Below, in pieces: positions 1 through 64,000 of a stretch of 64,000 nt of DNA (the first letter of the stretch is position 1; each line of letters opens with the position of its first letter). The stretch is from contig JALJCQ010000008.1 in assembly GCA_023091665.1 (NCBI GenBank), positions 248,001 through 312,000 of the forward strand, in the 5' to 3' direction. The position numbers and the translations under genes were made by a program. Under the pieces are notes generated by a model. The model was given only the letters and a program-made list of their open reading frames with translations, did not search any database and had not been told where the DNA came from. The DNA is from Pythium myriotylum. Taxonomy: Eukaryota; Oomycota; Peronosporomycetes; Pythiales; Pythiaceae.

Positions 1-1005
1 GTGAACCGACCGCCCGCCCAAGGGAGGGCAGGCGATCGGCGGGAAGTGTGTTGAACCAACCCAACGGCTAGGTGATCCGGCAGACGCCTTCAACCAGACG
101 CACGGCCGCCGAGTGTCAAAGGAACACGAGAAGGGGCCCCGAAGCGCCTAGGCGATCGACCGGCTCGAACTACTGTGAGGCGATCGTCGAGATGCCCACC
201 CGATCGGCCAAGCGATTCCCCGACCGCCTGGTCGACGTACGGATCGCCTAACATATCGACGGATCGGCTGAGACATCTACCGATCGGCTGAGACATCTAC
301 GGATCGCCTGATGATTAGACGGCACCCTGGTGGTTGCGCATACACTTGTAGGGTTGTGGGTTTTGGGGCGTGTACCCAGTGTGTGAATCAGATAGCGTAG
401 GACTCTAGGAAGGCAAGAACACTCCGAAGCAATAGACTTTGCATTTCGCGACCAAGTACACAAGTTCTCAAGACGTACAAGGGAGCGCAGGGCTCACACA
501 AGTCCCGTCACCGGCAAGGAGGTGACGTTAAAACCCCCGAGCCGCGTCAAGCAGCTCGCCTCAAGGCAGGCGGCCGGCGCGCGCGTCAAACGACCGCGCA
601 CCGCCGCCACAAGGAAAGGAAAGGCAAGGAAGACCCAGGGCGATCGCGAGACAATCCCCAGCGTTGTGAGTGCTTGACTTAGTCGCACGAGCGCGCCACC
701 AAGCCCGAAGCGCCCGCGCTTCACCCCACGCATCCGGCACAACCGTGTCGAGGTTGACCGCGTGTCCTCGATCTACACGCAGCCACCAGAGCCGGAAAAC
801 CAAGGGATTCACGACCCCTTGGTCTCTCTCTCCCCCGACTTCGGAATCCAGAGCGCCCACGGTCCAGGCCACGGCGATTTTCAAGGCCTGTCGATGTCAG
901 TGGTAAGTTGCTGCCCCTCGAATCAAGGATCAAGGTCTGTTGTGTGCACGGCTCGGCTGCTGAGGGGTTCGCTGTCCCCCAGTTTTAGCCGACCGCGTTA
1001 CCACA
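1..1005 (+). repeat. 5' LTR of element A (left end outside window)
   Basis: Bases 1-488 match 24013-24488 closely, with a 21-base deletion in the 3' copy and a few substitutions. The LTR ends at 1005 in TTACCACA, the same terminal motif as the B LTRs (TGTGGTA...TACCACA). Gag begins immediately after. A short inverted repeat CGTCACC/GGTGACG lies at 506-527 and is shared with the other LTRs of this superfamily. Confidence 0.85.
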
Positions 1006-1006
1006 G

Positions 1007-1024
1007 TGGTGCGTATGCCAGGAG
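1007..1024 (+). other. Probable primer-binding site of element A
   Basis: A TGG begins one base after the LTR end, and the next 17 bases are nearly the same as those after the 5' LTR of element B (8702-8719). This is where a minus-strand primer site is expected. I could not assign the tRNA. The gag start codon lies inside the same stretch, which is unusual but occurs in both elements. Confidence 0.5.
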
Positions 1025-3363
1025 GCAGCACTTCCATGGGCACGAAGTCGAAGAGATCGCCTCATCCGAAGCCGCCCGCCCCGGCGATCCCAGGCGGCCA
1101 AGGATCAAGAAGTCGAGGATCGTCCGTAGCGGAGCCAGGTGGAGGGTCCCCACCGTCCGCTGCGCAAGAACAACATGCTACCGATCGTAATGGACCCCCA
1201 CGTGTTGACGTGGTTGGATCGGAGGGCGTCAGCGTTGCCCGCAACCTGACGCCCGAACTTGAAGAAGAAGGAAAGTCCGACACTTCAGAGACGGTCGACT
1301 CCATTGACGACGTCGCCGACACAATCGACCTCACTAGTGCGATCACGGAAGCGACAAACGTGCCTGACGCTCCGCAGACTCCTATCACACGAGCGGTCAA
1401 TGCTGTGCTGCCGCAAGTCGACCCGACCGGTCCCAGAGTATCGCCCGCTCGCATGCTCGAGGTGCTGTGTCAGAAGCACGACGCGCTCAAGCATCTACAA
1501 GTGACCAGGGTCGGCACAGGTACCAGTGTGCGCGATCCCGGTTTTGCGTCGATGATGAGCACGGCCGAAGTCCTCAACGGGATCATCTCCGTCTTCAACA
1601 CTGCCGGCTACGGTATCATGATCGCTGACCATGATGCGATCGCGTCGACCAGCCTCCCGAAGCTCATGACGGCAGGTCAAGCTGTCTACGACCTGTTGCT
1701 GCGCCACCAACTTCAGCGCGAGATTGGAGCCCGCGGTCGCCGCGAGCATCCAGGGGCAACTGACCGACAGGCAACTCGAAGAGATCGCTGAGGAGTTCAT
1801 CGGTCGGTCACGCAAAGAAGTCGACGACATGGAAGAGGAGCTCGACCGGAACGAGAGGACCATCAAGGGACTGGAGAGCCACTTGCAGTCGCTCGACGAT
1901 CGGGCGCGCGAAGCTGAGGCGGAGGTCGCGCAAGCGCTGGCGGTCCGAGCCGAGCAGGTGAATGCCGCCGTCGAAGCCGCCCTCAAGCGTGAGGAGAAGG
2001 TGAAGACCGAATCAATCAAGGTTGAAGACCCCAAGGACCTCAAGCAGGAGCCGATCAAGTCGGAAAAGTCTGCCGAGCCGTCCGAGGCGCCGTACAGTTT
2101 GACTGACTACCTCGCCGACATATACGATGTTTGTGTCACTCAAGGTGCCAACGTGAATGCGGCTACTCGGTTGCGTGCCTCGGCGGTGTCTGAGCTGAAG
2201 TCTTTCGATGGGCGATCGCGCGACGAGTACAAAGGAATAGCCTGGTTCAGCGCGACCCGTGCGGCGTTCCGTCGTGACCAGCTTACCGACGGTGAGTGCT
2301 GCCTCCAGTTCCCGGTCTTACTCACGGGCAAGGCGAAGTTCTTCTACCGACAGCTGCCCAAGTCGGTCCGCGCAAGCTGGAAGGCGTTGCAGAAGGCATT
2401 CGAAGAGGAGTACTGCGGGGCGCTCGTCTCGCTACAGCGGCGTTACTTTGACGCGCGCCGGAAGCCGAGTGAAGAGCCGCTCGATTACTTGTATCGACTC
2501 AACGTGCTCGCCAACGATGCCAAGATCGATCTCGATAAGGCGCATAACGAGGAGAGTCACGTGACCCACTTCTTGGACACGTGCGAAGACCAAGATCTGT
2601 CCGAACTCGTCATCGCGATGCAGCTGAACACCAGGGCGAGCCTGGTGGTCGCGTTGAAGGGGCGTATGCGCCAGAGGAACCGACTCCAACGCGAGGAGAC
2701 CGCCCTCACTCGAAATGGTCGACGTGAACAGCGTGCCGAACGAGGAGATCGAAGTGAGCGAAGTGACCGAGACCGAGAACGCAAACGAGAAGCTCGACCG
2801 ACACCGGTCAAGGCGAAGGAAGGGTCGCGCGGTCGCCCAATCGTCGTCAATGCGTTGAGTGCTCCCAACCGACCGCCGGTTAGCACCCGACTGCCCTTAC
2901 GTGGTTCGGACGACGAGTCGACAGGTGGTGACATCAGCGACAGCGACGACGACTTTGGAAGTCCGACGATGAAGAGACGGCGAATCAGTCAGCTGATCAC
3001 GGCCTGCCACGCGAAGACCTCGTCGGCGAGATCACGGCGCGGGTGATAGCCGCTCTGCAGGGAAAGGAGGTACACCACCCTCCCAAGCCGGGCAGGCGAC
3101 CGTCGAGGGAGCCTTGTACGCACTGCGGCTCTACGCGCCACGGCGATCGTGATTGCTGGAGTCGAGTCACTTGTCAGACTTGTGGCAAGAAAGGTCATCC
3201 GACTGAGTACTGCTACCATCGGTGCAAAGGGTGCGGTGCAGTCCACGACTTTGGTGCCTGCAAGCTCGGAGAGATCGCGAACGAGCTCCGCAGCTGGTTC
3301 GATCCAGTCAAGCACGCCGGCCTTCTACCACCTGCTCTCGAGAAGAAGTTGTCGGGAAACTAA
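1015..3363 (+). pseudogene. gag: Gag of element A (frameshifted)
   Basis: Capsid/nucleocapsid polyprotein of the retrotransposon. The first ATG after the LTR (1015) opens a frame that closes at 1791; coding continues in a second frame (1724-3046) and a third (to 3363), so at least two indels separate the parts. The acidic N-terminal region is followed by a coiled-coil-like charged region, a capsid-like core around 2240-2700 whose sequence is repeated in element B gag, and a basic Arg-rich stretch. The C-terminus has two CX2CX4HX4C zinc knuckles and a third CX2C...H...C cluster (about 3115-3260), the RNA-binding nucleocapsid part. The frame switch near 3043 coincides with the product resuming homology to B, so it is read as a mutation and not as recoding. 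Confidence 0.82.
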
Positions 3364-4250
3364 TACGCTCGCCAGCCGCGGGGCTGGTACGCGACAAGCG
3401 AGTTTTCGACCAAGTGCACGTGTATGCTTTCGGTGGTAAGCAAGACAGCCAGTCAGTTAATCAGCAAATATACACGTTGCACCAGTCACCTGGAGAGTTT
3501 GAGAGGAAGAAGGTGATTCAGCGTTTGGTCCTGCAACCTGGTGAGCGACGCGGCTATTGGCGTCACTTCACTCGGAAGGAACACCGGCAGACGATTATCC
3601 CTGCGACAATCAACGACACGCGAGCCCGGGTCCTCATGAACTCCGGTGCCGAAGTGTCGATACTCAGTTCTGACTTTGCGCGTAAGTTAGGACTAGAGGC
3701 CGACACCTCAGAGCGGCTTGGCTGCTCTGGTGTTGGAGGTGCTGCCTATGTGACCGAAGGCAGGGTGAAGGTGAAGCTGACCCTCGCACGCGAGCTGGTC
3801 TACGAGTTCACGTTGTGGATGGGCCACTTGGATAACATGGAGGCAATCCTCGGTACCGACTTTATGGGGCCGGCCGGTGTGAGGCTCGACCTAGTTGAAG
3901 GCGTCGCGCGCATGCCCGACGAAGTGCTCGTACGTTTTGAAGGGCGCCGGCCACTCTATAGCGACCGCATCGAGCAGGTGCGCGTCAAGGAGGAAGTGCT
4001 GCTCCTACCAGGGCGGTCACTATTCGTTCGAGTCCGACCGGTCGCTTGTAAACGAATCTGGGTTCGTTGCGACACGCGATGGATCACTACCGCTCTGCTC
4101 AACGAGCGTGGGCAGCCGGTCGAGGTGAAAGTGACCAATGTGAGCGAGGCGGCTGTGGTGAGCGAGTGCCAGACGATTGTTGCACTCTGGTTGGCGCCAG
4201 ACGCAGCTCCTCATCGCGCAGGGTACGTATCGCTCGGTTCGTGCAAATAA
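3364..4250 (+). pseudogene. Retroviral-type aspartic protease region of element A
   Basis: The frame open from 3222 to 4250 encodes a pepsin-like retrotransposon protease downstream of gag. It shows the family's active-site loop followed by the second hydrophobic signature ILGTDFM around 3850. The loop reads NSGA, not the expected D-S/T-G-A: codon 3639-3641 is AAC (Asn) where the catalytic Asp belongs. Unless this is a sequencing error, the protease is dead. The C-terminal extension has no recognised domain. Element B has lost the whole protease region. Confidence 0.75.
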
Positions 4251-4292
4251 CAAGAACGGTAGACGCTCGTCTACGAGTCTGAACCGGACGAG

Positions 4293-6554
4293 GTGCTTGA
4301 AGCACGACGCGAGAAGGAGGCGGAAGAGTTCGAGGCGAGGCTACCGCCAGCGGTCGAGCGCAGGACGTACGCGGTGCCCAAGGCGATACTTCGCCGAGTT
4401 TATGACAGCTCGTCGGGTGCTGGTGCTCTGCCTATCGCAGGCGCGCCGGTAAGTGGTCCGAAGCCCGCAAGGTTGGACAAATCCGCTGCACACTCGACGA
4501 CGGAAGAGCCGGGCGGTCGTTTGGTGTCCGCTGGCCAAGCTATGGTGGAAGGAGCGACAAGTGATCGTGTAGGTCCCGCCTCCCTCGAGACGGCGACTAA
4601 CGCGATCGAAGTCCAAGACGATGCGGTCGACAAGACCAGCCGCTACGTGCAAGCCGCGATCGCTTTTGTCGCCGCCAAGTCCGTGGCTGAGGTTGTGCTC
4701 GAGCAAGACCGTCTAGGCGAAGCCGTTTTCGTTCACGAGGGAGGTGACCTCACAGCTGTGGAGCTCGACGGGCAGATGGCGCTCGTCCCAGAGGTGGGGG
4801 CTGCCTCGGACGTTCGAAGGGAAGACATTCGCGTGATGGTCGGAGATGGTGTCACCGAGGAGATGGCCGATAGGGTTCGAGCGATCGTGTGGAAGCGACG
4901 CGATTACCTCATGGGTAAGGGAAACGCTCTACCGCTTGCAGCCAAGGGCGTGGTGTGTGACATCGACGTCGGCTCGGCGCGCCCAGTCGCCCAGCAGTGC
5001 CGCAAGGTGCCGCCCAAGTACGTCGACAAGCTGTACCAGGTGCTCAAGGACTTGATTAGCGCTGGGTTCATCTAGCCCTCGACGTCGCAGTGGGCTTCGC
5101 CGATCGTGATCGTGTTGAAGAAGAACGGCGGAGATATCAGGCTCTGTGTCGACTATCGCGTCGTCAACGGGCTTACCCAGTTGATGGTGTACCCCATGCC
5201 CGTGGTACACGATCTTCTGAAAAACCTCGGTGCTCTGAAGTGGCTCTGCTCGCTCGACATGGCGAGTGGCTTCTGGGTTGTGCGTATGACGGCACGTGCT
5301 CGCGCGATCTCAGCCTTTGTGACGCCGTTTGGCTTGTTCGAGTGGACTAGGATGCCGTTTGGCCTGAAGAATGCACCCCAGATCTACCAACGGCTTCTCG
5401 ACAATGCGCTCTACGGTTACCTCCAGCTCACACCCAAGCACCTGCGAGCGTGTGAAGCGGACATCTTCCTAGACGGTGAGCCAGTGGGACGCGAGGCGAA
5501 GCCGGTCATCGGTAGGCGGTCGTACATCGACGACATCTTGTTCGGCGGATCGACATGGGACCAGATGTGCGAGAAGCTGGAGCGGTTGATGACGGCGTGT
5601 GAAGAGTGGGGGCTGTCGATCAGTCTGCCCAAGAGCGAGTTCGGAATGCGTCAGGTGGACTACCTCGGCCACAAGGTCTCGGCTGAAGGTATTGCAGCGA
5701 AGCCCAAGAACCTAGACGACCTCCTCCAGCTCAAGTTCCCGCGAACGGTCAAGGGGATCCGGTCGTTTCTGGGGTCCCTCAACTACTACCACCGGTTTAT
5801 TGAGCACTTCGGAGTCTATGCAGCCGCTCTCGACGAGATCACGCCAGCCGACTTAGCCGAAGAGGTACAGACGCCGGGACATCTTGCAACAGCAATCCGT
5901 GCGTTCGAAGCGCTCAAGACGAAGCTTGCACAAGCTCCTTTACTTCGACACTTCGACGAAAACAAGGAACCGATTGTCATTGTGTACGCCAACGAGTGGG
6001 CGATCGCCGCTACGCTCGTCCAAGATCACGACGGGACGCTGATGCCGATCCGATACTTCAGCCGGGTACTCAAGACGCACGAGTCGAAGTTTAGCCCTGC
6101 AGAGCAAGAAGTGCTTGCGCTCCTTTATGTGCTCTCAGGCGCCGCAACGCTGCTCTCAGGCCGTGAAATGCGCGTGTTGACGAGGCACTTGACGTTGTCC
6201 TGGTTGTTCAAGGCGAAAGGCTTGCAAGGGCGACTCGAGAAGTGGGCGACCGCTCTAAGCTCGTGGACGCTCGTCATTCAGCGTACGGACAGGGGCGAAG
6301 ACGAACTGACGGTTTTGACTGCTGCTGCAATCGTACCAAGCGATCAGCTCGACGAGGTGCTACACCAGATCCGCCCACGGAAGAAGCTCGCCAGAGACGC
6401 TCGCTACCAGCTGCCGCTACCCGCACTACAGGCTAACGAGCATGGGTGGGTCCTCTCTTTCGACGGATCCTCGAAGATCTGCGGCAAGCTGTGCGGCGAT
6501 CTTGTGGCAACTACCAAGCTGGACGGTCCTGGCATTTCGACGAAGGCACCGTAA
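4293..6554 (+). pseudogene. pol: Reverse transcriptase and native RNase H of element A (stop codon)
   Basis: Ty3/gypsy RT. The fingers region is split by an in-frame TAG at 5073-5075 (element B has Ala at this place). Palm motifs follow: LCVDYR, SLDMASGFW, MPFGLKNAP and the catalytic YIDD at about 5523. Between the LKNAP motif and YIDD there are roughly 40 more residues than in ordinary Ty3/gypsy RTs, and the same insert occurs in B. The following RNase H-like part (about 5930-6230) keeps the fold's order but has YAN where the first catalytic Asp should be, so it is probably an inactive connection domain. The frame then drifts and ends at 6554. Confidence 0.85.
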
Positions 6555-7045
6555 ATGAGGCCGAATATCGAGGGCTGATCGGAGCGTTGGGGCTGGCCGA
6601 AGCCCACGGCGTCGCGGAAGTGATCGTCTTCGGGGACTCCAAGCTCGTGGTGCAACAGCTCCGCGGTGAGATCGACTGCAAGTCTCCGGCGCTTCAGGTG
6701 TTACATGCGGAAGCACTCGTCGAACTCGGCAAGCTCGCTCGAGTCCATCTGGTCCACGTGGCCCGAGCGTACAACGCGGCGGCCGATCTTATCACGGGGC
6801 TAGCGCTACAGCGTGGAGCAGGTGAGGTGGTGGTGCCTGAAAAGCACGCCGATCTTCAAGCCGTCAACCGTCTCCATGAAGTCGTCACAAGTTTCGCCCT
6901 GAACCGGCTGGTCAAATCTCGGCGGTCACGCGTTCACAACATCGGCAGGATCGGACCGAAGATCCCGGGCAGCTACCCACCGAACAAGCGACTCTCGCAG
7001 GTGACGCAGACCATGTGGTGGAGGTGGCGCTCGACCCAGTCGTGA
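6446..7045 (+). pseudogene. Second (archaeal-type) RNase H of element A
   Basis: A second RNase H domain follows the degenerate first one. The FDGS block lies near 6460 in the preceding frame; the remainder is in this frame, so one indel breaks it. Visible blocks are NEAEYRGL, GDSKLVVQQL and the late AADL block, which carry the four acidic residues of active type-1 RNase H. The homologous domain in B is unbroken (from about 11617). It would degrade RNA in the RNA:DNA hybrid during reverse transcription. A dual RNase H is known from plant Tat elements and from oomycete chromoviruses. Confidence 0.78.
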
Positions 7046-7098
7046 TCTATTGAACACGAGCCGACCGACTGCGACTAGCCCAACAAGAGGAAACGTGG

Positions 7099-8220
7099 AT
7101 GGTCAACATGAAGCTCGTTCTCTCAGGCGACGTCGGCAGGTTATCTGAAGGCCAAGTAACCGGATGTGCCAAGCTCGCCGAAGGGTACGAAGTGGTTGAC
7201 GGGATCTTGTACTTTGTCGGCACCCGAAAGGCACGCGACGGTGATGGCGATGAGCCTCGCCTGCGCTTGGTCGTTCCCACGACGCTTGTGGCTGAGGTCC
7301 TTCACCACTACCACTCCAGCTTAGGGGGTGGCCACCAGGGAATCAACCGCACGTACGAGAAGGTGAAGCGAAACCTCTACTGGCGTGGTCAGTATGCCGA
7401 TGTGCGGAGCTTCGTCGCTGCTTGTGCCGACTGTCAGTCAGGCAAGGGCGAACCTCGCCTAAACTGCTCATCCCCGGGGAACATCCTGGGGACACGGCCG
7501 TTCGAGGTATTGGGAATGGATCATGTGCCGTCCTTGCCCCGATCGTACCGAGGAAACACTGAGCTGCTCGTGTGGGTCGATCATCACACAGGGTTCTTGA
7601 TCGTGTCGGCCAACCCGTCTCGCGAAGCCCAAGTGATCGCAGAGTCTTACGAGCGATGTGTCTACAGGCGCTTCGGCGCGAGCAGGGTGATCCGTCACGA
7701 TCGAGAACCCGCCTTTATGTCGCAAGTGTTCAAGGCCTTCAACCGACTCATCGGTCAACGCAGCCGAGCTACTCTAGCCTACAGGCCGCAAGCAAACGGC
7801 ACGACCGAACGGATGGTCCAAACGGTAATGCGCGCGGTACGCCTCTACGTAGCCGACCCCGCACAGAGAGATTGGGATGACTACGCAGAGAGGTTGGTGT
7901 TTGCGCTGAACTCGTCGTTCGACCGTGTGCGGCAGGAGGTGCCCTTTTACCTCGTCCATGGCTGGGAACCACGTACGACGCTTGAGACGGGCCTACCGCT
8001 CATCGACAACGAGCAAGGACACGTGCAGGCGCGGCGCTGGCGTGTGAGCACGCAGACGGGTTACCGTCGCGCCCGAGAGGATGGGCTGGTCAAGGAGGCA
8101 GTGCAGATGAGGCGAAACCAAGCGAACGAGGATGAACGAGGTGATAGCTCAGCAATCGTGCCAGGCGCCCGTGTGTGGCTGTTCATTAATCAAGTTAAAC
8201 CAGGATATGCAAAGAAGTTG
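7099..8220 (+). pseudogene. Integrase of element A, N-terminal and core part
   Basis: DDE-type integrase. The N-terminal HHCC zinc domain is visible (HHYHSSLGGGHQ ... CADCQSG, about 7310-7440). The catalytic core has Asp in MDH (about 7518), Asp in RHDREPAF (about 7698) and Glu in TTERM (about 7807), followed by the C-terminal domain. The gene is cut at 8220 in codon KKL by the insertion of element B. Its continuation is at 18765. Apart from that insertion the catalytic triad is intact. Confidence 0.9.
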
Positions 8221-8700
8221 TGTGGTAAAGTGGCCGAGAATTTTAGGGCACTAGACCGAGTTGATAGGCAGAGACTCAGGGTAGTAGCGTAGGAGGCTCC
8301 AGACTAACCCATACTATTACTATACTCGGTATAAGCCGCCGGTATTACCGGCGGAACCGATACTGAGACGATTGTGCCATCACATATCCGATTGGCTAAA
8401 ATGGGGGCCGATTGCGTAGCCGAAAGCCGCAGTCATCACCTGGACACAAGGGGGATGATCGGCAGGATACTGGCTGAATCGGCAGAAAAGGGGCATGTAT
8501 TCAGCAGTAGTAATGGCGAACTTAGGGTAGCCGAACTTAGCGTAGGGGTACTTAGATCAGGGTTCACCCCCACAGCGACTTTCGTGGGGTGTAACGTCTG
8601 TTGGTAGCTCACTAGCACCAAGAACCCAAGGCCTGTTGGCGAGTGGTCAGCTGTCACAAGCAGTCCCTGTGCAGTGATTTTGCTGACCCACTCTACCACA
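8221..8700 (+). repeat. 5' LTR of element B, internally deleted
   Basis: 480 bases that match the two ends of the 1001-base 3' LTR (17760-18760). Everything corresponding to 18100-18620 (521 bases) is missing, with a clean junction at 8560/8561. The remaining sequence is almost identical; one visible difference is T/C at the eleventh base. This points to a recent insertion. Confidence 0.93.
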
Positions 8701-8701
8701 G

Positions 8702-8719
8702 TGGTGCGTATGCCAGGAG
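8702..8719 (+). other. Probable primer-binding site of element B
   Basis: TGG begins one base after the 5' LTR, and the downstream bases agree with the same site in element A. Confidence 0.5.
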
Positions 8720-9895
8720 CTAGTGGCTACATGGCATCGAAGTCGAAGAGACCACCAAGGTCGAAGTCACCTGTCCAAGCGGCCGCAGGTGACTTAGACT
8801 CGAAACGAGGTAGGCCGCAACCGAGTTCTGCTGGAAGGCCCCAGCTGAACACGGTGACCAAGAACATGTCGATCTCGAAGGGCCCCCACGCGTGAGCGTG
8901 GTCGAAGGACGGTCGACATCGGGTGAATCCATCACCCGCAACCTCCTCTGGTACAAGCAGCTGAAGAAGTCGACTCGTGCCAACTGGTCGCTCCTTCAAG
9001 CCGATTTCGAGCGTGAGTACTGCGGTGCGACGGTCATGGCTCACCAGCGCAACTACGAGCTGCGCCGGAAGCCGAACGAAGAGCACCTCGACTACCTGTA
9101 CCGACTCAACGTCCAAGCCATCGAAGCCGGCATCGACTATGAGGGCGCTGCGGGATCCTTCCATGTGACTCACTTCCTCGACACGTGTGAAGATGCCGAG
9201 CTTGCACGCCAGTTCGGTCTTGCCAAGCCGACAACGGAGGAGCAGCTTGGCCAAGCGTTGAAGGAGTTGCTGCGCCAGAACCAGCGGTCGAGGCGTGATG
9301 AGTCGGCCAAGTTGCGTGCGGACAAGCGCAACAGCAAGCCGAAGCCGTTCATCGCCGGTTCCAAGCAGCGGCCGATCGCAGTCAACGCGTTGGCGAAGCT
9401 GCTCGGGTCCTCGAGTCGAGCTGCCGAAGTCGACCTGTCAAGCGTGTCCGATTCGAGCTCGGATGGCAGCGAGTCGGAAGACAGCGGAGCTGAAGATGGC
9501 GAAGGTGACGATGGCGAAGATGCAGCGGAAGCTGCCGGTTTGGCGACGATGTTGGCGCCCGAGTCCGTGCAGGCGCTGACCAAGCTCGTCGCCGCCCTCC
9601 AAGGTCGTGACAGGGTGGGCAAGTCGAAGGGTGAGGTGTCAAAGCCTCAACACCCATGCTCACACTGCGGCTCGAAGCGTCACCAAGACCGCGATTGTTG
9701 GAGTCGTATCACTTGTACGGTGTGCGGTCGGCTCGGTCATTAGGCCGACTATTGCTACCACCGTTGCAAGGGGTGCGGCACTGTCCACGATCGTGGTGCT
9801 TGCCCGCTGGAGGAGCTCGCAAACCACATGAAGGCGTGGTTCGACCCGACCCGCCGAAGTCGTCGACAGCCAAGGCGAGCTGAGCGAAGCAGTCT
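8710..9895 (+). pseudogene. gag: Gag remnant of element B
   Basis: The start resembles element A gag, but the sequence jumps near 8940 from the N-terminal segment directly to the capsid core (WYKQLKKS... matches A near 2350), so about 1.1 kb is lost. The main open frame is 8892-9743. It holds the capsid-like core, an acidic Ser/Asp/Glu stretch and the first zinc knuckle (CSHCGSKRHQDRDC). A TAG at 9741-9743 cuts the second knuckle, after which the frame continues as in A to about 9850. The sequence then passes directly into the region before RT: the protease is deleted. Confidence 0.82.
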
Positions 9896-9897
9896 AC

Positions 9898-11580
9898 GTG
9901 CATGAAGGAGGCGATGTCAGCGCTGAAGACATCGACGGCCAAATGGCCATGATCCCAGAGGTCCCAGCTGGAGACGACGAGATCACGCCTGCCGACATCA
10001 AGATCGCGGCTGGCGAAGATGTCAGTGTCGAAGACGTCGAGCGCGTCCGCGAGATGGTGTGGAGGCGACGCCCGTACCTCATGGGCAAGGGCAATGCTCG
10101 GCCGTTGCCGGCCAAAGGCGTCGTCTGCGACATAGATGTCGGCGACGCCAAGCCCATCGCTCAATCGTGCCGCAAGGTGCCGCCACAGTACGTGGAGAAG
10201 CTCTACGAGCTCCTTAAGGGACTCCTCCAGGCGGGCTTCATCGCGCCATCGACATCGGCTTGGGCGTCTCCCATTGTGATCGTCGTTAAGAAGAACTGTG
10301 TTGATATCCGCCTCTATATTGATTACAGAATGGTGAACGCCCTCACTAGGCTGATGATCTACCCTATGCCTGTCGTTCATGACCCGTTGGAAAATCTCGG
10401 CTCGCTACGATGGCTTTGCTCACTAGATATGGCGTCAGGATTCTGGGTCGTGCGAATGACTGCACGGGCTCGGGCGATTTCGGCTTTCGTGACACCCTTC
10501 GGGTTGTTTGAGTGGCTAAGGATGCCGTTCGGGCTGAAAAACGCTCCCCAGATATATCAACGGTTTCTTGATAACGCGCTCTATGGTTACCTGAAGCTGG
10601 CGCCTAAGCACCTGCAAGACAAGGAAGCGGATGTGTTCTAAGATGGCAAGCCGGCCGGAGCCGAGACGCAACCGGCGATAGGTCGAAGATCGTATATTGA
10701 TGACATCTTGTTCGGCGGCGAGACTTGGGATCAGATGTGCGAGCGGCTGGAGAGACTGCTGCAGGCCTGCGAGGAGTGGGGGCTTTCGATCAGCCTCCCG
10801 AAGAGCGAGTTCGGCATGAGCCGTGTCGACTACCTAGGGCACTCGGTTTCCGCGGAAGGCATTAGAGCGAAGCCAAAGAGCCTCTCTGAGCTGCTGCAAC
10901 TCGAGTTTCCTAAGACTCTGAAGGGGATTCAGTCGTATTTGGGCTCTCTTAACTATTATCACCAGTTTATTGAGCACTTTGCGGTCTACGCGGCCGCACG
11001 CTACGAGGTTACCCAGGCAGACTTGGCCAAGGATGCGCTAGAACCCGGTCATCTCGCGTCTGCTCGGCGGGCCTTCGCATAGCTCCAGCAGAAGTTGGCG
11101 AATGCGCCGATCCTGAGGCACTTCGACGCCGAGAAGCAGCCGGTGGTCATCATTTACTCGAATCCGTGGGCTGTCGCTGCCACACTGGCGCAGGAACACG
11201 ACGGGAAGCTGATGCCGGTGAAGTTCTTCAGCAGGGTGCTGAAAGTCCACGAAGCCAAGTTCTCGCCAGCCGAGAAGGAGATTCTTGCCCTGCTCCACGT
11301 GCTGTCTGGGGCCGCGAATGTGCTGAGTGGCCGTGCTATCCAGGTGCTGACGCGATTTTCTACGTTCGGTTGGCTGTTCAAGGCGAAAGGTCTTCAAGGT
11401 CGTTTGGAGCGGTGGGCCACCGTGCTGAGTTCATGGACGCTCGAGATCGTGAAGGTCAAGAAGGACGAAGACGGCTTGAGCGGATTGGTCGCAGCCGCCA
11501 CGGGCCCTGCGGATAAGATGGACGAGATGCTTGGCGATATTCAGCCGAGGAAACGCGTCGTCGGTGAACGACATCGACTG
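9898..11580 (+). pseudogene. pol: Reverse transcriptase and native RNase H of element B
   Basis: RT homologous to that of A throughout. The in-frame TAG of A is absent here, but TAA at 10639-10641 and TAG at 11080-11082 interrupt it. The YIDDILFGG catalytic block lies near 10693. The extra segment between LKNAP and YIDD is again present and includes the TAA. The native RNase H region (about 11095-11440) reads YSN in place of the first catalytic Asp, the same loss as in A, which suggests the loss is ancestral and not random decay. Confidence 0.85.
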
Positions 11581-11589
11581 GCCGTGCCG

Positions 11590-12150
11590 ACACTAGCGAA
11601 GAATGAGGCCGCGTGGGTCGTCTCTTTCGATGGATCGGCGAAGCCGAAGCGGAATGGGGCAAGTTGCGGCGCTATCCTGTGGTCGTTGCCAACGTGGACG
11701 ATTGTCGCTGCCGAGACGGGCTTCTTTGCTGACGGGACGGTCAATGAAGCCGAGTACAGAGGTGCTATAGCTGCCATGGATCTGGCTGCACGGCATGGCG
11801 TCCAAGAAATGATCGTCTGCGGCGACTCGCGCATCGTGATCCAGCAGCTGAGAGGCGACATCGAGTGCCGTACAGCAGGGCTCCAGGTTCTACGCGCCGA
11901 GGCGTTGGCGAAGCTGAGCGTGTTCAAGTCGGCTTATCTCGTACACGTCCCTCGGGACTTCAATGAGGCCACCGACCTCATCACGGGCAAGGCGCTGCAG
12001 CGCTGTGCCGGCGGAGTCGTCGCCTCGGCCGAGCATGCCGGTATGAGAATGCTGAACCGCCTCCCTGAAGTCCTCAGGCCGAGTGAAGACGAGCCGGCCG
12101 CGGCTGTCCACGTGGTGACGCGCGGCGGTGCTGCCACGGGCGCCGACCAT
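11590..12150 (+). CDS. Second (archaeal-type) RNase H domain of element B
   Basis: This lies within the frame 11095-12669. Blocks in order are SFDGSAKPKRNGASCG, NEAEYRGAI, GDSRIVIQQL and VPRDFNEATDL, giving the expected D-E-D and late-Asp pattern of type-1 RNase H. The domain is unbroken in this copy and would be the only active RNase H of the element. After about 12150 the frame passes into a low-complexity Ser/Thr/Arg linker without recognised domain (about 12150-12660) that leads to the integrase. Confidence 0.8.
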
Positions 12151-12689
12151 GGCCAAGACTCAACCCGACAGCACGGGTGGGCCGAAGGGCAAGCGAACAA
12201 CAGCGATCGAGCTCACGGGGGTCTCCGGCGGCGCGCAGGCGAAAATAGCGGAGTCGAGAGAGCTGCGGCATCGCCACAGTCGACAGAGCTCAACGAAGAC
12301 GTTGACGGAGCGACAGGGCGCACGGGCGCACGTATGGCGAACAGCCGGGGCGTTCAAACACGCCAGCGTCGTGAAGTCTGGCGTGGGAACACGAGCGACG
12401 GGGCGTCCACAAGCGACCCAAGCCGGCGAGTCGCGTTCGATCTTCCAGCAGTCGGCAGCGAAGCTCCCGACGATTCCGTCGATCGTCCAGCAGTGTGCGA
12501 GCGTCCAGCTATCAACGAACGTCTGCCTGCTGATGCGATGGCTACAACTGAGAACGGCACCGATGGACGCGTCGCCAACGCTCGAGAGTCAGTCGAAGAT
12601 TCAGTGATGTACCCCAACGGACATAGACAGGCGCGGTGCGCATCATCAAGGAGCGACACGGCCAGATGATGACGAATCCGGTATCGCAA

Positions 12690-14029
12690 TCAGTGATAAC
12701 GCGAACATAGCCAGGGCGGACGGTGCGCACTTCGGCGTTGACCAGCGTGATGACTGCGCAAGCCCGTGGGACACTTCGCGGGACCCGACAGTTGAGTCCA
12801 GCACGGCGTGGGTCGAGCGACTACGCGCGGAGCGCATCTCGACGGCGCAAGACGAAGAACGATGGAGCGCCAACGTCGAGCGCTTCCTCGCGGGCGACGT
12901 CGCTGCGCTCAGCGACCAAGAGCGCGCTGCATGCGAGAAGCTCGCGCCATCGTATGAGGTCGTCGACGGCTTGCTCTACTACGTCGGCTACCAGAAGGCG
13001 AAGGATCGAGAGCGACGCGAGCTGCGCCTCCGTCTCGTCGTGCCGTCTACTCTACACCGTGAAGTTCTGCATAACTACCATGTCAGCTTGGCTGGCGGCC
13101 ACCAAGGGGTGAGTCGCGTGTATGAGAAGGCCCGCCGTTATCTATTCTGGAGGATTATGTACGCTGACGTTCGCGACTACGTGGCTGCGTGCCCAGACTG
13201 CCAGTCCGGCAAGAGTCAGCCGCGGATTCAAGTTCCGTCGCCAGGGAATATCATCGCGACTCGGCCATTCGAGGTGGTCGGCATGGACCACGTACCGTTA
13301 TTGCCTAAGTCGCACCGCGGGAACACCGAGCTCTTAATTTGGGTAGATCAGCATACGGGCTTCGTCATCGTATCGGCAAACCGATCTCGAGAGGCCCAAG
13401 AAGTGGCGGAGTCCTACGAGCGTTGCGTGCATAGGCGCTTCGGTGCGAGCCGAGTCATTCGACACGACCGTGAGCCGGCGTTTATGTCGGCCGTCTTCCG
13501 CGCGTTCAATCGATTGATCGGCCAGAGGAGTCGTGCCACGCTCGCCTATCGGCCTCAGTCTAACGGCATGACGGAGCGAATGGTACAGACGGTCGTCCAC
13601 GCCGTCAAGCTCTATGTGTCCGATCCTCAGCAAAGAGACTGGGACGATTACGCAGAACGGCTCGTGTTTGCACTCAACTCGGGTCACGATCGCGTCCGCG
13701 GCGACTCACCATTTTATCTGCTACATGGGTGGGAGCCTCGAACGACTCTCGAATCTGTGCTGCCGACGGCGGACCAAGACGGCCACGCCGATGCGAGACG
13801 ATGGCGATCGGCCGTCCAGATCCAGTACCAGAAGGCACGGCAAGACGTAGTTCGGCTACTTCGCGAAGCGATGGAGGAGCGTCGGGAGGCGAGCGAGTCA
13901 GCAGCTCGCGGTGAAACGTCCGCGATAGTCCCGGGCGCGAAGGTGTGGGTCTACATCGACCAAGTCAAGCCCGGTTTTGCGCGTAAGCTCGCACATCTAT
14001 GGCACGGCCCATTTAGAGTGCTAGAGTGA
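12690..14029 (+). pseudogene. Integrase of element B (stop before C-terminal tail)
   Basis: DDE integrase; the longest clean frame is 12971-14029. The HHCC zinc domain lies near 13075-13210 (HNYHVSLAGGHQ ... CPDCQSG). The catalytic Asp, Asp and Glu are seen in GMDH, RHDREPAF and MTERM. The frame ends in HLWHGPFRVLE followed by TGA at 14027-14029, where A continues without a stop. An identical stop is found in the inverted copy B' (26569). Confidence 0.88.
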
Positions 14030-14452
14030 CCGGCCACGCACCTGGTCAAGCTGGAGATCGAGGGCTCGGCTTATCGTATCTTCCCCACCGTTCACGTCTC
14101 GCGCTTGAAGCTGTGGCGCAGCTTCGAAGACCGCCCCGTCACAGAGCTGGAAGTTCCAGCTGAGGCTCGGCTCGACTTCGACGAGGCGCTGCTTCCCGAA
14201 GACTCGCTCGAGCCGGACAACGACGAAGGACATTACGAGGTCGAGACGATTATCGGCCATCGCGGCGTACGCTCTGCTCGCCAGGGGCGTCCTATCCGCG
14301 AGTACCACGTGATGTGGGTCGGCTGGGATACGACAGACTGGATCGCCGAAGACGACACTAACGCGCCTAGCCTCATCGAGGAGTATGAGCGACAGCTGCG
14401 CGCCGAGGGACGCTTTGCCGCGATGGCGGCCGAAGTCGAAGAGGAGGAATAA
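14030..14452 (+). CDS. Chromodomain tail of element B pol
   Basis: This follows directly after the TGA in the integrase and contains a chromodomain: HYEVETIIGHRG, REYHVMWVGWD and a C-terminal helix (LIEEYERQ). Chromodomains on chromovirus integrases bind modified histone tails and steer integration into heterochromatin. An ATG at 14105 lies within it, but the domain is more likely the end of pol. It ends at TAA 14450-14452. Confidence 0.85.
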   Translation, partial: PATHLVKLEIEGSAYRIFPTVHVSRLKLWRSFEDRPVTELEVPAEARLDFDEALLPEDSLEPDNDEGHYEVETIIGHRGVRSARQGRPIREYHVMWVGWDTTDWIAEDDTNAPSLIEEYERQLRAEGRFAAMAAEVEEEE

Positions 14453-14769
14453 TACTCGGCCAGCTGCGCAGTGATCAACGCCGTCCAGGAGGCGGCGTCC
14501 GATGCTGTGCGGCTCCGAGTTGGCGTAACTAACGCCCGGCTTAGTCAGGTCGTTGCCCTGACTAGCTGACTGCGGCGAGGTTGTGGCCGGTGGGAGGCAC
14601 CGGCAAGTCATTTGGTGGACATGCATATTGTATAACGTGACGTGAAAGGATGAAGGTGACAAGTTCGACTGCCTATGGATCAAGTGAAGAAGAGAAGAAG
14701 GAATGATCATTACGATTATCTGCGAAGACGATTTCCTACGGCGTCCAAACTGCCACCAAGCTAACAGCG
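14453..14769. other. Element B spacer between pol and the antisense gene
   Basis: 317 bases lie between two convergent reading frames. No ORF, RNA gene or clear terminator was recognised. The same segment is present unchanged in B' (25829-26145). Confidence 0.5.
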
Positions 14770-17566
14770 CTAGATCTGTGCAGGAGCGGCCTTCCCTGGG
14801 CTGGTGCTCGAAGCTTCAGCAGTCGACCCGACACGGGGCGCACCAGCGGTAGTGGGAGGCAGCAGGCTCAAGGGAGCCGCCGACGGCTTGGCGGGCCCGG
14901 GCGTGGTCGGTCCTTGAGGCGCCAAACTGCTTGGAGGCGAAGGTGTGCGACCGCCGGCAGCGGTCGGCGCGTCGGCTCCCGTGCGACCCGACGGCTTCGC
15001 AGTATCAACAGCTTGAGACTTGGTCGCGGCCCCGCCGGACGTCTTCGACTTACCGCCGCTCGTAGGCGACGAAGGAGCGCTCTTCGTGCGTCGTGGCTGC
15101 TCATCTGTCGTCGAATCGTCGTCGCTCTCCTCCACGCCCTCTTTCTCTTCCTTATCAGAGGAGACCTCGAGGCGCTTCCTCTTCCCTGACGCACGGCTCG
15201 ACGCCGACGGAGACGACGGGGCAATCTTGGACGGCGAATCGCGCCAGAACTTGTGGTAGATGCGGCTGCGCACCGAGTGGGAAGGGTGAGCCTCCGGCTT
15301 GTGCAAGAAGAAAGCACGCTATGGTTCGGTTTGATCGACACGATCAGCAGCTTCAAGCACAGACTCGTTGGGCATCGGCAGCAGGTACAGACTAGTTGGG
15401 CATCGGCAGCAGGTACACAGTGCCAATCGGCGGAGCAATGAGGAAGAAGGGGTCCAACAGTAGATCGGCGTCGATGTCAGGATTGTCGGCAATGAACTTC
15501 GCGAGACACCGACAATGGTCCTTGACTTGGGTCTTCGCGGTCGAATGACGCTGCTTGCGCTCCTCGCACCACTGAAGATCGACCGACGACGGCACAACCA
15601 AGCAGTGCATCCGCTCGTAAAAGGTGCGAATCACCAGCCTGTAAAAGGCCATGGTCTCGGTGTAGAGCCCTACGAAGCGGTCGTCGGCATAGTTGAAGGT
15701 GATAGACTTGGGGATCATCTTCAAGAACTTCTTCCAGCGAACCGCGTCGCTCCAAAGGGTGATCTCAGCAGCATCGACGTTGAGGCGAGCATTGGCTTCT
15801 GTGAGGAACTTGGCATCTTGGTTGTAGTTTGGGGCCATGGCTTCGCAAGGGAACAAGCCCAACCGCCACGCGAGTCGCTCGATCTGATCAGCCGACAACG
15901 TCGAGGGGGGCCCACTCTCCGGCCATCCAGCTGTCCAGACCGGATAAGACTCACGCATCGAGTTCAAGGTCGACTGAGAGACGTAGTTGGCGCCTCGCTC
16001 GGCCGACGGGCCCGCGGGAGTGGTTGAAGACTTGCGGCCCTGATTCTTCGGCACCGGTGATCCACGCGAGTCGGCGAGATCTACGACGTCCTGGGGAGTC
16101 GGATCTGGTGAAGGTTGGCTCTGCGGCTGCGCCGCGGCGGCGGCCCCCTCTTGGTTCTTCTTCGCCTTCTTCTTCGCAGGTGTTTTCGCACCTGCTGGCG
16201 GCGCACGGCCAGAGACAGCGGCGTCCGGGCTCGGGCTGCGGGCGGAGTTGCCGCCGCGCGCCTGCGACGACGGAGCCGCGCTGGTCGACGAGTCGCCTGT
16301 CGAGCTCAGCTGCCCGGCGATAGTGCCACCGAAGCCGCCACCAAAGAGGGAACCCTGCTCGAACAGTGACTCGAGCTCGCCGCCGCCAAGATCTGTTAAG
16401 AACTGCTCAATGTCGTCGTCTGGCCGAAGATTCTCAATCTTCTCCATAAGACGAGTGCAATCGTTGACAATCTTCTGCCGTATCATGAATGTGTCGGTGG
16501 GCACGGTGGGGTCGGCCTTCGATATCTCGGCGGCCATCGTGGTCAGGGCATCAGATCCGCTGATCCGAAAGCCGTCCGGTGTGAGGCGTGACACCAGGTG
16601 ATCGAAGACGGGCGTCAAGAACCCCAGGTTGACACGAGGAGCCGAAGGGTTAGCTTCGCCGCGAAGCTTGTTGAGGACAGCGAGAGCCGTCGACGTTGCG
16701 CCTGCCTCGCGAAAACCAGTGAGCAAGACAGGGCCGATCAGCTTCTCATACTTGAGCAAGGCGGCTCGCGCTTGGGCCAAGATCGCCTGTAGGATCGCGA
16801 TGGTCACGGCATCGGCCGTCATCCGCCGACGAATTGCCCATACCGTGCCGAAGCCGCGGTAGTTCGCAATCTCCTGGTTCACCTCGCGAAGCGAGCCCAG
16901 ACTGCCGAGGCGCCTATAGGCCTTGTACTTCTGCTCGTGATCTGCTTGCTCCGCCGTCGCAGCTGCGGCCACCTTCTCAGCCGCATCAAGTCGGTCGCGT
17001 AGTGAATCGCGCTCCTGGGTTATAGTCTTCAGCGCGAAGGCGTCGCGCTCGCGCTCACCACGATAGAGCTCGAGCCGACGACGAAGGTCAGCCACCTCGT
17101 CAGAAGCAGGTGTCGACGATGGAGCATTCGCAGGCGGAGGACTAGCAAGTTGTCGACCGGCCTCGGCCTGGGCACCGGAGTCAGCCAGGGAACGGAGGCG
17201 GGCAGCGCGACGGACGGCAGCGATGTGTAGACGCACCTTTGACCGTTCGAGTTCTTCGAGACGCTGAGCCTTGGCCCGCAGGTCGACGAGCTCGACGTCC
17301 GCACTCTTCACTCGCGACTTCAACGAGGCGAGCTCGGCAGCAAGCGTGCTGCTCACAGATTCGAGGAAGCTTGAGCAGGCGTCGGAAGACTGAAGAGCGG
17401 TCGAGGCGCGTTCCAACAGCGCAGTCAACCGACGCAGTTGCTCAACGGACAGCGGGACTGTCAGGTCAGAAATAGCCTCGAACAGATCACCCGCGACACC
17501 TGCCAGCTTGGAGCGCGCGAGTTTGACCAAGCGTGCCTCACTCATCTGCAAGAACGGTGTGAGCAA
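14770..17566 (-). pseudogene. Antisense gene of element B (aORF)
   Basis: A long minus-strand frame opposite to gag-pol, lying between the chromodomain and the 3' LTR. It starts at ATG 17566, runs 724 codons to 15392, and after a roughly 28-base tandem duplication near 15367-15420 continues in another frame to 14770. The product is predicted as an N-terminal alpha-helical, coiled-coil region of about 280 residues, a conserved globular stretch (about 300-400), a Ser/Pro/Lys-rich low-complexity region with basic NLS-like clusters, and a C-terminal conserved block ending in DADLLLDPFF and HPSHSVRSRIYHKFW. Element A has a minus-strand gene in the same place with recognisably similar N-terminal and C-terminal blocks. 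No known family was recognised. The role is unknown; the conserved position suggests an element-encoded accessory protein. Confidence 0.75.
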
Positions 17567-17744
17567 GCGAACACCTCCATGATGACCGGCGAAGAAGCGA
17601 TGCGTACCGTCAAGGGAAAACCGGAGGAGAAGACGAAGTGAAGGGGCCGAAAGCTGTGCGGCTGCTCCAACGGCGTGATCGGCTGATGTGTGGTGACTCG
17701 GCCGAGAGGAGTTCTCCCATCACCCAAGGTCTGCGACCAGGCCG

Positions 17745-17759
17745 ATGGGAGACGGGCGC
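17745..17759 (+). other. Candidate polypurine tract of element B
   Basis: A purine-rich stretch (GATGGGAGACGGG) ends directly before the 3' LTR at 17760, where plus-strand synthesis would be primed. It is short and interrupted by pyrimidines, so support is positional. Confidence 0.4.
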
Positions 17760-18760
17760 TGTGGTAAAGCGGCCGAGAATTTTAGGGCACTAGACCGAGT
17801 TGATAGGCAGAGACTCAGGGTAGTAGCGTAGGAGGCTCCAGACTAACCCATACTATTACTATACTCGGTATAAGCCGCCGGTATTACCGGCGGAACCGAT
17901 ACTGAGACGATTGTGCCATCACATATCCGATTGGCTAAAATGGGGGCCGATTGCGTAGCCGAAAGCCGCAGTCATCACCTGGACACAAGGGGGATGATCG
18001 GCAGGATACTGGCTGAATCGGCAGAAAAGGGGCATGTATTCAGCAGTAGTAATGGCGAACTTAGGGTAGCCGAACTTAGCGTAGGGGTACTTAGATCAGC
18101 TGCTGAGACCAAGGTAATAGACTTCCACTTTCACCGCCAAGCCCGCAAGCAAGCCGCGTCGTCTTGGCAAGGAACGTCGCATCAAGGCTCGCCGTCACCA
18201 ACAGGAGGTGACGTTAAAGAAGACACCGGCTGAACCTGGCTATCGCTGTCAAGGGAAGCCGACGACTCTCAAGCGGCCGGCTTGAAGCGCTGGAGCAAGA
18301 CTGCCAGCGGCGTCGGCTGCATCAAGGACAAGGACGCTCGTGTGCGCCGGTGGGATTGTCCCCCCGCCACGCCAAGGCAGGTTACGGTCTCTAGTGCTGA
18401 GCACTAGCAGATCTCACGCCCCAAGGAAGCCGCAGCCGTCTCGTCGGCTGCGCACAAGTGCTCCGAGCCCCTGCGTGTTGAGCAGGTGTGTTCCTCGGCC
18501 TGGTACGACCCCCGGCCCAACTCTGCGAGACGGTCTCCTCGCGGAGCTCAGCTGGCCGACCCCAGAGGCTTCACGACCATCTGGCTTCCCCTCCCCCGAC
18601 TTCGGTGTCAGAGCGCCCACGGTTCACCCCCACAGCGACTTTCGTGGGGTGTAACGTCTGTTGGTAGCTCACTAGCACCAAGAACCCAAGGCCTGTTGGC
18701 GAGTGGTCAGCTGTCACAAGCAGTCCCTGTGCAGTGATTTTGCTGACCCACTCTACCACA
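17760..18760 (+). repeat. 3' LTR of element B, full length
   Basis: 1001 bases, TGTGGTAAAGC...CTCTACCACA. The outer parts match the 5' LTR at 8221-8700. The central 521 bases exist only here. It contains a conserved inverted repeat CGTCACC/GGTGACG (18193-18213) and is related to the solo LTR at 29225-30287. Confidence 0.93.
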
Positions 18761-18764
18761 GTTG

Positions 18765-19226
18765 GCACACCTTTGGCATGGACCTTTCCGCGTGCTTGAC
18801 CGGCCAGCCGATCATCTTCTCAGGCTAGAGGTCGACGGCACCGACTACCGCTTCTTCTCGACCGTACACGCACGTGGCGCGGCTGGAGCTCTGGAGACAG
18901 TTCGAACCGCGACCGACTGGGGAACTTGAGGTGAATGAAGAAGATCGTTTGGATTTCGACGAGGCGCTCCTTTCGGAAGACTCGTTCGAGCCGAACAATG
19001 CAGCAGGTCACTACGAGGTTGAAGCGATCATCGACCACCGCGCCCGAAGGGTGGCCCGACAGGGGCGATTAGTTCGCGAATATCTCGTGCGATGGGTCGG
19101 ATGGGCGATGATGACGTGACCTGGGTCAGTGAAGATGATCTGGACGCACCTTCTCTACTCGAAGAGTACGAGCACCGACTCTGTGCTCGTGGACGTTTCG
19201 CCGTCATGGAAACCGAGGAGGAGTAG
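18765..19226 (+). pseudogene. Integrase tail and chromodomain of element A (resumed after B)
   Basis: This continues the integrase cut at 8220: AHLWHGPFRVL aligns with the same place in B. A 4-base duplication (CACG) near 18868 shifts the frame, then 18874-19119 encodes the chromodomain (HYEVEAIIDHRA, REYLVRWVGW). A second shift at about 19105 leads to a tail similar to that of B, ending with TAG at 19224-19226. The parallel with 13980-14452 establishes the nested-insertion model. Confidence 0.87.
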
Positions 19227-20559
19227 TCGGACGCAGGCGCCGCGCGAAGTGCTCGCTAGTTGTTGCCGAGCAATCGGCGAGAAGGCAGCAAGCGATCAAG
19301 TCAATCTGGTGCATGGGAGGCGGCTGCGGGAGGCGTAGCCGTGGTGGAAGGAGTGACTGAACGACGTGGGGCCTTGTTCATGGAGGAAGGGGATCTGTGT
19401 TTGCATTTTTGTGAGTAAACAGCCTAGCAAGCGGTCGAGGCATCACGGGAGAGCTGGTCGAAGCGGTCAGAGACCGTTGAAGACGCTGGTGATCCCTGGC
19501 TTGGAACTGCTAGTTGGGTGTTGGCACGAAACGAGTCAAGGCGTCCTGGCTGGGAGACAATCGCGGTACGATAATGCGGCGATCGGCGGCAACAGGCGTG
19601 GTCGGAGTCGCTCGCACAGCCACTGTCCGTGCGGGTCAGCTGGAACGACTGTGGCCCGATAACGCTAGCCGACACAACCGACCGACACCAATCGAACCGC
19701 ACGCTAAGCCGGCCTGTCCGCGAGGGAACCAGTCGCATCTGGTCCAGGGCGTTCACACGCAGCACACGACGCAACACGGGCGGGCGATATCGCGATCTTG
19801 TGGGCGACGCATCTTCTAGAAGCGGCGCGCGGGTACCGATCCGGTCGATACGATCCGATGGCGGAATTGTCATGCGATCAGCCCTGGAACCAAACGCAAC
19901 GTCTGAGTGTGTCACTGAAAGGCGAAGAGTGAAGCGTCACTTACCGAACCTGTCAAGCGCGTTGCTTCAGAGGACGCAGCGTCGCGCGCTGTGCAGCTGC
20001 AGCGAGGCGCTCGCGAAGTGTGAGACGTGCGGCGGCTCGGCGCGTGGCCGACGGTCGGCTGCGTCGTGCCGATGACTTGGGCGTGCACGAGAATGGCGAG
20101 AATGGTGCCCGGCTTGTCGAAAAGGAAGACACTCCGTGTCTAAAATCAGTGAGAGTCAGCACGGGCTCAACTTGTCGAGAACCGTACTCGGCCATGTCGA
20201 AAATGGTGTCGAGATCTGATGTGGAAAACTGCAAGACGTGTCGTCACCGCTGTGACAGGAAAGTCAGCCACGACCAGAGCGACAGGTGCGACGGACGCCA
20301 TACGACGCGGATGACGACGAAGAGCTCTGGGACACGGTCCGGAGCCGAGTCAGGAAGGGAACGAGCCAGAAGAGAACGCGCGACGTCGTGAAGTGGCAAC
20401 AGCGACGTTGTTTTCGGTGGGCGTGTCCTCCTGCGGCGCGCCGCAACCAACTCGGACCCCTCGAGCTGAGAGTGTGCGCGTGTGACACTACACGACGAAG
20501 GAGATGTGTAACGAGGGAAAAGGCGACATGTATTGCGACACGTGGACAGAAACTACTAC
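19227..20559. other. Element A non-coding region between pol and antisense gene
   Basis: About 1.3 kb without an ORF that looks like a protein or has a counterpart in B, where the equivalent spacer is only 317 bases. No known repeat or RNA was recognised. It could hold the 3' end of both convergent transcripts. Confidence 0.4.
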
Positions 20560-23500
20560 TCAGATCACGGCGGGGCTTGGACACTTCCGCGGTGGAGACG
20601 CTGCCGGCGGCGTCGACGCAGCGGCGGAGCGCGCTCTCTTCGTCGAAGTACTCCCGCCACCGCCCTCCTCATCGTCTTTGCCTTCGTCGGCTCGAGTGGC
20701 TGAGCGCTTGCGCTGGCCGGTCACCCGCACAGAGGGCGCGCCGCCACTGGCCGGAACGGCTGAGCCTTTGGCGTTCGCTGCAGTAGCACGAAAGCCGGGA
20801 GAGAACTTCAAGCGCAGGCGCTCAAGACAAACGTGACTCGGGTGAGCTGACAAGTCGAAGTCGTCCTCACGTGTATTACCCGGTCGATGAAAGTACAGTC
20901 GCTCTGGCTGGTCACGCTGCACACGCAGCAGACAATCGCCGAGCGTCTCGTCTTGCTTGGGAACGACCGGGACGACGCCGACGACTGGAGACAATGGGAT
21001 GAAGGGATCAAGTACGAAGTCAGCATCGACGACCTTGGAGTCGAGCAGTCGGCGGATCATGGAGAAGATCCGGGAGCGGGCCTCGGTCATGTGCGTGTTG
21101 CGCGACCTCCTCTGTTTTGAGAACTCAGAACGTCGCTCACAGCGAGCGATCTGAGCGAGCTCTTCGGCGGTCAGCTTCTTGCCACTTGGGATCTTGGGCC
21201 GAACCTCCGGCTTGATCATGACGAAGTTGGCCCGCTCGTACATGCACTGTGCACGCGTTCGCGGAAACTGCCTGACCGCCTTGTAGAACTCTGCAAAGCC
21301 AGGGTTGTCCGGATGTAAAGGGAGCGGCTCCGGAAGACGCCGAAGGATATTCCAAGGCTCTGTAGCGTAGACGACGTCCACTTCCTCAATCGACACCCAG
21401 CGACCGCCGAAACGCCGAATGAGAGCCGGGTATGCGTTCGGCTGCGGTGTGTTCACCTCGTGATGGAACAAACCGCGGTGAACAACAACTTGGACGCGCT
21501 CTTCGCTCGATCGGCATCGTGAGGCGGGTACTTCGGCCATGCTTTTCCGGAGCGACTCTTCAATCGCTTCTTTTGCAAAGCGACCGCCCGATCACGCATT
21601 TGCTTGACAACGCGTTGTCGACGACCGGCTCCTTTCCCGACGGCTGGCGCCTCTGTGTTGAGCGGCGAGCACCTGACGACGAAGCAGTAGAAGACCGCCT
21701 CCTCCTCGCACGACGAAGCGGCGCAGGCGAGTCCGGCTCAGCAGTGAGGTCGATGGTCGAGGCTGGCGCGTCGTCACTACCAGACGTGCGGTCGCTTCCG
21801 TCAGCGCCGTCGTCGTCTTCGTCTCCCGACCGGGGCACCTCGCGCATGTCTTCTAGCTCTTCATCATCTTCGCCGCCTCAGGCCGCGTCATCCGGGGAAC
21901 CGTCATCGTCGTCGACTGCGCCGTCGTCTGAGTCGTCGTCTTCGCTTCGGCGACTGCTCGTGGGGCGTCTAAAGGCCAAACGGTCGAGCATCCGCTCGTA
22001 GAGTTCCTCGAGCGGCATCTCCAGCTCGGCGTTGCGTGCCCTGCGGAAATCCGGATGAGCAAACTGTGTTCGGTTCACGAGGTCCTTGATTTCTTGTGCT
22101 GAAGGAAGTGAAGGCGGCCCGAATACTCCAGAACGCTGGTCGTCGTGAGTCGTGTCGCCCTCGCCTTTGGCCTCCTCTTCACTTTCTTCAGAGCGACGCG
22201 CCGCAGCCAAGCGCTCGACTGCTTCAGTGGCTGGAACATACGAGATGCCGAGTGCCTGCATGTCTTCCAGCACAAACTGCAGAACTTGAGCGAGAGGATC
22301 GAGCTCGCTGCCCAGAGGCGGCGCCCCCATGGAGCCCGACGCGCTGCTCTTCCTCGAGGACCTCGCGGCCGACACGCCCGAGGCCTTCGCCCACCACCAC
22401 GACCTGCTCTCGCGCCCGCTCTCGCTTGCGGCCGTGCGGCAGGCCGAGCCCTGGCGCTTCGAGGATGACAGCGAGCCTCTCTCAACGCTGCTCGCATCGC
22501 CGCCGCCGGCTTCCACGCCGGAACTGCCGCTCGCGCTCGAAAGCGACGCGCTCGAGCAGGCCGCCGCGCAGCTGCAGATCTCGCCGCACGCGTTTTTCCC
22601 GCCGAGCGACGACGAGACCACGTCCGAGGAGAGACCGACGAGCGCGGCGCTCGTCGTGGTGAGCGCTCCAACAGCAGCATTGCCAGCATTGCCAGCGAAC
22701 GGCACGCTCAAGGCCAAGCGCAAAAAGCCCAATCGCTCGCCCAATTACAACCCGAACCGCGCGCGCAATGCGCGGCGCCACGAGCTCATTTACTTGCGCG
22801 ACAAAGTGGCCGAGATGGAGCAGGAGCTGCGGCGAGCTTGTGCCAATCGGAGCAAGGGACGCCGCCGAGCGAAAGAAGGATCGGAGGGTGCGTCCCTGTC
22901 GTGAGTAGCCGAGCAATGTCGGGCCCAGCAGCGCTTTATATTGACGACACGCTATCTCGGAGGCGTTCAAGTGGCGCGCGAATGCCTCGACCAGTATCTT
23001 CAGTTGAAGCTCGCGCGCCCTGATTTCGTCGATCGTCCCCAGCTCGGTATATGCCTTAAAGAGATCGGCTGCACCTGAAGCAGCATACTCGGCGAGCGTC
23101 GCTTGCAAGCCACGCGCTGTTTCTTGCGCCTGATCACGCTCCTGTTTTAAAAGGAGCGCCTCTTTCTCGAGCCCCTCAGCACGTTCTTGCAGTGCGTTTA
23201 TCCGAGCCATGCTGCCGTCGTCGGAGAGAGGCGGTGGAGGCGCCGGGCGCTGCAGCGAGTCGGTTAGCTTCTTCAGCCGCGCGTTTTCAAGACCGATTAC
23301 GCACACGCTTTCCTTCAAGCCGTCGCGCTCGGCCTGGACCATCGCGAGCGAGTTCTGCAGACGAAACTCTACGGGAGAAGGCTGACCGGCACGTCGCGCT
23401 GCAGCGGCGCCCGCTGCGGACGGAGCAAGAGACTCGGTTACGACAGTAGGGGCGCCTTGCGAAGACTTATCGCCCGCGGCAGAGCTAAGCGTCTGGAGCG

Positions 23501-23705
23501 GCTTGTCGTCCTTGCCTGCGCTCGAGATCGCCGCACGTAGGCGTTGCAAGATCATCTGAACGAGGAGCCCATGGCGAACGAGAAAGCCGGGGTGTGGCGT
23601 CTTCTTGCCGAGAAAGAGATCGCCGACCAGGTTCGCCTCGTGGCGCATGTCCTTACGGAAGCGCGCGCGGTCGTTCCATGGATGCTCGTCGTCGGAGTCG
23701 CTCAT
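20560..23705 (-). pseudogene. Antisense gene of element A (aORF), broken by captured sequence
   Basis: Minus-strand gene in the same position as the B aORF, starting at ATG 23705, 144 bases from the 3' LTR. The N-terminal part (to about 22905) is acidic and then coiled-coil-like, ending in a block (YKALLGPTLLGYSRQ) similar to YEKLIGPVLLTGFRE of the B product. A foreign + strand fragment follows (22329-22904). The frame then continues with a block resembling B (LDPLAQVLQFVLEDM against LTPVFDHLVSRL) through acidic, Ser-rich sequence to frames 21878-22744, 21560-21847 and 20560-21540. The C-terminal block (RSRIFSMIRRLL, VDADFVLDPF, HPSHVCLERLRLKF) matches the C-terminus of the B protein. Several frame changes make it a pseudogene. 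Function unknown. Confidence 0.7.
22329..22904 (+). pseudogene. Captured fragment of a bZIP/M96-like regulatory gene
   Basis: A + strand frame of 191 codons beginning at ATG 22329, placed inside the antisense gene of element A. It has an acidic N-terminus (MEPDALLFLEDLAADTPE), a Ser/Pro/Ala-rich middle, then a basic stretch (KAKRKKPNRSPNYNPNRARNA) running into a heptad-like helix (LIYLRDKVAEMEQEL). That basic-region-plus-helix pattern resembles oomycete bZIP or mating-specific M96-like proteins. The helix is short and the frame stops soon after, so the fragment lacks the C-terminal part of such proteins. Codon usage is strikingly G+C rich and cleaner than that of the surrounding element. It may be a retro-captured host gene piece. 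I am sure that it is foreign to the aORF, less sure of the family. Confidence 0.6.
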
Positions 23706-23848
23706 GGTGCGCGCGGTTGGAGTCGAGTGGGAAGTGCGAAAGTGATTGACGAGAACACTGCGAAGGAAAGGTGACGTGAGAGGCGGCCGCTCCCAGAAGC
23801 TTCAACCGCTTGGTCGATTCCTGTCGACCGCTCAATTGAAGAGAGCGC

Positions 23849-25484
23849 TATGGTGGAGCGGCCCAATCCAGACGGGACGTGGCACACGCAGCTGCGGAGG
23901 ATGGGCCGACCCAGATTGAAGGGAGGCACCCAAGGCATTTGATGCAAGGTGATCAGGACTTCGGGTAACAATGGGCAACATCAAGGAGTCGGCATGAGTA
24001 TCGTCCGAAGCGGTGAACCGACCGACCGCCCAAGGGAGGGCAGGCGATCGGCGGGAAGTGTGTTGAACCAACCCAACGGCCAGGTGATCCGGCAGACGCC
24101 TTCAACCAGACGCACGGCCGCCGAGTGTCAAAGGAACACGAGAAGGGGCCCCGAAGCGCCTAGGCGATCGACCGGCTCGAACTACTGTGAGGCGATCGTC
24201 GAGATGCCCACCCGATCGGCCAAGCGATTCCCCGACCGCCAGGTCGACGTACGGATCGCCTAACATATCGACGGATCGGCTGAGACATCTACCGATCGGC
24301 TGATGATTAGACGGCACCCTGGTGGTTGCGCATACACTTGTAGGGTTGTAGGTTTAGGGGCGTGTACCCAGTGTGTGAATCAGATAGCGTAGGACTCTAG
24401 TAAGGCAGGAAAACTCCTAAGCAATAGACTCTGCATTTCGCGACCAAGTACACAAGTCCCCAAGACGTACAAGGGAGCGCAGGGCTCATGTAACGGGGTA
24501 CAAGGTTACACAAGTAGGTTAGGTTGTGTAGGTACATAACGTATGTGGTCCACTTAGGGGAAAAGTTACCCTAAGTAGTGACTCTCTTTTATTAGATTCA
24601 GTAGGTGATATCCCTGGGTATTAGATACCAGGGATATCAGGTATAGGGGGGATTATTCCCCAGGGGGATAATCCGAATACAGGCAGTTCGCCTTTTGCCA
24701 AGTCCTTGGCGCTCGTCGACAGGGGTCGACTCGGAGCGGCTGCTCACGCTTCCTCAAGCGCAGGTACTGTGTGCGGTCGTGGACCGTTACACTTGGTAGC
24801 ACTTGTCGTCAATCCGACGCCGACATCGTTATGTCCGAAGCTTCCGACTTCGTGATGGCGTCAAGCCATCCGACGCTGTCGCGTCAAGACCATCCGTACC
24901 TGGATGAGGCCCAGTGGGGCTATCTCCAGAAGATGGAGGCCATCAATGACCGTGCAAGTGTCATCGAGCTGCTCCGACGCGGCTCTGGCGAAGTCCTCGC
25001 CCATGTCGCGTGTTTTCGCGACTACGAGACAGCTCTCGAGAAGTATCTTCTCGACGTCGTGGCGTCCCGCGTATCTGCAACTCAGGCTGCCCAGCCAGCT
25101 CAGGTGCCGCCGACAGTCAGGTATGTGCCGTCGCCGGCACCTCCGGAACGTCCTAAGGCCGTGAAGGTTACGGTGTCCCCGTATTCGGGTGAAGAAAGCG
25201 ACAATCTTGCCTTCTGGCAACGCGAGATCGAGCTCGCCACAGCAGCCGGCTGCATCCGTGATGAACGGCAGAAGATCGCCTTTGCGATCTCGAACATGAC
25301 GGGCCGGGCGAAGATCTGGGCCCTCACGTGCGAGACGTCGCATCCCGGATGTTTTTCCGACTGGGCAACGCTTGCCAAGGCGATGTTCCAACCGCCAAAT
25401 GTGGCGCATCGCCAGCGAGCTGCGTTTCTCGCTTGTAAACGCTTGTAAACGACCGCGCACCGCCGCCACAACCGCGTTACCACA
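23849..25484 (+). repeat. 3' LTR of element A, interrupted by element C fragment
   Basis: The LTR starts at about 23849 (TATGGTGGAGCGG, compare TGTGGTAAAGCGG in B). Bases 24013-24488 match 1-488. At 24489 an element C LTR begins. LTR A resumes only as two short pieces at 25447-25484, which match 588-613 and 993-1005 and end in TTACCACA. Material corresponding to 489-587 and 614-992 is gone, so deletions accompanied the insertion. A 10-base direct duplication (GCTTGTAAAC) sits at the junction, 25431-25450. Confidence 0.8.
24489..25436 (+). mobile_element. Truncated element C copy (C'): LTR plus gag 5' part
   Basis: The LTR at 24489-24791 (TGTAACGGGG...ACCGTTACA) is the same family as those at 40950-41252 and 47827-48134. 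A primer-binding site beginning TTGGTAGCA follows, then a gag start at 24831 whose protein is nearly identical to the full element C gag for about 200 residues. Homology stops abruptly at 25436, and the frame closes at 25448. No 3' LTR is present. Confidence 0.9.
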
Positions 25485-26145
25485 CGACGGCGGATGAGCA
25501 GCCACGACGCACGAAGAGCGCTCCTTCGTCGCCTACGAGCGGCGGTAAGTCGAAGACGTCCGGCGGGGCCGCGACCAAGTCTCAAGCTGTTGATACTGCG
25601 AAGCCGTCGGGTCGCATGGGAGCCGACGCGCCGACCGCTGCCGGCGGTCGCACACCTTCGCCTCCAAGCAGTTTGGCGCCTCAAGGACCGACCACGCCCG
25701 GGCCCGCCAAGCCGTCGGCGGCTCCCTTGAGCCTGCTGCCTCCCACTACCGCTGGTGCGCCCCGTGTCGGGTCGACTGCTGAAGCTTCGAGCACCAGCCC
25801 AGGGAAGGCCGCTCCTGCACAGATCTAGCGCTGTTAGCTTGGTGGCAGTTTGGACGCCGTAGGAAATCGTCTTCGCAGATAATCGTAATGATCATTCCTT
25901 CTTCTCTTCTTCACTTGATCCATAGGCAGTCGAACTTGTCACCTTCATCCTTTCACGTCACGTTATACAATATGCATGTCCACCAAATGACTTGCCGGTG
26001 CCTCCCACCGGCCACAACCTCGCCGCAGTCAGCTAGTCAGGGCAACGACCTGACTAAGCCGGGCGTTAGTTACGCCAACTCGGAGCCGCACAGCATCGGA
26101 CGCCGCCTCCTGGACGGCGTTGATCACTGCGCAGCTGGCCGAGTA

Positions 26146-26568
26146 TTATTCCTCCTCTTCGACTTCGGCCGCCATCGCGGCAAAGCGTCCCTCGGCGCGC
26201 AGCTGTCGCTCATACTCCTCGATGAGGCTAGGCGCGTTAGTGTCGTCTTCGGCGATCCAGTCTGTCGTATCCCAGCCGACCCACATCACGTGGTACTCGC
26301 GGATAGGACGCCCCTGGCGAGCAGAGCGTACGCCGCGATGGCCGATAATCGTCTCGACCTCGTAATGTCCTTCGTCGTTGTCCGGCTCGAGCGAGTCTTC
26401 GGGAAGCAGCGCCTCGTCGAAGTCGAGCCGAGCCTCAGCTGGAACTTCCAGCTCTGTGACGGGGCGGTCTTCGAAGCTGCGCCACAGCTTCAAGCGCGAG
26501 ACGTGAACGGTGGGGAAGATACGATAAGCCGAGCCCTCGATCTCCAGCTTGACCAGGTGCGTGGCCGG
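26146..26568 (-). CDS. Chromodomain tail of B' pol
   Basis: Identical in translation to the chromodomain tail of element B (14030-14452): HYEVETIIGHRG, REYHVMWVGWD, LIEEYERQ. It is separated from the integrase by the same TGA. Confidence 0.82.
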   Translation of the reverse strand, partial: PATHLVKLEIEGSAYRIFPTVHVSRLKLWRSFEDRPVTELEVPAEARLDFDEALLPEDSLEPDNDEGHYEVETIIGHRGVRSARQGRPIREYHVMWVGWDTTDWIAEDDTNAPSLIEEYERQLRAEGRFAAMAAEVEEEE

Positions 26569-27860
26569 TCACTCTAGCACTCTAAATGGGCCGTGCCATA
26601 GATGTGCGAGCTTACGCGCAAAACCGGGCTTGACTTGGTCGATGTAGACCCACACCTTCGCGCCCGGGACTATCGCGGACGTTTCACCGCGAGCTGCTGA
26701 CTCGCTCGCCTCCCGACGCTCCTCCATCGCTTCGCGAAGTAGCCGAACTACGTCTTGCCGTGCCTTCTGGTACTGGATCTGGACGGCCGATCGCCATCGT
26801 CTCGCATCGGCGTGGCCGTCTTGGTCCGCCGTCGGCAGCACAGATTCGAGAGTCGTTCGAGGCTCCCACCCATGTAGCAGATAAAATGGTGAGTCGCCGC
26901 GGACGCGATCGTGACCCGAGTTGAGTGCAAACACGAGCCGTTCTGCGTAATCGTCCCAGTCTCTTTGCTGAGGATCGGACACATAGAGCTTGACGGCGTG
27001 GACGACCGTCTGTACCATTCGCTCCGTCATGCCGTTAGACTGAGGCCGATAGGCGAGCGTGGCACGACTCCTCTGGCCGATCAATCGATTGAACGCGCGG
27101 AAGACGGCCGACATAAACGCCGGCTCACGGTCGTGTCGAATGACTCGGCTCGCACCGAAGCGCCTATGCACGCAACGCTCGTAGGACTCCGCCACTTCTT
27201 GGGCCTCTCGAGATCGGTTTGCCGATACGATGACGAAGCCCGTATGCTGATCTACCCAAATTAAGAGCTCGGTGTTCCCGCGGTGCGACTTAGGCAATAA
27301 CGGTACGTGGTCCATGCCGACCACCTCGAATGGCCGAGTCGCGATGATATTCCCTGGCGACGGAACTTGAATCCGCGGCTGACTCTTGCCGGACTGGCAG
27401 TCTGGGCACGCAGCCACGTAGTCGCGAACGTCAGCGTACATAATCCTCCAGAATAGATAACGGCGGGCCTTCTCATACACGCGACTCACCCCTTGGTGGC
27501 CGCCAGCCAAGCTGACATGGTAGTTATGCAGAACTTCACGGTGTAGAGTAGACGGCACGACGAGACGGAGGCGCAGCTCGCGTCGCTCTCGATCCTTCGC
27601 CTTCTGGTAGCCGACGTAGTAGAGCAAGCCGTCGACGACCTCATACGATGGCGCGAGCTTCTCGCATGCAGCGCGCTCTTGGTCGCTGAGCGCAGCGACG
27701 TCGCCCGCGAGGAAGCGCTCGACGTTGGCGCTCCATCGTTCTTCGTCTTGCGCCGTCGAGATGCGCTCCGCGCGTAGTCGCTCGACCCACGCCGTGCTGG
27801 ACTCAACTGTCGGGTCCCGCGAAGTGTCCCACGGGCTTGCGCAGTCATCACGCTGGTCAA
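26569..27860 (-). pseudogene. Integrase of B'
   Basis: The clean frame 26569-27627 is identical in translation to 12971-14029 of B, including the HHCC zinc domain, the D-D-E residues and the same terminal TGA. It is a second copy of an already defective gene. Confidence 0.85.
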
Positions 27861-28444
27861 CGCCGAAGTGCGCACCGTCCGCCCTGGCTATGTTCGCGTT
27901 ATCACTGATTGCGATACCGGATTCGTCATCATCTGGCCGTGTCGCTCCTTGATGATGCGCACCGCGCCTGTCTATGTCCGTTGGGGTACATCACTGAATC
28001 TTCGACTGACTCTCGAGCGTTGGCGACGCGTCCATCGGTGCCGTTCTCAGTTGTAGCCATCGCATCAGCAGGCAGACGTTCGTTGATAGCTGGACGCTCG
28101 CACACTGCTGGACGATCGACGGAATCGTCGGGAGCTTCGCTGCCGACTGCTGGAAGATCGAACGCGACTCGCCGGCTTGGGTCGCTTGTGGACGCCCCGT
28201 CGCTCGTGTTCCCACGCCAGACTTCACGACGCTGGCGTGTTTGAACGCCCCGGCTGTTCGCCATACGTGCGCCCGTGCGCCCTGTCGCTCCGTCAACGTC
28301 TTCGTTGAGCTCTGTCGACTGTGGCGATGCCGCAGCTCTCTCGACTCCGCTATTTTCGCCTGTGCGTCACCGGAGACGCCCGTGAGCTCGACCACCGCTT
28401 CTCGCTTGCCCTTCGGCCTCCTCATGCTGTCGGGTCGCGTCTTG

Positions 28445-28810
28445 TGAGATGGATCCGTGGAAATGCAAAGTGAGCTTCCGACCAAGCTTTCCTGTTGGAA
28501 GCATCCCAAAGCGAGAGAGGCAGTTGAGTGATAGGAGAGATGCAGTTGAGTGACAGTAGAGAGATGCAGTTGAGTGATATTGATCACTTCTGATGGAGAA
28601 CTGTCGAATATGACCAGGCTATCACTCGCCACTTCGCGGTCCGTGAGTGAATAGAACGTAGTAGCAGCAACGTTTTCTGCATCTTTCTCTATCACTCATG
28701 GACGATTTCTGATGGAGAACAGTCGAATACGATCAAGCTGTCACTCGTCACTTGGCGGTCCGTGAGTGAATAGAACGTAGTAGCAGCAACGTCGTTGTGA
28801 TTTTTTACTC
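28445..28810. repeat. Short tandem and direct repeats
   Basis: Three copies of a GAGATGCAGTTGAGTGA-like unit lie near 28515-28580. Two direct repeats of about 90 bases follow (about 28588-28676 and 28705-28795), each containing TCTGATGGAGAAC, a GGTCCGTGAGTGAATAG block and GTAGTAGCAGCAACG. No ORF is convincing. They may be the end of an unrecognised transposon. Confidence 0.55.
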
Positions 28811-28860
28811 GAATGTAGTAGTTGGCAGGCCAAGGCATTTCGCAAGAATCGACATCGCAC

Positions 28861-29224
28861 ATGTCTGGCCTCCACAATCATTATTTCAACTTGATCGGTG
28901 CCATACGATCGATTGCAGACGTCGGCGAACCTACCGACCTATCGCCTATTAACCGTCGCATTTGCTTCCTCTGTGCTGAGGCTGTCGAGAACGACACGGA
29001 GTTCACACTTGTGCGACCCTCCTCTGACACCTCGTGAGTCGAGTTCACGAGCGCTCTTTCATTGGTAATTAATCTTTCAGTTTCGTCCAATTACATTTAA
29101 GAAAAAGCACTGTCAGTCCCATTCTCTAGTGATAATTTCTTGAAACTGTTTTGTCAGATCACGGTGGAGTACAGTGATAGAGTCAAAAAGAGGGAGACGT
29201 CTAATAGTTTGTGCAAGATTATAT
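28861..29224 (+). pseudogene. Gene fragment with possible intron, cut by solo LTR
   Basis: ATG 28861 opens a 58-codon frame with a possible zinc-finger start (RRICFLCAEAV). It reaches a good 5' splice site (GTGAGT, 29033); a pyrimidine-rich TTTTGTCAG lies at about 29149-29157. The segment after it stays open up to the solo LTR insertion at 29225. Removing the LTR and one ATAT copy lets one frame continue about 40 bases beyond 30291. The CxxC pattern recalls BED-type fingers of hAT-like transposases, but this is weak. It may be a host gene or a transposase remnant. Confidence 0.3.
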
Positions 29225-30287
29225 TGTGGTGGAGAGGGTCGGCACAAATCACAGCACAGCGACTGCTCGTGACTGCTGACCCCTCACCAACAGGCCTTCA
29301 GATTCTTGGAGCTGGGTGGTAACCACTGGCGTTACACCCCGCGTGAAGTCGCTGTGGGGGTGAACCGTGGGCTGATATCTGCCGCCGGAAGTCGGGGAGG
29401 GAGCCAGAGGGTCGTGAAGCCTCTGGGGTTCCGACAACTGTAGCCCGCTAGGAGACCGTCTAGCAGAACTGGTCGGAGGGGTCGTACGGGCCGAGAAACT
29501 CACCTGCTCAACACGCAGGGGCTCGGTGCACTTGTGCGCAGCCGGTGGGACCGGGCTGCGGCTTCCTTGGGCGTATTCGCCTGGCGCAGAGGCACCAGAG
29601 AACGTAGCACTCCTCGGATCGTGGCGGGGGGACAATCCCACCGGCGCACACGACCTTGCCTTGACTTGCGCAGCCGACGCCGCTGGCAGACTTGCTCCAG
29701 CGCTTCAAATCGGCTGCTCCTTGAGCGGTTCTTCGGCTTCCTCCGACTGCAATAGCCAGAGTCCACCGGGTCTTCTTTAACGTCACCTCCTGCTGGTGAC
29801 GGCGAGCCTTGGTATCGACGTTCCTCGCCAAGTCTTGCGGCTTGCTTGCGGACTTGACGGTGAAAATGGAAGTCCATTACCTTGGCCGTTACCGGCTATC
29901 CTAAGTGCGAATCTAAGCCAGGTTCGGCTGCCTAAGTTCGGAACCGGCTTCGGACCGGCTCCCTGCTGACTCTATCACCCACTATCCCTGCTGAACTCCT
30001 GGCCTGATTCTACCCATCTGACACTGATTACGCCCCTTACAATTGGACGAGACGCAGACTCAGATCGGCTCTGATCGGCAGCCCATATTAGCCAATCGGC
30101 CACGGGGATCAGAAATACCGGTTTTGACCGGCTGAACCGTTGATACCGGTACAGAACGGTCACCACCCCCGCGAACGTACTAATATCAGTTAGCCTACAG
30201 GTATCTCTCTCTTCTGGGCCGTTCCAGAATAGTTGGGGGGTGCTCTGTTCCACATCGCCTGTCCCAGAGACCAGCCGCTTTACCACA
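29225..30287 (-). repeat. Solo LTR of the A/B superfamily
   Basis: On the minus strand it begins TGTGGTAAAGCGGC (right edge 30287) and ends in TACCACA (left edge 29225). The four bases ATAT stand on both sides (29221-29224 and 30288-30291). It is homologous along its length to the 1001-base LTR of B, with clear divergence, so it is an older insertion reduced to one LTR by recombination. It has the conserved CGTCACC/GGTGACG inverted repeat at 29781-29801. Confidence 0.92.
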
Positions 30288-30291
30288 ATAT

Positions 30292-30799
30292 CGTTAGGTA
30301 CGATTGTTCTTCCAGGAAGGATGATTCATCGGACCTGAAGAACTACTGTGGATTTGCGCCTGTTTGTGTCCGTCAAATGGAGGGATGTAACCAGGTTACA
30401 TTTCGTATACGATGATGATGATGATGCCGGTGGAGTCTATTGAGTTCAACTATGTGAATCCTAATTTACATTTCGTATACGTTGAGGCTTCCCTCGCTAT
30501 TGAACGTCTAGAATACAAAAACCAAAGCCTGTGCCGGTGCCACTGCCATTGCTGGTACCAGGGCCGCAGCTAATCTCAGCCTAGACGATCGGCGTCCCTC
30601 CCGCGTCCGCTCCCGTGCCCGTGCCGGAAACTCTGAAGGACGCGGCAACACCGCCTCGACGGGGGAGTCTACATCGATGTTTCGGTTATACGTAGCAGAC
30701 AAACAAACCTGGAGCCAAGACATGCAGACAGAGACATGAACAGAATCGACGCACCTCGCGTAACAAGTGACGAGCCGACCCGTCCGCTTCTCGCCAAGG
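30292..30799. other. Non-coding stretch with a duplicated 16-mer
   Basis: TTACATTTCGTATACG occurs twice, at 30396-30411 and 30466-30481, the first followed by a short GAT repeat. The rest has no supported gene. Confidence 0.4.
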
Positions 30800-31794
30800 A
30801 CACCTGGTACGACGTCATGAAGACCGCGTACTGTCTCGGCATCAACTTTTTCGACTCGGCCGAGATCTACAACGACGGCCGCGGCGACGAGTTCATGGGG
30901 TAAGCCATCCAGCGCGGCATCGAGGAAGGCGTCTGGACCCGTGAAGACCTCGTGCTCACGGCCAAGATGTCGCTCGGGCGCAAGGGGGAGTACGACTCGG
31001 GACAGAACGGCATCGGCAACTCGCGCAAGCACCACGTGGAGGGCATCAAGCGGACGCTCGAGGACATGCAGGTCGAGTTCGTCGACGTCGTGTTCAGCCA
31101 TCGAGGAGAGCAGTTCACTCCCATCGAGGAAGTCGTGCGCGCCATGAACTTCATCATCAGCCAAGGATGGGCCTCCTACTGCGGTACCAGCGAGAGGTCC
31201 TCCACCGATATCCAGAAGGTGTGCGACATCGCCGACCGTCTCGCATGATCCGTCCCATCACGGAGCAGCCACAGTGCAACATGTTCGAGCGCGACAAGGT
31301 CGAGCATGAGTTGGTGGACCTCTTCACCAAGTGCAAGCTGGGTATCGACCGTGTGGTCTCCACTCGCCGGTGGTGTGCTCACGGGCAAGTACAGCCAAGG
31401 GATCCCGAGCGACTCGCGCATGACCGCGGCTGCTCTTCGTGAGTTCGCTGGCGAGTTCGAGGTTAAGGTTGAGAAGTCTCGCGACTTGCAGGAGATTGCC
31501 GACCGCCTCGGATGCACGCTGGCGCAGCTGTCGATCGCCTGGGCCGCCTTCAATCCGAACGTGTCCACGGTCATGCTGGGTGCTCGCAACGCTGAGTAGC
31601 TCATCAGGATCGTCAAATCGATCGAGTTTGTGGACAAGATTTCTCCAGAAATCAAAGCGGAGATCGACGCGATCGTCCAGTTTGTGCCCAAGCGTGCCTC
31701 CAACGACTGGTGGTACACGAGCCGTAGGCGGTACGTGCGGGGTGACCACTCGGTTCCAGCGTGGGGCAACCCGATGGGCAAGCCGAAGGCATAG
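30800..31794 (+). pseudogene. Aldo-keto reductase (Kv-beta-like) pseudogene
   Basis: Translated pieces in three frames follow the aldo-keto reductase barrel in order: GINFFDSAEIYNDGRGDE (strand with the catalytic Asp and Tyr), a Lys-containing LTAKMSLGRKG, VDVVFSHRGEQFTPIEEVVRAM, ISQGWASYCGTSE, EQPQCNMFERDKVE, SPLAGGVLTGKYSQGIP and AQLSIAWA. The order and wording are closest to the potassium-channel beta subunit type, NADPH-dependent reductases. Lesions: TAA at 30901-30903, frame loss near 31247 and again near 31350, and TAG at 31597-31599; the C-terminal tail ends at TAG 31792. The N-terminal part is missing. The product cannot be made. Confidence 0.82.
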
Positions 31795-33612
31795 GAGGCG
31801 GCCCGTCGTGTGTGATGTCTTGGGTAGTTGCAGGCCACTCAATCCTGTTGTTGTAGGTCGGGAGATTCTAAGACATGCACCTCCTTGGGCCTTGCGATCC
31901 ATGAAATACACGTACAATCAAAGATTCTCGTGGGCCGTGCATTTATTCGCGTTGACTTTTGTTTGATGTAATGATCATTGTAATTGAGCATTGTCAGAAA
32001 AGAAGCAAAAAAAATAAGAAAAAGGAGAGATGAAGAAGAGAACGAACACAACCGATGATTCATCCGTCCATCTTCGTGTAGTTCTCCATGCCCCTGTGTA
32101 GTAGACTAGATGGATTGATCGCTGGATCGAATGATGGACCAGCGCAACGACGGATTTGATGGACATGGACAATGGATGGATGGAGTCACCGATGGACCGG
32201 TGGACCGATGGATACAGGCCAATGGTGGGATGGATCGATTGATAGACAGAATGATGGATCGACCCGCGGTCTAGCACTCAAAAGAGCTTTGGGTGGGGTC
32301 ACACTGAATATCGTGGCGCCTCGGCTCTTCGAGCGTATTTTTTCTGCGACCGATGCACCTCTCTCTCCTTTTTCTCCTTAGTTTTCAGGGTGCACAATGT
32401 TGTGGTAGACAGTGTCGTGATGGGAGTGTGAAAGCCGAGCCAGTGGGTTGGGTTTCGCGCTTGTACAGGATCAGCGAGTACGCTATTCGGATTCACCCGT
32501 TCAACACAATAGACTTCAATTCATCAGCAGCAAAACGCATGGTCACCCCAGGTCTCGTTTTCAGATCTCGTATTCGTGAGCTAGATTCTTGAGTAGATTG
32601 TTGACTCGATCACTGCATTCAATGTTTGACTTTTTTATATCGTGTAGTGTAAGTTCTTGGTACGGGCTGGGTAGCTCAGTGCGTAGCGCGGGGTAGTGCG
32701 AGCATGGCATGGAGTCGCTGCCGCAGTCGCCGTCGCCGTCCTTGTAAACAGCGGACTCTATGCATGCTTCGAAATGATCATTTTGTAAACCAATCATTTC
32801 GAAGGTGAGATCTCAGGCCAATGGCTTGCACAATGAGGTTTGTTGGCGAATGGATCGCAGAATGAGATACTTGGAATTAACCGTTCTGTTGGCCGCATAG
32901 CTAGATCATGTATGAACCCTACGTAAACCCGGGGACCATCACGTTATGCTGCCGAGAGACAAAGGCTCGCTAAACAAAGGACTTCCTCAACATCTCTGGT
33001 ATGACTGAATAATTATCCGTGAAAGGGAAAGAGGAAAAAGGATTGTGGGTCCTTGCTGCGCATAAATGAAAATTAATTTTGCTACATGAATGAGATTTTA
33101 CGAATTGTTTTGTACCAGTATGTGCCAATTTCAGCGAACGACGTTCCCATTGGATGATATACAGAAGTGGAGAATGGGGCTTCGACCAGTTAGCAGCCCA
33201 GCACAGCGGTGATGTTCTCTAGTAAGTAGTGATACTAAGACCTCGTGTCGTATCCAACATGTGGTCGTAATACAGTGGTTGTATCTCGGGGCAAATCGGA
33301 CCGGGTCCAAACAGCACTGATAGGCCAATTTCGGACCCAGTGGACACAAGTGAGATACCCGATTGAAGGTCCCTGTGCAAGTGTCCCATGTCGTTTTTTT
33401 TTCTAATAAAAGACACAACACCGCGTAATTATACGCCTCCGTCGTTTTTGCTGTGCAAAAAGACTCCGTCGGGAATCGATCATAAACCGACGCACACGTC
33501 AAGAAAAATGAAAAAACCGACGCGGCAACACAAACTGTCACGTCAAAAAATGCATAGAATACGACGGGTCGTTCTCTTTCTCTAAACCGACGCTGCCACT
33601 TTCGAATTGAAA
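31795..33612. other. Gene-free stretch with low-complexity DNA
   Basis: No coding frame with recognisable protein character was seen. A degenerate GGAT/GATG-rich tract lies at about 32100-32270. A 19-base motif (ATGTGGTCGTAATACAGTG) at 33259-33277 recurs elsewhere in the window. From about 33385 to 33600 there are A/T-rich repeats with CCGACGC and AAAAGAC motifs like those of the arrays beyond the next gene. Confidence 0.5.
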
Positions 33613-34428
33613 ATGGAGAGAGCACTTCGAGAAGGCTACGCGATTATCCAAGACACGATCTCTCCCGGGACCGGAGCCGGCATCATGGCGCTCGCGAATG
33701 AGCGAGACGGCTGGGAAGATGTCTACACCCACGAGAGGACGGATCTCGACGAGGCTGCGACCGAGCCCGGCCGAACTGTGCTCGAGATGGACAAGAAGCG
33801 TCTCATGCGCTCTCTGCCAGAGCACATAGTCGATGACCTCGATGACGCGCTCAAGGAAAAGTGGTGCTGGTTCTATCCTAACCACGTTGCGAAGAACTGG
33901 GTGCTGATGAAGTCGCTACCCGGAGGGCAACAGCAGGCTCCGCACACCGACTACAACCTATGGGGTCCAGACAGCTCTAATCGTGTTCTCACCCTAGACT
34001 ACAGCCGAGTTCCAGCTACGCTCCTACTTGCGATTGAACCAGAAACCAAGCTGGTTTTGTACGGGTGGAATCGACTCGTCGCCGACACAGACGATATGGT
34101 GACGATAACCCTTGATGCCGGCGACATGCTGCTATTTCTTGGCGACATGATTCATGCGGGAGCGGCGTACGAGAAAACTAACGTTCGAGTGCACGCTTAC
34201 TTATGCCCACAGGATATGACTATTGAACCAGACACGTACATCGTCCCCGTTCTCCAGCATCAACTCCCCAGTGTCGCCAAATGTGCAACCCAGGGGCGAT
34301 GCGTCTTCTTCAACTGCGACTACAAACCCAAAGGGGAAAACAAAGAGGAAAACCTCAAGCGACACATTAACCGCACGCACAACGTTCGCGTTAGCAAGAA
34401 AGTGAAATTGATCCGCTCTGAGGACTAG
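33613..34428 (+). CDS. Putative 2-oxoglutarate/Fe(II) dioxygenase with C-terminal zinc finger
   Basis: Intact single-exon frame of 271 residues from ATG 33613; the codon before it in frame is not a start. The middle shows the double-stranded beta-helix iron signature: H111-x-D113 (PHTDYNLWG), distal H181 (GDMIHAGAAY) and R192 (NVRVHAYL) for 2-oxoglutarate. The C-terminus has a C2H2-like finger with C230, C235, H251 and H256 followed by a basic tail, suggesting nucleic acid contact. The fold assignment rests on these motifs; the substrate is unknown. It is flanked on both sides by related quasi-palindromic A/T-rich repeats and sits next to element D, so it may be a mobile-element passenger. 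It is one of few intact genes in the repeat-rich half. Confidence 0.6.
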   Translation: MERALREGYAIIQDTISPGTGAGIMALANERDGWEDVYTHERTDLDEAATEPGRTVLEMDKKRLMRSLPEHIVDDLDDALKEKWCWFYPNHVAKNWVLMKSLPGGQQQAPHTDYNLWGPDSSNRVLTLDYSRVPATLLLAIEPETKLVLYGWNRLVADTDDMVTITLDAGDMLLFLGDMIHAGAAYEKTNVRVHAYLCPQDMTIEPDTYIVPVLQHQLPSVAKCATQGRCVFFNCDYKPKGENKEENLKRHINRTHNVRVSKKVKLIRSED

Positions 34429-34439
34429 CAATTGAATTG

Positions 34440-34525
34440 AATGTCATCCCAACGTCCTTTTATGTTAAGAAACCGACACCATGTCTTTTTATTATCCAAA
34501 AGAGACCCGATGTCTTTTATTTCAC
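34440..34525. repeat. Left part of 29-bp quasi-palindromic tandem array
   Basis: Degenerate copies of a unit containing AAAAGAGAC...GTCTTTT. The array is continued on the far side of element D (40546-40830), so D sits inside it. Confidence 0.6.
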
Positions 34526-34899
34526 AAATGATTATTTTCCGGAGGGCTTGCGCGATGGAAGGGGCCTTTTCTGAGGCGAAGCGACCGGGCCAACTCGTGG
34601 GCGGCGGATTGTGCGGCGCCACACGTCAGGCCGTGAAGGCGGAAGGGAAGGCCGTCGGAGAGCGTCTCTGCATCATCGAGTGGCTGGCCACTCGGCCTTA
34701 CCACAAGAACGAAGATGGCCGAGCACCAAGCTACTGGCTTGAGGTGTCTAGTCCAGACAATGGATGATGACCCAGCACCGTCCGGCTTACGCGGCTGCCG
34801 GATAGTTAAATATGGACTTTAGAATAGGAAGGCAAGCGGCCTTCGTCTAACGCTCACTTCCAGATCGATTCATCTGGAGTAAGCACGTAGCTCTTAAGC
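34526..34899 (+). repeat. Split direct repeat A1 of element D
   Basis: 374 bases matching 40083-40456 with only scattered substitutions. It ends in CACGTAGCTCTTAAGC, 17 bases before the gag ATG. Confidence 0.9.
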
Positions 34900-34916
34900 A
34901 AGACCTGATCAAGATC

Positions 34917-37004
34917 ATGTCCTCATCGACTCCTACCGTTGGCACCGTTCTCTATGTCCGCCCCGAAGACGTTGCTACTCCCGTGGCGGTTGGTTACTAC
35001 GCTGTCGTTACCCAAGTCGGCGACTCGAATGTCGTTATCGAGCCGCTCGAGCGCATCTCTGCGGCCAACACGGAGTCGATTCCCATTGCCAAGGCAGTCC
35101 TCCGCCAAGTACCTGACGAAGAACCCACGGGCTCTCGATCGAGCGCACTTCTTCGTCACGGTGTCGCGTGTGACATCCGTGGAACTACTCATTTTGGGCA
35201 AGTCGTGGCGACTAACGATTTCGGCCCGCAAGTCAACTTCACTGGTGGAATGATGGCGGTTGAACGCGATGATATTGTCACTACTGTACACCCGCTGGTG
35301 GCCATTCTTCTCGGCGGCCGCGCTGGTGACAGCTCCAAGTGGACGTTAGAGTACATTCGCAAGGCGGGAGCGCGCATCCGCGCCCGAATCGCCGACCGCA
35401 CCATGACGGCTCCGCCGACTCGCGTCGAGTTGCTAGAGCTCTTCGACAAAGATCTCTTGACCACCCCTCCAAGTGACGGCCTCGGAAGGTGGTATGAGAT
35501 GTCGACGGGGCGGCTCTGTCGGTCGTCGATTGAGCACGCGATCAACTATGCGTACTACATTGAAGAGTCTCGCGCGGTACCACCAGACCTACGCGGACTG
35601 ATCAGCCAGTCGATCGGCACGGACCCCTCCTATGAGCTGCCTCATCCCGCCTCCGATCCGCCGGCTGATCGAGATGGTGCAGAGGGAACTCGACCAACAA
35701 AGAGGCAACGTCTCTCGGGCACGTACTTGGCGTCGGAAACAAGTTTTGATGGCGAAGAAAAATCCGAGGAGCGAGGTCCGATCCCTTCGCGCACCAGTCA
35801 AGAATTTCTGTCGGCGTTGGCCGTGGAGCTAAGGCGTTCGCCTACGCAGCTGTCACCAGAGGAACCGCCACCTGTCACCAACTCAACACCCGTGGTTGCG
35901 TCGGCCCACCGGGCCGTGCGCATGGACGCTCTCCGCACGACGGCAGCCAGTGCCCGGCAAGACCGAATCGAAGTGGCCGACCCCGCAGCCGCGCCAACAC
36001 AAGTGCTCGCTACGCTGTCTCAACTTCTGGCTGACAACCCGCAGGCACTGCGACTCCTACATCAATTCGCCTCCCAATCGTCGGCGGTCGATGGAGGCAG
36101 ACGGAGCCGACACGCCTACAACCCGACAGAAGGCGCACTAGTGATTCACCGAGCTTCGCTACACCCTGATCTCCGAGGTACGTCCCCGCAGTCTATTGTG
36201 CACGAACAGCTCTCGGACCCGGCTGTCTTCTTCATGCCATACCCGTTGGTACTCATGCTTCTGCGCGAGCTGGCCTTTGGGCCACGAGGTCTTCGTATCA
36301 TGCATTTGGTACGGTTGTCTACGCTCGAGCGGATGCGGCTTCTAAGAGACAATTCTATCAACATGACCGACTTCTCGGCCTCCGTGAAGCTCCCGGACGC
36401 GACGTCACCCCGCTCGTGGGCCGATCTGCAAGACGCTGTCAACAACTTCGTGACCCACTGCAATAAGTACGCTGACTACACCACCGCCAAGGTCGCAGTA
36501 ACAGTGTCAGCATTTGTCTCCGCCATGCAAGCATTCGGGCACTGGCCGGAGACGCACCTTGATGTGCTTGAATACTGGATCAATGAGCAACTAGGCGCGT
36601 ACCGGAACTTGATCGACTCGGAAGTGCGTTTCGGTGTGGGCAATAGGGCCGACGCTATCAGGTGGTTCAAACCGACAAACCCCACGCTAGTCCCGTTGCA
36701 GCAACTCATCATCCAGCGCGACTTAGAGACGCTCCAACAGGCGTCAGGGCGTGTTCTGCAGCACAGCACTCTCCAGGAGGCATCACGCGGGGCGGCCAAG
36801 GCCCGCGGTGTTCCGACCAACGTAGCAGCGGCGATCCCCAAGACGAATGGCAAGCAACTGTGCCTGCATTTCGCGTCCAAAAAGGGTTGCAAGCTGGCGA
36901 AGTGTTCGCGCAAACACTACGTGGCGGTGCTCCCAGCAGAGGTCCAGGCCTTTGTCATCTCCAAGTTCGGCGGGCTGGCTGCGGACTTCGAGGTTAAGAA
37001 GTGA
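34917..37004 (+). CDS. Gag-like protein of element D
   Basis: Intact 695-residue frame from ATG 34917, the first after repeat A1. The N-terminal 70 residues look beta-rich, the middle (about 230-390) is low-complexity with charged Arg/Ser/Pro-rich linkers, and residues 420-620 form a helical region likely equivalent to capsid. Near the C-terminus a single zinc finger CX8CX4CX3H (CLHFASKKGCKLAKCSRKH) is of the CCCH kind and not the retroviral knuckle. In this order of elements such a protein binds the RNA and forms particles. Its integrity contrasts with the broken RT and recombinase downstream. Confidence 0.75.
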   Translation: MSSSTPTVGTVLYVRPEDVATPVAVGYYAVVTQVGDSNVVIEPLERISAANTESIPIAKAVLRQVPDEEPTGSRSSALLRHGVACDIRGTTHFGQVVATNDFGPQVNFTGGMMAVERDDIVTTVHPLVAILLGGRAGDSSKWTLEYIRKAGARIRARIADRTMTAPPTRVELLELFDKDLLTTPPSDGLGRWYEMSTGRLCRSSIEHAINYAYYIEESRAVPPDLRGLISQSIGTDPSYELPHPASDPPADRDGAEGTRPTKRQRLSGTYLASETSFDGEEKSEERGPIPSRTSQEFLSALAVELRRSPTQLSPEEPPPVTNSTPVVASAHRAVRMDALRTTAASARQDRIEVADPAAAPTQVLATLSQLLADNPQALRLLHQFASQSSAVDGGRRSRHAYNPTEGALVIHRASLHPDLRGTSPQSIVHEQLSDPAVFFMPYPLVLMLLRELAFGPRGLRIMHLVRLSTLERMRLLRDNSINMTDFSASVKLPDATSPRSWADLQDAVNNFVTHCNKYADYTTAKVAVTVSAFVSAMQAFGHWPETHLDVLEYWINEQLGAYRNLIDSEVRFGVGNRADAIRWFKPTNPTLVPLQQLIIQRDLETLQQASGRVLQHSTLQEASRGAAKARGVPTNVAAAIPKTNGKQLCLHFASKKGCKLAKCSRKHYVAVLPAEVQAFVISKFGGLAADFEVKK

Positions 37005-37028
37005 CGGGAAGGGCAGCGACGGACTGAG

Positions 37029-38645
37029 GTGCCTCGCCACGACACTGGCGGGGTATCCAGAGCAAGGCGTAGTGGTGATGGGAGCGACGTTAAGAAGAAT
37101 ACTGATGATCATCAAAGTATCTCACCCCCATCTCCCTCAGTGCCCTGTTCGGTCGAGGTCGTGTGCCCATCACCCATCACATCATCCATTGATCGCGGCC
37201 CGGGAGACCATGGAATCAGAGACGCATACCCTCGGATCCAGTCTCCGGTCGCCGACCCAACAAATCACGACAGCGATGCAACGAGCTCCAGTGAGACCGC
37301 ATCCCTCGTGTCGATCGTGCCTGTGGTGCCTCCACCCCCGCACGATCGCATCCCTCAAAGAGACTCTCAGCAGAGCTCTTCACCATCTTCCCACGAGATG
37401 GCTCTGGGTGGGAGCGGGAAAGCGACCGGCGTGTCTCATCCCGCTCTAGTCAACACGTTCACGGGTCTATCCATCAGGTCCCTTCCTGACGTCGAAGTCA
37501 TTCGGCTAAGCCTTGAGACCTCACTTCGAGTACACGAAACTCTTCGCGACGCACGCATCCAGCTGAAGCTACGACAAGCCGGGTTTCTTGCGAGCTCAAC
37601 GGCCGCGAGCTGCGGAATACTCGACAAAAGACTCATTGAAGAGGCAACGAGTCTCGCGCTTCAAGATGGTTCGAGTCTGCGACAAGTCATCCAGCTACTG
37701 CGCGGGGAAACCGTGAGCGATCCGCGGCCGAACAAGGCCCGTCGCCCTTCGGACTACCGGTGGCTGCTTGCAGGCTATGAACACGCAGAGTTCATGATCT
37801 CTTCGGCTTTGACAGGTTTGCGGCCCACATGGACTCGCGCACGTCCACAGCAGCAAGTGCGGCCAAAGAACCATCAGTCGGCAAACCGCTACGCAATGTC
37901 TGTGGAGCGCAGTATTCGGGCTGGCCAAGACGCGGGTCAGTACCTGGTGATGGACGGTGGTGTGCTGGAGAAATGGCCGGACATTCAGATCAGCCCTCTG
38001 GGAGCCGTGGAGAAGGCTGGTGTCGACCCTAAAGACGAGGTCCGGTTGATCCACGATCTCAAACGTCCGATCGGAGCGTCCACGAATGAAGCAACCGACC
38101 GTTCCGATCTGCCGTTGTTAACTTATCGCCCGGTGTCACATTTAGCCCGCCGAATTGATTACCTCTTCTCTAGAAACCCCGACATACCGATTCGGATGAT
38201 GAAAGGCGATGTGAAGGGCGCGTTCAGACACCTTATGCTTCATTGGGACAGTGTACGGTGGATGGGTGCACGGATCAACAACGGCAAGCTACTGGTGCTT
38301 GACCTTTCGGCTCCATTCGGGTGGACCAGCTCACCGACCTACTACGGTGCTTATGGAGGTGCAATCACGTGGCTGATCCAGCGCGAGTCTCCAGCGTCAC
38401 TTGATCTTGACGACGACGACACCGAGCGATTTTATGCCTACGAGTGGGTCGACGATCATGTCCTCATCGAAAACAGTGTCGGTAATCGGCTACAACTTGC
38501 GGAGGCAGCGCTGCGATCGGCCATGATGGCTATCTTTGGGCCGCGCGCAATGAACGAGAAGAAATTCTCTCGGTGGTCCGAGAAACTGGAAGTTTTAGGG
38601 TTGGAGTTCGACCTAGCCAATCGGACGGTCTCAACGAAAACTTGA
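37029..38645 (+). pseudogene. Reverse transcriptase of element D (1-nt frameshift at end)
   Basis: 538-codon frame. About 170 residues of variable sequence precede the RT domain. RT blocks: EVRLIHDLKRPIG, MKGDVKGAFRHL (first catalytic Asp), LSAPFGWTSSP and the catalytic YEWVDDHVL, with VDD replacing the xxDD of other RTs as is usual in the DIRS order. The frame ends at TGA 38643-38645, immediately after an A-run (38637-38640); with one A fewer it would run straight into the RNase H frame, so a single-base indel probably separates them. It is possibly still functional if the indel is a sequencing error. Confidence 0.82.
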
Positions 38646-38655
38646 CAAGGCTTGT

Positions 38656-39966
38656 GTGCGCGTCCAGGCCGTTCTAGGCAAGGCTCGCGTCCACCGGACA
38701 GATTTACTCAAGCTTCTAGGGAGTCTCCGACACGTGTGTACCTGCTGCAGGGCTGTAAAATCGTTCTTCCAGCGCGTCCAGTCTCTCGCGGCTTCTGCAC
38801 CACCACGTGGGATCATCCGCGTGAACGACGATGTTCAAGAAGATCTTAAATGGTCCCTCGCTCTCCTCAGGTTAGGAAAGTTCCAGCACTTGCCAACGGA
38901 GATGTTCCATGCCTGGCCGCCCCCTGATATCCATCTCTATATGGACGCTTCGAACGAAGGACTTGCAGTGCTCGATCCGGCAACAAGATGTTATATCCAG
39001 GTTCGGTTCGATGAAAATGAGCGCCGACTCATCGCAGACGTGCCAGGCCAAAATGGGTTCACCATTAATGTGAGGGAACAACTCTGCATCGCACTAGCAA
39101 CTACCGTCTGGGGACCCACATGGCGCAACAGATTTGCATCGTCGATCGGCCACGTGTGGTGTTGGAGCGATAACACAACTGCTGTGGCGTCGACGAATAA
39201 GCTCGCGAGCCGCAACAAGTACGCTCAAGCCCTCAACAGACACATCGGATTCAGCGAGGCAGCGCATGGTTTCCGTATCCGGGGTATTCATCTCCCCGGC
39301 CAGCTCAATACGATGGCGGACGCAGCGTCCAGAGCTTGGGCTCCTCCGTTTACTAACACCTGGAGTGTGATGTCACAGGGATGGCAAGAAACTCGTGTTC
39401 TCGAATCCCAGCGGAAGCTCTACGAGCCACACTCCTTCAACTTCAACGTTTCGGACTCGCACCAAGCACCATTCGGCAGTATGAATCAGCTTGGAACCAG
39501 TGGGTCGACTGGTGCGATAGTTACGAATGGAGCCCATGGTTGCGACAGGATCCTGCAGAGCATTCGGAACAACTCGCACTATTTGTCATTGGCAAGATCG
39601 CGAAGTGGTTGGTTCTGCCCTGTATTGGCAGTGTTGGATCTTCTCACGCACGCGGCATCTATTGGCCTTCCGCCTGAGGCACCATTGTGCTCGTTTGCTC
39701 AAGGTTCGGTGATACAAGCCTCGACAATGACCGCGAGGCTTCGCCAGGCGGCTGTGGATTGTCAAGTTGACCCGAGCCGGATGGGTACCCACTCGCTTCG
39801 GAGCGGTGGAGCTACGGCTTTGATGGCGGCAGGGATCGACAAGCAAGTGATTCAGCAGTTCGGCCGTTGGTCATCAGATAGCGTTGATCGGTATACAAGA
39901 CTGACGGCACAAGCATCAAGAGAGCTCGCAGAGCGTATCGCGGCACTGCAGCCACGTCGGCGTTGA
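38656..39966 (+). pseudogene. RNase H and tyrosine recombinase of element D (internal deletion)
   Basis: RNase H blocks: HLYMDASNEGLAV (catalytic Asp), INVREQLCIAL (Glu), WSDNTTAV (Asp) and MADAASR (late Asp). The recombinase N-terminal part is readable only in a neighbouring frame (39381-39590: LAPSTIRQYESAWNQW). The C-terminal part returns in the main frame with THSLRSGGATAL (His and second Arg), QQFGRW and the nucleophile Tyr in VDRYTRL. The stretch between, about 150 residues including the first catalytic Arg, is missing and the frame is shifted there. The recombinase is therefore inactive in this copy. Confidence 0.82.
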
Positions 39967-39993
39967 TACAAGTCATTATCAACAAGGGGAGCG

Positions 39994-40082
39994 CCTCCAC
40001 GCCCACCACAGAGCGGGAGGCGCAGCCTCGTATCGAAGGCAACAACATGGCTACATTGTGCCCCTATCGTTCGCCGCCGTGG
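39994..40082 (+). repeat. Split direct repeat B1 of element D
   Basis: 89 bases repeated at 40457-40545, beginning CCTCCACGCCCACCAC. Directly abuts A2. Confidence 0.88.
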
Positions 40083-40456
40083 AAATGATTGTTTTCCGGA
40101 GGGCTTGCGCGATGGAAGGCGCCTTTTCTGAGGCGAAGCGACCGGGCCAACTCGTGGGCGGCGGATTGTGCGGCGCCACACGTCAGGCCGTGAAGGCGGA
40201 AGGGAAGGCCGTCGGAGAGCGTCTCTGCATCATCGAGTGGCTGGCCACTCGGCCTTACCACAAGAACGAAGATGGCCGAGCACCAAGCTACTGGCTTGAG
40301 GTGTCTAGTCCAGACAATGGATGATGACCCAGCACCGTCCGGCTTACGCGGCTGCCGGATAGTTAAATATGGACTTTAGAATAGGAAGGCAAGCGGCCTT
40401 CGTCTAACGCTCACTTCCAGATCGATTCATCTGGAGTGAGCACGTAGCTCTTAAGC
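40083..40456 (+). repeat. Split direct repeat A2 of element D
   Basis: Second copy of the 374-base A repeat, directly followed by B2. Confidence 0.9.
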
Positions 40457-40545
40457 CCTCCACGCCCACCACAGAGCGGGAGGCGCAGCCTCGTATCGAA
40501 GGCAACAACATGGCTACATTGTGCCCCTATCGTTCGCCGCCGTGG
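40457..40545 (+). repeat. Split direct repeat B2 of element D, right end of element
   Basis: Second copy of the 89-base B repeat; the flanking tandem array starts right after it. Confidence 0.88.
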
Positions 40546-40830
40546 AAAAGCGACATAATGTCTTCTAAGGTTGCTAAAGAGACTTTGCGTCCTTTTATGT
40601 TGGAAAAGAGACACAACGTCTTTTTATTGTGCAAAAGAGACATTGCGTCTTTTAATGTCGGAAAACAGACAAAGCGACATAACGTCTTTTAATGTTAGAA
40701 AAGAGACATAACGTCTTTTAATGTTGGAAAAGAGACACAACGTCTTTTAATATTGGAAAAGAGACGTTGCGTCTTTTAATATTGGAAAAGAGACGTTGCG
40801 TCTTTTAATATTGGTAAAAAGACAAATCCG
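40546..40830. repeat. 29-bp quasi-palindromic tandem array, right part
   Basis: Roughly eight or nine copies of a 29-base unit of the type AATGTTGGAAAAGAGAC followed by AYAACGTCTTTT. Each unit holds an inverted motif AAAAGA(G)AC...GTCTTTT. Copies become regular from about 40670 on. Degenerate units occur at 34440-34525 and weaker ones at 33385-33600. Confidence 0.75.
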
Positions 40831-40949
40831 AAGTGACTCGATTCATGGTGATTTGGTTTTTCGCAAGTAATCTGCATACTGGTTCAGGGACAGATTCAGC
40901 CTTCTTCGCTCGATATCAAAGCGCCGACTCGCCTCCAAACCTGATTTTC

Positions 40950-41252
40950 TGTAACGGTCCACGACCGCGCACAGCACCTGCGCTTGAGGAAGCGTGAGCA
41001 GCCGCTCCGAGTCGACCCCTGTCGACGAGCGCCAAGGACTTGGCAAAAGGCGAACTCCTTGTATTCAGATTATTCCCCTGGGGAATAATCCCCCCTATAC
41101 CTGATATCCCTGGTATCTAATACCCAGGGATATCCCCTACTGAATCTAATAAAAGAGAGTCACTACTTAGGGTAACTTTTCCCCTGAGTGGACCACACAC
41201 ATTATGTACCTACACAACCTAACCTACTTGTGTAACCTTGTACCCCGTTACA
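40950..41252 (-). repeat. 3' LTR of element C
   Basis: 303 bases, TGTAACGG...CCCGTTACA in + orientation. Near-identical to 47827-48134 and to the C' LTR at 24489-24791. It contains a palindromic-looking block GATATCCCTGGTATC...TACCCAGGGATATC (about 41083-41134). Confidence 0.93.
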
Positions 41253-41266
41253 CCACCCCCCACTCA
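41253..41266 (-). other. Polypurine tract of element C
   Basis: Read on the minus strand, GAGTGGGGGGTGG ends exactly at the 3' LTR boundary. This is a strong positional and compositional match to a plus-strand primer site. Confidence 0.8.
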
Positions 41267-42208
41267 AAATGAGGAACACCCTTTTCCCTACTTTAGGAAC
41301 AGCCGTGTCCTAGAAAAGGAACACGAGCCTATTCCAGTACGGAGTTTCCGAGGACCCACACGGAAATGGGTACAGACTCATGGCGACCATGAGCGCGAAG
41401 TCGCGTGTCGATTTTTCGACAACGACTGATCGAGAGCCGCAGCGGCTTGGCGCAACACCTCGCTGCGTCATGAGACGCATGCAGACGTGCGCGCGGTCGC
41501 CAGCGACCACTGGATCATGACGATCCCCCAAAACTGGGCCATTATGCCGTCTGACGGCGGCAAGCCAAAATGGCATGGTCAGACGACCATTGCGAGACGA
41601 GCAGAGCTCGCGGCAAGACCAAACTTGGCACACACTCTCAGTGCGATGGGTTCTTGCCTTGTGCAAGCGTACAGACCTGTACGATGCGAACTCGCAAACT
41701 TCGTCTCTTGACGGTGCCCAGAACTGGGTCCAGTCCAATACTGGAGACTGTGGTCGGTGAGTATCCACCGCGAGTACTACCAAGTACTCGAGAGGCTGGC
41801 TAGCCTCATCCAGCGACTCAACTGAGTGCGTGGAGTGCGGGGATACCCGTGGCAGTCGGACAACGACGTTGCCGGACAACTTCGTGTTGTCGGTCACACG
41901 CTCGGGCGTGATGGCTACACCGCAGAGAACTGCTCGGTGTAGCAACACCAGACTGAGCCAGCCACTCTGGCTTGGTGCGAGCGTTGTCCAACGCAACCGA
42001 TGAGGTCGGTGGACGTTGTCGAAGCTTCGACTGCGCCGAACGCGGCGTCCTCGCCATCTTCATGGCCTTCTGCTTGGGTCTTGTACCCATGTCAACAATA
42101 GACAGGGACAGTCGACTTGACTGAGACGGACCTTCCGTGTGCTCCACTGAGCGTCTTCCTTGAGGAACTTGAGACACTTCTCATCTTGATGGAGGTGGTC
42201 GGTCCCAC
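41267..42208 (-). other. Element C long 3' non-coding region
   Basis: About 940 bases between the end of pol and the polypurine tract. A minus-strand frame at 41310-41996 exists, but its translation has no domain or biased composition that would support a gene. No antisense gene like those of A and B is present. Confidence 0.5.
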
Positions 42209-43306
42209 CTACTGGAACCATCCAGGATGATCATGTTCGCATGCGCGAACAAGATCAGAGCAATCTTGCCTGAGAATATTCTCATCAACCCAGGAGCTCT
42301 GGTTGCTTGGATATCCAAGCCACTTGACCAAGAGCTGGCGGACGCCATTGTGCACACGCACACTGTCGAGACACTCGACGTGATAATGGCGTTCGCCATT
42401 CCTGTCGATCACAGGCAAAGGAGCGCGCACCGGTCGCAGCGCTTTCCTTCTGGTCTTGACACCAGTGTCGGGGACCCGACGTGTTCCTTCGGGTTCAGCA
42501 AACGTAACCCGACGTCGTATTGACGACGCTGCGGTCGCATTTGACGACCATGTCGAACTTCGACGAGCTTGAGCAAGCCGTGCAGAGCGTCTTGGCGCTT
42601 CGCTGTGTGGGTGAACCACGCCACTTGCAGAACCCTGCACTGCGAGAGAGTCGCTGGAGGAACCATCCGTGACTGGCATGTTCTCGTGCGCGACTGTGTG
42701 TGGTTGCATATCGGCGGCAACTCCGCTTGGAATTGTTTCCGACGACTCTTCGTCTGATGCATCTCCATCAGGGCGGAGATATGGCTTGAGCAAGCCGACG
42801 TAGAACGTCGGGTGCGTCTGCAACCATGTTGGCAGGTCGACCCTGTAGGAGTTTCCACTCCGCTTCAACACCTTGAACGGGCCGATATATCTCGGCAGCA
42901 GCTTCGAGCTGCCCAAGCTGGACACAGCATTCTGAGACAGGTTCTTCGTGCTAACAAGCACATAGTCGCCTGGCTGGAACACGTGCGTGTTCTTCCGACC
43001 GTGTTTGTCGGCTTGTTCCTTCTGAACATCTTGGGCAGCTGCCATCGCGTCACGCACGCGGGTGATGACGTTCACACGTGTCGACAAGAACTCGTCGATC
43101 TTGCGGCGCTCCGCCGACTTGGAAACACCTTCCAACTGGGAGGCAAGTAATTGCCGAGCCCCTCCCTCACCAGACTGGGCACTGCCCATGAGACAGAGCG
43201 GCAGCGCTGGGTGTCTCAACCCGTTCACGTAGAACGGCGACAGACCTGTCGAGGCATGAGGCATGAACAGAGTTGTTCATGGCAAACTCCACCATGGGGA
43301 GGTGGT
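42209..43306 (-). pseudogene. Integrase C-terminal part and chromodomain of element C
   Basis: The frame 42209-43264 follows the integrase core after an in-frame TGA (about 43306-43308) and a 7-base tandem duplication (TCATGCC in element sense) near 43250, which together separate it from the upstream pol frame. It includes TGLSPFYVNG, the integrase C-terminal fold (PGDYVLVSTKNL, LLPRYIGPFKVL), an acidic and Ser/Arg-rich linker and a terminal chromodomain (YHVECLDSVRV, LLVKWLGYP, SSWVDE). Confidence 0.87.
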
Positions 43307-43307
43307 C

Positions 43308-45146
43308 TCACCACGAGAGTGGGTCACTCGCACAATACGAGCAGAGGATATCCTCGACGACGCGGTTGGCGCGCTCGGTCTGACCATCGGTCTCCGGATG
43401 ATCCGTCGTCGACATGTCGAGACTGGTGCCCAGGATCTGGAAGAGACCTTCCCAGAAATCACCAGTGAACCTGGGATCCCGATCCGATACGATTGAGTCG
43501 GGGAGACCGTGTAGTCGAAACACGGTATCGACGAAAAGTCGAGCACAGTCAAGACCTGTGCACGTATCCGAAACCGGAGCAAGATGCACCATCTTGGACA
43601 AACGGTCAACAAAGACCAGCACACCATTGTGCCCAGCGGACGTCTTTGGCATGCCAAAGAAGAAGTCCATGCTTACTGAGCGCCAGCAGTCGCTGGGGAC
43701 AGGCAAGCTCTGAAGCGGAGCCTGAGAGTGTGCACTTGGCTTCACTCGTTGACAGACGTCACACGTGCGGACATACCGCGACACCCACTTGTACATCTTG
43801 GGCCACCAAAACCTTGGGCTGAGAAGCGCGTACGTCTTCTCACGGCCAAGATGGCCAGCACCAGGTGCGTCGTGGGCACCATGCGCGATCACATATCGCA
43901 GGTCGTCGTCTGCAGGAACGACAACGCGAGCTTCTTCGCTGTTCGAGACCTGATATTTCAGGAGGCCGTCTTCGAACGTGTACCGATGGAGTCGGGCTCG
44001 AACACGAGGCGAGAGAGACTTCTCCGAGTCGGACGACTTGAGAGCACGAATGATCTCCGCACATTGTGCGTCGCCTGCGTAGGCGTCACGAATCAAGTCG
44101 TAGACATCAGAAGCAACTGATGTGAGATGGTTCATCTCGTAGTCGGGACGCCGAGAGAGTGCGTCCGCCAGCACGTTGAGCCGACCCGGCTTGTACTCAA
44201 CAGTAAAGTTGTATTCTGAAAAGAATGACAACCAGCGAGCCATTCGCGGCGGCAAGTGCGGGGACTGTGTCGCCGTGCGTAGAGACGCATGGTCTGTGTA
44301 GACCACGAACGGCAACGCGCCGAGAAGGTGAACGCGGAATTTCACCAGGGCGTACTTCATCGCCAACAACTCCTTGTCGTGAACTGGATAGTTCTTCTCG
44401 GCCGCTTGGAGCTGGCGAGACTGATACGAGATGACTCTCTCGTGACCATCGTGGTCCTTCTGCAGAAGTGCACAGCCGATCGCATAATCGGAGGCGTCGC
44501 AGACGACGCTATACGGAGCGGAGTCATCCGGCAACGCCAGGATCGGCGCTTGGAGAAGACTCTCCTTGATCTTCTGGAAGGCAGCTTCCGTGTCGTGAGA
44601 CCACGACCACTCAACGTCGTTCTTGAGCAGCTGAGTCAGCGGCCGAGCCATTTCGGCGTAGTTCTTCGTGAACCTGTGCAAGTAGTTGGCGAGACCCAAC
44701 CACTTGCGTAGGTCCTTCACGGACCGTGGCGATGGCCACTCGGCGATTGCCTTCACCTTCTCGGGGTCCGCCCGAACACCGTCGACTCCGACGAAACACC
44801 CAAGCACTGGGATCTCTTCGGCACCGAAGATACACTTATCCAAGTTGGCATAAAGCTTATGCTCCTCGAGGCATTCGAGCACTTGGCGGAGGTGATCCTC
44901 ATGGAGCACATCCAGATCACGACCGGGCTCCGGCTTCGTGTGGACGTAGATGTCGTCGAAGTACGTCTGTGCGAACGCTCGCAGGTGACGGAACAGATGG
45001 GTCACCAAGCGATTGAACGTCGCTGGGGCGTTCGACAGCCCCTGTGGCATCACTAGCCACTCCCAGAGCATACCGCTCGGCGTACTGACGGCTGTCTTGG
45101 GGATATCCCCACGCTCCATGAGCACTTGGTAATAACCGTCGACCAA
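43308..45146 (-). pseudogene. pol: RT palm, RNase H and integrase core of element C
   Basis: 612-codon frame. RT blocks: VDGYYQVLM (first catalytic region), MPQGLSNAPATF, YFDDIYVHT (catalytic YxDD). RNase H blocks: VVCDASDYAIGCAL, EKNYPVHDKELLA and YTDHASL, with intact acidic residues, so this element has only one, active-looking RNase H, unlike A and B. The integrase follows with HHCC (HDAPGAGHLGREKT ... CDVCQRVK) and D-D-E residues in SMDFFFG, VSDRDPRF and DGQTERANR. The frame ends at a TGA at 43306-43308 in the place of a conserved codon just before the HLPMVEF block. Confidence 0.92.
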
Positions 45147-46798
45147 GTCGAGAGAACTGAACTACTTTGCGCCGGACATCCGGTGGATGATCACATCCTT
45201 CCGAGGGATCGGAGTGGACGCAGGAATCGTCTGCGCGTTCAACTTGTTGTACGCGTGGACAATCCTCCACTTGCCATTTGGCTTGCGCACACAGAACGTT
45301 GGTGCGCTGTGCGGCGAGACACAGCGCACCAACGTTCGCGCGCCAGGCCAGCCTTGGCTTTCTTAGCAAAGAATTCATCAATGAAGTCCGATTGTTCGGC
45401 CGGCAGAGCCCACTGGCGAACGGTCGCATAGCTCGAGCCAGGCTTGAGCTTGATCTCGTGGCGAACGCCACGATCAGGGGGAAGCCCCGCCGGCGGGTTC
45501 TTGCTGAGGCAAGTCTCCGCAAACCGCTTGACTAGCGGATAGAACCGATCCTTCGGATTCTTAAGGATGGCCGAACCACGGCGCGCGTCAAACTTCTGAC
45601 GAAACTCAACGAGGACATCCTCGTCAATCACCGTCGAGGTGTTGAGTTCAGCGAGGTCTCGCTCAGATCGGAGGATCACAACCTCAGCGATCTCACCAGC
45701 CTTGAGCTCGCGGACGAAATCGTCCATAGGGAGTTCCTCCAAGCTAGTCAGCTCGGAGAACTCGGGCAACGGTGCCATATCGACCGTGGACGGATCGATC
45801 GACGATCCCGTCATCACATCGACGATGTGCACGTCATACGACGCGTCCGAGAGCGGGAGTGGCTCAGGCCCGGGCTCGGTCGTATCCGACGACCCTGAGA
45901 GCGGCTCGACCGCACGCGGACACGCGACAAGGGGACACATCCCCGAAGCATCTTCCATGCTGGTACTCGGAGGGGGCGGAGACAACTCGACGCCCTCTTC
46001 TACGCCGTACTTCACGGCAGACGGCACGACCGTCTCCGGAACACCCGAGGTGTCCATGGCGTTCACTACGCCAATGAAGTAGGCACTTCCATCTTCTTTG
46101 ATGGGGCTCATCAGCCGGCGGACGAAGGAGGGTTCATGACGCTCCTGAGCTCCGTTCCTGCCGGGAGACGTGCTCCCAATCGACTTGGTCCTCCAATCGA
46201 TCCATGGCTCGTGGCGCTCGAGCCACGGCATACCGAGGATGAGGTCAAACCTCTCATCCATGTCGAGCACTGTAAAGCGCTCGACTGAGTCGAAATCGAC
46301 AAACGCAATGCGTAAATCGACCTCGATCTTCTTCGTCTCTGCGACGATGCCCGTCGCAAGACGCACCGAGACTCTTCCGAGATCTCGCTCACAAGCTTGA
46401 GCAAACAGAGAAGCATTCTCAGCAATACTTTGCTTGCGACCGTAATTGCGCGTCGCACCAGAGTCGATTAGGACTCTGAAGGGACGTGCAAATCCCTTCA
46501 CTTGAGCAGTGACGACGATGAGCTCGCCACTGATGCGCAGCTCATCAACTGCTGAGAAGAGATCTTCTTCCGGGGGCACCCCGCCTTGCGATACTGCCGA
46601 ACTCGGCGTCGCGGAGCGAGGAGTGATCGCCCCAGTAGACTGCCCCGCGTCTACTGGGAACTCTCGTTTCCCTGCGAGGTGGAAGCAGATCCACCTCGGT
46701 TTCCCGAGCGCCGCGGCCGACCACGGCGAGCACGACCACCGCCCCTCTTGCGCGGACAATTCCGCTGGAAGTGACCGAACTTCCCACAAGTAGAACAC
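45147..46798 (-). pseudogene. pol: Protease and RT fingers of element C (pol 5' part)
   Basis: The frame 45239-46798 is in the -1 phase relative to gag and overlaps it by about 150 bases. It contains the protease with an intact DSGA active site (VLIDSGATRN), the second block LILGMPWLERH, an acidic spacer, and the start of RT (HEIKLKPGSSYATVRQW, FIDEFFAKKAKAGL). At 45294-45341 a small inverted duplication (arms GAACGTTGGTGCGCTGTG and its complement) shifts the frame. A TAG follows at about 45162-45164 in the GAK-FSSLDL block. Downstream, RT is intact. Confidence 0.87.
46631..46672 (-). promoter_or_regulatory. -1 ribosomal frameshift signal at gag-pol junction of element C
   Basis: In element orientation: slippery heptamer G GGA AAC (46672-46666) in the gag reading phase, a 7-base spacer, then a 10-base-pair perfect stem CCCAGTAGAC/GTCTACTGGG (46658-46649 and 46640-46631) with an 8-base loop. 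The gag stop codon TAG lies inside the 5' arm of the stem. Slipping back one base puts ribosomes exactly into the protease-RT frame, which is open from before the signal. A second in-phase GGGAAAC sits 33 bases upstream (46705-46699). Confidence 0.8.
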
Positions 46799-47787
46799 TT
46801 GATGTGAAGAGCCTTCACGTCGATCGCACGCAAGTCGACCGTGCTGAGATCGACTCCACTGAGGTCGATGACGCTCAGGTCCATCGGTTCGACGACCGGT
46901 GGTGGATCCGGCGTGACCGGAGGCGGCGCTGCCGGACTCGCGGATAAACCGCGCGAGAGACGCTGAACGTAGTCCTCTCGCAGCGCGGCGACGAACGCGT
47001 CTTCTAGGAGCATGGGCTCCTCGCGGAAAACCGCAGCCTTCTCAGGACCGGGATCCATCCCTTCCATGAACGTCGTCAGCATGACGTCTTCTGCGAGCGC
47101 ATTCGCAGCCATGTTGGCACGGAGTTGACGTAACTCCTGCACATACGTGTGCAGCTCGCGGCCACCTTGCCGACAAGCGAGGAACGCAGCTCGCTGACGA
47201 TGCGCCACATTTGGCGGTTGAAACATCGACTTCGTCGCCTTGGCAAGCGTTGCCCAGTCGGAAAAACATCCGGGATGCGACGTCTCGCACGTGAGGGCCC
47301 AGATCTTCGCCCGGCCCGTCATGTTCGAGATCGCAAAGGCGATCTTCTGCCGTTCATCGCGGATGCAGCCGGCTGCTGTGGCGAGCTCGATCTCGCGTTG
47401 CCAGAAGGCAAGATTGTCGCTTTCTTCACCCGAATACGGGGACACCGTAACCTTCACGGCCTTAGGACGTTCCGGAGGTGCCGGCGACGGCACATACGTG
47501 ACTGTCGGCGGCACCTGAGCTGGCTGGGCAGCCTGAGTCGCAGATATGCGGGACGTCACGACGTCGAGAAGATACTTCTCGAGAGCTGTCTCGTAGTCGT
47601 GAAAACGCGCGACATGGGCGAGGACTTCGCCAGAGCCGTGTCGGAGCAGCTCGATGACACTTGCACGGCCATTGATGGCCTCCATCTTCTGGAGATAGCC
47701 CCACTGGGTCTCATCCAGGTACGGATGGTCTTGACGCGACAGCGTCGGATGGCTTGACGCCATCACGAAGTCGGAAGCTTCGGACAT
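46651..47787 (-). CDS. gag: Gag of element C
   Basis: Intact 378-residue frame from ATG 47787. The capsid-like core spans about residues 100-260 (block YSGEESDNLAFWQREIELA and following helices). A repetitive acidic motif (VIDLSGVDLSTVDLRAID) precedes one CX2CX4HX4C zinc knuckle (CSTCGKFGHFQRNC), followed by a basic, Arg/Gly-rich tail. The product packages RNA in the particle. The first 200 residues recur in C' (24831-25436). It ends at TAG 46651-46653, overlapping pol in the -1 phase. Confidence 0.92.
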   Translation of the reverse strand: MSEASDFVMASSHPTLSRQDHPYLDETQWGYLQKMEAINGRASVIELLRHGSGEVLAHVARFHDYETALEKYLLDVVTSRISATQAAQPAQVPPTVTYVPSPAPPERPKAVKVTVSPYSGEESDNLAFWQREIELATAAGCIRDERQKIAFAISNMTGRAKIWALTCETSHPGCFSDWATLAKATKSMFQPPNVAHRQRAAFLACRQGGRELHTYVQELRQLRANMAANALAEDVMLTTFMEGMDPGPEKAAVFREEPMLLEDAFVAALREDYVQRLSRGLSASPAAPPPVTPDPPPVVEPMDLSVIDLSGVDLSTVDLRAIDVKALHIKCSTCGKFGHFQRNCPRKRGGGRARRGRPRRSGNRGGSASTSQGNESSQ

Positions 47788-47808
47788 AACGATGTCGGCG
47801 TCGGATTG

Positions 47809-47825
47809 ACGACAAGTGCTACCAA
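47809..47825 (-). other. Primer-binding site of element C
   Basis: Read on the minus strand, TTGGTAGCACTTGTC follows the 5' LTR after one base. The first eight bases after the T (TGGTAGCA) equal the complement of the 3' end of eukaryotic initiator tRNA-Met; the match stops there. Confidence 0.55.
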
Positions 47826-47826
47826 G

Positions 47827-48134
47827 TGTAACGGTCCACGACCGTGCACAGCACCTGCGCTTGAGGAAGCGTGAGCAGCCGCTCCGAGTCGACCCCTGTC
47901 GACGAGCGCCAAGGACTTGGCAGAAGGCGAACTCCTTGTATTCAGATTATTCCCCTGGGGAATAATCCCCCCCCCCCTATACCTGATATCCCTGGTATCT
48001 AATACCCAGGGATATCCCCTACTGAATCTAATAAAAGAGAGTCATTACTTAGGGTAACTTTTCCCCTAAGTGGACCACACACGTTATGTACCTACACAAC
48101 CTAACCTACTTGTGTAACCTTGTGCCCCGTTACA
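47827..48134 (-). repeat. 5' LTR of element C
   Basis: 308 bases, TGTAACGG...CCCGTTACA on the + strand. Near identity to the other C LTR; the C-run at about 47966 is longer. Confidence 0.93.
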
Positions 48135-48593
48135 AGGCCTTTCATCCAATAACTCTAGTGAGAGTAAGTCAGGAAACTCGATGAATCGCCTCGACTCTCC
48201 TCTTGCCAGGAGAGCATGACCAAGAAGAAAATCGACTCTATCACGCAGCGCCGGCCCAGTACCGATATTCAACCAATATTCGCTGAGCGCTCGCATGTCT
48301 GGAATATTGTATCCGTCCAGAACTGTCCCAATTCCCCTGTCGACATAACTGTCCTTTTTACGTTGAGTCTCCCCGCGTTGCTGAACCTCGAAGAATGCTT
48401 TCAAAGCTTTACCTCTGGGGTGGGCATGTGGGTTGATCTGCAGGGATACTTGGAGCTTATACAAGTCGACTACTGCTTTCGCGTAAGCTTCGACAGCTTC
48501 TTTTCCCAAAGGAACGATAGTGCCGTCTTGCTTTCGTTTTCGCAAGTTTCCCCTTGGGAGGATAAACTCCTCGCGAAATGAAACTCTTTCCAA
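48135..48593 (-). pseudogene. Crypton-type tyrosine recombinase fragment
   Basis: An open minus-strand frame enters from 48593 (no ATG; TAA lies just upstream) and runs into the LTR of element C at 48134. Translation has the helical N-terminal layout of oomycete Crypton recombinases (GTIVPLGKEAVEAYAKAVVDLY, DRGIGTVLDGYNIPDM) and the box I region FLLGHALLARGESRR with the first catalytic Arg. The C-terminal half with the His-x-x-Arg and Tyr motifs would lie beyond element C, but no such sequence is found on its left side (40830-40950). The fragment therefore cannot be active. Its outer 22 bases are part of the palindrome arm. Confidence 0.65.
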
Positions 48594-48815
48594 TTACAGT
48601 AGCGATGGGGAGTACGCACTGATGCACACCAGAAAAATATTAAGACCTCGTGTTGTATCCAACATGTGGTCGTAATACAGTGTGTGATCCTGGCATCCGT
48701 CTTCTTTTAAGAAGACGGCAATTCGCATGGCACGAGGAGTGTAAAAAAAAACTTGGCAAGTCGCTAATCGATCAAGATAGCTTAGATTGAACCGCACAAA
48801 GCTAATCTAGGCAAT

Positions 48816-49799
48816 TTAGTTGCCGCGAAGATTGCGCGAGTCGTCATGATCGCCGAACGAGTCCTCATCGTCGACCGGGCGCGACTCCTTCTTCGAGGTC
48901 TTCGGCTTCTTGGTCTCGCTACCACCGGTGTTGCTGGTGTTGCGATTCCCGTTCCCGTTACCTCTGGTTACGCCCAAGATGTTGCCATTGGTTGCGCCCT
49001 TGCCGTCACCTCTACTTCCGCCCATGATGTTGCCATTGGTTGCGCCCTTGCCGTCACCTCTACTTCCGCCCATGATGTTGCCATTGGTTGCGCCATTGCC
49101 GTCACCTCTAGTTCCGCCCCTGGTGTTGCCATTGGTTGCGCCCTTGCCGTTACCTCTGGTTACGCCCATGATGTTGCCGCTGGTTGCGCCCCTGGTGTTA
49201 CCTCTATTGATGACACTGCTCTCGGTGCTATTGGCGCCGTTGCTCTCGTTACCGCCGCTGCTGTTATCGCCGCCGCTGCTGTTGCCACCGCCGAGCGGCA
49301 CACAGTTCTTGTACGACTGCCAGCGACCGCCCTTGTCCTGCAGACCCAGCCAATAGAAACGGAGCATGCAAGAGCCCTTACACGCCGAGAAGTCCATCTT
49401 GAACTGCGTCGCACCTGCGAACTTGGCCTCGCAGTCGTCGTCCTGGAACGCCAGCGTGTCGTCGAGCCAGAACTCACACGGACCAGGGTGCTCGATCGTA
49501 CTGGCGAACTTTACGATACCATCACTCGGGATCGGCTTCGGCTTGGCGTTCGCGAGCGAGTTACCACACGTTGGTCCCTTGTCGTCGAGGAACGACTTGA
49601 GGTCACCCTTGGCCGCAGCCTTGTACTGGGCGGCATTCGTGATCGTGGTGCCCGGGAACGGGTTCTTGAACTCGGCGACCCAGCTCGACTTGGACGCGCC
49701 GGGCTTAAACTCGGCGAGCGGCTGCGTGAGGTACACGTGCGCATCGGCGACCGAGGCGGTGGCGGTGGCGATGGCGACAGTGGCAACGAAGGTTTTCAT
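48816..49799 (-). CDS. Secreted AA17-type lytic polysaccharide monooxygenase, left copy
   Basis: Identical in translation to the right copy at 51499-52482 and transcribed divergently from it. Start ATG at 49799 is chosen because it begins a clear signal peptide; the frame is open further upstream (49973), but that part has no protein character. Signal peptide residues 1-20 (ending SVADA), mature His21 for the copper brace, second His104 in EHPGPCEFW, FYW at 148-150. The C-terminal 150 residues are Gly/Asn-rich repeats. The expected role is oxidative cleavage of plant cell-wall pectin outside the cell, as known for the oomycete AA17 family. Confidence 0.85.
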   Translation of the reverse strand: MKTFVATVAIATATASVADAHVYLTQPLAEFKPGASKSSWVAEFKNPFPGTTITNAAQYKAAAKGDLKSFLDDKGPTCGNSLANAKPKPIPSDGIVKFASTIEHPGPCEFWLDDTLAFQDDDCEAKFAGATQFKMDFSACKGSCMLRFYWLGLQDKGGRWQSYKNCVPLGGGNSSGGDNSSGGNESNGANSTESSVINRGNTRGATSGNIMGVTRGNGKGATNGNTRGGTRGDGNGATNGNIMGGSRGDGKGATNGNIMGGSRGDGKGATNGNILGVTRGNGNGNRNTSNTGGSETKKPKTSKKESRPVDDEDSFGDHDDSRNLRGN

Positions 49800-49836
49800 G
49801 GTTTGTTGAGTGGAGTGTTGCTTGCGGTGCACAAGG

Positions 49837-49852
49837 CGAATTCCGGAATGAC
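49837..49852 (-). promoter_or_regulatory. Oomycete-type initiator of AA17 left copy
   Basis: GTCATTCCGGAATTCG, 38 bases before the start codon, resembles the oomycete initiator consensus (TCATTYY...AWTT). The mirror image lies before the right copy. Confidence 0.5.
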
Positions 49853-50605
49853 TTTTGATCTTCGTATCTTGACGGTATTGAGGGCACTCACCCCTCTGCA
49901 TGCTGAGAGGGACTTCATTTGTTGTCATCCATTGCCGTCTGGTCGACTGTCCATCGCGAACGCTAAGGGTCATTCATCATATCCTGGATTTGATGGTATC
50001 TGCTCCACGGTCCATTTCAGGGTGGTGGCTGAAAGTCAGTGTCATCTGACTCACTCACCTAATCCAGTTGCATGCGCGGAAGATAGTGAGACGTGAGAGG
50101 TGCTTGGATACTGAAAAAGCGGCATGTAGCAAGGGCTTCCACCTGTCTTTCAGGATCGCGAGATGGAAAAGCCTCGTTCACGGTGCGCTATTAACGAATC
50201 GACCGCCAGCAGGATGAGGACAACATTACCGCACGACGGTTTCGCATACTGTAAATGCAACGGATACTATGCGCGTTCAGAACTCCCCTCGCCTCAAATC
50301 TTTTGGGGCTGCATGGAGAATCTTCTGGACCTAATCCTGAGAGAGATCTCCGCTCAAGAACTCTACTAGAGTCTACAGGAGCCCGTTGTGCAACGCCAGT
50401 ACGATGATGAAGGTGAAGTCTGTTGAGCGCAGTAAATGTACCCTAATAGCTGTGACTCTTTGCGGCAACGCCAGTACAATCGATTACACACATCGAGTGA
50501 GTCAGTCAGCTCGATGAGTCGGACGGATCAGAAGCACGTGGAAAGTGGCTGTGGCTGAATGCCTCTCACACAGAATGGATTCTAGTAAAACCTCGAAATT
50601 TGGCT

Positions 50606-50692
50606 AGGCTTTTCTCCAAAAATGGGTTGGAAATTTGGCTTTTCTCCAAAAATGGGTTTGAATCATCTTCAGGGGACCCATTTTTGGAGAAA
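50606..50692. repeat. Palindrome centre with nested hairpin
   Basis: The 87-base spacer includes a 26-base perfect inverted repeat (from AAATTTGGCTTTTC at 50631 to its complement ending near 50702) around a 20-base loop. To its left stands an extra partial copy of the same 26-mer, so the centre is asymmetric. Confidence 0.85.
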
Positions 50693-51445
50693 AGCCAAAT
50701 TTCGAGGTTTTACTAGAATCCATTCTGTGTGAGAGGCATTCAGCCACAGCCACTTTCCACGTGCTTCTGATCCGTCCGACTCATCGAGCTGACTGACTCA
50801 CTCGATGTGTGTAATCGATTGTACTGGCGTTGCCGCAAAGAGTCACAGCTATTAGGGTACATTTACTGCGCTCAACAGACTTCACCTTCATCATCGTACT
50901 GGCGTTGCACAACGGGCTCCTGTAGACTCTAGTAGAGTTCTTGAGCGGAGATCTCTCTCAGGATTAGGTCCAGAAGATTCTCCATGCAGCCCCAAAAGAT
51001 TTGAGGCGAGGGGAGTTCTGAACGCGCATAGTATCCGTTGCATTTACAGTATGCGAAACCGTCGTGCGGTAATGTTGTCCTCATCCTGCTGGCGGTCGAT
51101 TCGTTAATAGCGCACCGTGAACGAGGCTTTTCCATCTCGCGATCCTGAAAGACAGGTGGAAGCCCTTGCTACATGCCGCTTTTTCAGTATCCAAGCACCT
51201 CTCACGTCTCACTATCTTCCGCGCATGCAACTGGATTAGGTGAGTGAGTCAGATGACACTGACTTTCAGCCACCACCCTGAAATGGACCGTGGAGCAGAT
51301 ACCATCAAATCCAGGATATGATGAATGACCCTTAGCGTTCGCGATGGACAGTCGACCAGACGGCAATGGATGACAACAAATGAAGTCCCTCTCAGCATGC
51401 AGAGGGGTGAGTGCCCTCAATACCGTCAAGATACGAAGATCAAAA

Positions 51446-51461
51446 GTCATTCCGGAATTCG
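51446..51461 (+). promoter_or_regulatory. Oomycete-type initiator of AA17 right copy
   Basis: GTCATTCCGGAATTCG, 37-53 bases upstream of the ATG at 51499; matches the TCATTYY core of oomycete initiators, followed by AATT. Confidence 0.5.
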
Positions 51462-51498
51462 CCTTGTGCACCGCAAGCAACACTCCACTCAACAAACC

Positions 51499-52482
51499 AT
51501 GAAAACCTTCGTTGCCACTGTCGCCATCGCCACCGCCACCGCCTCGGTCGCCGATGCGCACGTGTACCTCACGCAGCCGCTCGCCGAGTTTAAGCCCGGC
51601 GCGTCCAAGTCGAGCTGGGTCGCCGAGTTCAAGAACCCGTTCCCGGGCACCACGATCACGAATGCCGCCCAGTACAAGGCTGCGGCCAAGGGTGACCTCA
51701 AGTCGTTCCTCGACGACAAGGGACCAACGTGTGGTAACTCGCTCGCGAACGCCAAGCCGAAGCCGATCCCGAGTGATGGTATCGTAAAGTTCGCCAGTAC
51801 GATCGAGCACCCTGGTCCGTGTGAGTTCTGGCTCGACGACACGCTGGCGTTCCAGGACGACGACTGCGAGGCCAAGTTCGCAGGTGCGACGCAGTTCAAG
51901 ATGGACTTCTCGGCGTGTAAGGGCTCTTGCATGCTCCGTTTCTATTGGCTGGGTCTGCAGGACAAGGGCGGTCGCTGGCAGTCGTACAAGAACTGTGTGC
52001 CGCTCGGCGGTGGCAACAGCAGCGGCGGCGATAACAGCAGCGGCGGTAACGAGAGCAACGGCGCCAATAGCACCGAGAGCAGTGTCATCAATAGAGGTAA
52101 CACCAGGGGCGCAACCAGCGGCAACATCATGGGCGTAACCAGAGGTAACGGCAAGGGCGCAACCAATGGCAACACCAGGGGCGGAACTAGAGGTGACGGC
52201 AATGGCGCAACCAATGGCAACATCATGGGCGGAAGTAGAGGTGACGGCAAGGGCGCAACCAATGGCAACATCATGGGCGGAAGTAGAGGTGACGGCAAGG
52301 GCGCAACCAATGGCAACATCTTGGGCGTAACCAGAGGTAACGGGAACGGGAATCGCAACACCAGCAACACCGGTGGTAGCGAGACCAAGAAGCCGAAGAC
52401 CTCGAAGAAGGAGTCGCGCCCGGTCGACGATGAGGACTCGTTCGGCGATCATGACGACTCGCGCAATCTTCGCGGCAACTAA
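51499..52482 (+). CDS. Secreted AA17-type lytic polysaccharide monooxygenase, right copy
   Basis: 327 residues from ATG 51499. Residues 1-20 form a signal peptide (MKTFVATVAIATATASVADA); cleavage leaves His21 as N-terminus, required for the copper histidine brace. The catalytic domain runs to about residue 168 and has six Cys likely paired (C78, C108, C123, C140, C144, C166), His104 in EHPGPCEFW and the axial-site region RFYWLGLQ. Residues 171-327 are a low-complexity tail rich in Gly, Asn and Ser, encoded partly by a 48-base repeat (GATNGNIMGGSRGDGK units), then a basic and acidic end. AA17 enzymes of Phytophthora act on pectin homogalacturonan during infection. The assignment to AA17 is by remembered sequence features. 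Confidence 0.85.
   Translation: MKTFVATVAIATATASVADAHVYLTQPLAEFKPGASKSSWVAEFKNPFPGTTITNAAQYKAAAKGDLKSFLDDKGPTCGNSLANAKPKPIPSDGIVKFASTIEHPGPCEFWLDDTLAFQDDDCEAKFAGATQFKMDFSACKGSCMLRFYWLGLQDKGGRWQSYKNCVPLGGGNSSGGDNSSGGNESNGANSTESSVINRGNTRGATSGNIMGVTRGNGKGATNGNTRGGTRGDGNGATNGNIMGGSRGDGKGATNGNIMGGSRGDGKGATNGNILGVTRGNGNGNRNTSNTGGSETKKPKTSKKESRPVDDEDSFGDHDDSRNLRGN
52125..52350 (+). repeat. 48-bp coding minisatellite in AA17 tail (right copy)
   Basis: About five in-frame copies of a 48-base unit encoding 16 residues (GATNGNIMGGSRGDGK and variants). The two central copies are nearly identical. The mirror array lies at 48948-49173. Confidence 0.85.
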
Positions 52483-52726
52483 ATTGCCTAGATTAGCTTT
52501 GTGCGGTTCAATCTAAGCTATCTTGATCGATTAGCGACTTGCCAAGTTTTTTTTTACACTCCTCGTGCCATGCGAATTGCCGTCTTCTTAAAAGAAGACG
52601 GATGCCAGGATCACACACTGTATTACGACCACATGTTGGATACAACACGAGGTCTTAATATTTTTCTGGTGTGCATCAGTGCGTACTCCCCATCGCTACT
52701 GTAATTGGAAAGAATTTCATTTCGCG

Positions 52727-53635
52727 TTGGCGCCACTCCTGCGCGAGGATGATATGCCATCTTCCAGATCGTGTTCAAGCTTTTAGCGATGGTCATCGGC
52801 GCTTGTGCGCGAAGGCAGCTGATGAACACGTCGGGCACAGAATCGCGTGGCTGGCGTTGGCTCTATTCGTAGCATTCCGGTGGAGGAAAAGTATCAGTGG
52901 AAACAGAACGGAGAGAGCCTTTTAGGGTTGGATCGCACTATTATGAATCCTATAGCCATCTCTAACAACCCTGTTTCCTACCGCAGGAATCTGCGGAGTA
53001 GATATTTCGACTGCCATCCGTGGAAGTCGGTCACGAGCAAGTGGGACACCTGCTCGTGGTGGGGTCAATGGTGCGTGCGCAGGCCTTGGATACGTTTCTT
53101 CCGATCCATTGTGACGTTGGCCGCACGATCAGCCATCTTGTTGAAGGCCCGAAGGTGGTGATGTCACTCGCGGACCCGCGATTTGTCGACCAGTCTGCGC
53201 CGCAACGTTGAGGGGCAGCAGCCTGGGATGTTTCGGTGGGCGATAGAATCGGAGTTGAGGTAGGATGAGGGCGCTGACCCCCACCACCTCAATGGTCCAG
53301 CCGTTGTGCTTGGCGGCATTTAGCCCGGCGATGAAGCCGAGGTATTCTGCACGATTGCTCCTCGTCGTCGGTGCGCGTGCGTTCCAGACGATCTCGGCGC
53401 GTAGCGCTAGAATGGAAAGAGGACAACTGTTTTTGTCCTCGGCAAGTCATCGAACTAGGTTGACTTTGATTTTGAAGGGAATGTCTTTTGGATCGCAAGT
53501 TAACGAAAACCCTACATCCTGAGCAAAACGATCGGATCTTGCATCCAAAAACTCACATTCGAGGTCGCGGGGTAGTCAGAATAGTCAGAGTAACTAGGAG
53601 TTAGTGCTGGTCAGAGTAGTCAGAGTAACTAGGAG
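52727..53635. other. Gene-free stretch right of the palindrome
   Basis: No supported gene. Short frames (52847-53161, 53265-53522) lack protein character. A tandem duplication of a 35-base unit containing GTCAGAGTAACTAGGAGTTAGTGCTG ends at the stop codon of the next gene (about 53570-53640). Confidence 0.45.
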
Positions 53636-54160
53636 TTAGTGCTGCGGTGGCGTGAACATGGCGAGTGGGTTGGTTGCGTTCTCGGGACGCCGCTGGATGA
53701 CGTCCCAGTGCTCCTGAATCGCCGAGCCATTCATGCGGAAGATGTCAACGATGACATCGGGCTGGGCGCCGGCTGCCGGTGTGAAGTAGTACTGGACCCA
53801 CCCGTGCTGCTGCTCTTCGTCGTAGCCACGCGTAATGACGTTGGCGGGGAAGGTCATGAAGGCTGAGACGTCGCCCCCAAAAGCCTGCACGACCGTGGCT
53901 TTGCCCGAAAGAAAAGCAGGGTTGTGTTGGATGTAATCGTCTGCGAGGTGGTCTTGGAGAGCCTCGAGCGGGTTGCCCGTGAGTAAGAAGCCGTCGATGA
54001 AGCGGTTGAAGATGAGCTTCTGCTCCTGTGGGGATACCGGTCGCGGTGGGTGGTACGGTGGCGACGGCAGCACTGCAGCGGACTTGTCAGCGCAGGCCGT
54101 TTGAGCGCCGGTGCTGACGGAGAGAAGCGTAGCGGTCGCGAGCAAAAGAGTCTTCACCAT
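53636..54160 (-). CDS. Secreted SnoaL/NTF2-like protein
   Basis: 174 residues from ATG 54160; the frame stays open upstream to 54343, but this ATG starts a clear signal peptide (MVKTLLLATATLLSVSTGAQTACA). The mature part has the order of a SnoaL-like NTF2 fold: an N-terminal helix (EQKLIFNRFIDGFLLTGNPLEALQDHL), the block ADDYIQHNPAF, strands with WVQYYFTP and a C-terminal VDIFRMNGSAIQEHWDVIQ. Such small cone-shaped barrels bind or isomerise small molecules; secreted bacterial and oomycete members have no settled substrate. The QHNP and EHWD blocks are typical of the family. The stop codon lies in one copy of a short tandem repeat. The gene appears single-exon and complete. Confidence 0.82.
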   Translation of the reverse strand: MVKTLLLATATLLSVSTGAQTACADKSAAVLPSPPYHPPRPVSPQEQKLIFNRFIDGFLLTGNPLEALQDHLADDYIQHNPAFLSGKATVVQAFGGDVSAFMTFPANVITRGYDEEQQHGWVQYYFTPAAGAQPDVIVDIFRMNGSAIQEHWDVIQRRPENATNPLAMFTPPQH

Positions 54161-54221
54161 TGTTTTTGGTTGCGGAGGAAGAGAGCGAAGAGAAGCTTGG
54201 GTCCTGAGTAGTTTGGAGGAA

Positions 54222-54240
54222 GGAAGTTGTGGAATGGAGT
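54222..54240 (-). promoter_or_regulatory. Initiator-like element of the SnoaL-like gene
   Basis: On the minus strand, CTCCATTCCACAACTT about 65-80 bases before the ATG fits the oomycete initiator (CTCATTYYNCAWTT) at most positions. A pyrimidine-rich leader follows. Confidence 0.45.
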
Positions 54241-55271
54241 AGCCGGTGGAGCCCGAGTTCGCACTCGACAGCTCCGTGCGCATGGATGTATATGCTCCAT
54301 GCTTTCGCTGAGGCGACTCGAGTGGAGTGTGGGGTGGGGCCATGCTTATGCTTGGAGTAATCGATCACGTTTGGTGGGTGATCGTGTCCGGGGTTTACTC
54401 CATTCTCGACCACAGTCGGTACCAAACACGCAAACGTCTGGTCGTTGTGAGACGCTTTCCGCATGGATTGAAGCGGTGGTGGGTGGCGTGGATAGTCGTT
54501 GTACGGGACAAATGCTCACAAGCACTCACGCACCTCAACGAATGCACATGTTGGTGGATGAGTGCAGTACAGTGTATCAGAGCAGGGGGTGCTCGTTCCG
54601 TGGATTTGTTTACGTTGGTTGATTAAGAGAAAATGGACGCCATGATCATCCATACGACCACAAGTTGGCATACGACATGTGGTCGTAACATTGCCCCTGG
54701 TGTGCATTGGCTCGTGCCCTCCAAGAGCTGCGCGCGCACCTCCCAGTTCAGCCGCTTCCGCTTGAGACATGGCCGACGCGTCTTTGGCGGCTGAGGCGGA
54801 CTGCGGAGCGAGCGGAGTCGCGCCAAGAGGACCACAATGCACGCGATTCATCTTCCATGTTCTCTCAGCGGAGATGAGAGCCAGGGGAAAACCAAAAGAC
54901 GGACCTCGTCATAGTGACCATATTTTAACGCAGTCTAATAGTGACTGATGACGACACTTTTACTCCATTAACGTCAGACGTTTCAATATCAAACGATTGG
55001 GTCGATTTTGTGACATAGAAGTCGGGTCAACACGGAGATATGAAGTGCATGCGAACAAGAGAGCAAGAGTGAAAAGAAGGAGAGAAGAAGGAGACGCACG
55101 GCCAGAGCGATCAACAGAGTAAGTCAGAGAAGGCAAGAGCGATTGGTCAAAGCAGATGTGAAGACACTCGAGTGGTAGGAAGAGTAAGTAATGAAGCGAG
55201 CAATTGACAGGAACAAACACAAATAGTTACGGATGGATTAAGGAATAATTGTGATGTGTTAGCTCGCTACC
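54241..55271. other. Gene-free stretch with a perfect 10-bp inverted repeat
   Basis: TACGACCACA (54653-54662) and TGTGGTCGTA (54678-54687) form an inverted repeat around 15 bases. The right half shares the TGTGGTCGTAA motif found at three other places in the window. Nothing else is supported. Confidence 0.45.
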
Positions 55272-55530
55272 GTGGGCACACAGTTCGTCGCACCACACAC
55301 ACATCTGAACAATGACAGTCCACTTTGTACGACAGAGAAGTTACAAGGTCAAACCTGCCATGATGGGATTATAGTCACAAAACTGGAGCTCCAACATGCA
55401 TCGCCGCATCAAACTCTGTATGTCGCACTGTCTCGAGCCACCAGGTACTTCTGACTGAGCCGATCACGAAAGAATACTTCAAGAAGTTCACACCAAGACA
55501 ACCAACAATTCTAGAGACAAGACGACTGAT
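55272..55530 (+). pseudogene. Relic of a Pif1-like (Helitron-type) helicase C-terminus
   Basis: Frame 55272-55454 contains TTEKLQGQTCHDGIIVT, a form of the helicase motif with Gln-Gly-x-Thr, and TLYVALSRATR, the motif VI region of superfamily 1 helicases. A frame change near 55450 leads to LTEPITKEYFKKF, the usual following segment in transposon-linked helicases. Everything upstream is missing. Probably the last trace of a Helitron or a Pif1 gene. Confidence 0.55.
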
Positions 55531-56536
55531 TGCACTGGTAACGATACCTCCCTCGTTTATTGCCAATGGATTTCGCTCTTGGTCTATGGAGCAGACGTAT
55601 AAGAATGTTCGGTTAACGCGAGGAAGTGCTTGACTAACCATGCTCACAGTGTAACACTTGGATTGCAGCAGCGTGCAGTCGCTGAGAGATCCCGTGCCGA
55701 GCAACGCGAGGCGCCACAGTTGCCGCTGTTGTGGACGCGCCACTTCAACGGGATTTAGTGACAGTCGCCTCTCCCGCAGTAGAGTGCCTTACGGTAACTT
55801 ACGACGGAGTGAGATCCGTCTAAGTTAACCCGATAAGTACGCTTATTATATTAACACTCTGTCTCTGTAAGAAGTTGGCATTTCAATGGGAAATGAAAAG
55901 CGAATCAATTCCGCTATTGCTCCAAACAGAACGAAAATTGGTACACCCCATGGTCAGCACAACAACAGTCCATCGGGCGCTCCAGAGTTCCCAAAGAGAA
56001 TGTTCTCCACGCGCACGCCGCATACGCTTGGGCTGGTGCATTTGTTCACAGCTTTCACGTCAGATGAGCCCCTCGTAGCACCTGTTCCCCACAAATCCTT
56101 CCTTTTTCGTCCCAAAATGACCATCACTCTTTCACTCATGTGCAGGCAGGGAAAGCCAAGATGGTGTGCGCGATTGCTGGTTCCGAAGGCAATTTCTATC
56201 GCCAGAACTCCATTTAATGGAGTTCTAGCACATTTACCAATATGGGCAATCGGAGTATTTTCCGGAATTGATCTATGTGTTTTCCCAGAAAACGCTTATT
56301 TTTGCCAAGTTCTTACAGAGACTGTGTGTTAAATATGAAACAGAGCTACTTACCATACGTACGCAAAGTGTACTGTGGAAGTCAAATTAATGTACTAACG
56401 TAAGTTTATTTAAGTGAATTACCTACTTATATTTGAGAGTTCCTCCAGTACGACCTGATTTGGCTTTGCCGTCACTCTACTAAGTACGAATTTCCCTTGA
56501 AGCCAACGTCTGCGCCGCCACGACCGCCCGGCCCTG
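55531..56536. other. Gene-free stretch upstream of the channel gene
   Basis: A 148-codon frame at 55886-56332 has no recognised domain and ordinary composition for random sequence. No repeat was recognised. The A/T-rich part from 56330 to 56470 probably holds the channel promoter. Confidence 0.4.
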
Positions 56537-59452
56537 ATGCTGGACGTGCGACCGCTCCCTCCGCACGCCGTCGCGTCGCCCGACGGTCTCTACGCCAAGA
56601 AGCAGCGAGCCGAGCCGCAAGAGCAAGAGACGGACGACGCGCGCGTGCACTTGCGGTCGCGATGGGTCTTCTCGTCGCTGCGCCAGCCGCTCGGGAAGCT
56701 GCTCGTCTGCGTGCTGCGCCTCGCGCTCTGCTTCCTCGCCTGCGTCACGTCGCCGCTGCTGACGTCGCGCCAGACGCCGGCGTATTTCCCCGTGTACGGC
56801 GAGCTCGTCGGCGTGCTCTTCACGCGCGTGGCGCTCGCCAAGATCTTGCTCCACGGCTCGCTGACGCTCGTGATCGTCGTGTTTCTCCGGCTCGTGGTCT
56901 ACCGAGCGTGGTTCGAAGACCAGTGGAACTGGCGCAGACAGTGCGCAGTCGCGCGACAGACGTTCACGCGGCTCTCGGGCTTGTCGGCGAGCGCGGCGGC
57001 CCGATCCGAAGACGAATCGACCATTCCTTTGCTCGTGTACAAGTCGCAAACGAGGGAAGACGCCGTGACGCACGTGCGTGTGCACACGGCGCCGCGCGCG
57101 CAAGGCTCGTGGACGCTGGTGGCGATGTTGTTTCCGGTCTCGTGGGCTGCGATTAGCTCCATTCTACGAGAGTTCGTCGCTGGAACCGAATTTGAGGATC
57201 TGTTCTTCGGCAAGTCGGATTTTGCGTCGTTGCCTCAGTGGCGATTGCAGTTCATTCTGTACGTCACGCTCATGACGTTCCACACGCTGTCACTAGTCGT
57301 GACGCTGGATGAAGTTCTCCAGGACAAGCGCCATTGTGGGCAAGCTCTCGGTGGACTGAGGCGACTGTATGGCTACAGTGATATTCTGCGAATCCTCTGG
57401 TGCTGGACATTGCTCGCCGGTATCGCCGTCGGTGGTGTTTACTTTGGCGGTTTTGAGGCGATCTGGACGGCGTGTCTGAAGAGCTGGAGCGATCACTCTA
57501 ACGCCTCATCAAAGTTTGTGCGGACTTTGCTAAGTGAGTCATGGAGGTGTGCATTGAGTAGTCTCGTGGTCGTTCTGGATCTTGTTTGGCTCGTACAGGA
57601 CTGGCATTTCCCAGGATTTGCAACGGCTGTTGGTACCAAGATATTCGGATTCCATCGAGACTTTCTCGAGGTTCCTCTTTTACGGGGGAAGAAGTTGTAC
57701 TTGACGAGCAAGTGGACGAGTCTATTTATCGTGTTCGCTCTACTGCTACCACTCGATGTGTGCAACTTTTACCAGGAGCTCACGTACGACCCTTCCAACT
57801 ATGCGCAATTCATGAAAGCCAGCTCAGGGTCTCGCTTGTTTCCTTCAATTAACGTCACCATCTCAAGTGAGCCGGAAGTAATCAAAAAGCTGTCAAGGCA
57901 AGGATCGATAGGAAGATTCACGATGCAGTCGCGTTTAGATCGAGTGCCAGCGATAGTGTGCATTCTCATGATGGTTGCACTGTGCGTTTGGCTGCAAAAT
58001 CGCGAGTTTTGGCGTTTGTGCTACGCTGCATTTCTCGGCCAACCATCTCCATCTGCTCGGGAGCGAGAAAAGATGAAAATTAACGTGGCTGTCCCAAAAT
58101 CCACACGCAAAGCTCTGAAAGATCAAATGCGGCTGTATCAGTTGTACCGTGTGCGCAGTCAATTTGATCTCCTCGGCTCGTGCCTCGCAGTTGTCTCGGT
58201 TGGTCTGGTTATCCTTCAAGTCCGATCGATCTGGCGAACAAGCCACGGGTCGCCACCCGAGGTCGAGGCTACCGCAGGGGAGACGTACGGTGTCTTGCTC
58301 ATGGCAATCTCTATATTGATGGCGTATCAGCTTTACAATCGCTACGCAGTGAAGTGCGAAATCCTTAGGCTGAGAAAACAAATCCCTGAAGCATCATTTG
58401 CTCAGTGGTGGAGAGGAACTCCGCGAATGCTGCTCCTCTATCCTTTTTTGACTGAAGTGCTCCTCTCCGCGTTGTGCCTACCACCTTTTCTCCACGGTGA
58501 CATTGAGTTTGATGAAGAACGATACTTCATAATTCCGACGAAGTCAAGAGTTCTGTCATGCCCTGTTCGGATGGTTCCAGGGGGTGTCGACGACGAAGGC
58601 TATGCGAGCTGCGATCTCCAATATTCGTATCCGTTGGAAGTGCTGAATCTCTTCGTACTGATTCGACTATATTGGTTTGTCCGGCTGCTTCGCAACGAAT
58701 TATTTCGGCGTTTGTTTGCGGATCATGCAGCTCTACTAGTTACTGCGGGGATTGGAGGCAACGTCCCGAGCGAGATCTCATCACTTCGGTGGAGCTTTCG
58801 CATGTGCCTCTCCCTTATTCCGGGTCGAGTGATCTTCAGCATTTTTTTCATGCTTTGGACTGGCACCGCTGCTGCGGTGTCGATTCTGGAGCGTCCGTAC
58901 CCGTCACGTCTCGATCACGAAGAGCATTCGCTGTGGTTAACTATCGTGACTATCTCAGCTGTTGGGTACGGAGACGCGTATCCACTGACTGCGTTCGGGC
59001 GACTGAGTATTGTTCTCGGTGCCGTGGTTGGCGGGGCGGTTGTTGTATCATTGATGACATCAATTTTCCTAGACATGCTCAAGGGATCAAAGGACGAACA
59101 AAAGTTTGTGCAAGAGCTTGAGAGAATAATGTGGGACAAAAGGTTACAGCATCTCAGCGCGACTCTTATTGCCACGGCATGGAGAGTAAGCAAGTTTAGG
59201 CACAACACTAGAAACGTAGGCGACAGCGTATTCAAATTGGCTCATGATTTCAAGGCGGCGCGCAAACTTTACCGCCCGAAAGAAACGTTCGAGAACCTCG
59301 AACAATTACGGATTTCAGCCATTTCGAAGTGGCGAACGGCACAAATGAAGCAATGGGCTGAAGAGTCGGCTCAAAAGAGAAACGAAATGGTGTCGATGGT
59401 CGAACGAGAGGTTGCTGCTTTGGAAGCTGCCTTTCAGCCATTGCTCAAGTAG
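56537..59452 (+). CDS. Potassium channel, SK/calmodulin-gated type (putative)
   Basis: Single-exon frame of 971 residues from ATG 56537. Several hydrophobic segments occur between residues 55 and 640 (for example LLVCVLRLALCFLACV, LTLVIVVFLRLVVY, IVCILMMVALCVWL). A final pore module follows: helix S5 near 770 (VIFSIFFMLWTGTAAAVSIL), pore helix LWLTIVTISA, selectivity filter GYGD at 810-813, and S6 (LSIVLGAVVGGAVVVSLMTSIFL). The cytosolic C-terminus is helical and charged (KFVQELERIMWDKRLQHLSATLIATAWRV ... AALEAAF), in the place where SK channels bind calmodulin. The N-terminal half has more membrane segments than a plain six-helix channel, so the unit may be a fusion or a lineage-specific layout. 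Sits in the plasma membrane or an endomembrane. Confidence 0.78.
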   Translation: MLDVRPLPPHAVASPDGLYAKKQRAEPQEQETDDARVHLRSRWVFSSLRQPLGKLLVCVLRLALCFLACVTSPLLTSRQTPAYFPVYGELVGVLFTRVALAKILLHGSLTLVIVVFLRLVVYRAWFEDQWNWRRQCAVARQTFTRLSGLSASAAARSEDESTIPLLVYKSQTREDAVTHVRVHTAPRAQGSWTLVAMLFPVSWAAISSILREFVAGTEFEDLFFGKSDFASLPQWRLQFILYVTLMTFHTLSLVVTLDEVLQDKRHCGQALGGLRRLYGYSDILRILWCWTLLAGIAVGGVYFGGFEAIWTACLKSWSDHSNASSKFVRTLLSESWRCALSSLVVVLDLVWLVQDWHFPGFATAVGTKIFGFHRDFLEVPLLRGKKLYLTSKWTSLFIVFALLLPLDVCNFYQELTYDPSNYAQFMKASSGSRLFPSINVTISSEPEVIKKLSRQGSIGRFTMQSRLDRVPAIVCILMMVALCVWLQNREFWRLCYAAFLGQPSPSAREREKMKINVAVPKSTRKALKDQMRLYQLYRVRSQFDLLGSCLAVVSVGLVILQVRSIWRTSHGSPPEVEATAGETYGVLLMAISILMAYQLYNRYAVKCEILRLRKQIPEASFAQWWRGTPRMLLLYPFLTEVLLSALCLPPFLHGDIEFDEERYFIIPTKSRVLSCPVRMVPGGVDDEGYASCDLQYSYPLEVLNLFVLIRLYWFVRLLRNELFRRLFADHAALLVTAGIGGNVPSEISSLRWSFRMCLSLIPGRVIFSIFFMLWTGTAAAVSILERPYPSRLDHEEHSLWLTIVTISAVGYGDAYPLTAFGRLSIVLGAVVGGAVVVSLMTSIFLDMLKGSKDEQKFVQELERIMWDKRLQHLSATLIATAWRVSKFRHNTRNVGDSVFKLAHDFKAARKLYRPKETFENLEQLRISAISKWRTAQMKQWAEESAQKRNEMVSMVEREVAALEAAFQPLLK

Positions 59453-60350
59453 GTTCAAGCATTTTCGTCCATCAAATCACCGCTTTCATCCTCAAAAGTG
59501 TGGCTTCGAAGAATCGATGCTGACTGCAGGAGATATTCATCCCCTTCCTCGAGCTTGCCTTTCCACTTCATCAGCTGCCCAAGCTGTAATAATGCGTGCG
59601 CTTCTGCTTTCCAGTTATGAACCTCACGTGCCTGTGCGAGTTTCTTAGTCAGTTTATCTTCCTCGACGACTGTGTCTACTGATGGTACTTCGAAGTTCAG
59701 ATACTGTTCAGAGAGCGTCTTAATATGGGCAAAGCTCTACTTGGTATCGCCCTACGCACTCGGATCCGCTCGGTGATATATACGTGACGATTCTGTAAGA
59801 GAGGGCAAATCTGGTAAGAGGAACCACAATGGTTTCTCGATCACACCGCTTACTCCTTTCTTCTTGACCTTCTTCTTCGTTGCAGGAGATGGTGATGGCA
59901 TATTCATTCGAGGTTGAAGGAGCATCAATTCACTGAAAGCGAAACCGGCGAGGCAGCTCAACTTATGGGACAGCTCACACTTTCCAAGCGATCCGTTTCA
60001 ACTTGATCTAATTTTGAGGTCAAGTGTCCCAGCCGCGGTCAGTTGAACCGCCCAGATGCATCGCGGGAGTTTTGAAGCGTCAGTGCGACGTTACGAAGAT
60101 CTCGGGATGTGATTTGAAAGGCTGCTGCTGTGGTATGGACTCGACGAGCTGCAATTCGATCTGGGAGGGATGCAGTCTTGCATTCCGTGTATTGAAGAGG
60201 TGGGTCGGCGGCTCTTCGACTTGCCCACTCGTGGAGGGTCGCATTGAGAGCACGACAGGGTGACCTTGGACTGCGTGAGTGCCTCCCACTCCGTTCATTC
60301 TTTAGCTCGGAGCGAAAGCAACAAAGAAGACCCAAGCGGACTAGGAAAAC
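59453..60350. other. Intergenic region between channel and phosphagen kinase
   Basis: No gene supported. The first part will hold the 3' UTR of the channel. CGTTCATTCTTTAGC at about 60293-60307, 45-58 bases before the kinase ATG, is a moderate match to the oomycete initiator. Confidence 0.45.
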
Positions 60351-62702
60351 ATGGCCGAAGAAGCTGCTCCACCATCGTCACCCAACAAACTCGCTCAGAA
60401 GATCGAGAGTGCGCAGGCCACGGATGCCCATATCCTTGGATTCCCTGAGTTCACGCCTAAGCACCGTTCGCTTATGTCCAAACACTTGTCGCGCGACTTG
60501 TACGCCAAGCTGAAGGATTCCAAGACTTCAACGGGCTATACTTTAGATCGTGCGATTCAAACTGGTGTGGACAACCCACATCTCGGTGTCGGTCTCACAG
60601 CAGGCGACGAGGAATCGTACCACGTGTACAAAGAGTTATTTGACCATGTCATCGAAGGTTGGCACGGCTACAAGCCTGACGCCGTTCACAAGTGCGACAT
60701 GGATCCGACCCACATCAAGGATGGCGTGCTGCCGAACGAGTTCATCGTTTCGACGCGTATTCGCGCCGGTCGCAACATCCGCGGTCTTCCGCTGCCACCG
60801 GCTACATCACGTGCGCATCGTAAAGACGTGATGAACTTGCTCGAATCCGCGTTATCGTCGATGCCTGGCGATCTAGCTGGCAAGTTCTACAAGCTCTCAG
60901 AGATGACACCGGATGAGGAGCAGAAGTTAATCACAGACCACTTCCTATTCCAGAAGCCAGGCGGTGGCACGCTGCTGGAGGCTGCCGGAGCGACGCGAGA
61001 CTGGCCGTCTGCGCGTGGTATCTTCCACAACAACGACAAGACGTTCCTCGTGTGGTGCAACGAAGAAGATCACATGCGTGTAATCTCAATGGAGGACGGT
61101 GGCAACGTCGAGCGCGTGTTTGAACGCTTCTGCCGCGCCATCAAGAATGTCGAGGAGAGCATCAAGAGCAAAGGTCGGGAGTTCATGTACAACGACCACC
61201 ACGGGTTTATTGGCACGTGTCCGTCGAACTTGGGCACGGGTCTTCGTGCCTCGGTGATGATCAAGCTGCCCAAGCTGAGCGAGGACATTCACCGCTTCGA
61301 GCATATTTGCTCACTGTTGCACCTGCAACCACGAGGCTCAGCAGGCGAACACTCAGCATCGGTTGGCGGTGTGTACGATGTGTCCAACAAGCAGCGCATC
61401 GGGCATTCGGAGGCCGAACTCGTGCAAACCATGATCAATGGCATCAAACTGCTCATCGCTATGGAGCAGAAGCTTGTTGCAGGCGAATCTATTGACGATC
61501 TGATTCCGAAGGAGCCAGCCGCAGCGGTTGTAATCGATGCTGGCCCACCCCTCCCAGCTTCGGGATCGAGCATTGCTGTTCTTGCTTCTAGCGAAGACAA
61601 CTACCCGGTGTTCACGCCCAAGCACCGAAGCCTTATGGCCAAGCATTTGACCAAGGAGTTGTATGACAAGCTGAAGGACAAGAAATCAAGCAAGGGTTAC
61701 ACCCTCGATATGGCTATTCAGACCGGCATCGATAACGCGCATCTAGGTGTCGGCATTGTCGCTGGTGATGAGGAATGCTACACCGTGTTCAAAGAGATCT
61801 ACGACCCTGTCATCGAAGGCTGGCACGGTTTCAAGCCTGAAGACAAGCACCACACGGATATGGATGTGTCAAAGCTTAAGAACGCCGAGAAAATTGACAA
61901 CGCGTACGTGCAATCAACACGAGTGCGTTCGGGGCGCAACATTCGCGGACTGAGTCTCCCGCCAGGCACTACCCGTTCGGAGCGTCTTGAAGTCGAGAAC
62001 CTGATTTCAACGGCGTTATCGTCGCTTTCGGGCGAGCTTCAAGGTAAATACTACCCGCTGAGCAAGATGACAAAGGAAGAAGAAGACCAACTGCAGAAGG
62101 ATCACTTCCTTTTCCAAAAGCCTGGTGGTGGCACACTGCTCACAGGTGCTGGCGCCGCACGCGACTGGCCAAGTGGTCGTGGAATCTTTCACAACGACCA
62201 GAAGACGTTCCTTGTGTGGTGTAACGAGGAAGACCACATGCGCGTCATCTCGATGCAAGACGGTGGCGACATCACGGCTGTATTTGCGCGCTGGGTCCAG
62301 GGTGTGGGAGCTGTCGAAGAGAGCATCAAGAAGAACGGGTATAGTTTCATGCACAACGACCATCACGGATTCATTGGCACGTGCCCATCGAACCTGGGCA
62401 CGGGTCTACGTGCCAGCATGTTCGTCAAGCTCGAGAAGCTCGGTGCCGATCCGCACGCGCTTGAAGCTGTGTGCTCCAAGTATGGTCTCCAGCCGCGTGG
62501 CTCGGCTGGGGAGCACTCGGCCGCTGTCGGTGGCATGTGGGACGTGTCCAACAAAGCGAGAATAGGGAAGTCGGAAGTGGAACTGGTTCAGACCATGATT
62601 GACGGTGTGGGCCGCCTTATCGAGCTTGAGAAGGAGCTTGAGGCCGGCAAGAGCTACGCCGACGTGCTCGCGTCCGAGGGTGTCACAGTCGCCGCTCACT
62701 AG
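60351..62702 (+). CDS. Two-domain phosphagen kinase (taurocyamine kinase-like)
   Basis: Intact single-exon gene of 783 residues with two complete kinase units in tandem, about 25-385 and 405-775, strongly similar to each other. Each has the guanidino-kinase landmarks: [10 protein letters not shown]-terminal block, STR[IV]RxGRNIRG (nucleotide-binding Arg residues), [16 protein letters not shown] and [12 protein letters not shown] with the reactive Cys at residues 290 and 678, then [10 protein letters not shown]. The reaction is reversible phosphate transfer between ATP and a guanidine compound, buffering ATP, probably important in flagellated zoospores. A Phytophthora enzyme of this double type has been reported as taurocyamine kinase; the substrate cannot be read from the sequence. 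A unit duplication and fusion, both active-site sets intact. Confidence 0.93.
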
Positions 62703-62912
62703 TTGGCCAACCTGCCATGAGGGCGATCACTTTATAGCTGCACAAAATCAAGTCTTTCTCCTCCTCGCTATCCACCGTTCATACGAGATACAAGTTCCAG
62801 TACGACCATCATCGTGAAGAGATCTTCCTCGTCGTATCAAAACGGTTGGTGGCCATTTATACAACCTTTCTCTTATATTCTCGCACTCTAGAGTTTCCTA
62901 AGTAGCTACCTA

Positions 62913-64000
62913 TCATTTTCGTCGCGCTTTGCCCACGTCGGAGAAGCCGTAGCCTCCCGCAGCCATGCCAACTAACGAACTGCCACCGCCGCTGTTCGTT
63001 TTGGTCTTGGCAACGGCTTTCGATGCTTTACTTGCGAGTGGTGGTGGCGGTGCAGCCTGCAAGTGGCTGTACGCTCCGGACGCAGGTACGAGTTTCTTCG
63101 CGGGCTTGCTGCTGGCGTCGTAGACACCGGATCGATTCGTGCTCGAGCCGTTCGAAGAAGCCTTGCTCGAGAACGTGCTGGTCTTGAGGGACTTTTGCGC
63201 GTTCGGCAGTTTGGTCTTGGCTTTGGCCTTGCCGTGGATGGGCGGCAACTCATTCTGATCGTCGTCATCGTCCTCCTCATCATCGTTCTCGAAGCCGTAG
63301 TGGGGCTTTCCCGTGGACTGTTGTATCGATGGCAGGGGCATGGACTCGGGATACTCTTCCTTGCCCTTCTTCACGTTCTTCATGGCCATCGCGATGCTCT
63401 GATGGCCGTAAGGTGGAGCTATCGAGCCGCCTGTGGTGGTTGTCCCACTTGTCTGGTTCGTACTGATGGATGCTTGTTGCTGCTGCTGGATCCTCAACTG
63501 GGCTTCCTCCAGTTCACGCAGGTCTTTGAAGAACTCGTGACGTAGTGCTTCTCTCGCGTTCAAACGCTTGCTCGGGTCATACGAGAGCATCTTGTACATC
63601 AAATCGATGGCCGCAGCGCTCGCATGCGGAATGAGCTTGCCCAGCGTCGTGCCTTCGTCCTTGGGGAAGTTAAAGTCGACGTGGGCTGCGCCCTTGCGCT
63701 TGAAGACCTCAAGCACCTCGGGCGGAGGCGTGCCGAGGATCTTGTGGATGCGGTGGATCTGGTCAAGCTCGTTCGAGCCCGGGAAGAGCGGGTAGAGCGA
63801 CGTGATTTCGAAGAAGACGCAGCCAGCGCCCCACATGTCCATCTCGGGTCCGTAGTAGCCGTCGGTCAGCAGGCACTCGGGCGCGCGATACCAACGCGTC
63901 GAGATATACTCTGTATACGGTTGTTTAGAGTAGATCCCCCGACATGAGCCAAAGTCAGCTAGCTTGAGCTTGCTGTTGTCGTCCACGAGGATGTTCTCGG
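62913..64000 (-). CDS. MOK-like CMGC protein kinase, C-terminal part (5' end outside window)
   Basis: The frame is open to the window edge, so the start, ATP site and catalytic loop lie beyond 64000. Seen from the N-terminal side: ENILVDDNSKLKLADFGSC (DFG motif), activation loop with TEY (YTEYISTRWYRAPE), GAGCVFFEI, PLFPGSNELDQI and the CMGC insert ILGTPPPEVL, then the end of the kinase domain near LSYDPSKRLNAREALRHEFF. The activation loop reads as in MOK/RCK kinases, relatives of MAK and ICK that work in cilia and flagella. A tail of about 200 residues is low-complexity (Gln, Ser, Gly, Lys). It ends at TGA on the minus strand near 62913, convergent with the phosphagen kinase gene. Confidence 0.88.
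   Translation of the reverse strand, partial: ENILVDDNSKLKLADFGSCRGIYSKQPYTEYISTRWYRAPECLLTDGYYGPEMDMWGAGCVFFEITSLYPLFPGSNELDQIHRIHKILGTPPPEVLEVFKRKGAAHVDFNFPKDEGTTLGKLIPHASAAAIDLMYKMLSYDPSKRLNAREALRHEFFKDLRELEEAQLRIQQQQQASISTNQTSGTTTTGGSIAPPYGHQSIAMAMKNVKKGKEEYPESMPLPSIQQSTGKPHYGFENDDEEDDDDDQNELPPIHGKAKAKTKLPNAQKSLKTSTFSSKASSNGSSTNRSGVYDASSKPAKKLVPASGAYSHLQAAPPPPLASKASKAVAKTKTNSGGGSSLVGMAAGGYGFSDVGKARRK

Follow-up and report, generated by a model that had tools for sequence, protein, structure and literature searches.

Two Ty3/gypsy elements, A and B, in a 64,000-nucleotide stretch of the Pythium myriotylum genome (C8:248001-312000, hereafter the window) raise the question of why a retrotransposon should carry a long gene on the strand opposite to its own pol. 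The initial annotation described such a minus-strand gene between the chromodomain and the 3' LTR of both elements, and the open reading frames are present as it stated. Whether this frame encodes a protein that matters to the element, how widely it occurs and what its product might do were addressed by searching the whole 58.7 Mb assembly (55 contigs).

By their domain layout, compared with that described for oomycete Chronos elements in the sections of PMC5348765 available to us, A and B are classed as nested Chronos-type Ty3/gypsy elements, with A sitting inside the pol of the outer element B and both pol regions on the plus strand. Element A (8221-18760, plus strand) is bounded by an LTR pair and has GTTG on both flanks; its 5' LTR (8221..8700, plus; TGTGGT...ACCACA) is ~520 bp shorter than its 3' LTR (17760..18760, plus). 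Since GTTG stands on both flanks and the LTRs are alike to 99.7% in one stretch (340 bp) and 99.3% in another (145 bp; ~485 bp compared in all), the insertion of A is recent. A ~520-bp block separates these otherwise 99.3-99.7% alike LTRs, and a related stretch at 29225-29940 aligns across it, so that the 5' LTR of A has likely lost the block. Within A, a gag-like ORF (8892..9743, plus), named by its position and by zinc-knuckle residues recognised by eye and without a gag family match in Pfam, is followed by pol pieces in broken frames (9898..12669, plus), which comprise the RT (9898-11082, recognised through its similarity to the RT of B) and the Ty3/gypsy RNase H together with an added RNase H (11095-12669). 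The integrase (12971-14029, plus) was assigned by Pfam, as was the chromodomain (14105-14452, plus), where PF00385 scores 25.7 bits against a cut-off of 25.1; the same domain is found in families F and G. Pfam also recognised PF17917, PF17921 and PF00665 in A, and PF00078, PF17917 and PF17921 in B, where the rve match lies slightly below its cut-off, while the second RNase H (PF13456) was detected in both elements (E-value 1.3e-11 in A and 4.7e-14 in B). The outer element B (1724..8292, plus), which A interrupts, contains a gag-like ORF, named by position, protease, RT, RNase H, second RNase H and integrase. Its 3' LTR (24013..24488, plus) was matched to window positions 1-496, and because the 5' LTR of B is cut by the window edge, the real start of the 3' LTR likely lies near 23849 and not at 24013.

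The remainder of the window includes a second piece of A (25485-28444), inverted and 99% identical to 12154-15113, which includes the integrase together with the antisense gene's 3' end, and an inverted repeat (48572-52726; arms of 2034 bp, 100% complementary, 87 bp between them) whose mirrored ORFs contain internal repeats of 24 bp. Two likely host genes lie beside this repeat-rich part, one an ORF with a pair of phosphagen-kinase units (60351-62702) and the other coding for a TMEM117-like protein with an ion-channel domain (56537-59452). The kind of phosphagen-kinase gene, like the type of element, fits an oomycete host.

The antisense gene of A runs on the minus strand from the ATG at 17545 to the stop at 14770 (14770..17545). 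In the window copy its frame is broken into two minus-strand ORFs, 17566-15392 (724 aa) and 15306-14770 (178 aa), and comparison with seven other A copies showed that a 28-bp tandem duplication at approximately 15362..15417 (minus) splits what is a single gene; alignment places the part of the conserved C-terminal block that precedes the break at 15395..15985 (minus). The antisense gene of B (20560..23705, minus) is in pieces, with an N-terminal piece at 23705-22482, a middle piece in part of 22744-21878 and a C-terminal piece at 21540-20560, and a second B copy (L050) shows the same order of pieces. Thus, both elements do carry the gene, as had been proposed, and neither window copy is intact; long open copies are present elsewhere in the genome, and in two A-family copies the frame is uninterrupted over 936 and 942 codons. 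The start codon, which the initial annotation placed 140-200 bases from the 3' LTR, lies at a distance of 215 bp in A (measured from the ATG) and of ~145 bp in B (if the LTR edge is the terminal motif near 23849). The products of A and B share the order of blocks that had been noticed, namely a helical, putatively coiled-coil N half, LxGPxLL, a low-complexity middle, DAD..LDPF and HPSH. The NLS-like component of that description did not hold up: such motifs occur in 10 of the 11 families that carry the gene, yet shuffled sequences often reach the same, and they exceed chance only marginally in A (14/300 shuffles) and not in most families.

To follow the gene through the genome, we used the antisense proteins of A, B, F, H and E as queries and also read stretches downstream of more distant integrases. 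The genome proved to hold homologous antisense genes in 11 element families (A-K), the longest open frame reaching 1119 codons; a homologous frame, the presence of which in other members the initial annotation had left to be checked, is therefore shared by many of them. Matches obtained with the A, B, F and H queries (142 pieces) were grouped into 76 loci, 63 of which have a listed integrase within 4 kb. The antisense locus lies on the opposite strand to and 3' of the integrase in 62 of these 63, at a median gap of ~980 bp, and the lone exception is a 306-bp inverted piece beside an antisense match of the same element. The E-family query added six places, all opposite to their integrase when compared by eye. 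The remaining 13 of the 76 loci have no integrase listed within 4 kb; antisense-protein relatives of this kind at C1:145508-145921 and C23:1205326-1205595 may be domesticated copies or remnants.

Viewed from the integrases, of which 115 out of 948 candidates were scored, the gene or pieces of it were detected near at least 68 of 109 loci, not every family having served as query. An antisense match was absent near the other 41 in these searches, among them B itself, where the nested A displaces it; these 41 comprise some families without the gene and others without a query of their own family. No intact antisense gene was found in the downstream stretches L055, L056 and L057, where L055 contains short remnants and L057 one. 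Three related families of chromodomain elements (L059, L063 and L064, following the integrases at C22:821419, C1:133536 and C14:547813) lack an antisense gene within the 4.0-4.4 kb examined downstream of the integrase, and profiles of the antisense block gave nothing below an E-value of 7 on either strand. In these three the antisense slot is filled by a long sense-strand ORF, which in L063 contains a Myb-like domain (PF13921, E-value 4.5e-5, above the Pfam cut-off); the match in a second family falls below that cut-off, and the third slot ORF has no domain at E≤0.01. The families with the sense ORF form a single group with support 100 in a chromodomain tree of 12 sequences (supports 62-100). 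In the same related group, nine integrases lie within 175 kb at C22:647697-822474, several at ~21.4-kb spacing and some inverted, which is a large repeated array.

We then estimated dN/dS in the antisense frame by the Nei-Gojobori method (NG86), with 95% intervals from a codon bootstrap and with gapped and stop codons dropped, for families A, B, C, D, F, G, H and J (E, I and K being outside this comparison); a second round was limited to aligned stretches of at least 200 bp. In six of the eight families tested (A, B, D, F, G and J), dN/dS was 0.17-0.40 with 95% intervals below 1. The window copy of A gave 0.23 (0.17-0.30) against L005, with 51, 31 and 111 changes at the first, second and third antisense codon positions; L007 gave 0.17 (0.12-0.24), two closer copies gave 0.21 and 0.23, and one pair with 14 changes gave 0.64 (0.22-3.8), not distinguishable from 1. 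Family B showed 0.17 (0.11-0.25) in the C-terminal part and 0.57 (0.25-1.63), not distinguishable from 1, in the N-terminal part. Values were 0.23, 0.28 and 0.20 for three pairs of exon 2 and 0.29 (0.10-0.97) for exon 1 in D, 0.18 (0.11-0.26) in F, 0.40 (0.23-0.71) in G and 0.20 (0.14-0.28) in J. Family H, with six changes, was uninformative (0.32, 0-1.62), and six pairs of C with few changes gave 0.31-0.59 without intervals. As a yardstick, the integrase-chromodomain region of the A family gave 0.11 in two pairs. The antisense gene thus evolves under purifying selection on its protein in six families, which bears out the initial suggestion that selection has kept it.

Families C and D provided a second line of evidence. 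In all four D copies, an N-terminal exon (MSASDDG...) and a long second frame are parted by 69-70 nt of the form GTATGT/GTACGT...GTAG, and one copy has a 1-nt deletion inside this intron that leaves the spliced frame untouched. In C, a 58-nt GTGAGT...CTGACC...TTAG sequence (L049) lies between the start codon and the conserved frame and links the two, with GTGAGT in 5/5 copies and the terminal AG in 4/5. When the nine C and D copies are read unspliced, all nine meet a stop within ~35 codons of the splice site, and the GT-AG introns coincide exactly with the change of antisense frame. An intron on the sense strand is lost in the RNA intermediate and is for that reason used in retrotransposition reporters (described in PMC12786077), while an antisense intron should survive retrotransposition because reverse transcription uses RNA of the opposite strand as its template. 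Introns that join the antisense frame therefore argue for a spliced antisense mRNA, and those of C and D, with splicing predicted from sequence, are in our reading the strongest in-silico sign of expression as an antisense mRNA. Together with the spread over 11 families and the three related families without the gene in the 4.0-4.4 kb downstream, they go beyond what the initial annotation contained. A pattern search around the start in seven families found no such introns in other families and returned extra sites in A and D. Two candidates were set aside: an intron in family I, suspected from two frames, had no consensus site, and the frame breaks of family G are not the same in its two copies and, on inspection by eye, resemble independent indels. 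Three C copies (L049, L070 and L071) differ from two others (L072 and L073) by dissimilar upstream sequence before a start codon and intron common to all five, a pattern that would fit an exchange of the end holding the presumed promoter.

Between families, the protein itself shows homology at 11-44% amino-acid identity. A profile of the C-terminal blocks of five families, cut by eye, detected family E (E-value 4e-10), and with E included it detected family K (5e-8), while a profile of families G, H, J and K detected two F copies (4e-4 and 1e-3). Family F is the weakest link, as the six-family profile by itself reached an E-value of 0.035 there, no better than some chance ORFs. Compared directly, the profile of A, B, C, D, I and E matched that of G, H, J and K with probability 92.8 and an E-value of 3.9e-7; the best of 30 column-shuffled controls reached 0.4, the reversed alignment 0.2, and reversed ORFs searched with three profiles 0.28 at best. 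The conserved core consists of PW.....P.P.TF.P.DP, an aromatic stretch ending in ER.H, DAD..LDP.F...P and then EP.R, which is followed by HP in families A-E and I. Consistently with vertical inheritance together with pol, identity of the antisense block to that of A falls with integrase identity over eight families (Spearman 0.99).

Searches for relatives of known function gave none. With one protein per family (11, those of B and D partial) and three window pieces, Pfam returned no PF04195, bZIP, env or gag match at E≤1; there were only weak coiled-coil-type and other matches under the curated cut-offs, including PF05557, a weak coiled-coil label, in A and D. No relative from outside this genome appeared in a large protein set (one search scored 7999 candidates sharing most words) or in IMG/VR viral contigs, and none among PDB sequences, where the best hit was a coiled-coil at an E-value of 0.59. 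The earlier statement that no described family exists for this protein thus holds within the libraries searched, in which, on sequence comparison, it constitutes a new and nameless superfamily. AlphaFold models of two window sequences (pLDDT 34.5 and 42.6) are too poor for a claim about the fold; one of them, at this low confidence, contains long helices in the N half. In E, J and K the heptad signal, from which coiled-coil stretches are predicted, was stronger than in any of 60 shuffles, while it exceeded 56-59 of the 60 in A, C, F, G, H and I and 51 in B and D; it peaks in the N-terminal half in A, C, D, E, H, J and K and elsewhere in B, F, G and I (with the B and D proteins partial).

Could a conserved frame of this kind arise without a regulatory protein? 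One way, against which the initial annotation had asked for a check, is that it is a by-product of codon constraint on a sense gene. Control frames were taken from the 11 long comparisons with an interval below 1 (four in A, the B C-terminal part, three in D exon 2, F, G and J) and gave dN/dS of 0.85-2.96, the codons compared including 5-44 stops. For D exon 1, 97 codons offer too little length for such a control (1-4 stops, 0.43-4.6). One pol-strand frame did give a low dN/dS (0.19-0.39) in these 11 comparisons; however, its third codon positions coincide with those of the gene frame and 12-32 stops interrupt the compared codons, and among the ORFs listed for the A copies no sense ORF of at least 250 codons lies within the gene. 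Codon constraint, which would stand only if the sense frame were decoded with stop read-through, is thus refuted, and we give it a negligible chance. It is also improbable, to a lesser degree, that the antisense transcript acts as RNA, as dsRNA, a source of siRNA or by transcriptional interference, with an incidental frame. Sense and antisense small RNAs are reported along P. infestans Gypsy elements (in the portion of PMC3522703 consulted), and an RNA function is discussed for plant antisense ORFs (likewise in PMC7264820), but the protein is under selection in six families, its frame is joined by introns and the families remain homologous at the amino-acid level (11-44% identity), all of which speaks for a translated product. 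An RNA role may exist in addition to the protein.

Less improbable than an RNA role, although still unlikely, is that the elements have picked up a host gene and carry it as a passenger whose function is of host type, which would fit the spliceosomal-type introns, as in host genes, and the 13 of 76 loci without a listed integrase within 4 kb, C1:145508 and C23:1205326 included. Several of these 13, however, are close matches to the A protein, at high identity, and another is element B itself, the integrase of which is displaced by the nested A; moreover, no homolog was found outside the genome in the sets searched, and the gene has diverged together with the integrase over eight families, where a passenger should decay. 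The alternative we take most seriously, while considering it unlikely as well, is a structural, particle- or membrane-related protein of env-like or gag-like type. The long N-half helices of the low-confidence model and the heptad signal that exceeds every shuffle in E, J and K would suit such a role; against it, the Pfam search gave no env or gag match at E≤1, and a separate antisense mRNA is an odd route to a particle component.

We therefore return to a regulatory protein as the preferred explanation. As a whole, it is moderately probable that an antisense gene in 11 Chronos families, with a protein under purifying selection in six, is expressed from its own antisense mRNA, in some families spliced, from a promoter near the 3' LTR, and encodes a trans-acting nuclear accessory protein. 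The promoter of the antisense gene would likely lie near the 3' LTR. Initiator-like words stand upstream of the antisense start in A, B, D and E and one distal word in C; none was found upstream in F or I, the upstream regions having been inspected unevenly and without a shuffle control. A trans-acting nuclear accessory protein is the most likely function by analogy with HBZ and with Grande gene23, and the Myb-like ORF that occupies this slot in related elements is a hint in this direction; the nuclear site and regulatory role are inferred on these grounds. In the mechanism that we propose, the integrated DNA copy would give rise to sense genomic RNA and to antisense mRNA, which would keep its introns, as the reverse-transcribed RNA is the opposite strand. 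The translated coiled-coil protein would oligomerise, and its conserved C-terminal block might act in the nucleus on element DNA, on element RNA or on the pre-integration complex, so that transcription or integration of the element would be tuned and the element would control its own activity. Broader still is the idea that a retrotransposon lineage independently evolved a retrovirus-like regulation, with an antisense gene whose introns are kept through every retrotransposition and a new superfamily feeding back from integrated DNA copies only, to which we would assign slightly less than an even chance.

Plant Tat/Retand elements and deltaretroviruses are already known to carry antisense accessory genes. 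That Chronos has a conserved one with introns suggests a further gain of such genes by elements with an additional RNase H, this time for an unrelated protein. For RNA-seq of water moulds, where Chronos can be abundant, the introns offer a clean and directly testable mark of antisense mRNA; 1555 copies are counted for P. infestans in PMC5348765, in the part of that paper available to us. As members of a nameless superfamily, these genes would likely be annotated as hypothetical proteins or masked as repeats.

Among known systems, the Chronos elements of oomycetes (Ustyantsev et al. 2017, PMC5348765) share dual RNase H, integrase and chromodomain with A, and dual RNase H and integrase with B; the word 'antisense' is absent from the main text of that paper, and neither its structure legend nor the other sections consulted describe any ORF other than ORF1 and ORF2. 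Searches of the open PMC literature, as distinct from subscription journals, turned up no account of such a gene in Chronos or in any other LTR element of oomycetes. Within the stramenopiles, Sola1-1 of Ectocarpus likewise carries an opposite-strand accessory gene, although it is a DNA transposon with ParB/methyltransferase domains, and the Ectocarpus chromodomain Gypsy elements are reported as unrelated to Chronos (both in the excerpts consulted of PMC12477816). In plant Retand elements, according to the sections of PMC11963269 available to us, 97% of recent clusters have an antisense gene in this same position, after pol and before the 3' LTR, and PF05557, below its cut-off in A and D, is named for some of their ORFs. 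Unlike the Retand TRP28 proteins, those described here, from all 11 families, do not match PF04195 at E≤1 and have a different conserved block; they belong to chromodomain elements and have introns in two families, in agreement with the convergence with plant elements envisaged at the outset. Maize Grande gene23 is likewise an antisense accessory gene near the 3' LTR, with a nuclear product and a measured promoter of its own where ours is inferred (PMC7264820, as far as consulted). A model for the mechanism is provided by HBZ of HTLV-1 and the APH proteins of HTLV-2/3/4, which are antisense, 3' LTR-driven and spliced, mostly nuclear, and lower sense transcription (PMC10186651, in the portion consulted). 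They belong to primate retroviruses, and HBZ differs by its bZIP domain, for which no match at E≤1 was obtained here; we have borrowed from them the outline of a regulatory circuit for a Chronos gene that is known from its sequence.
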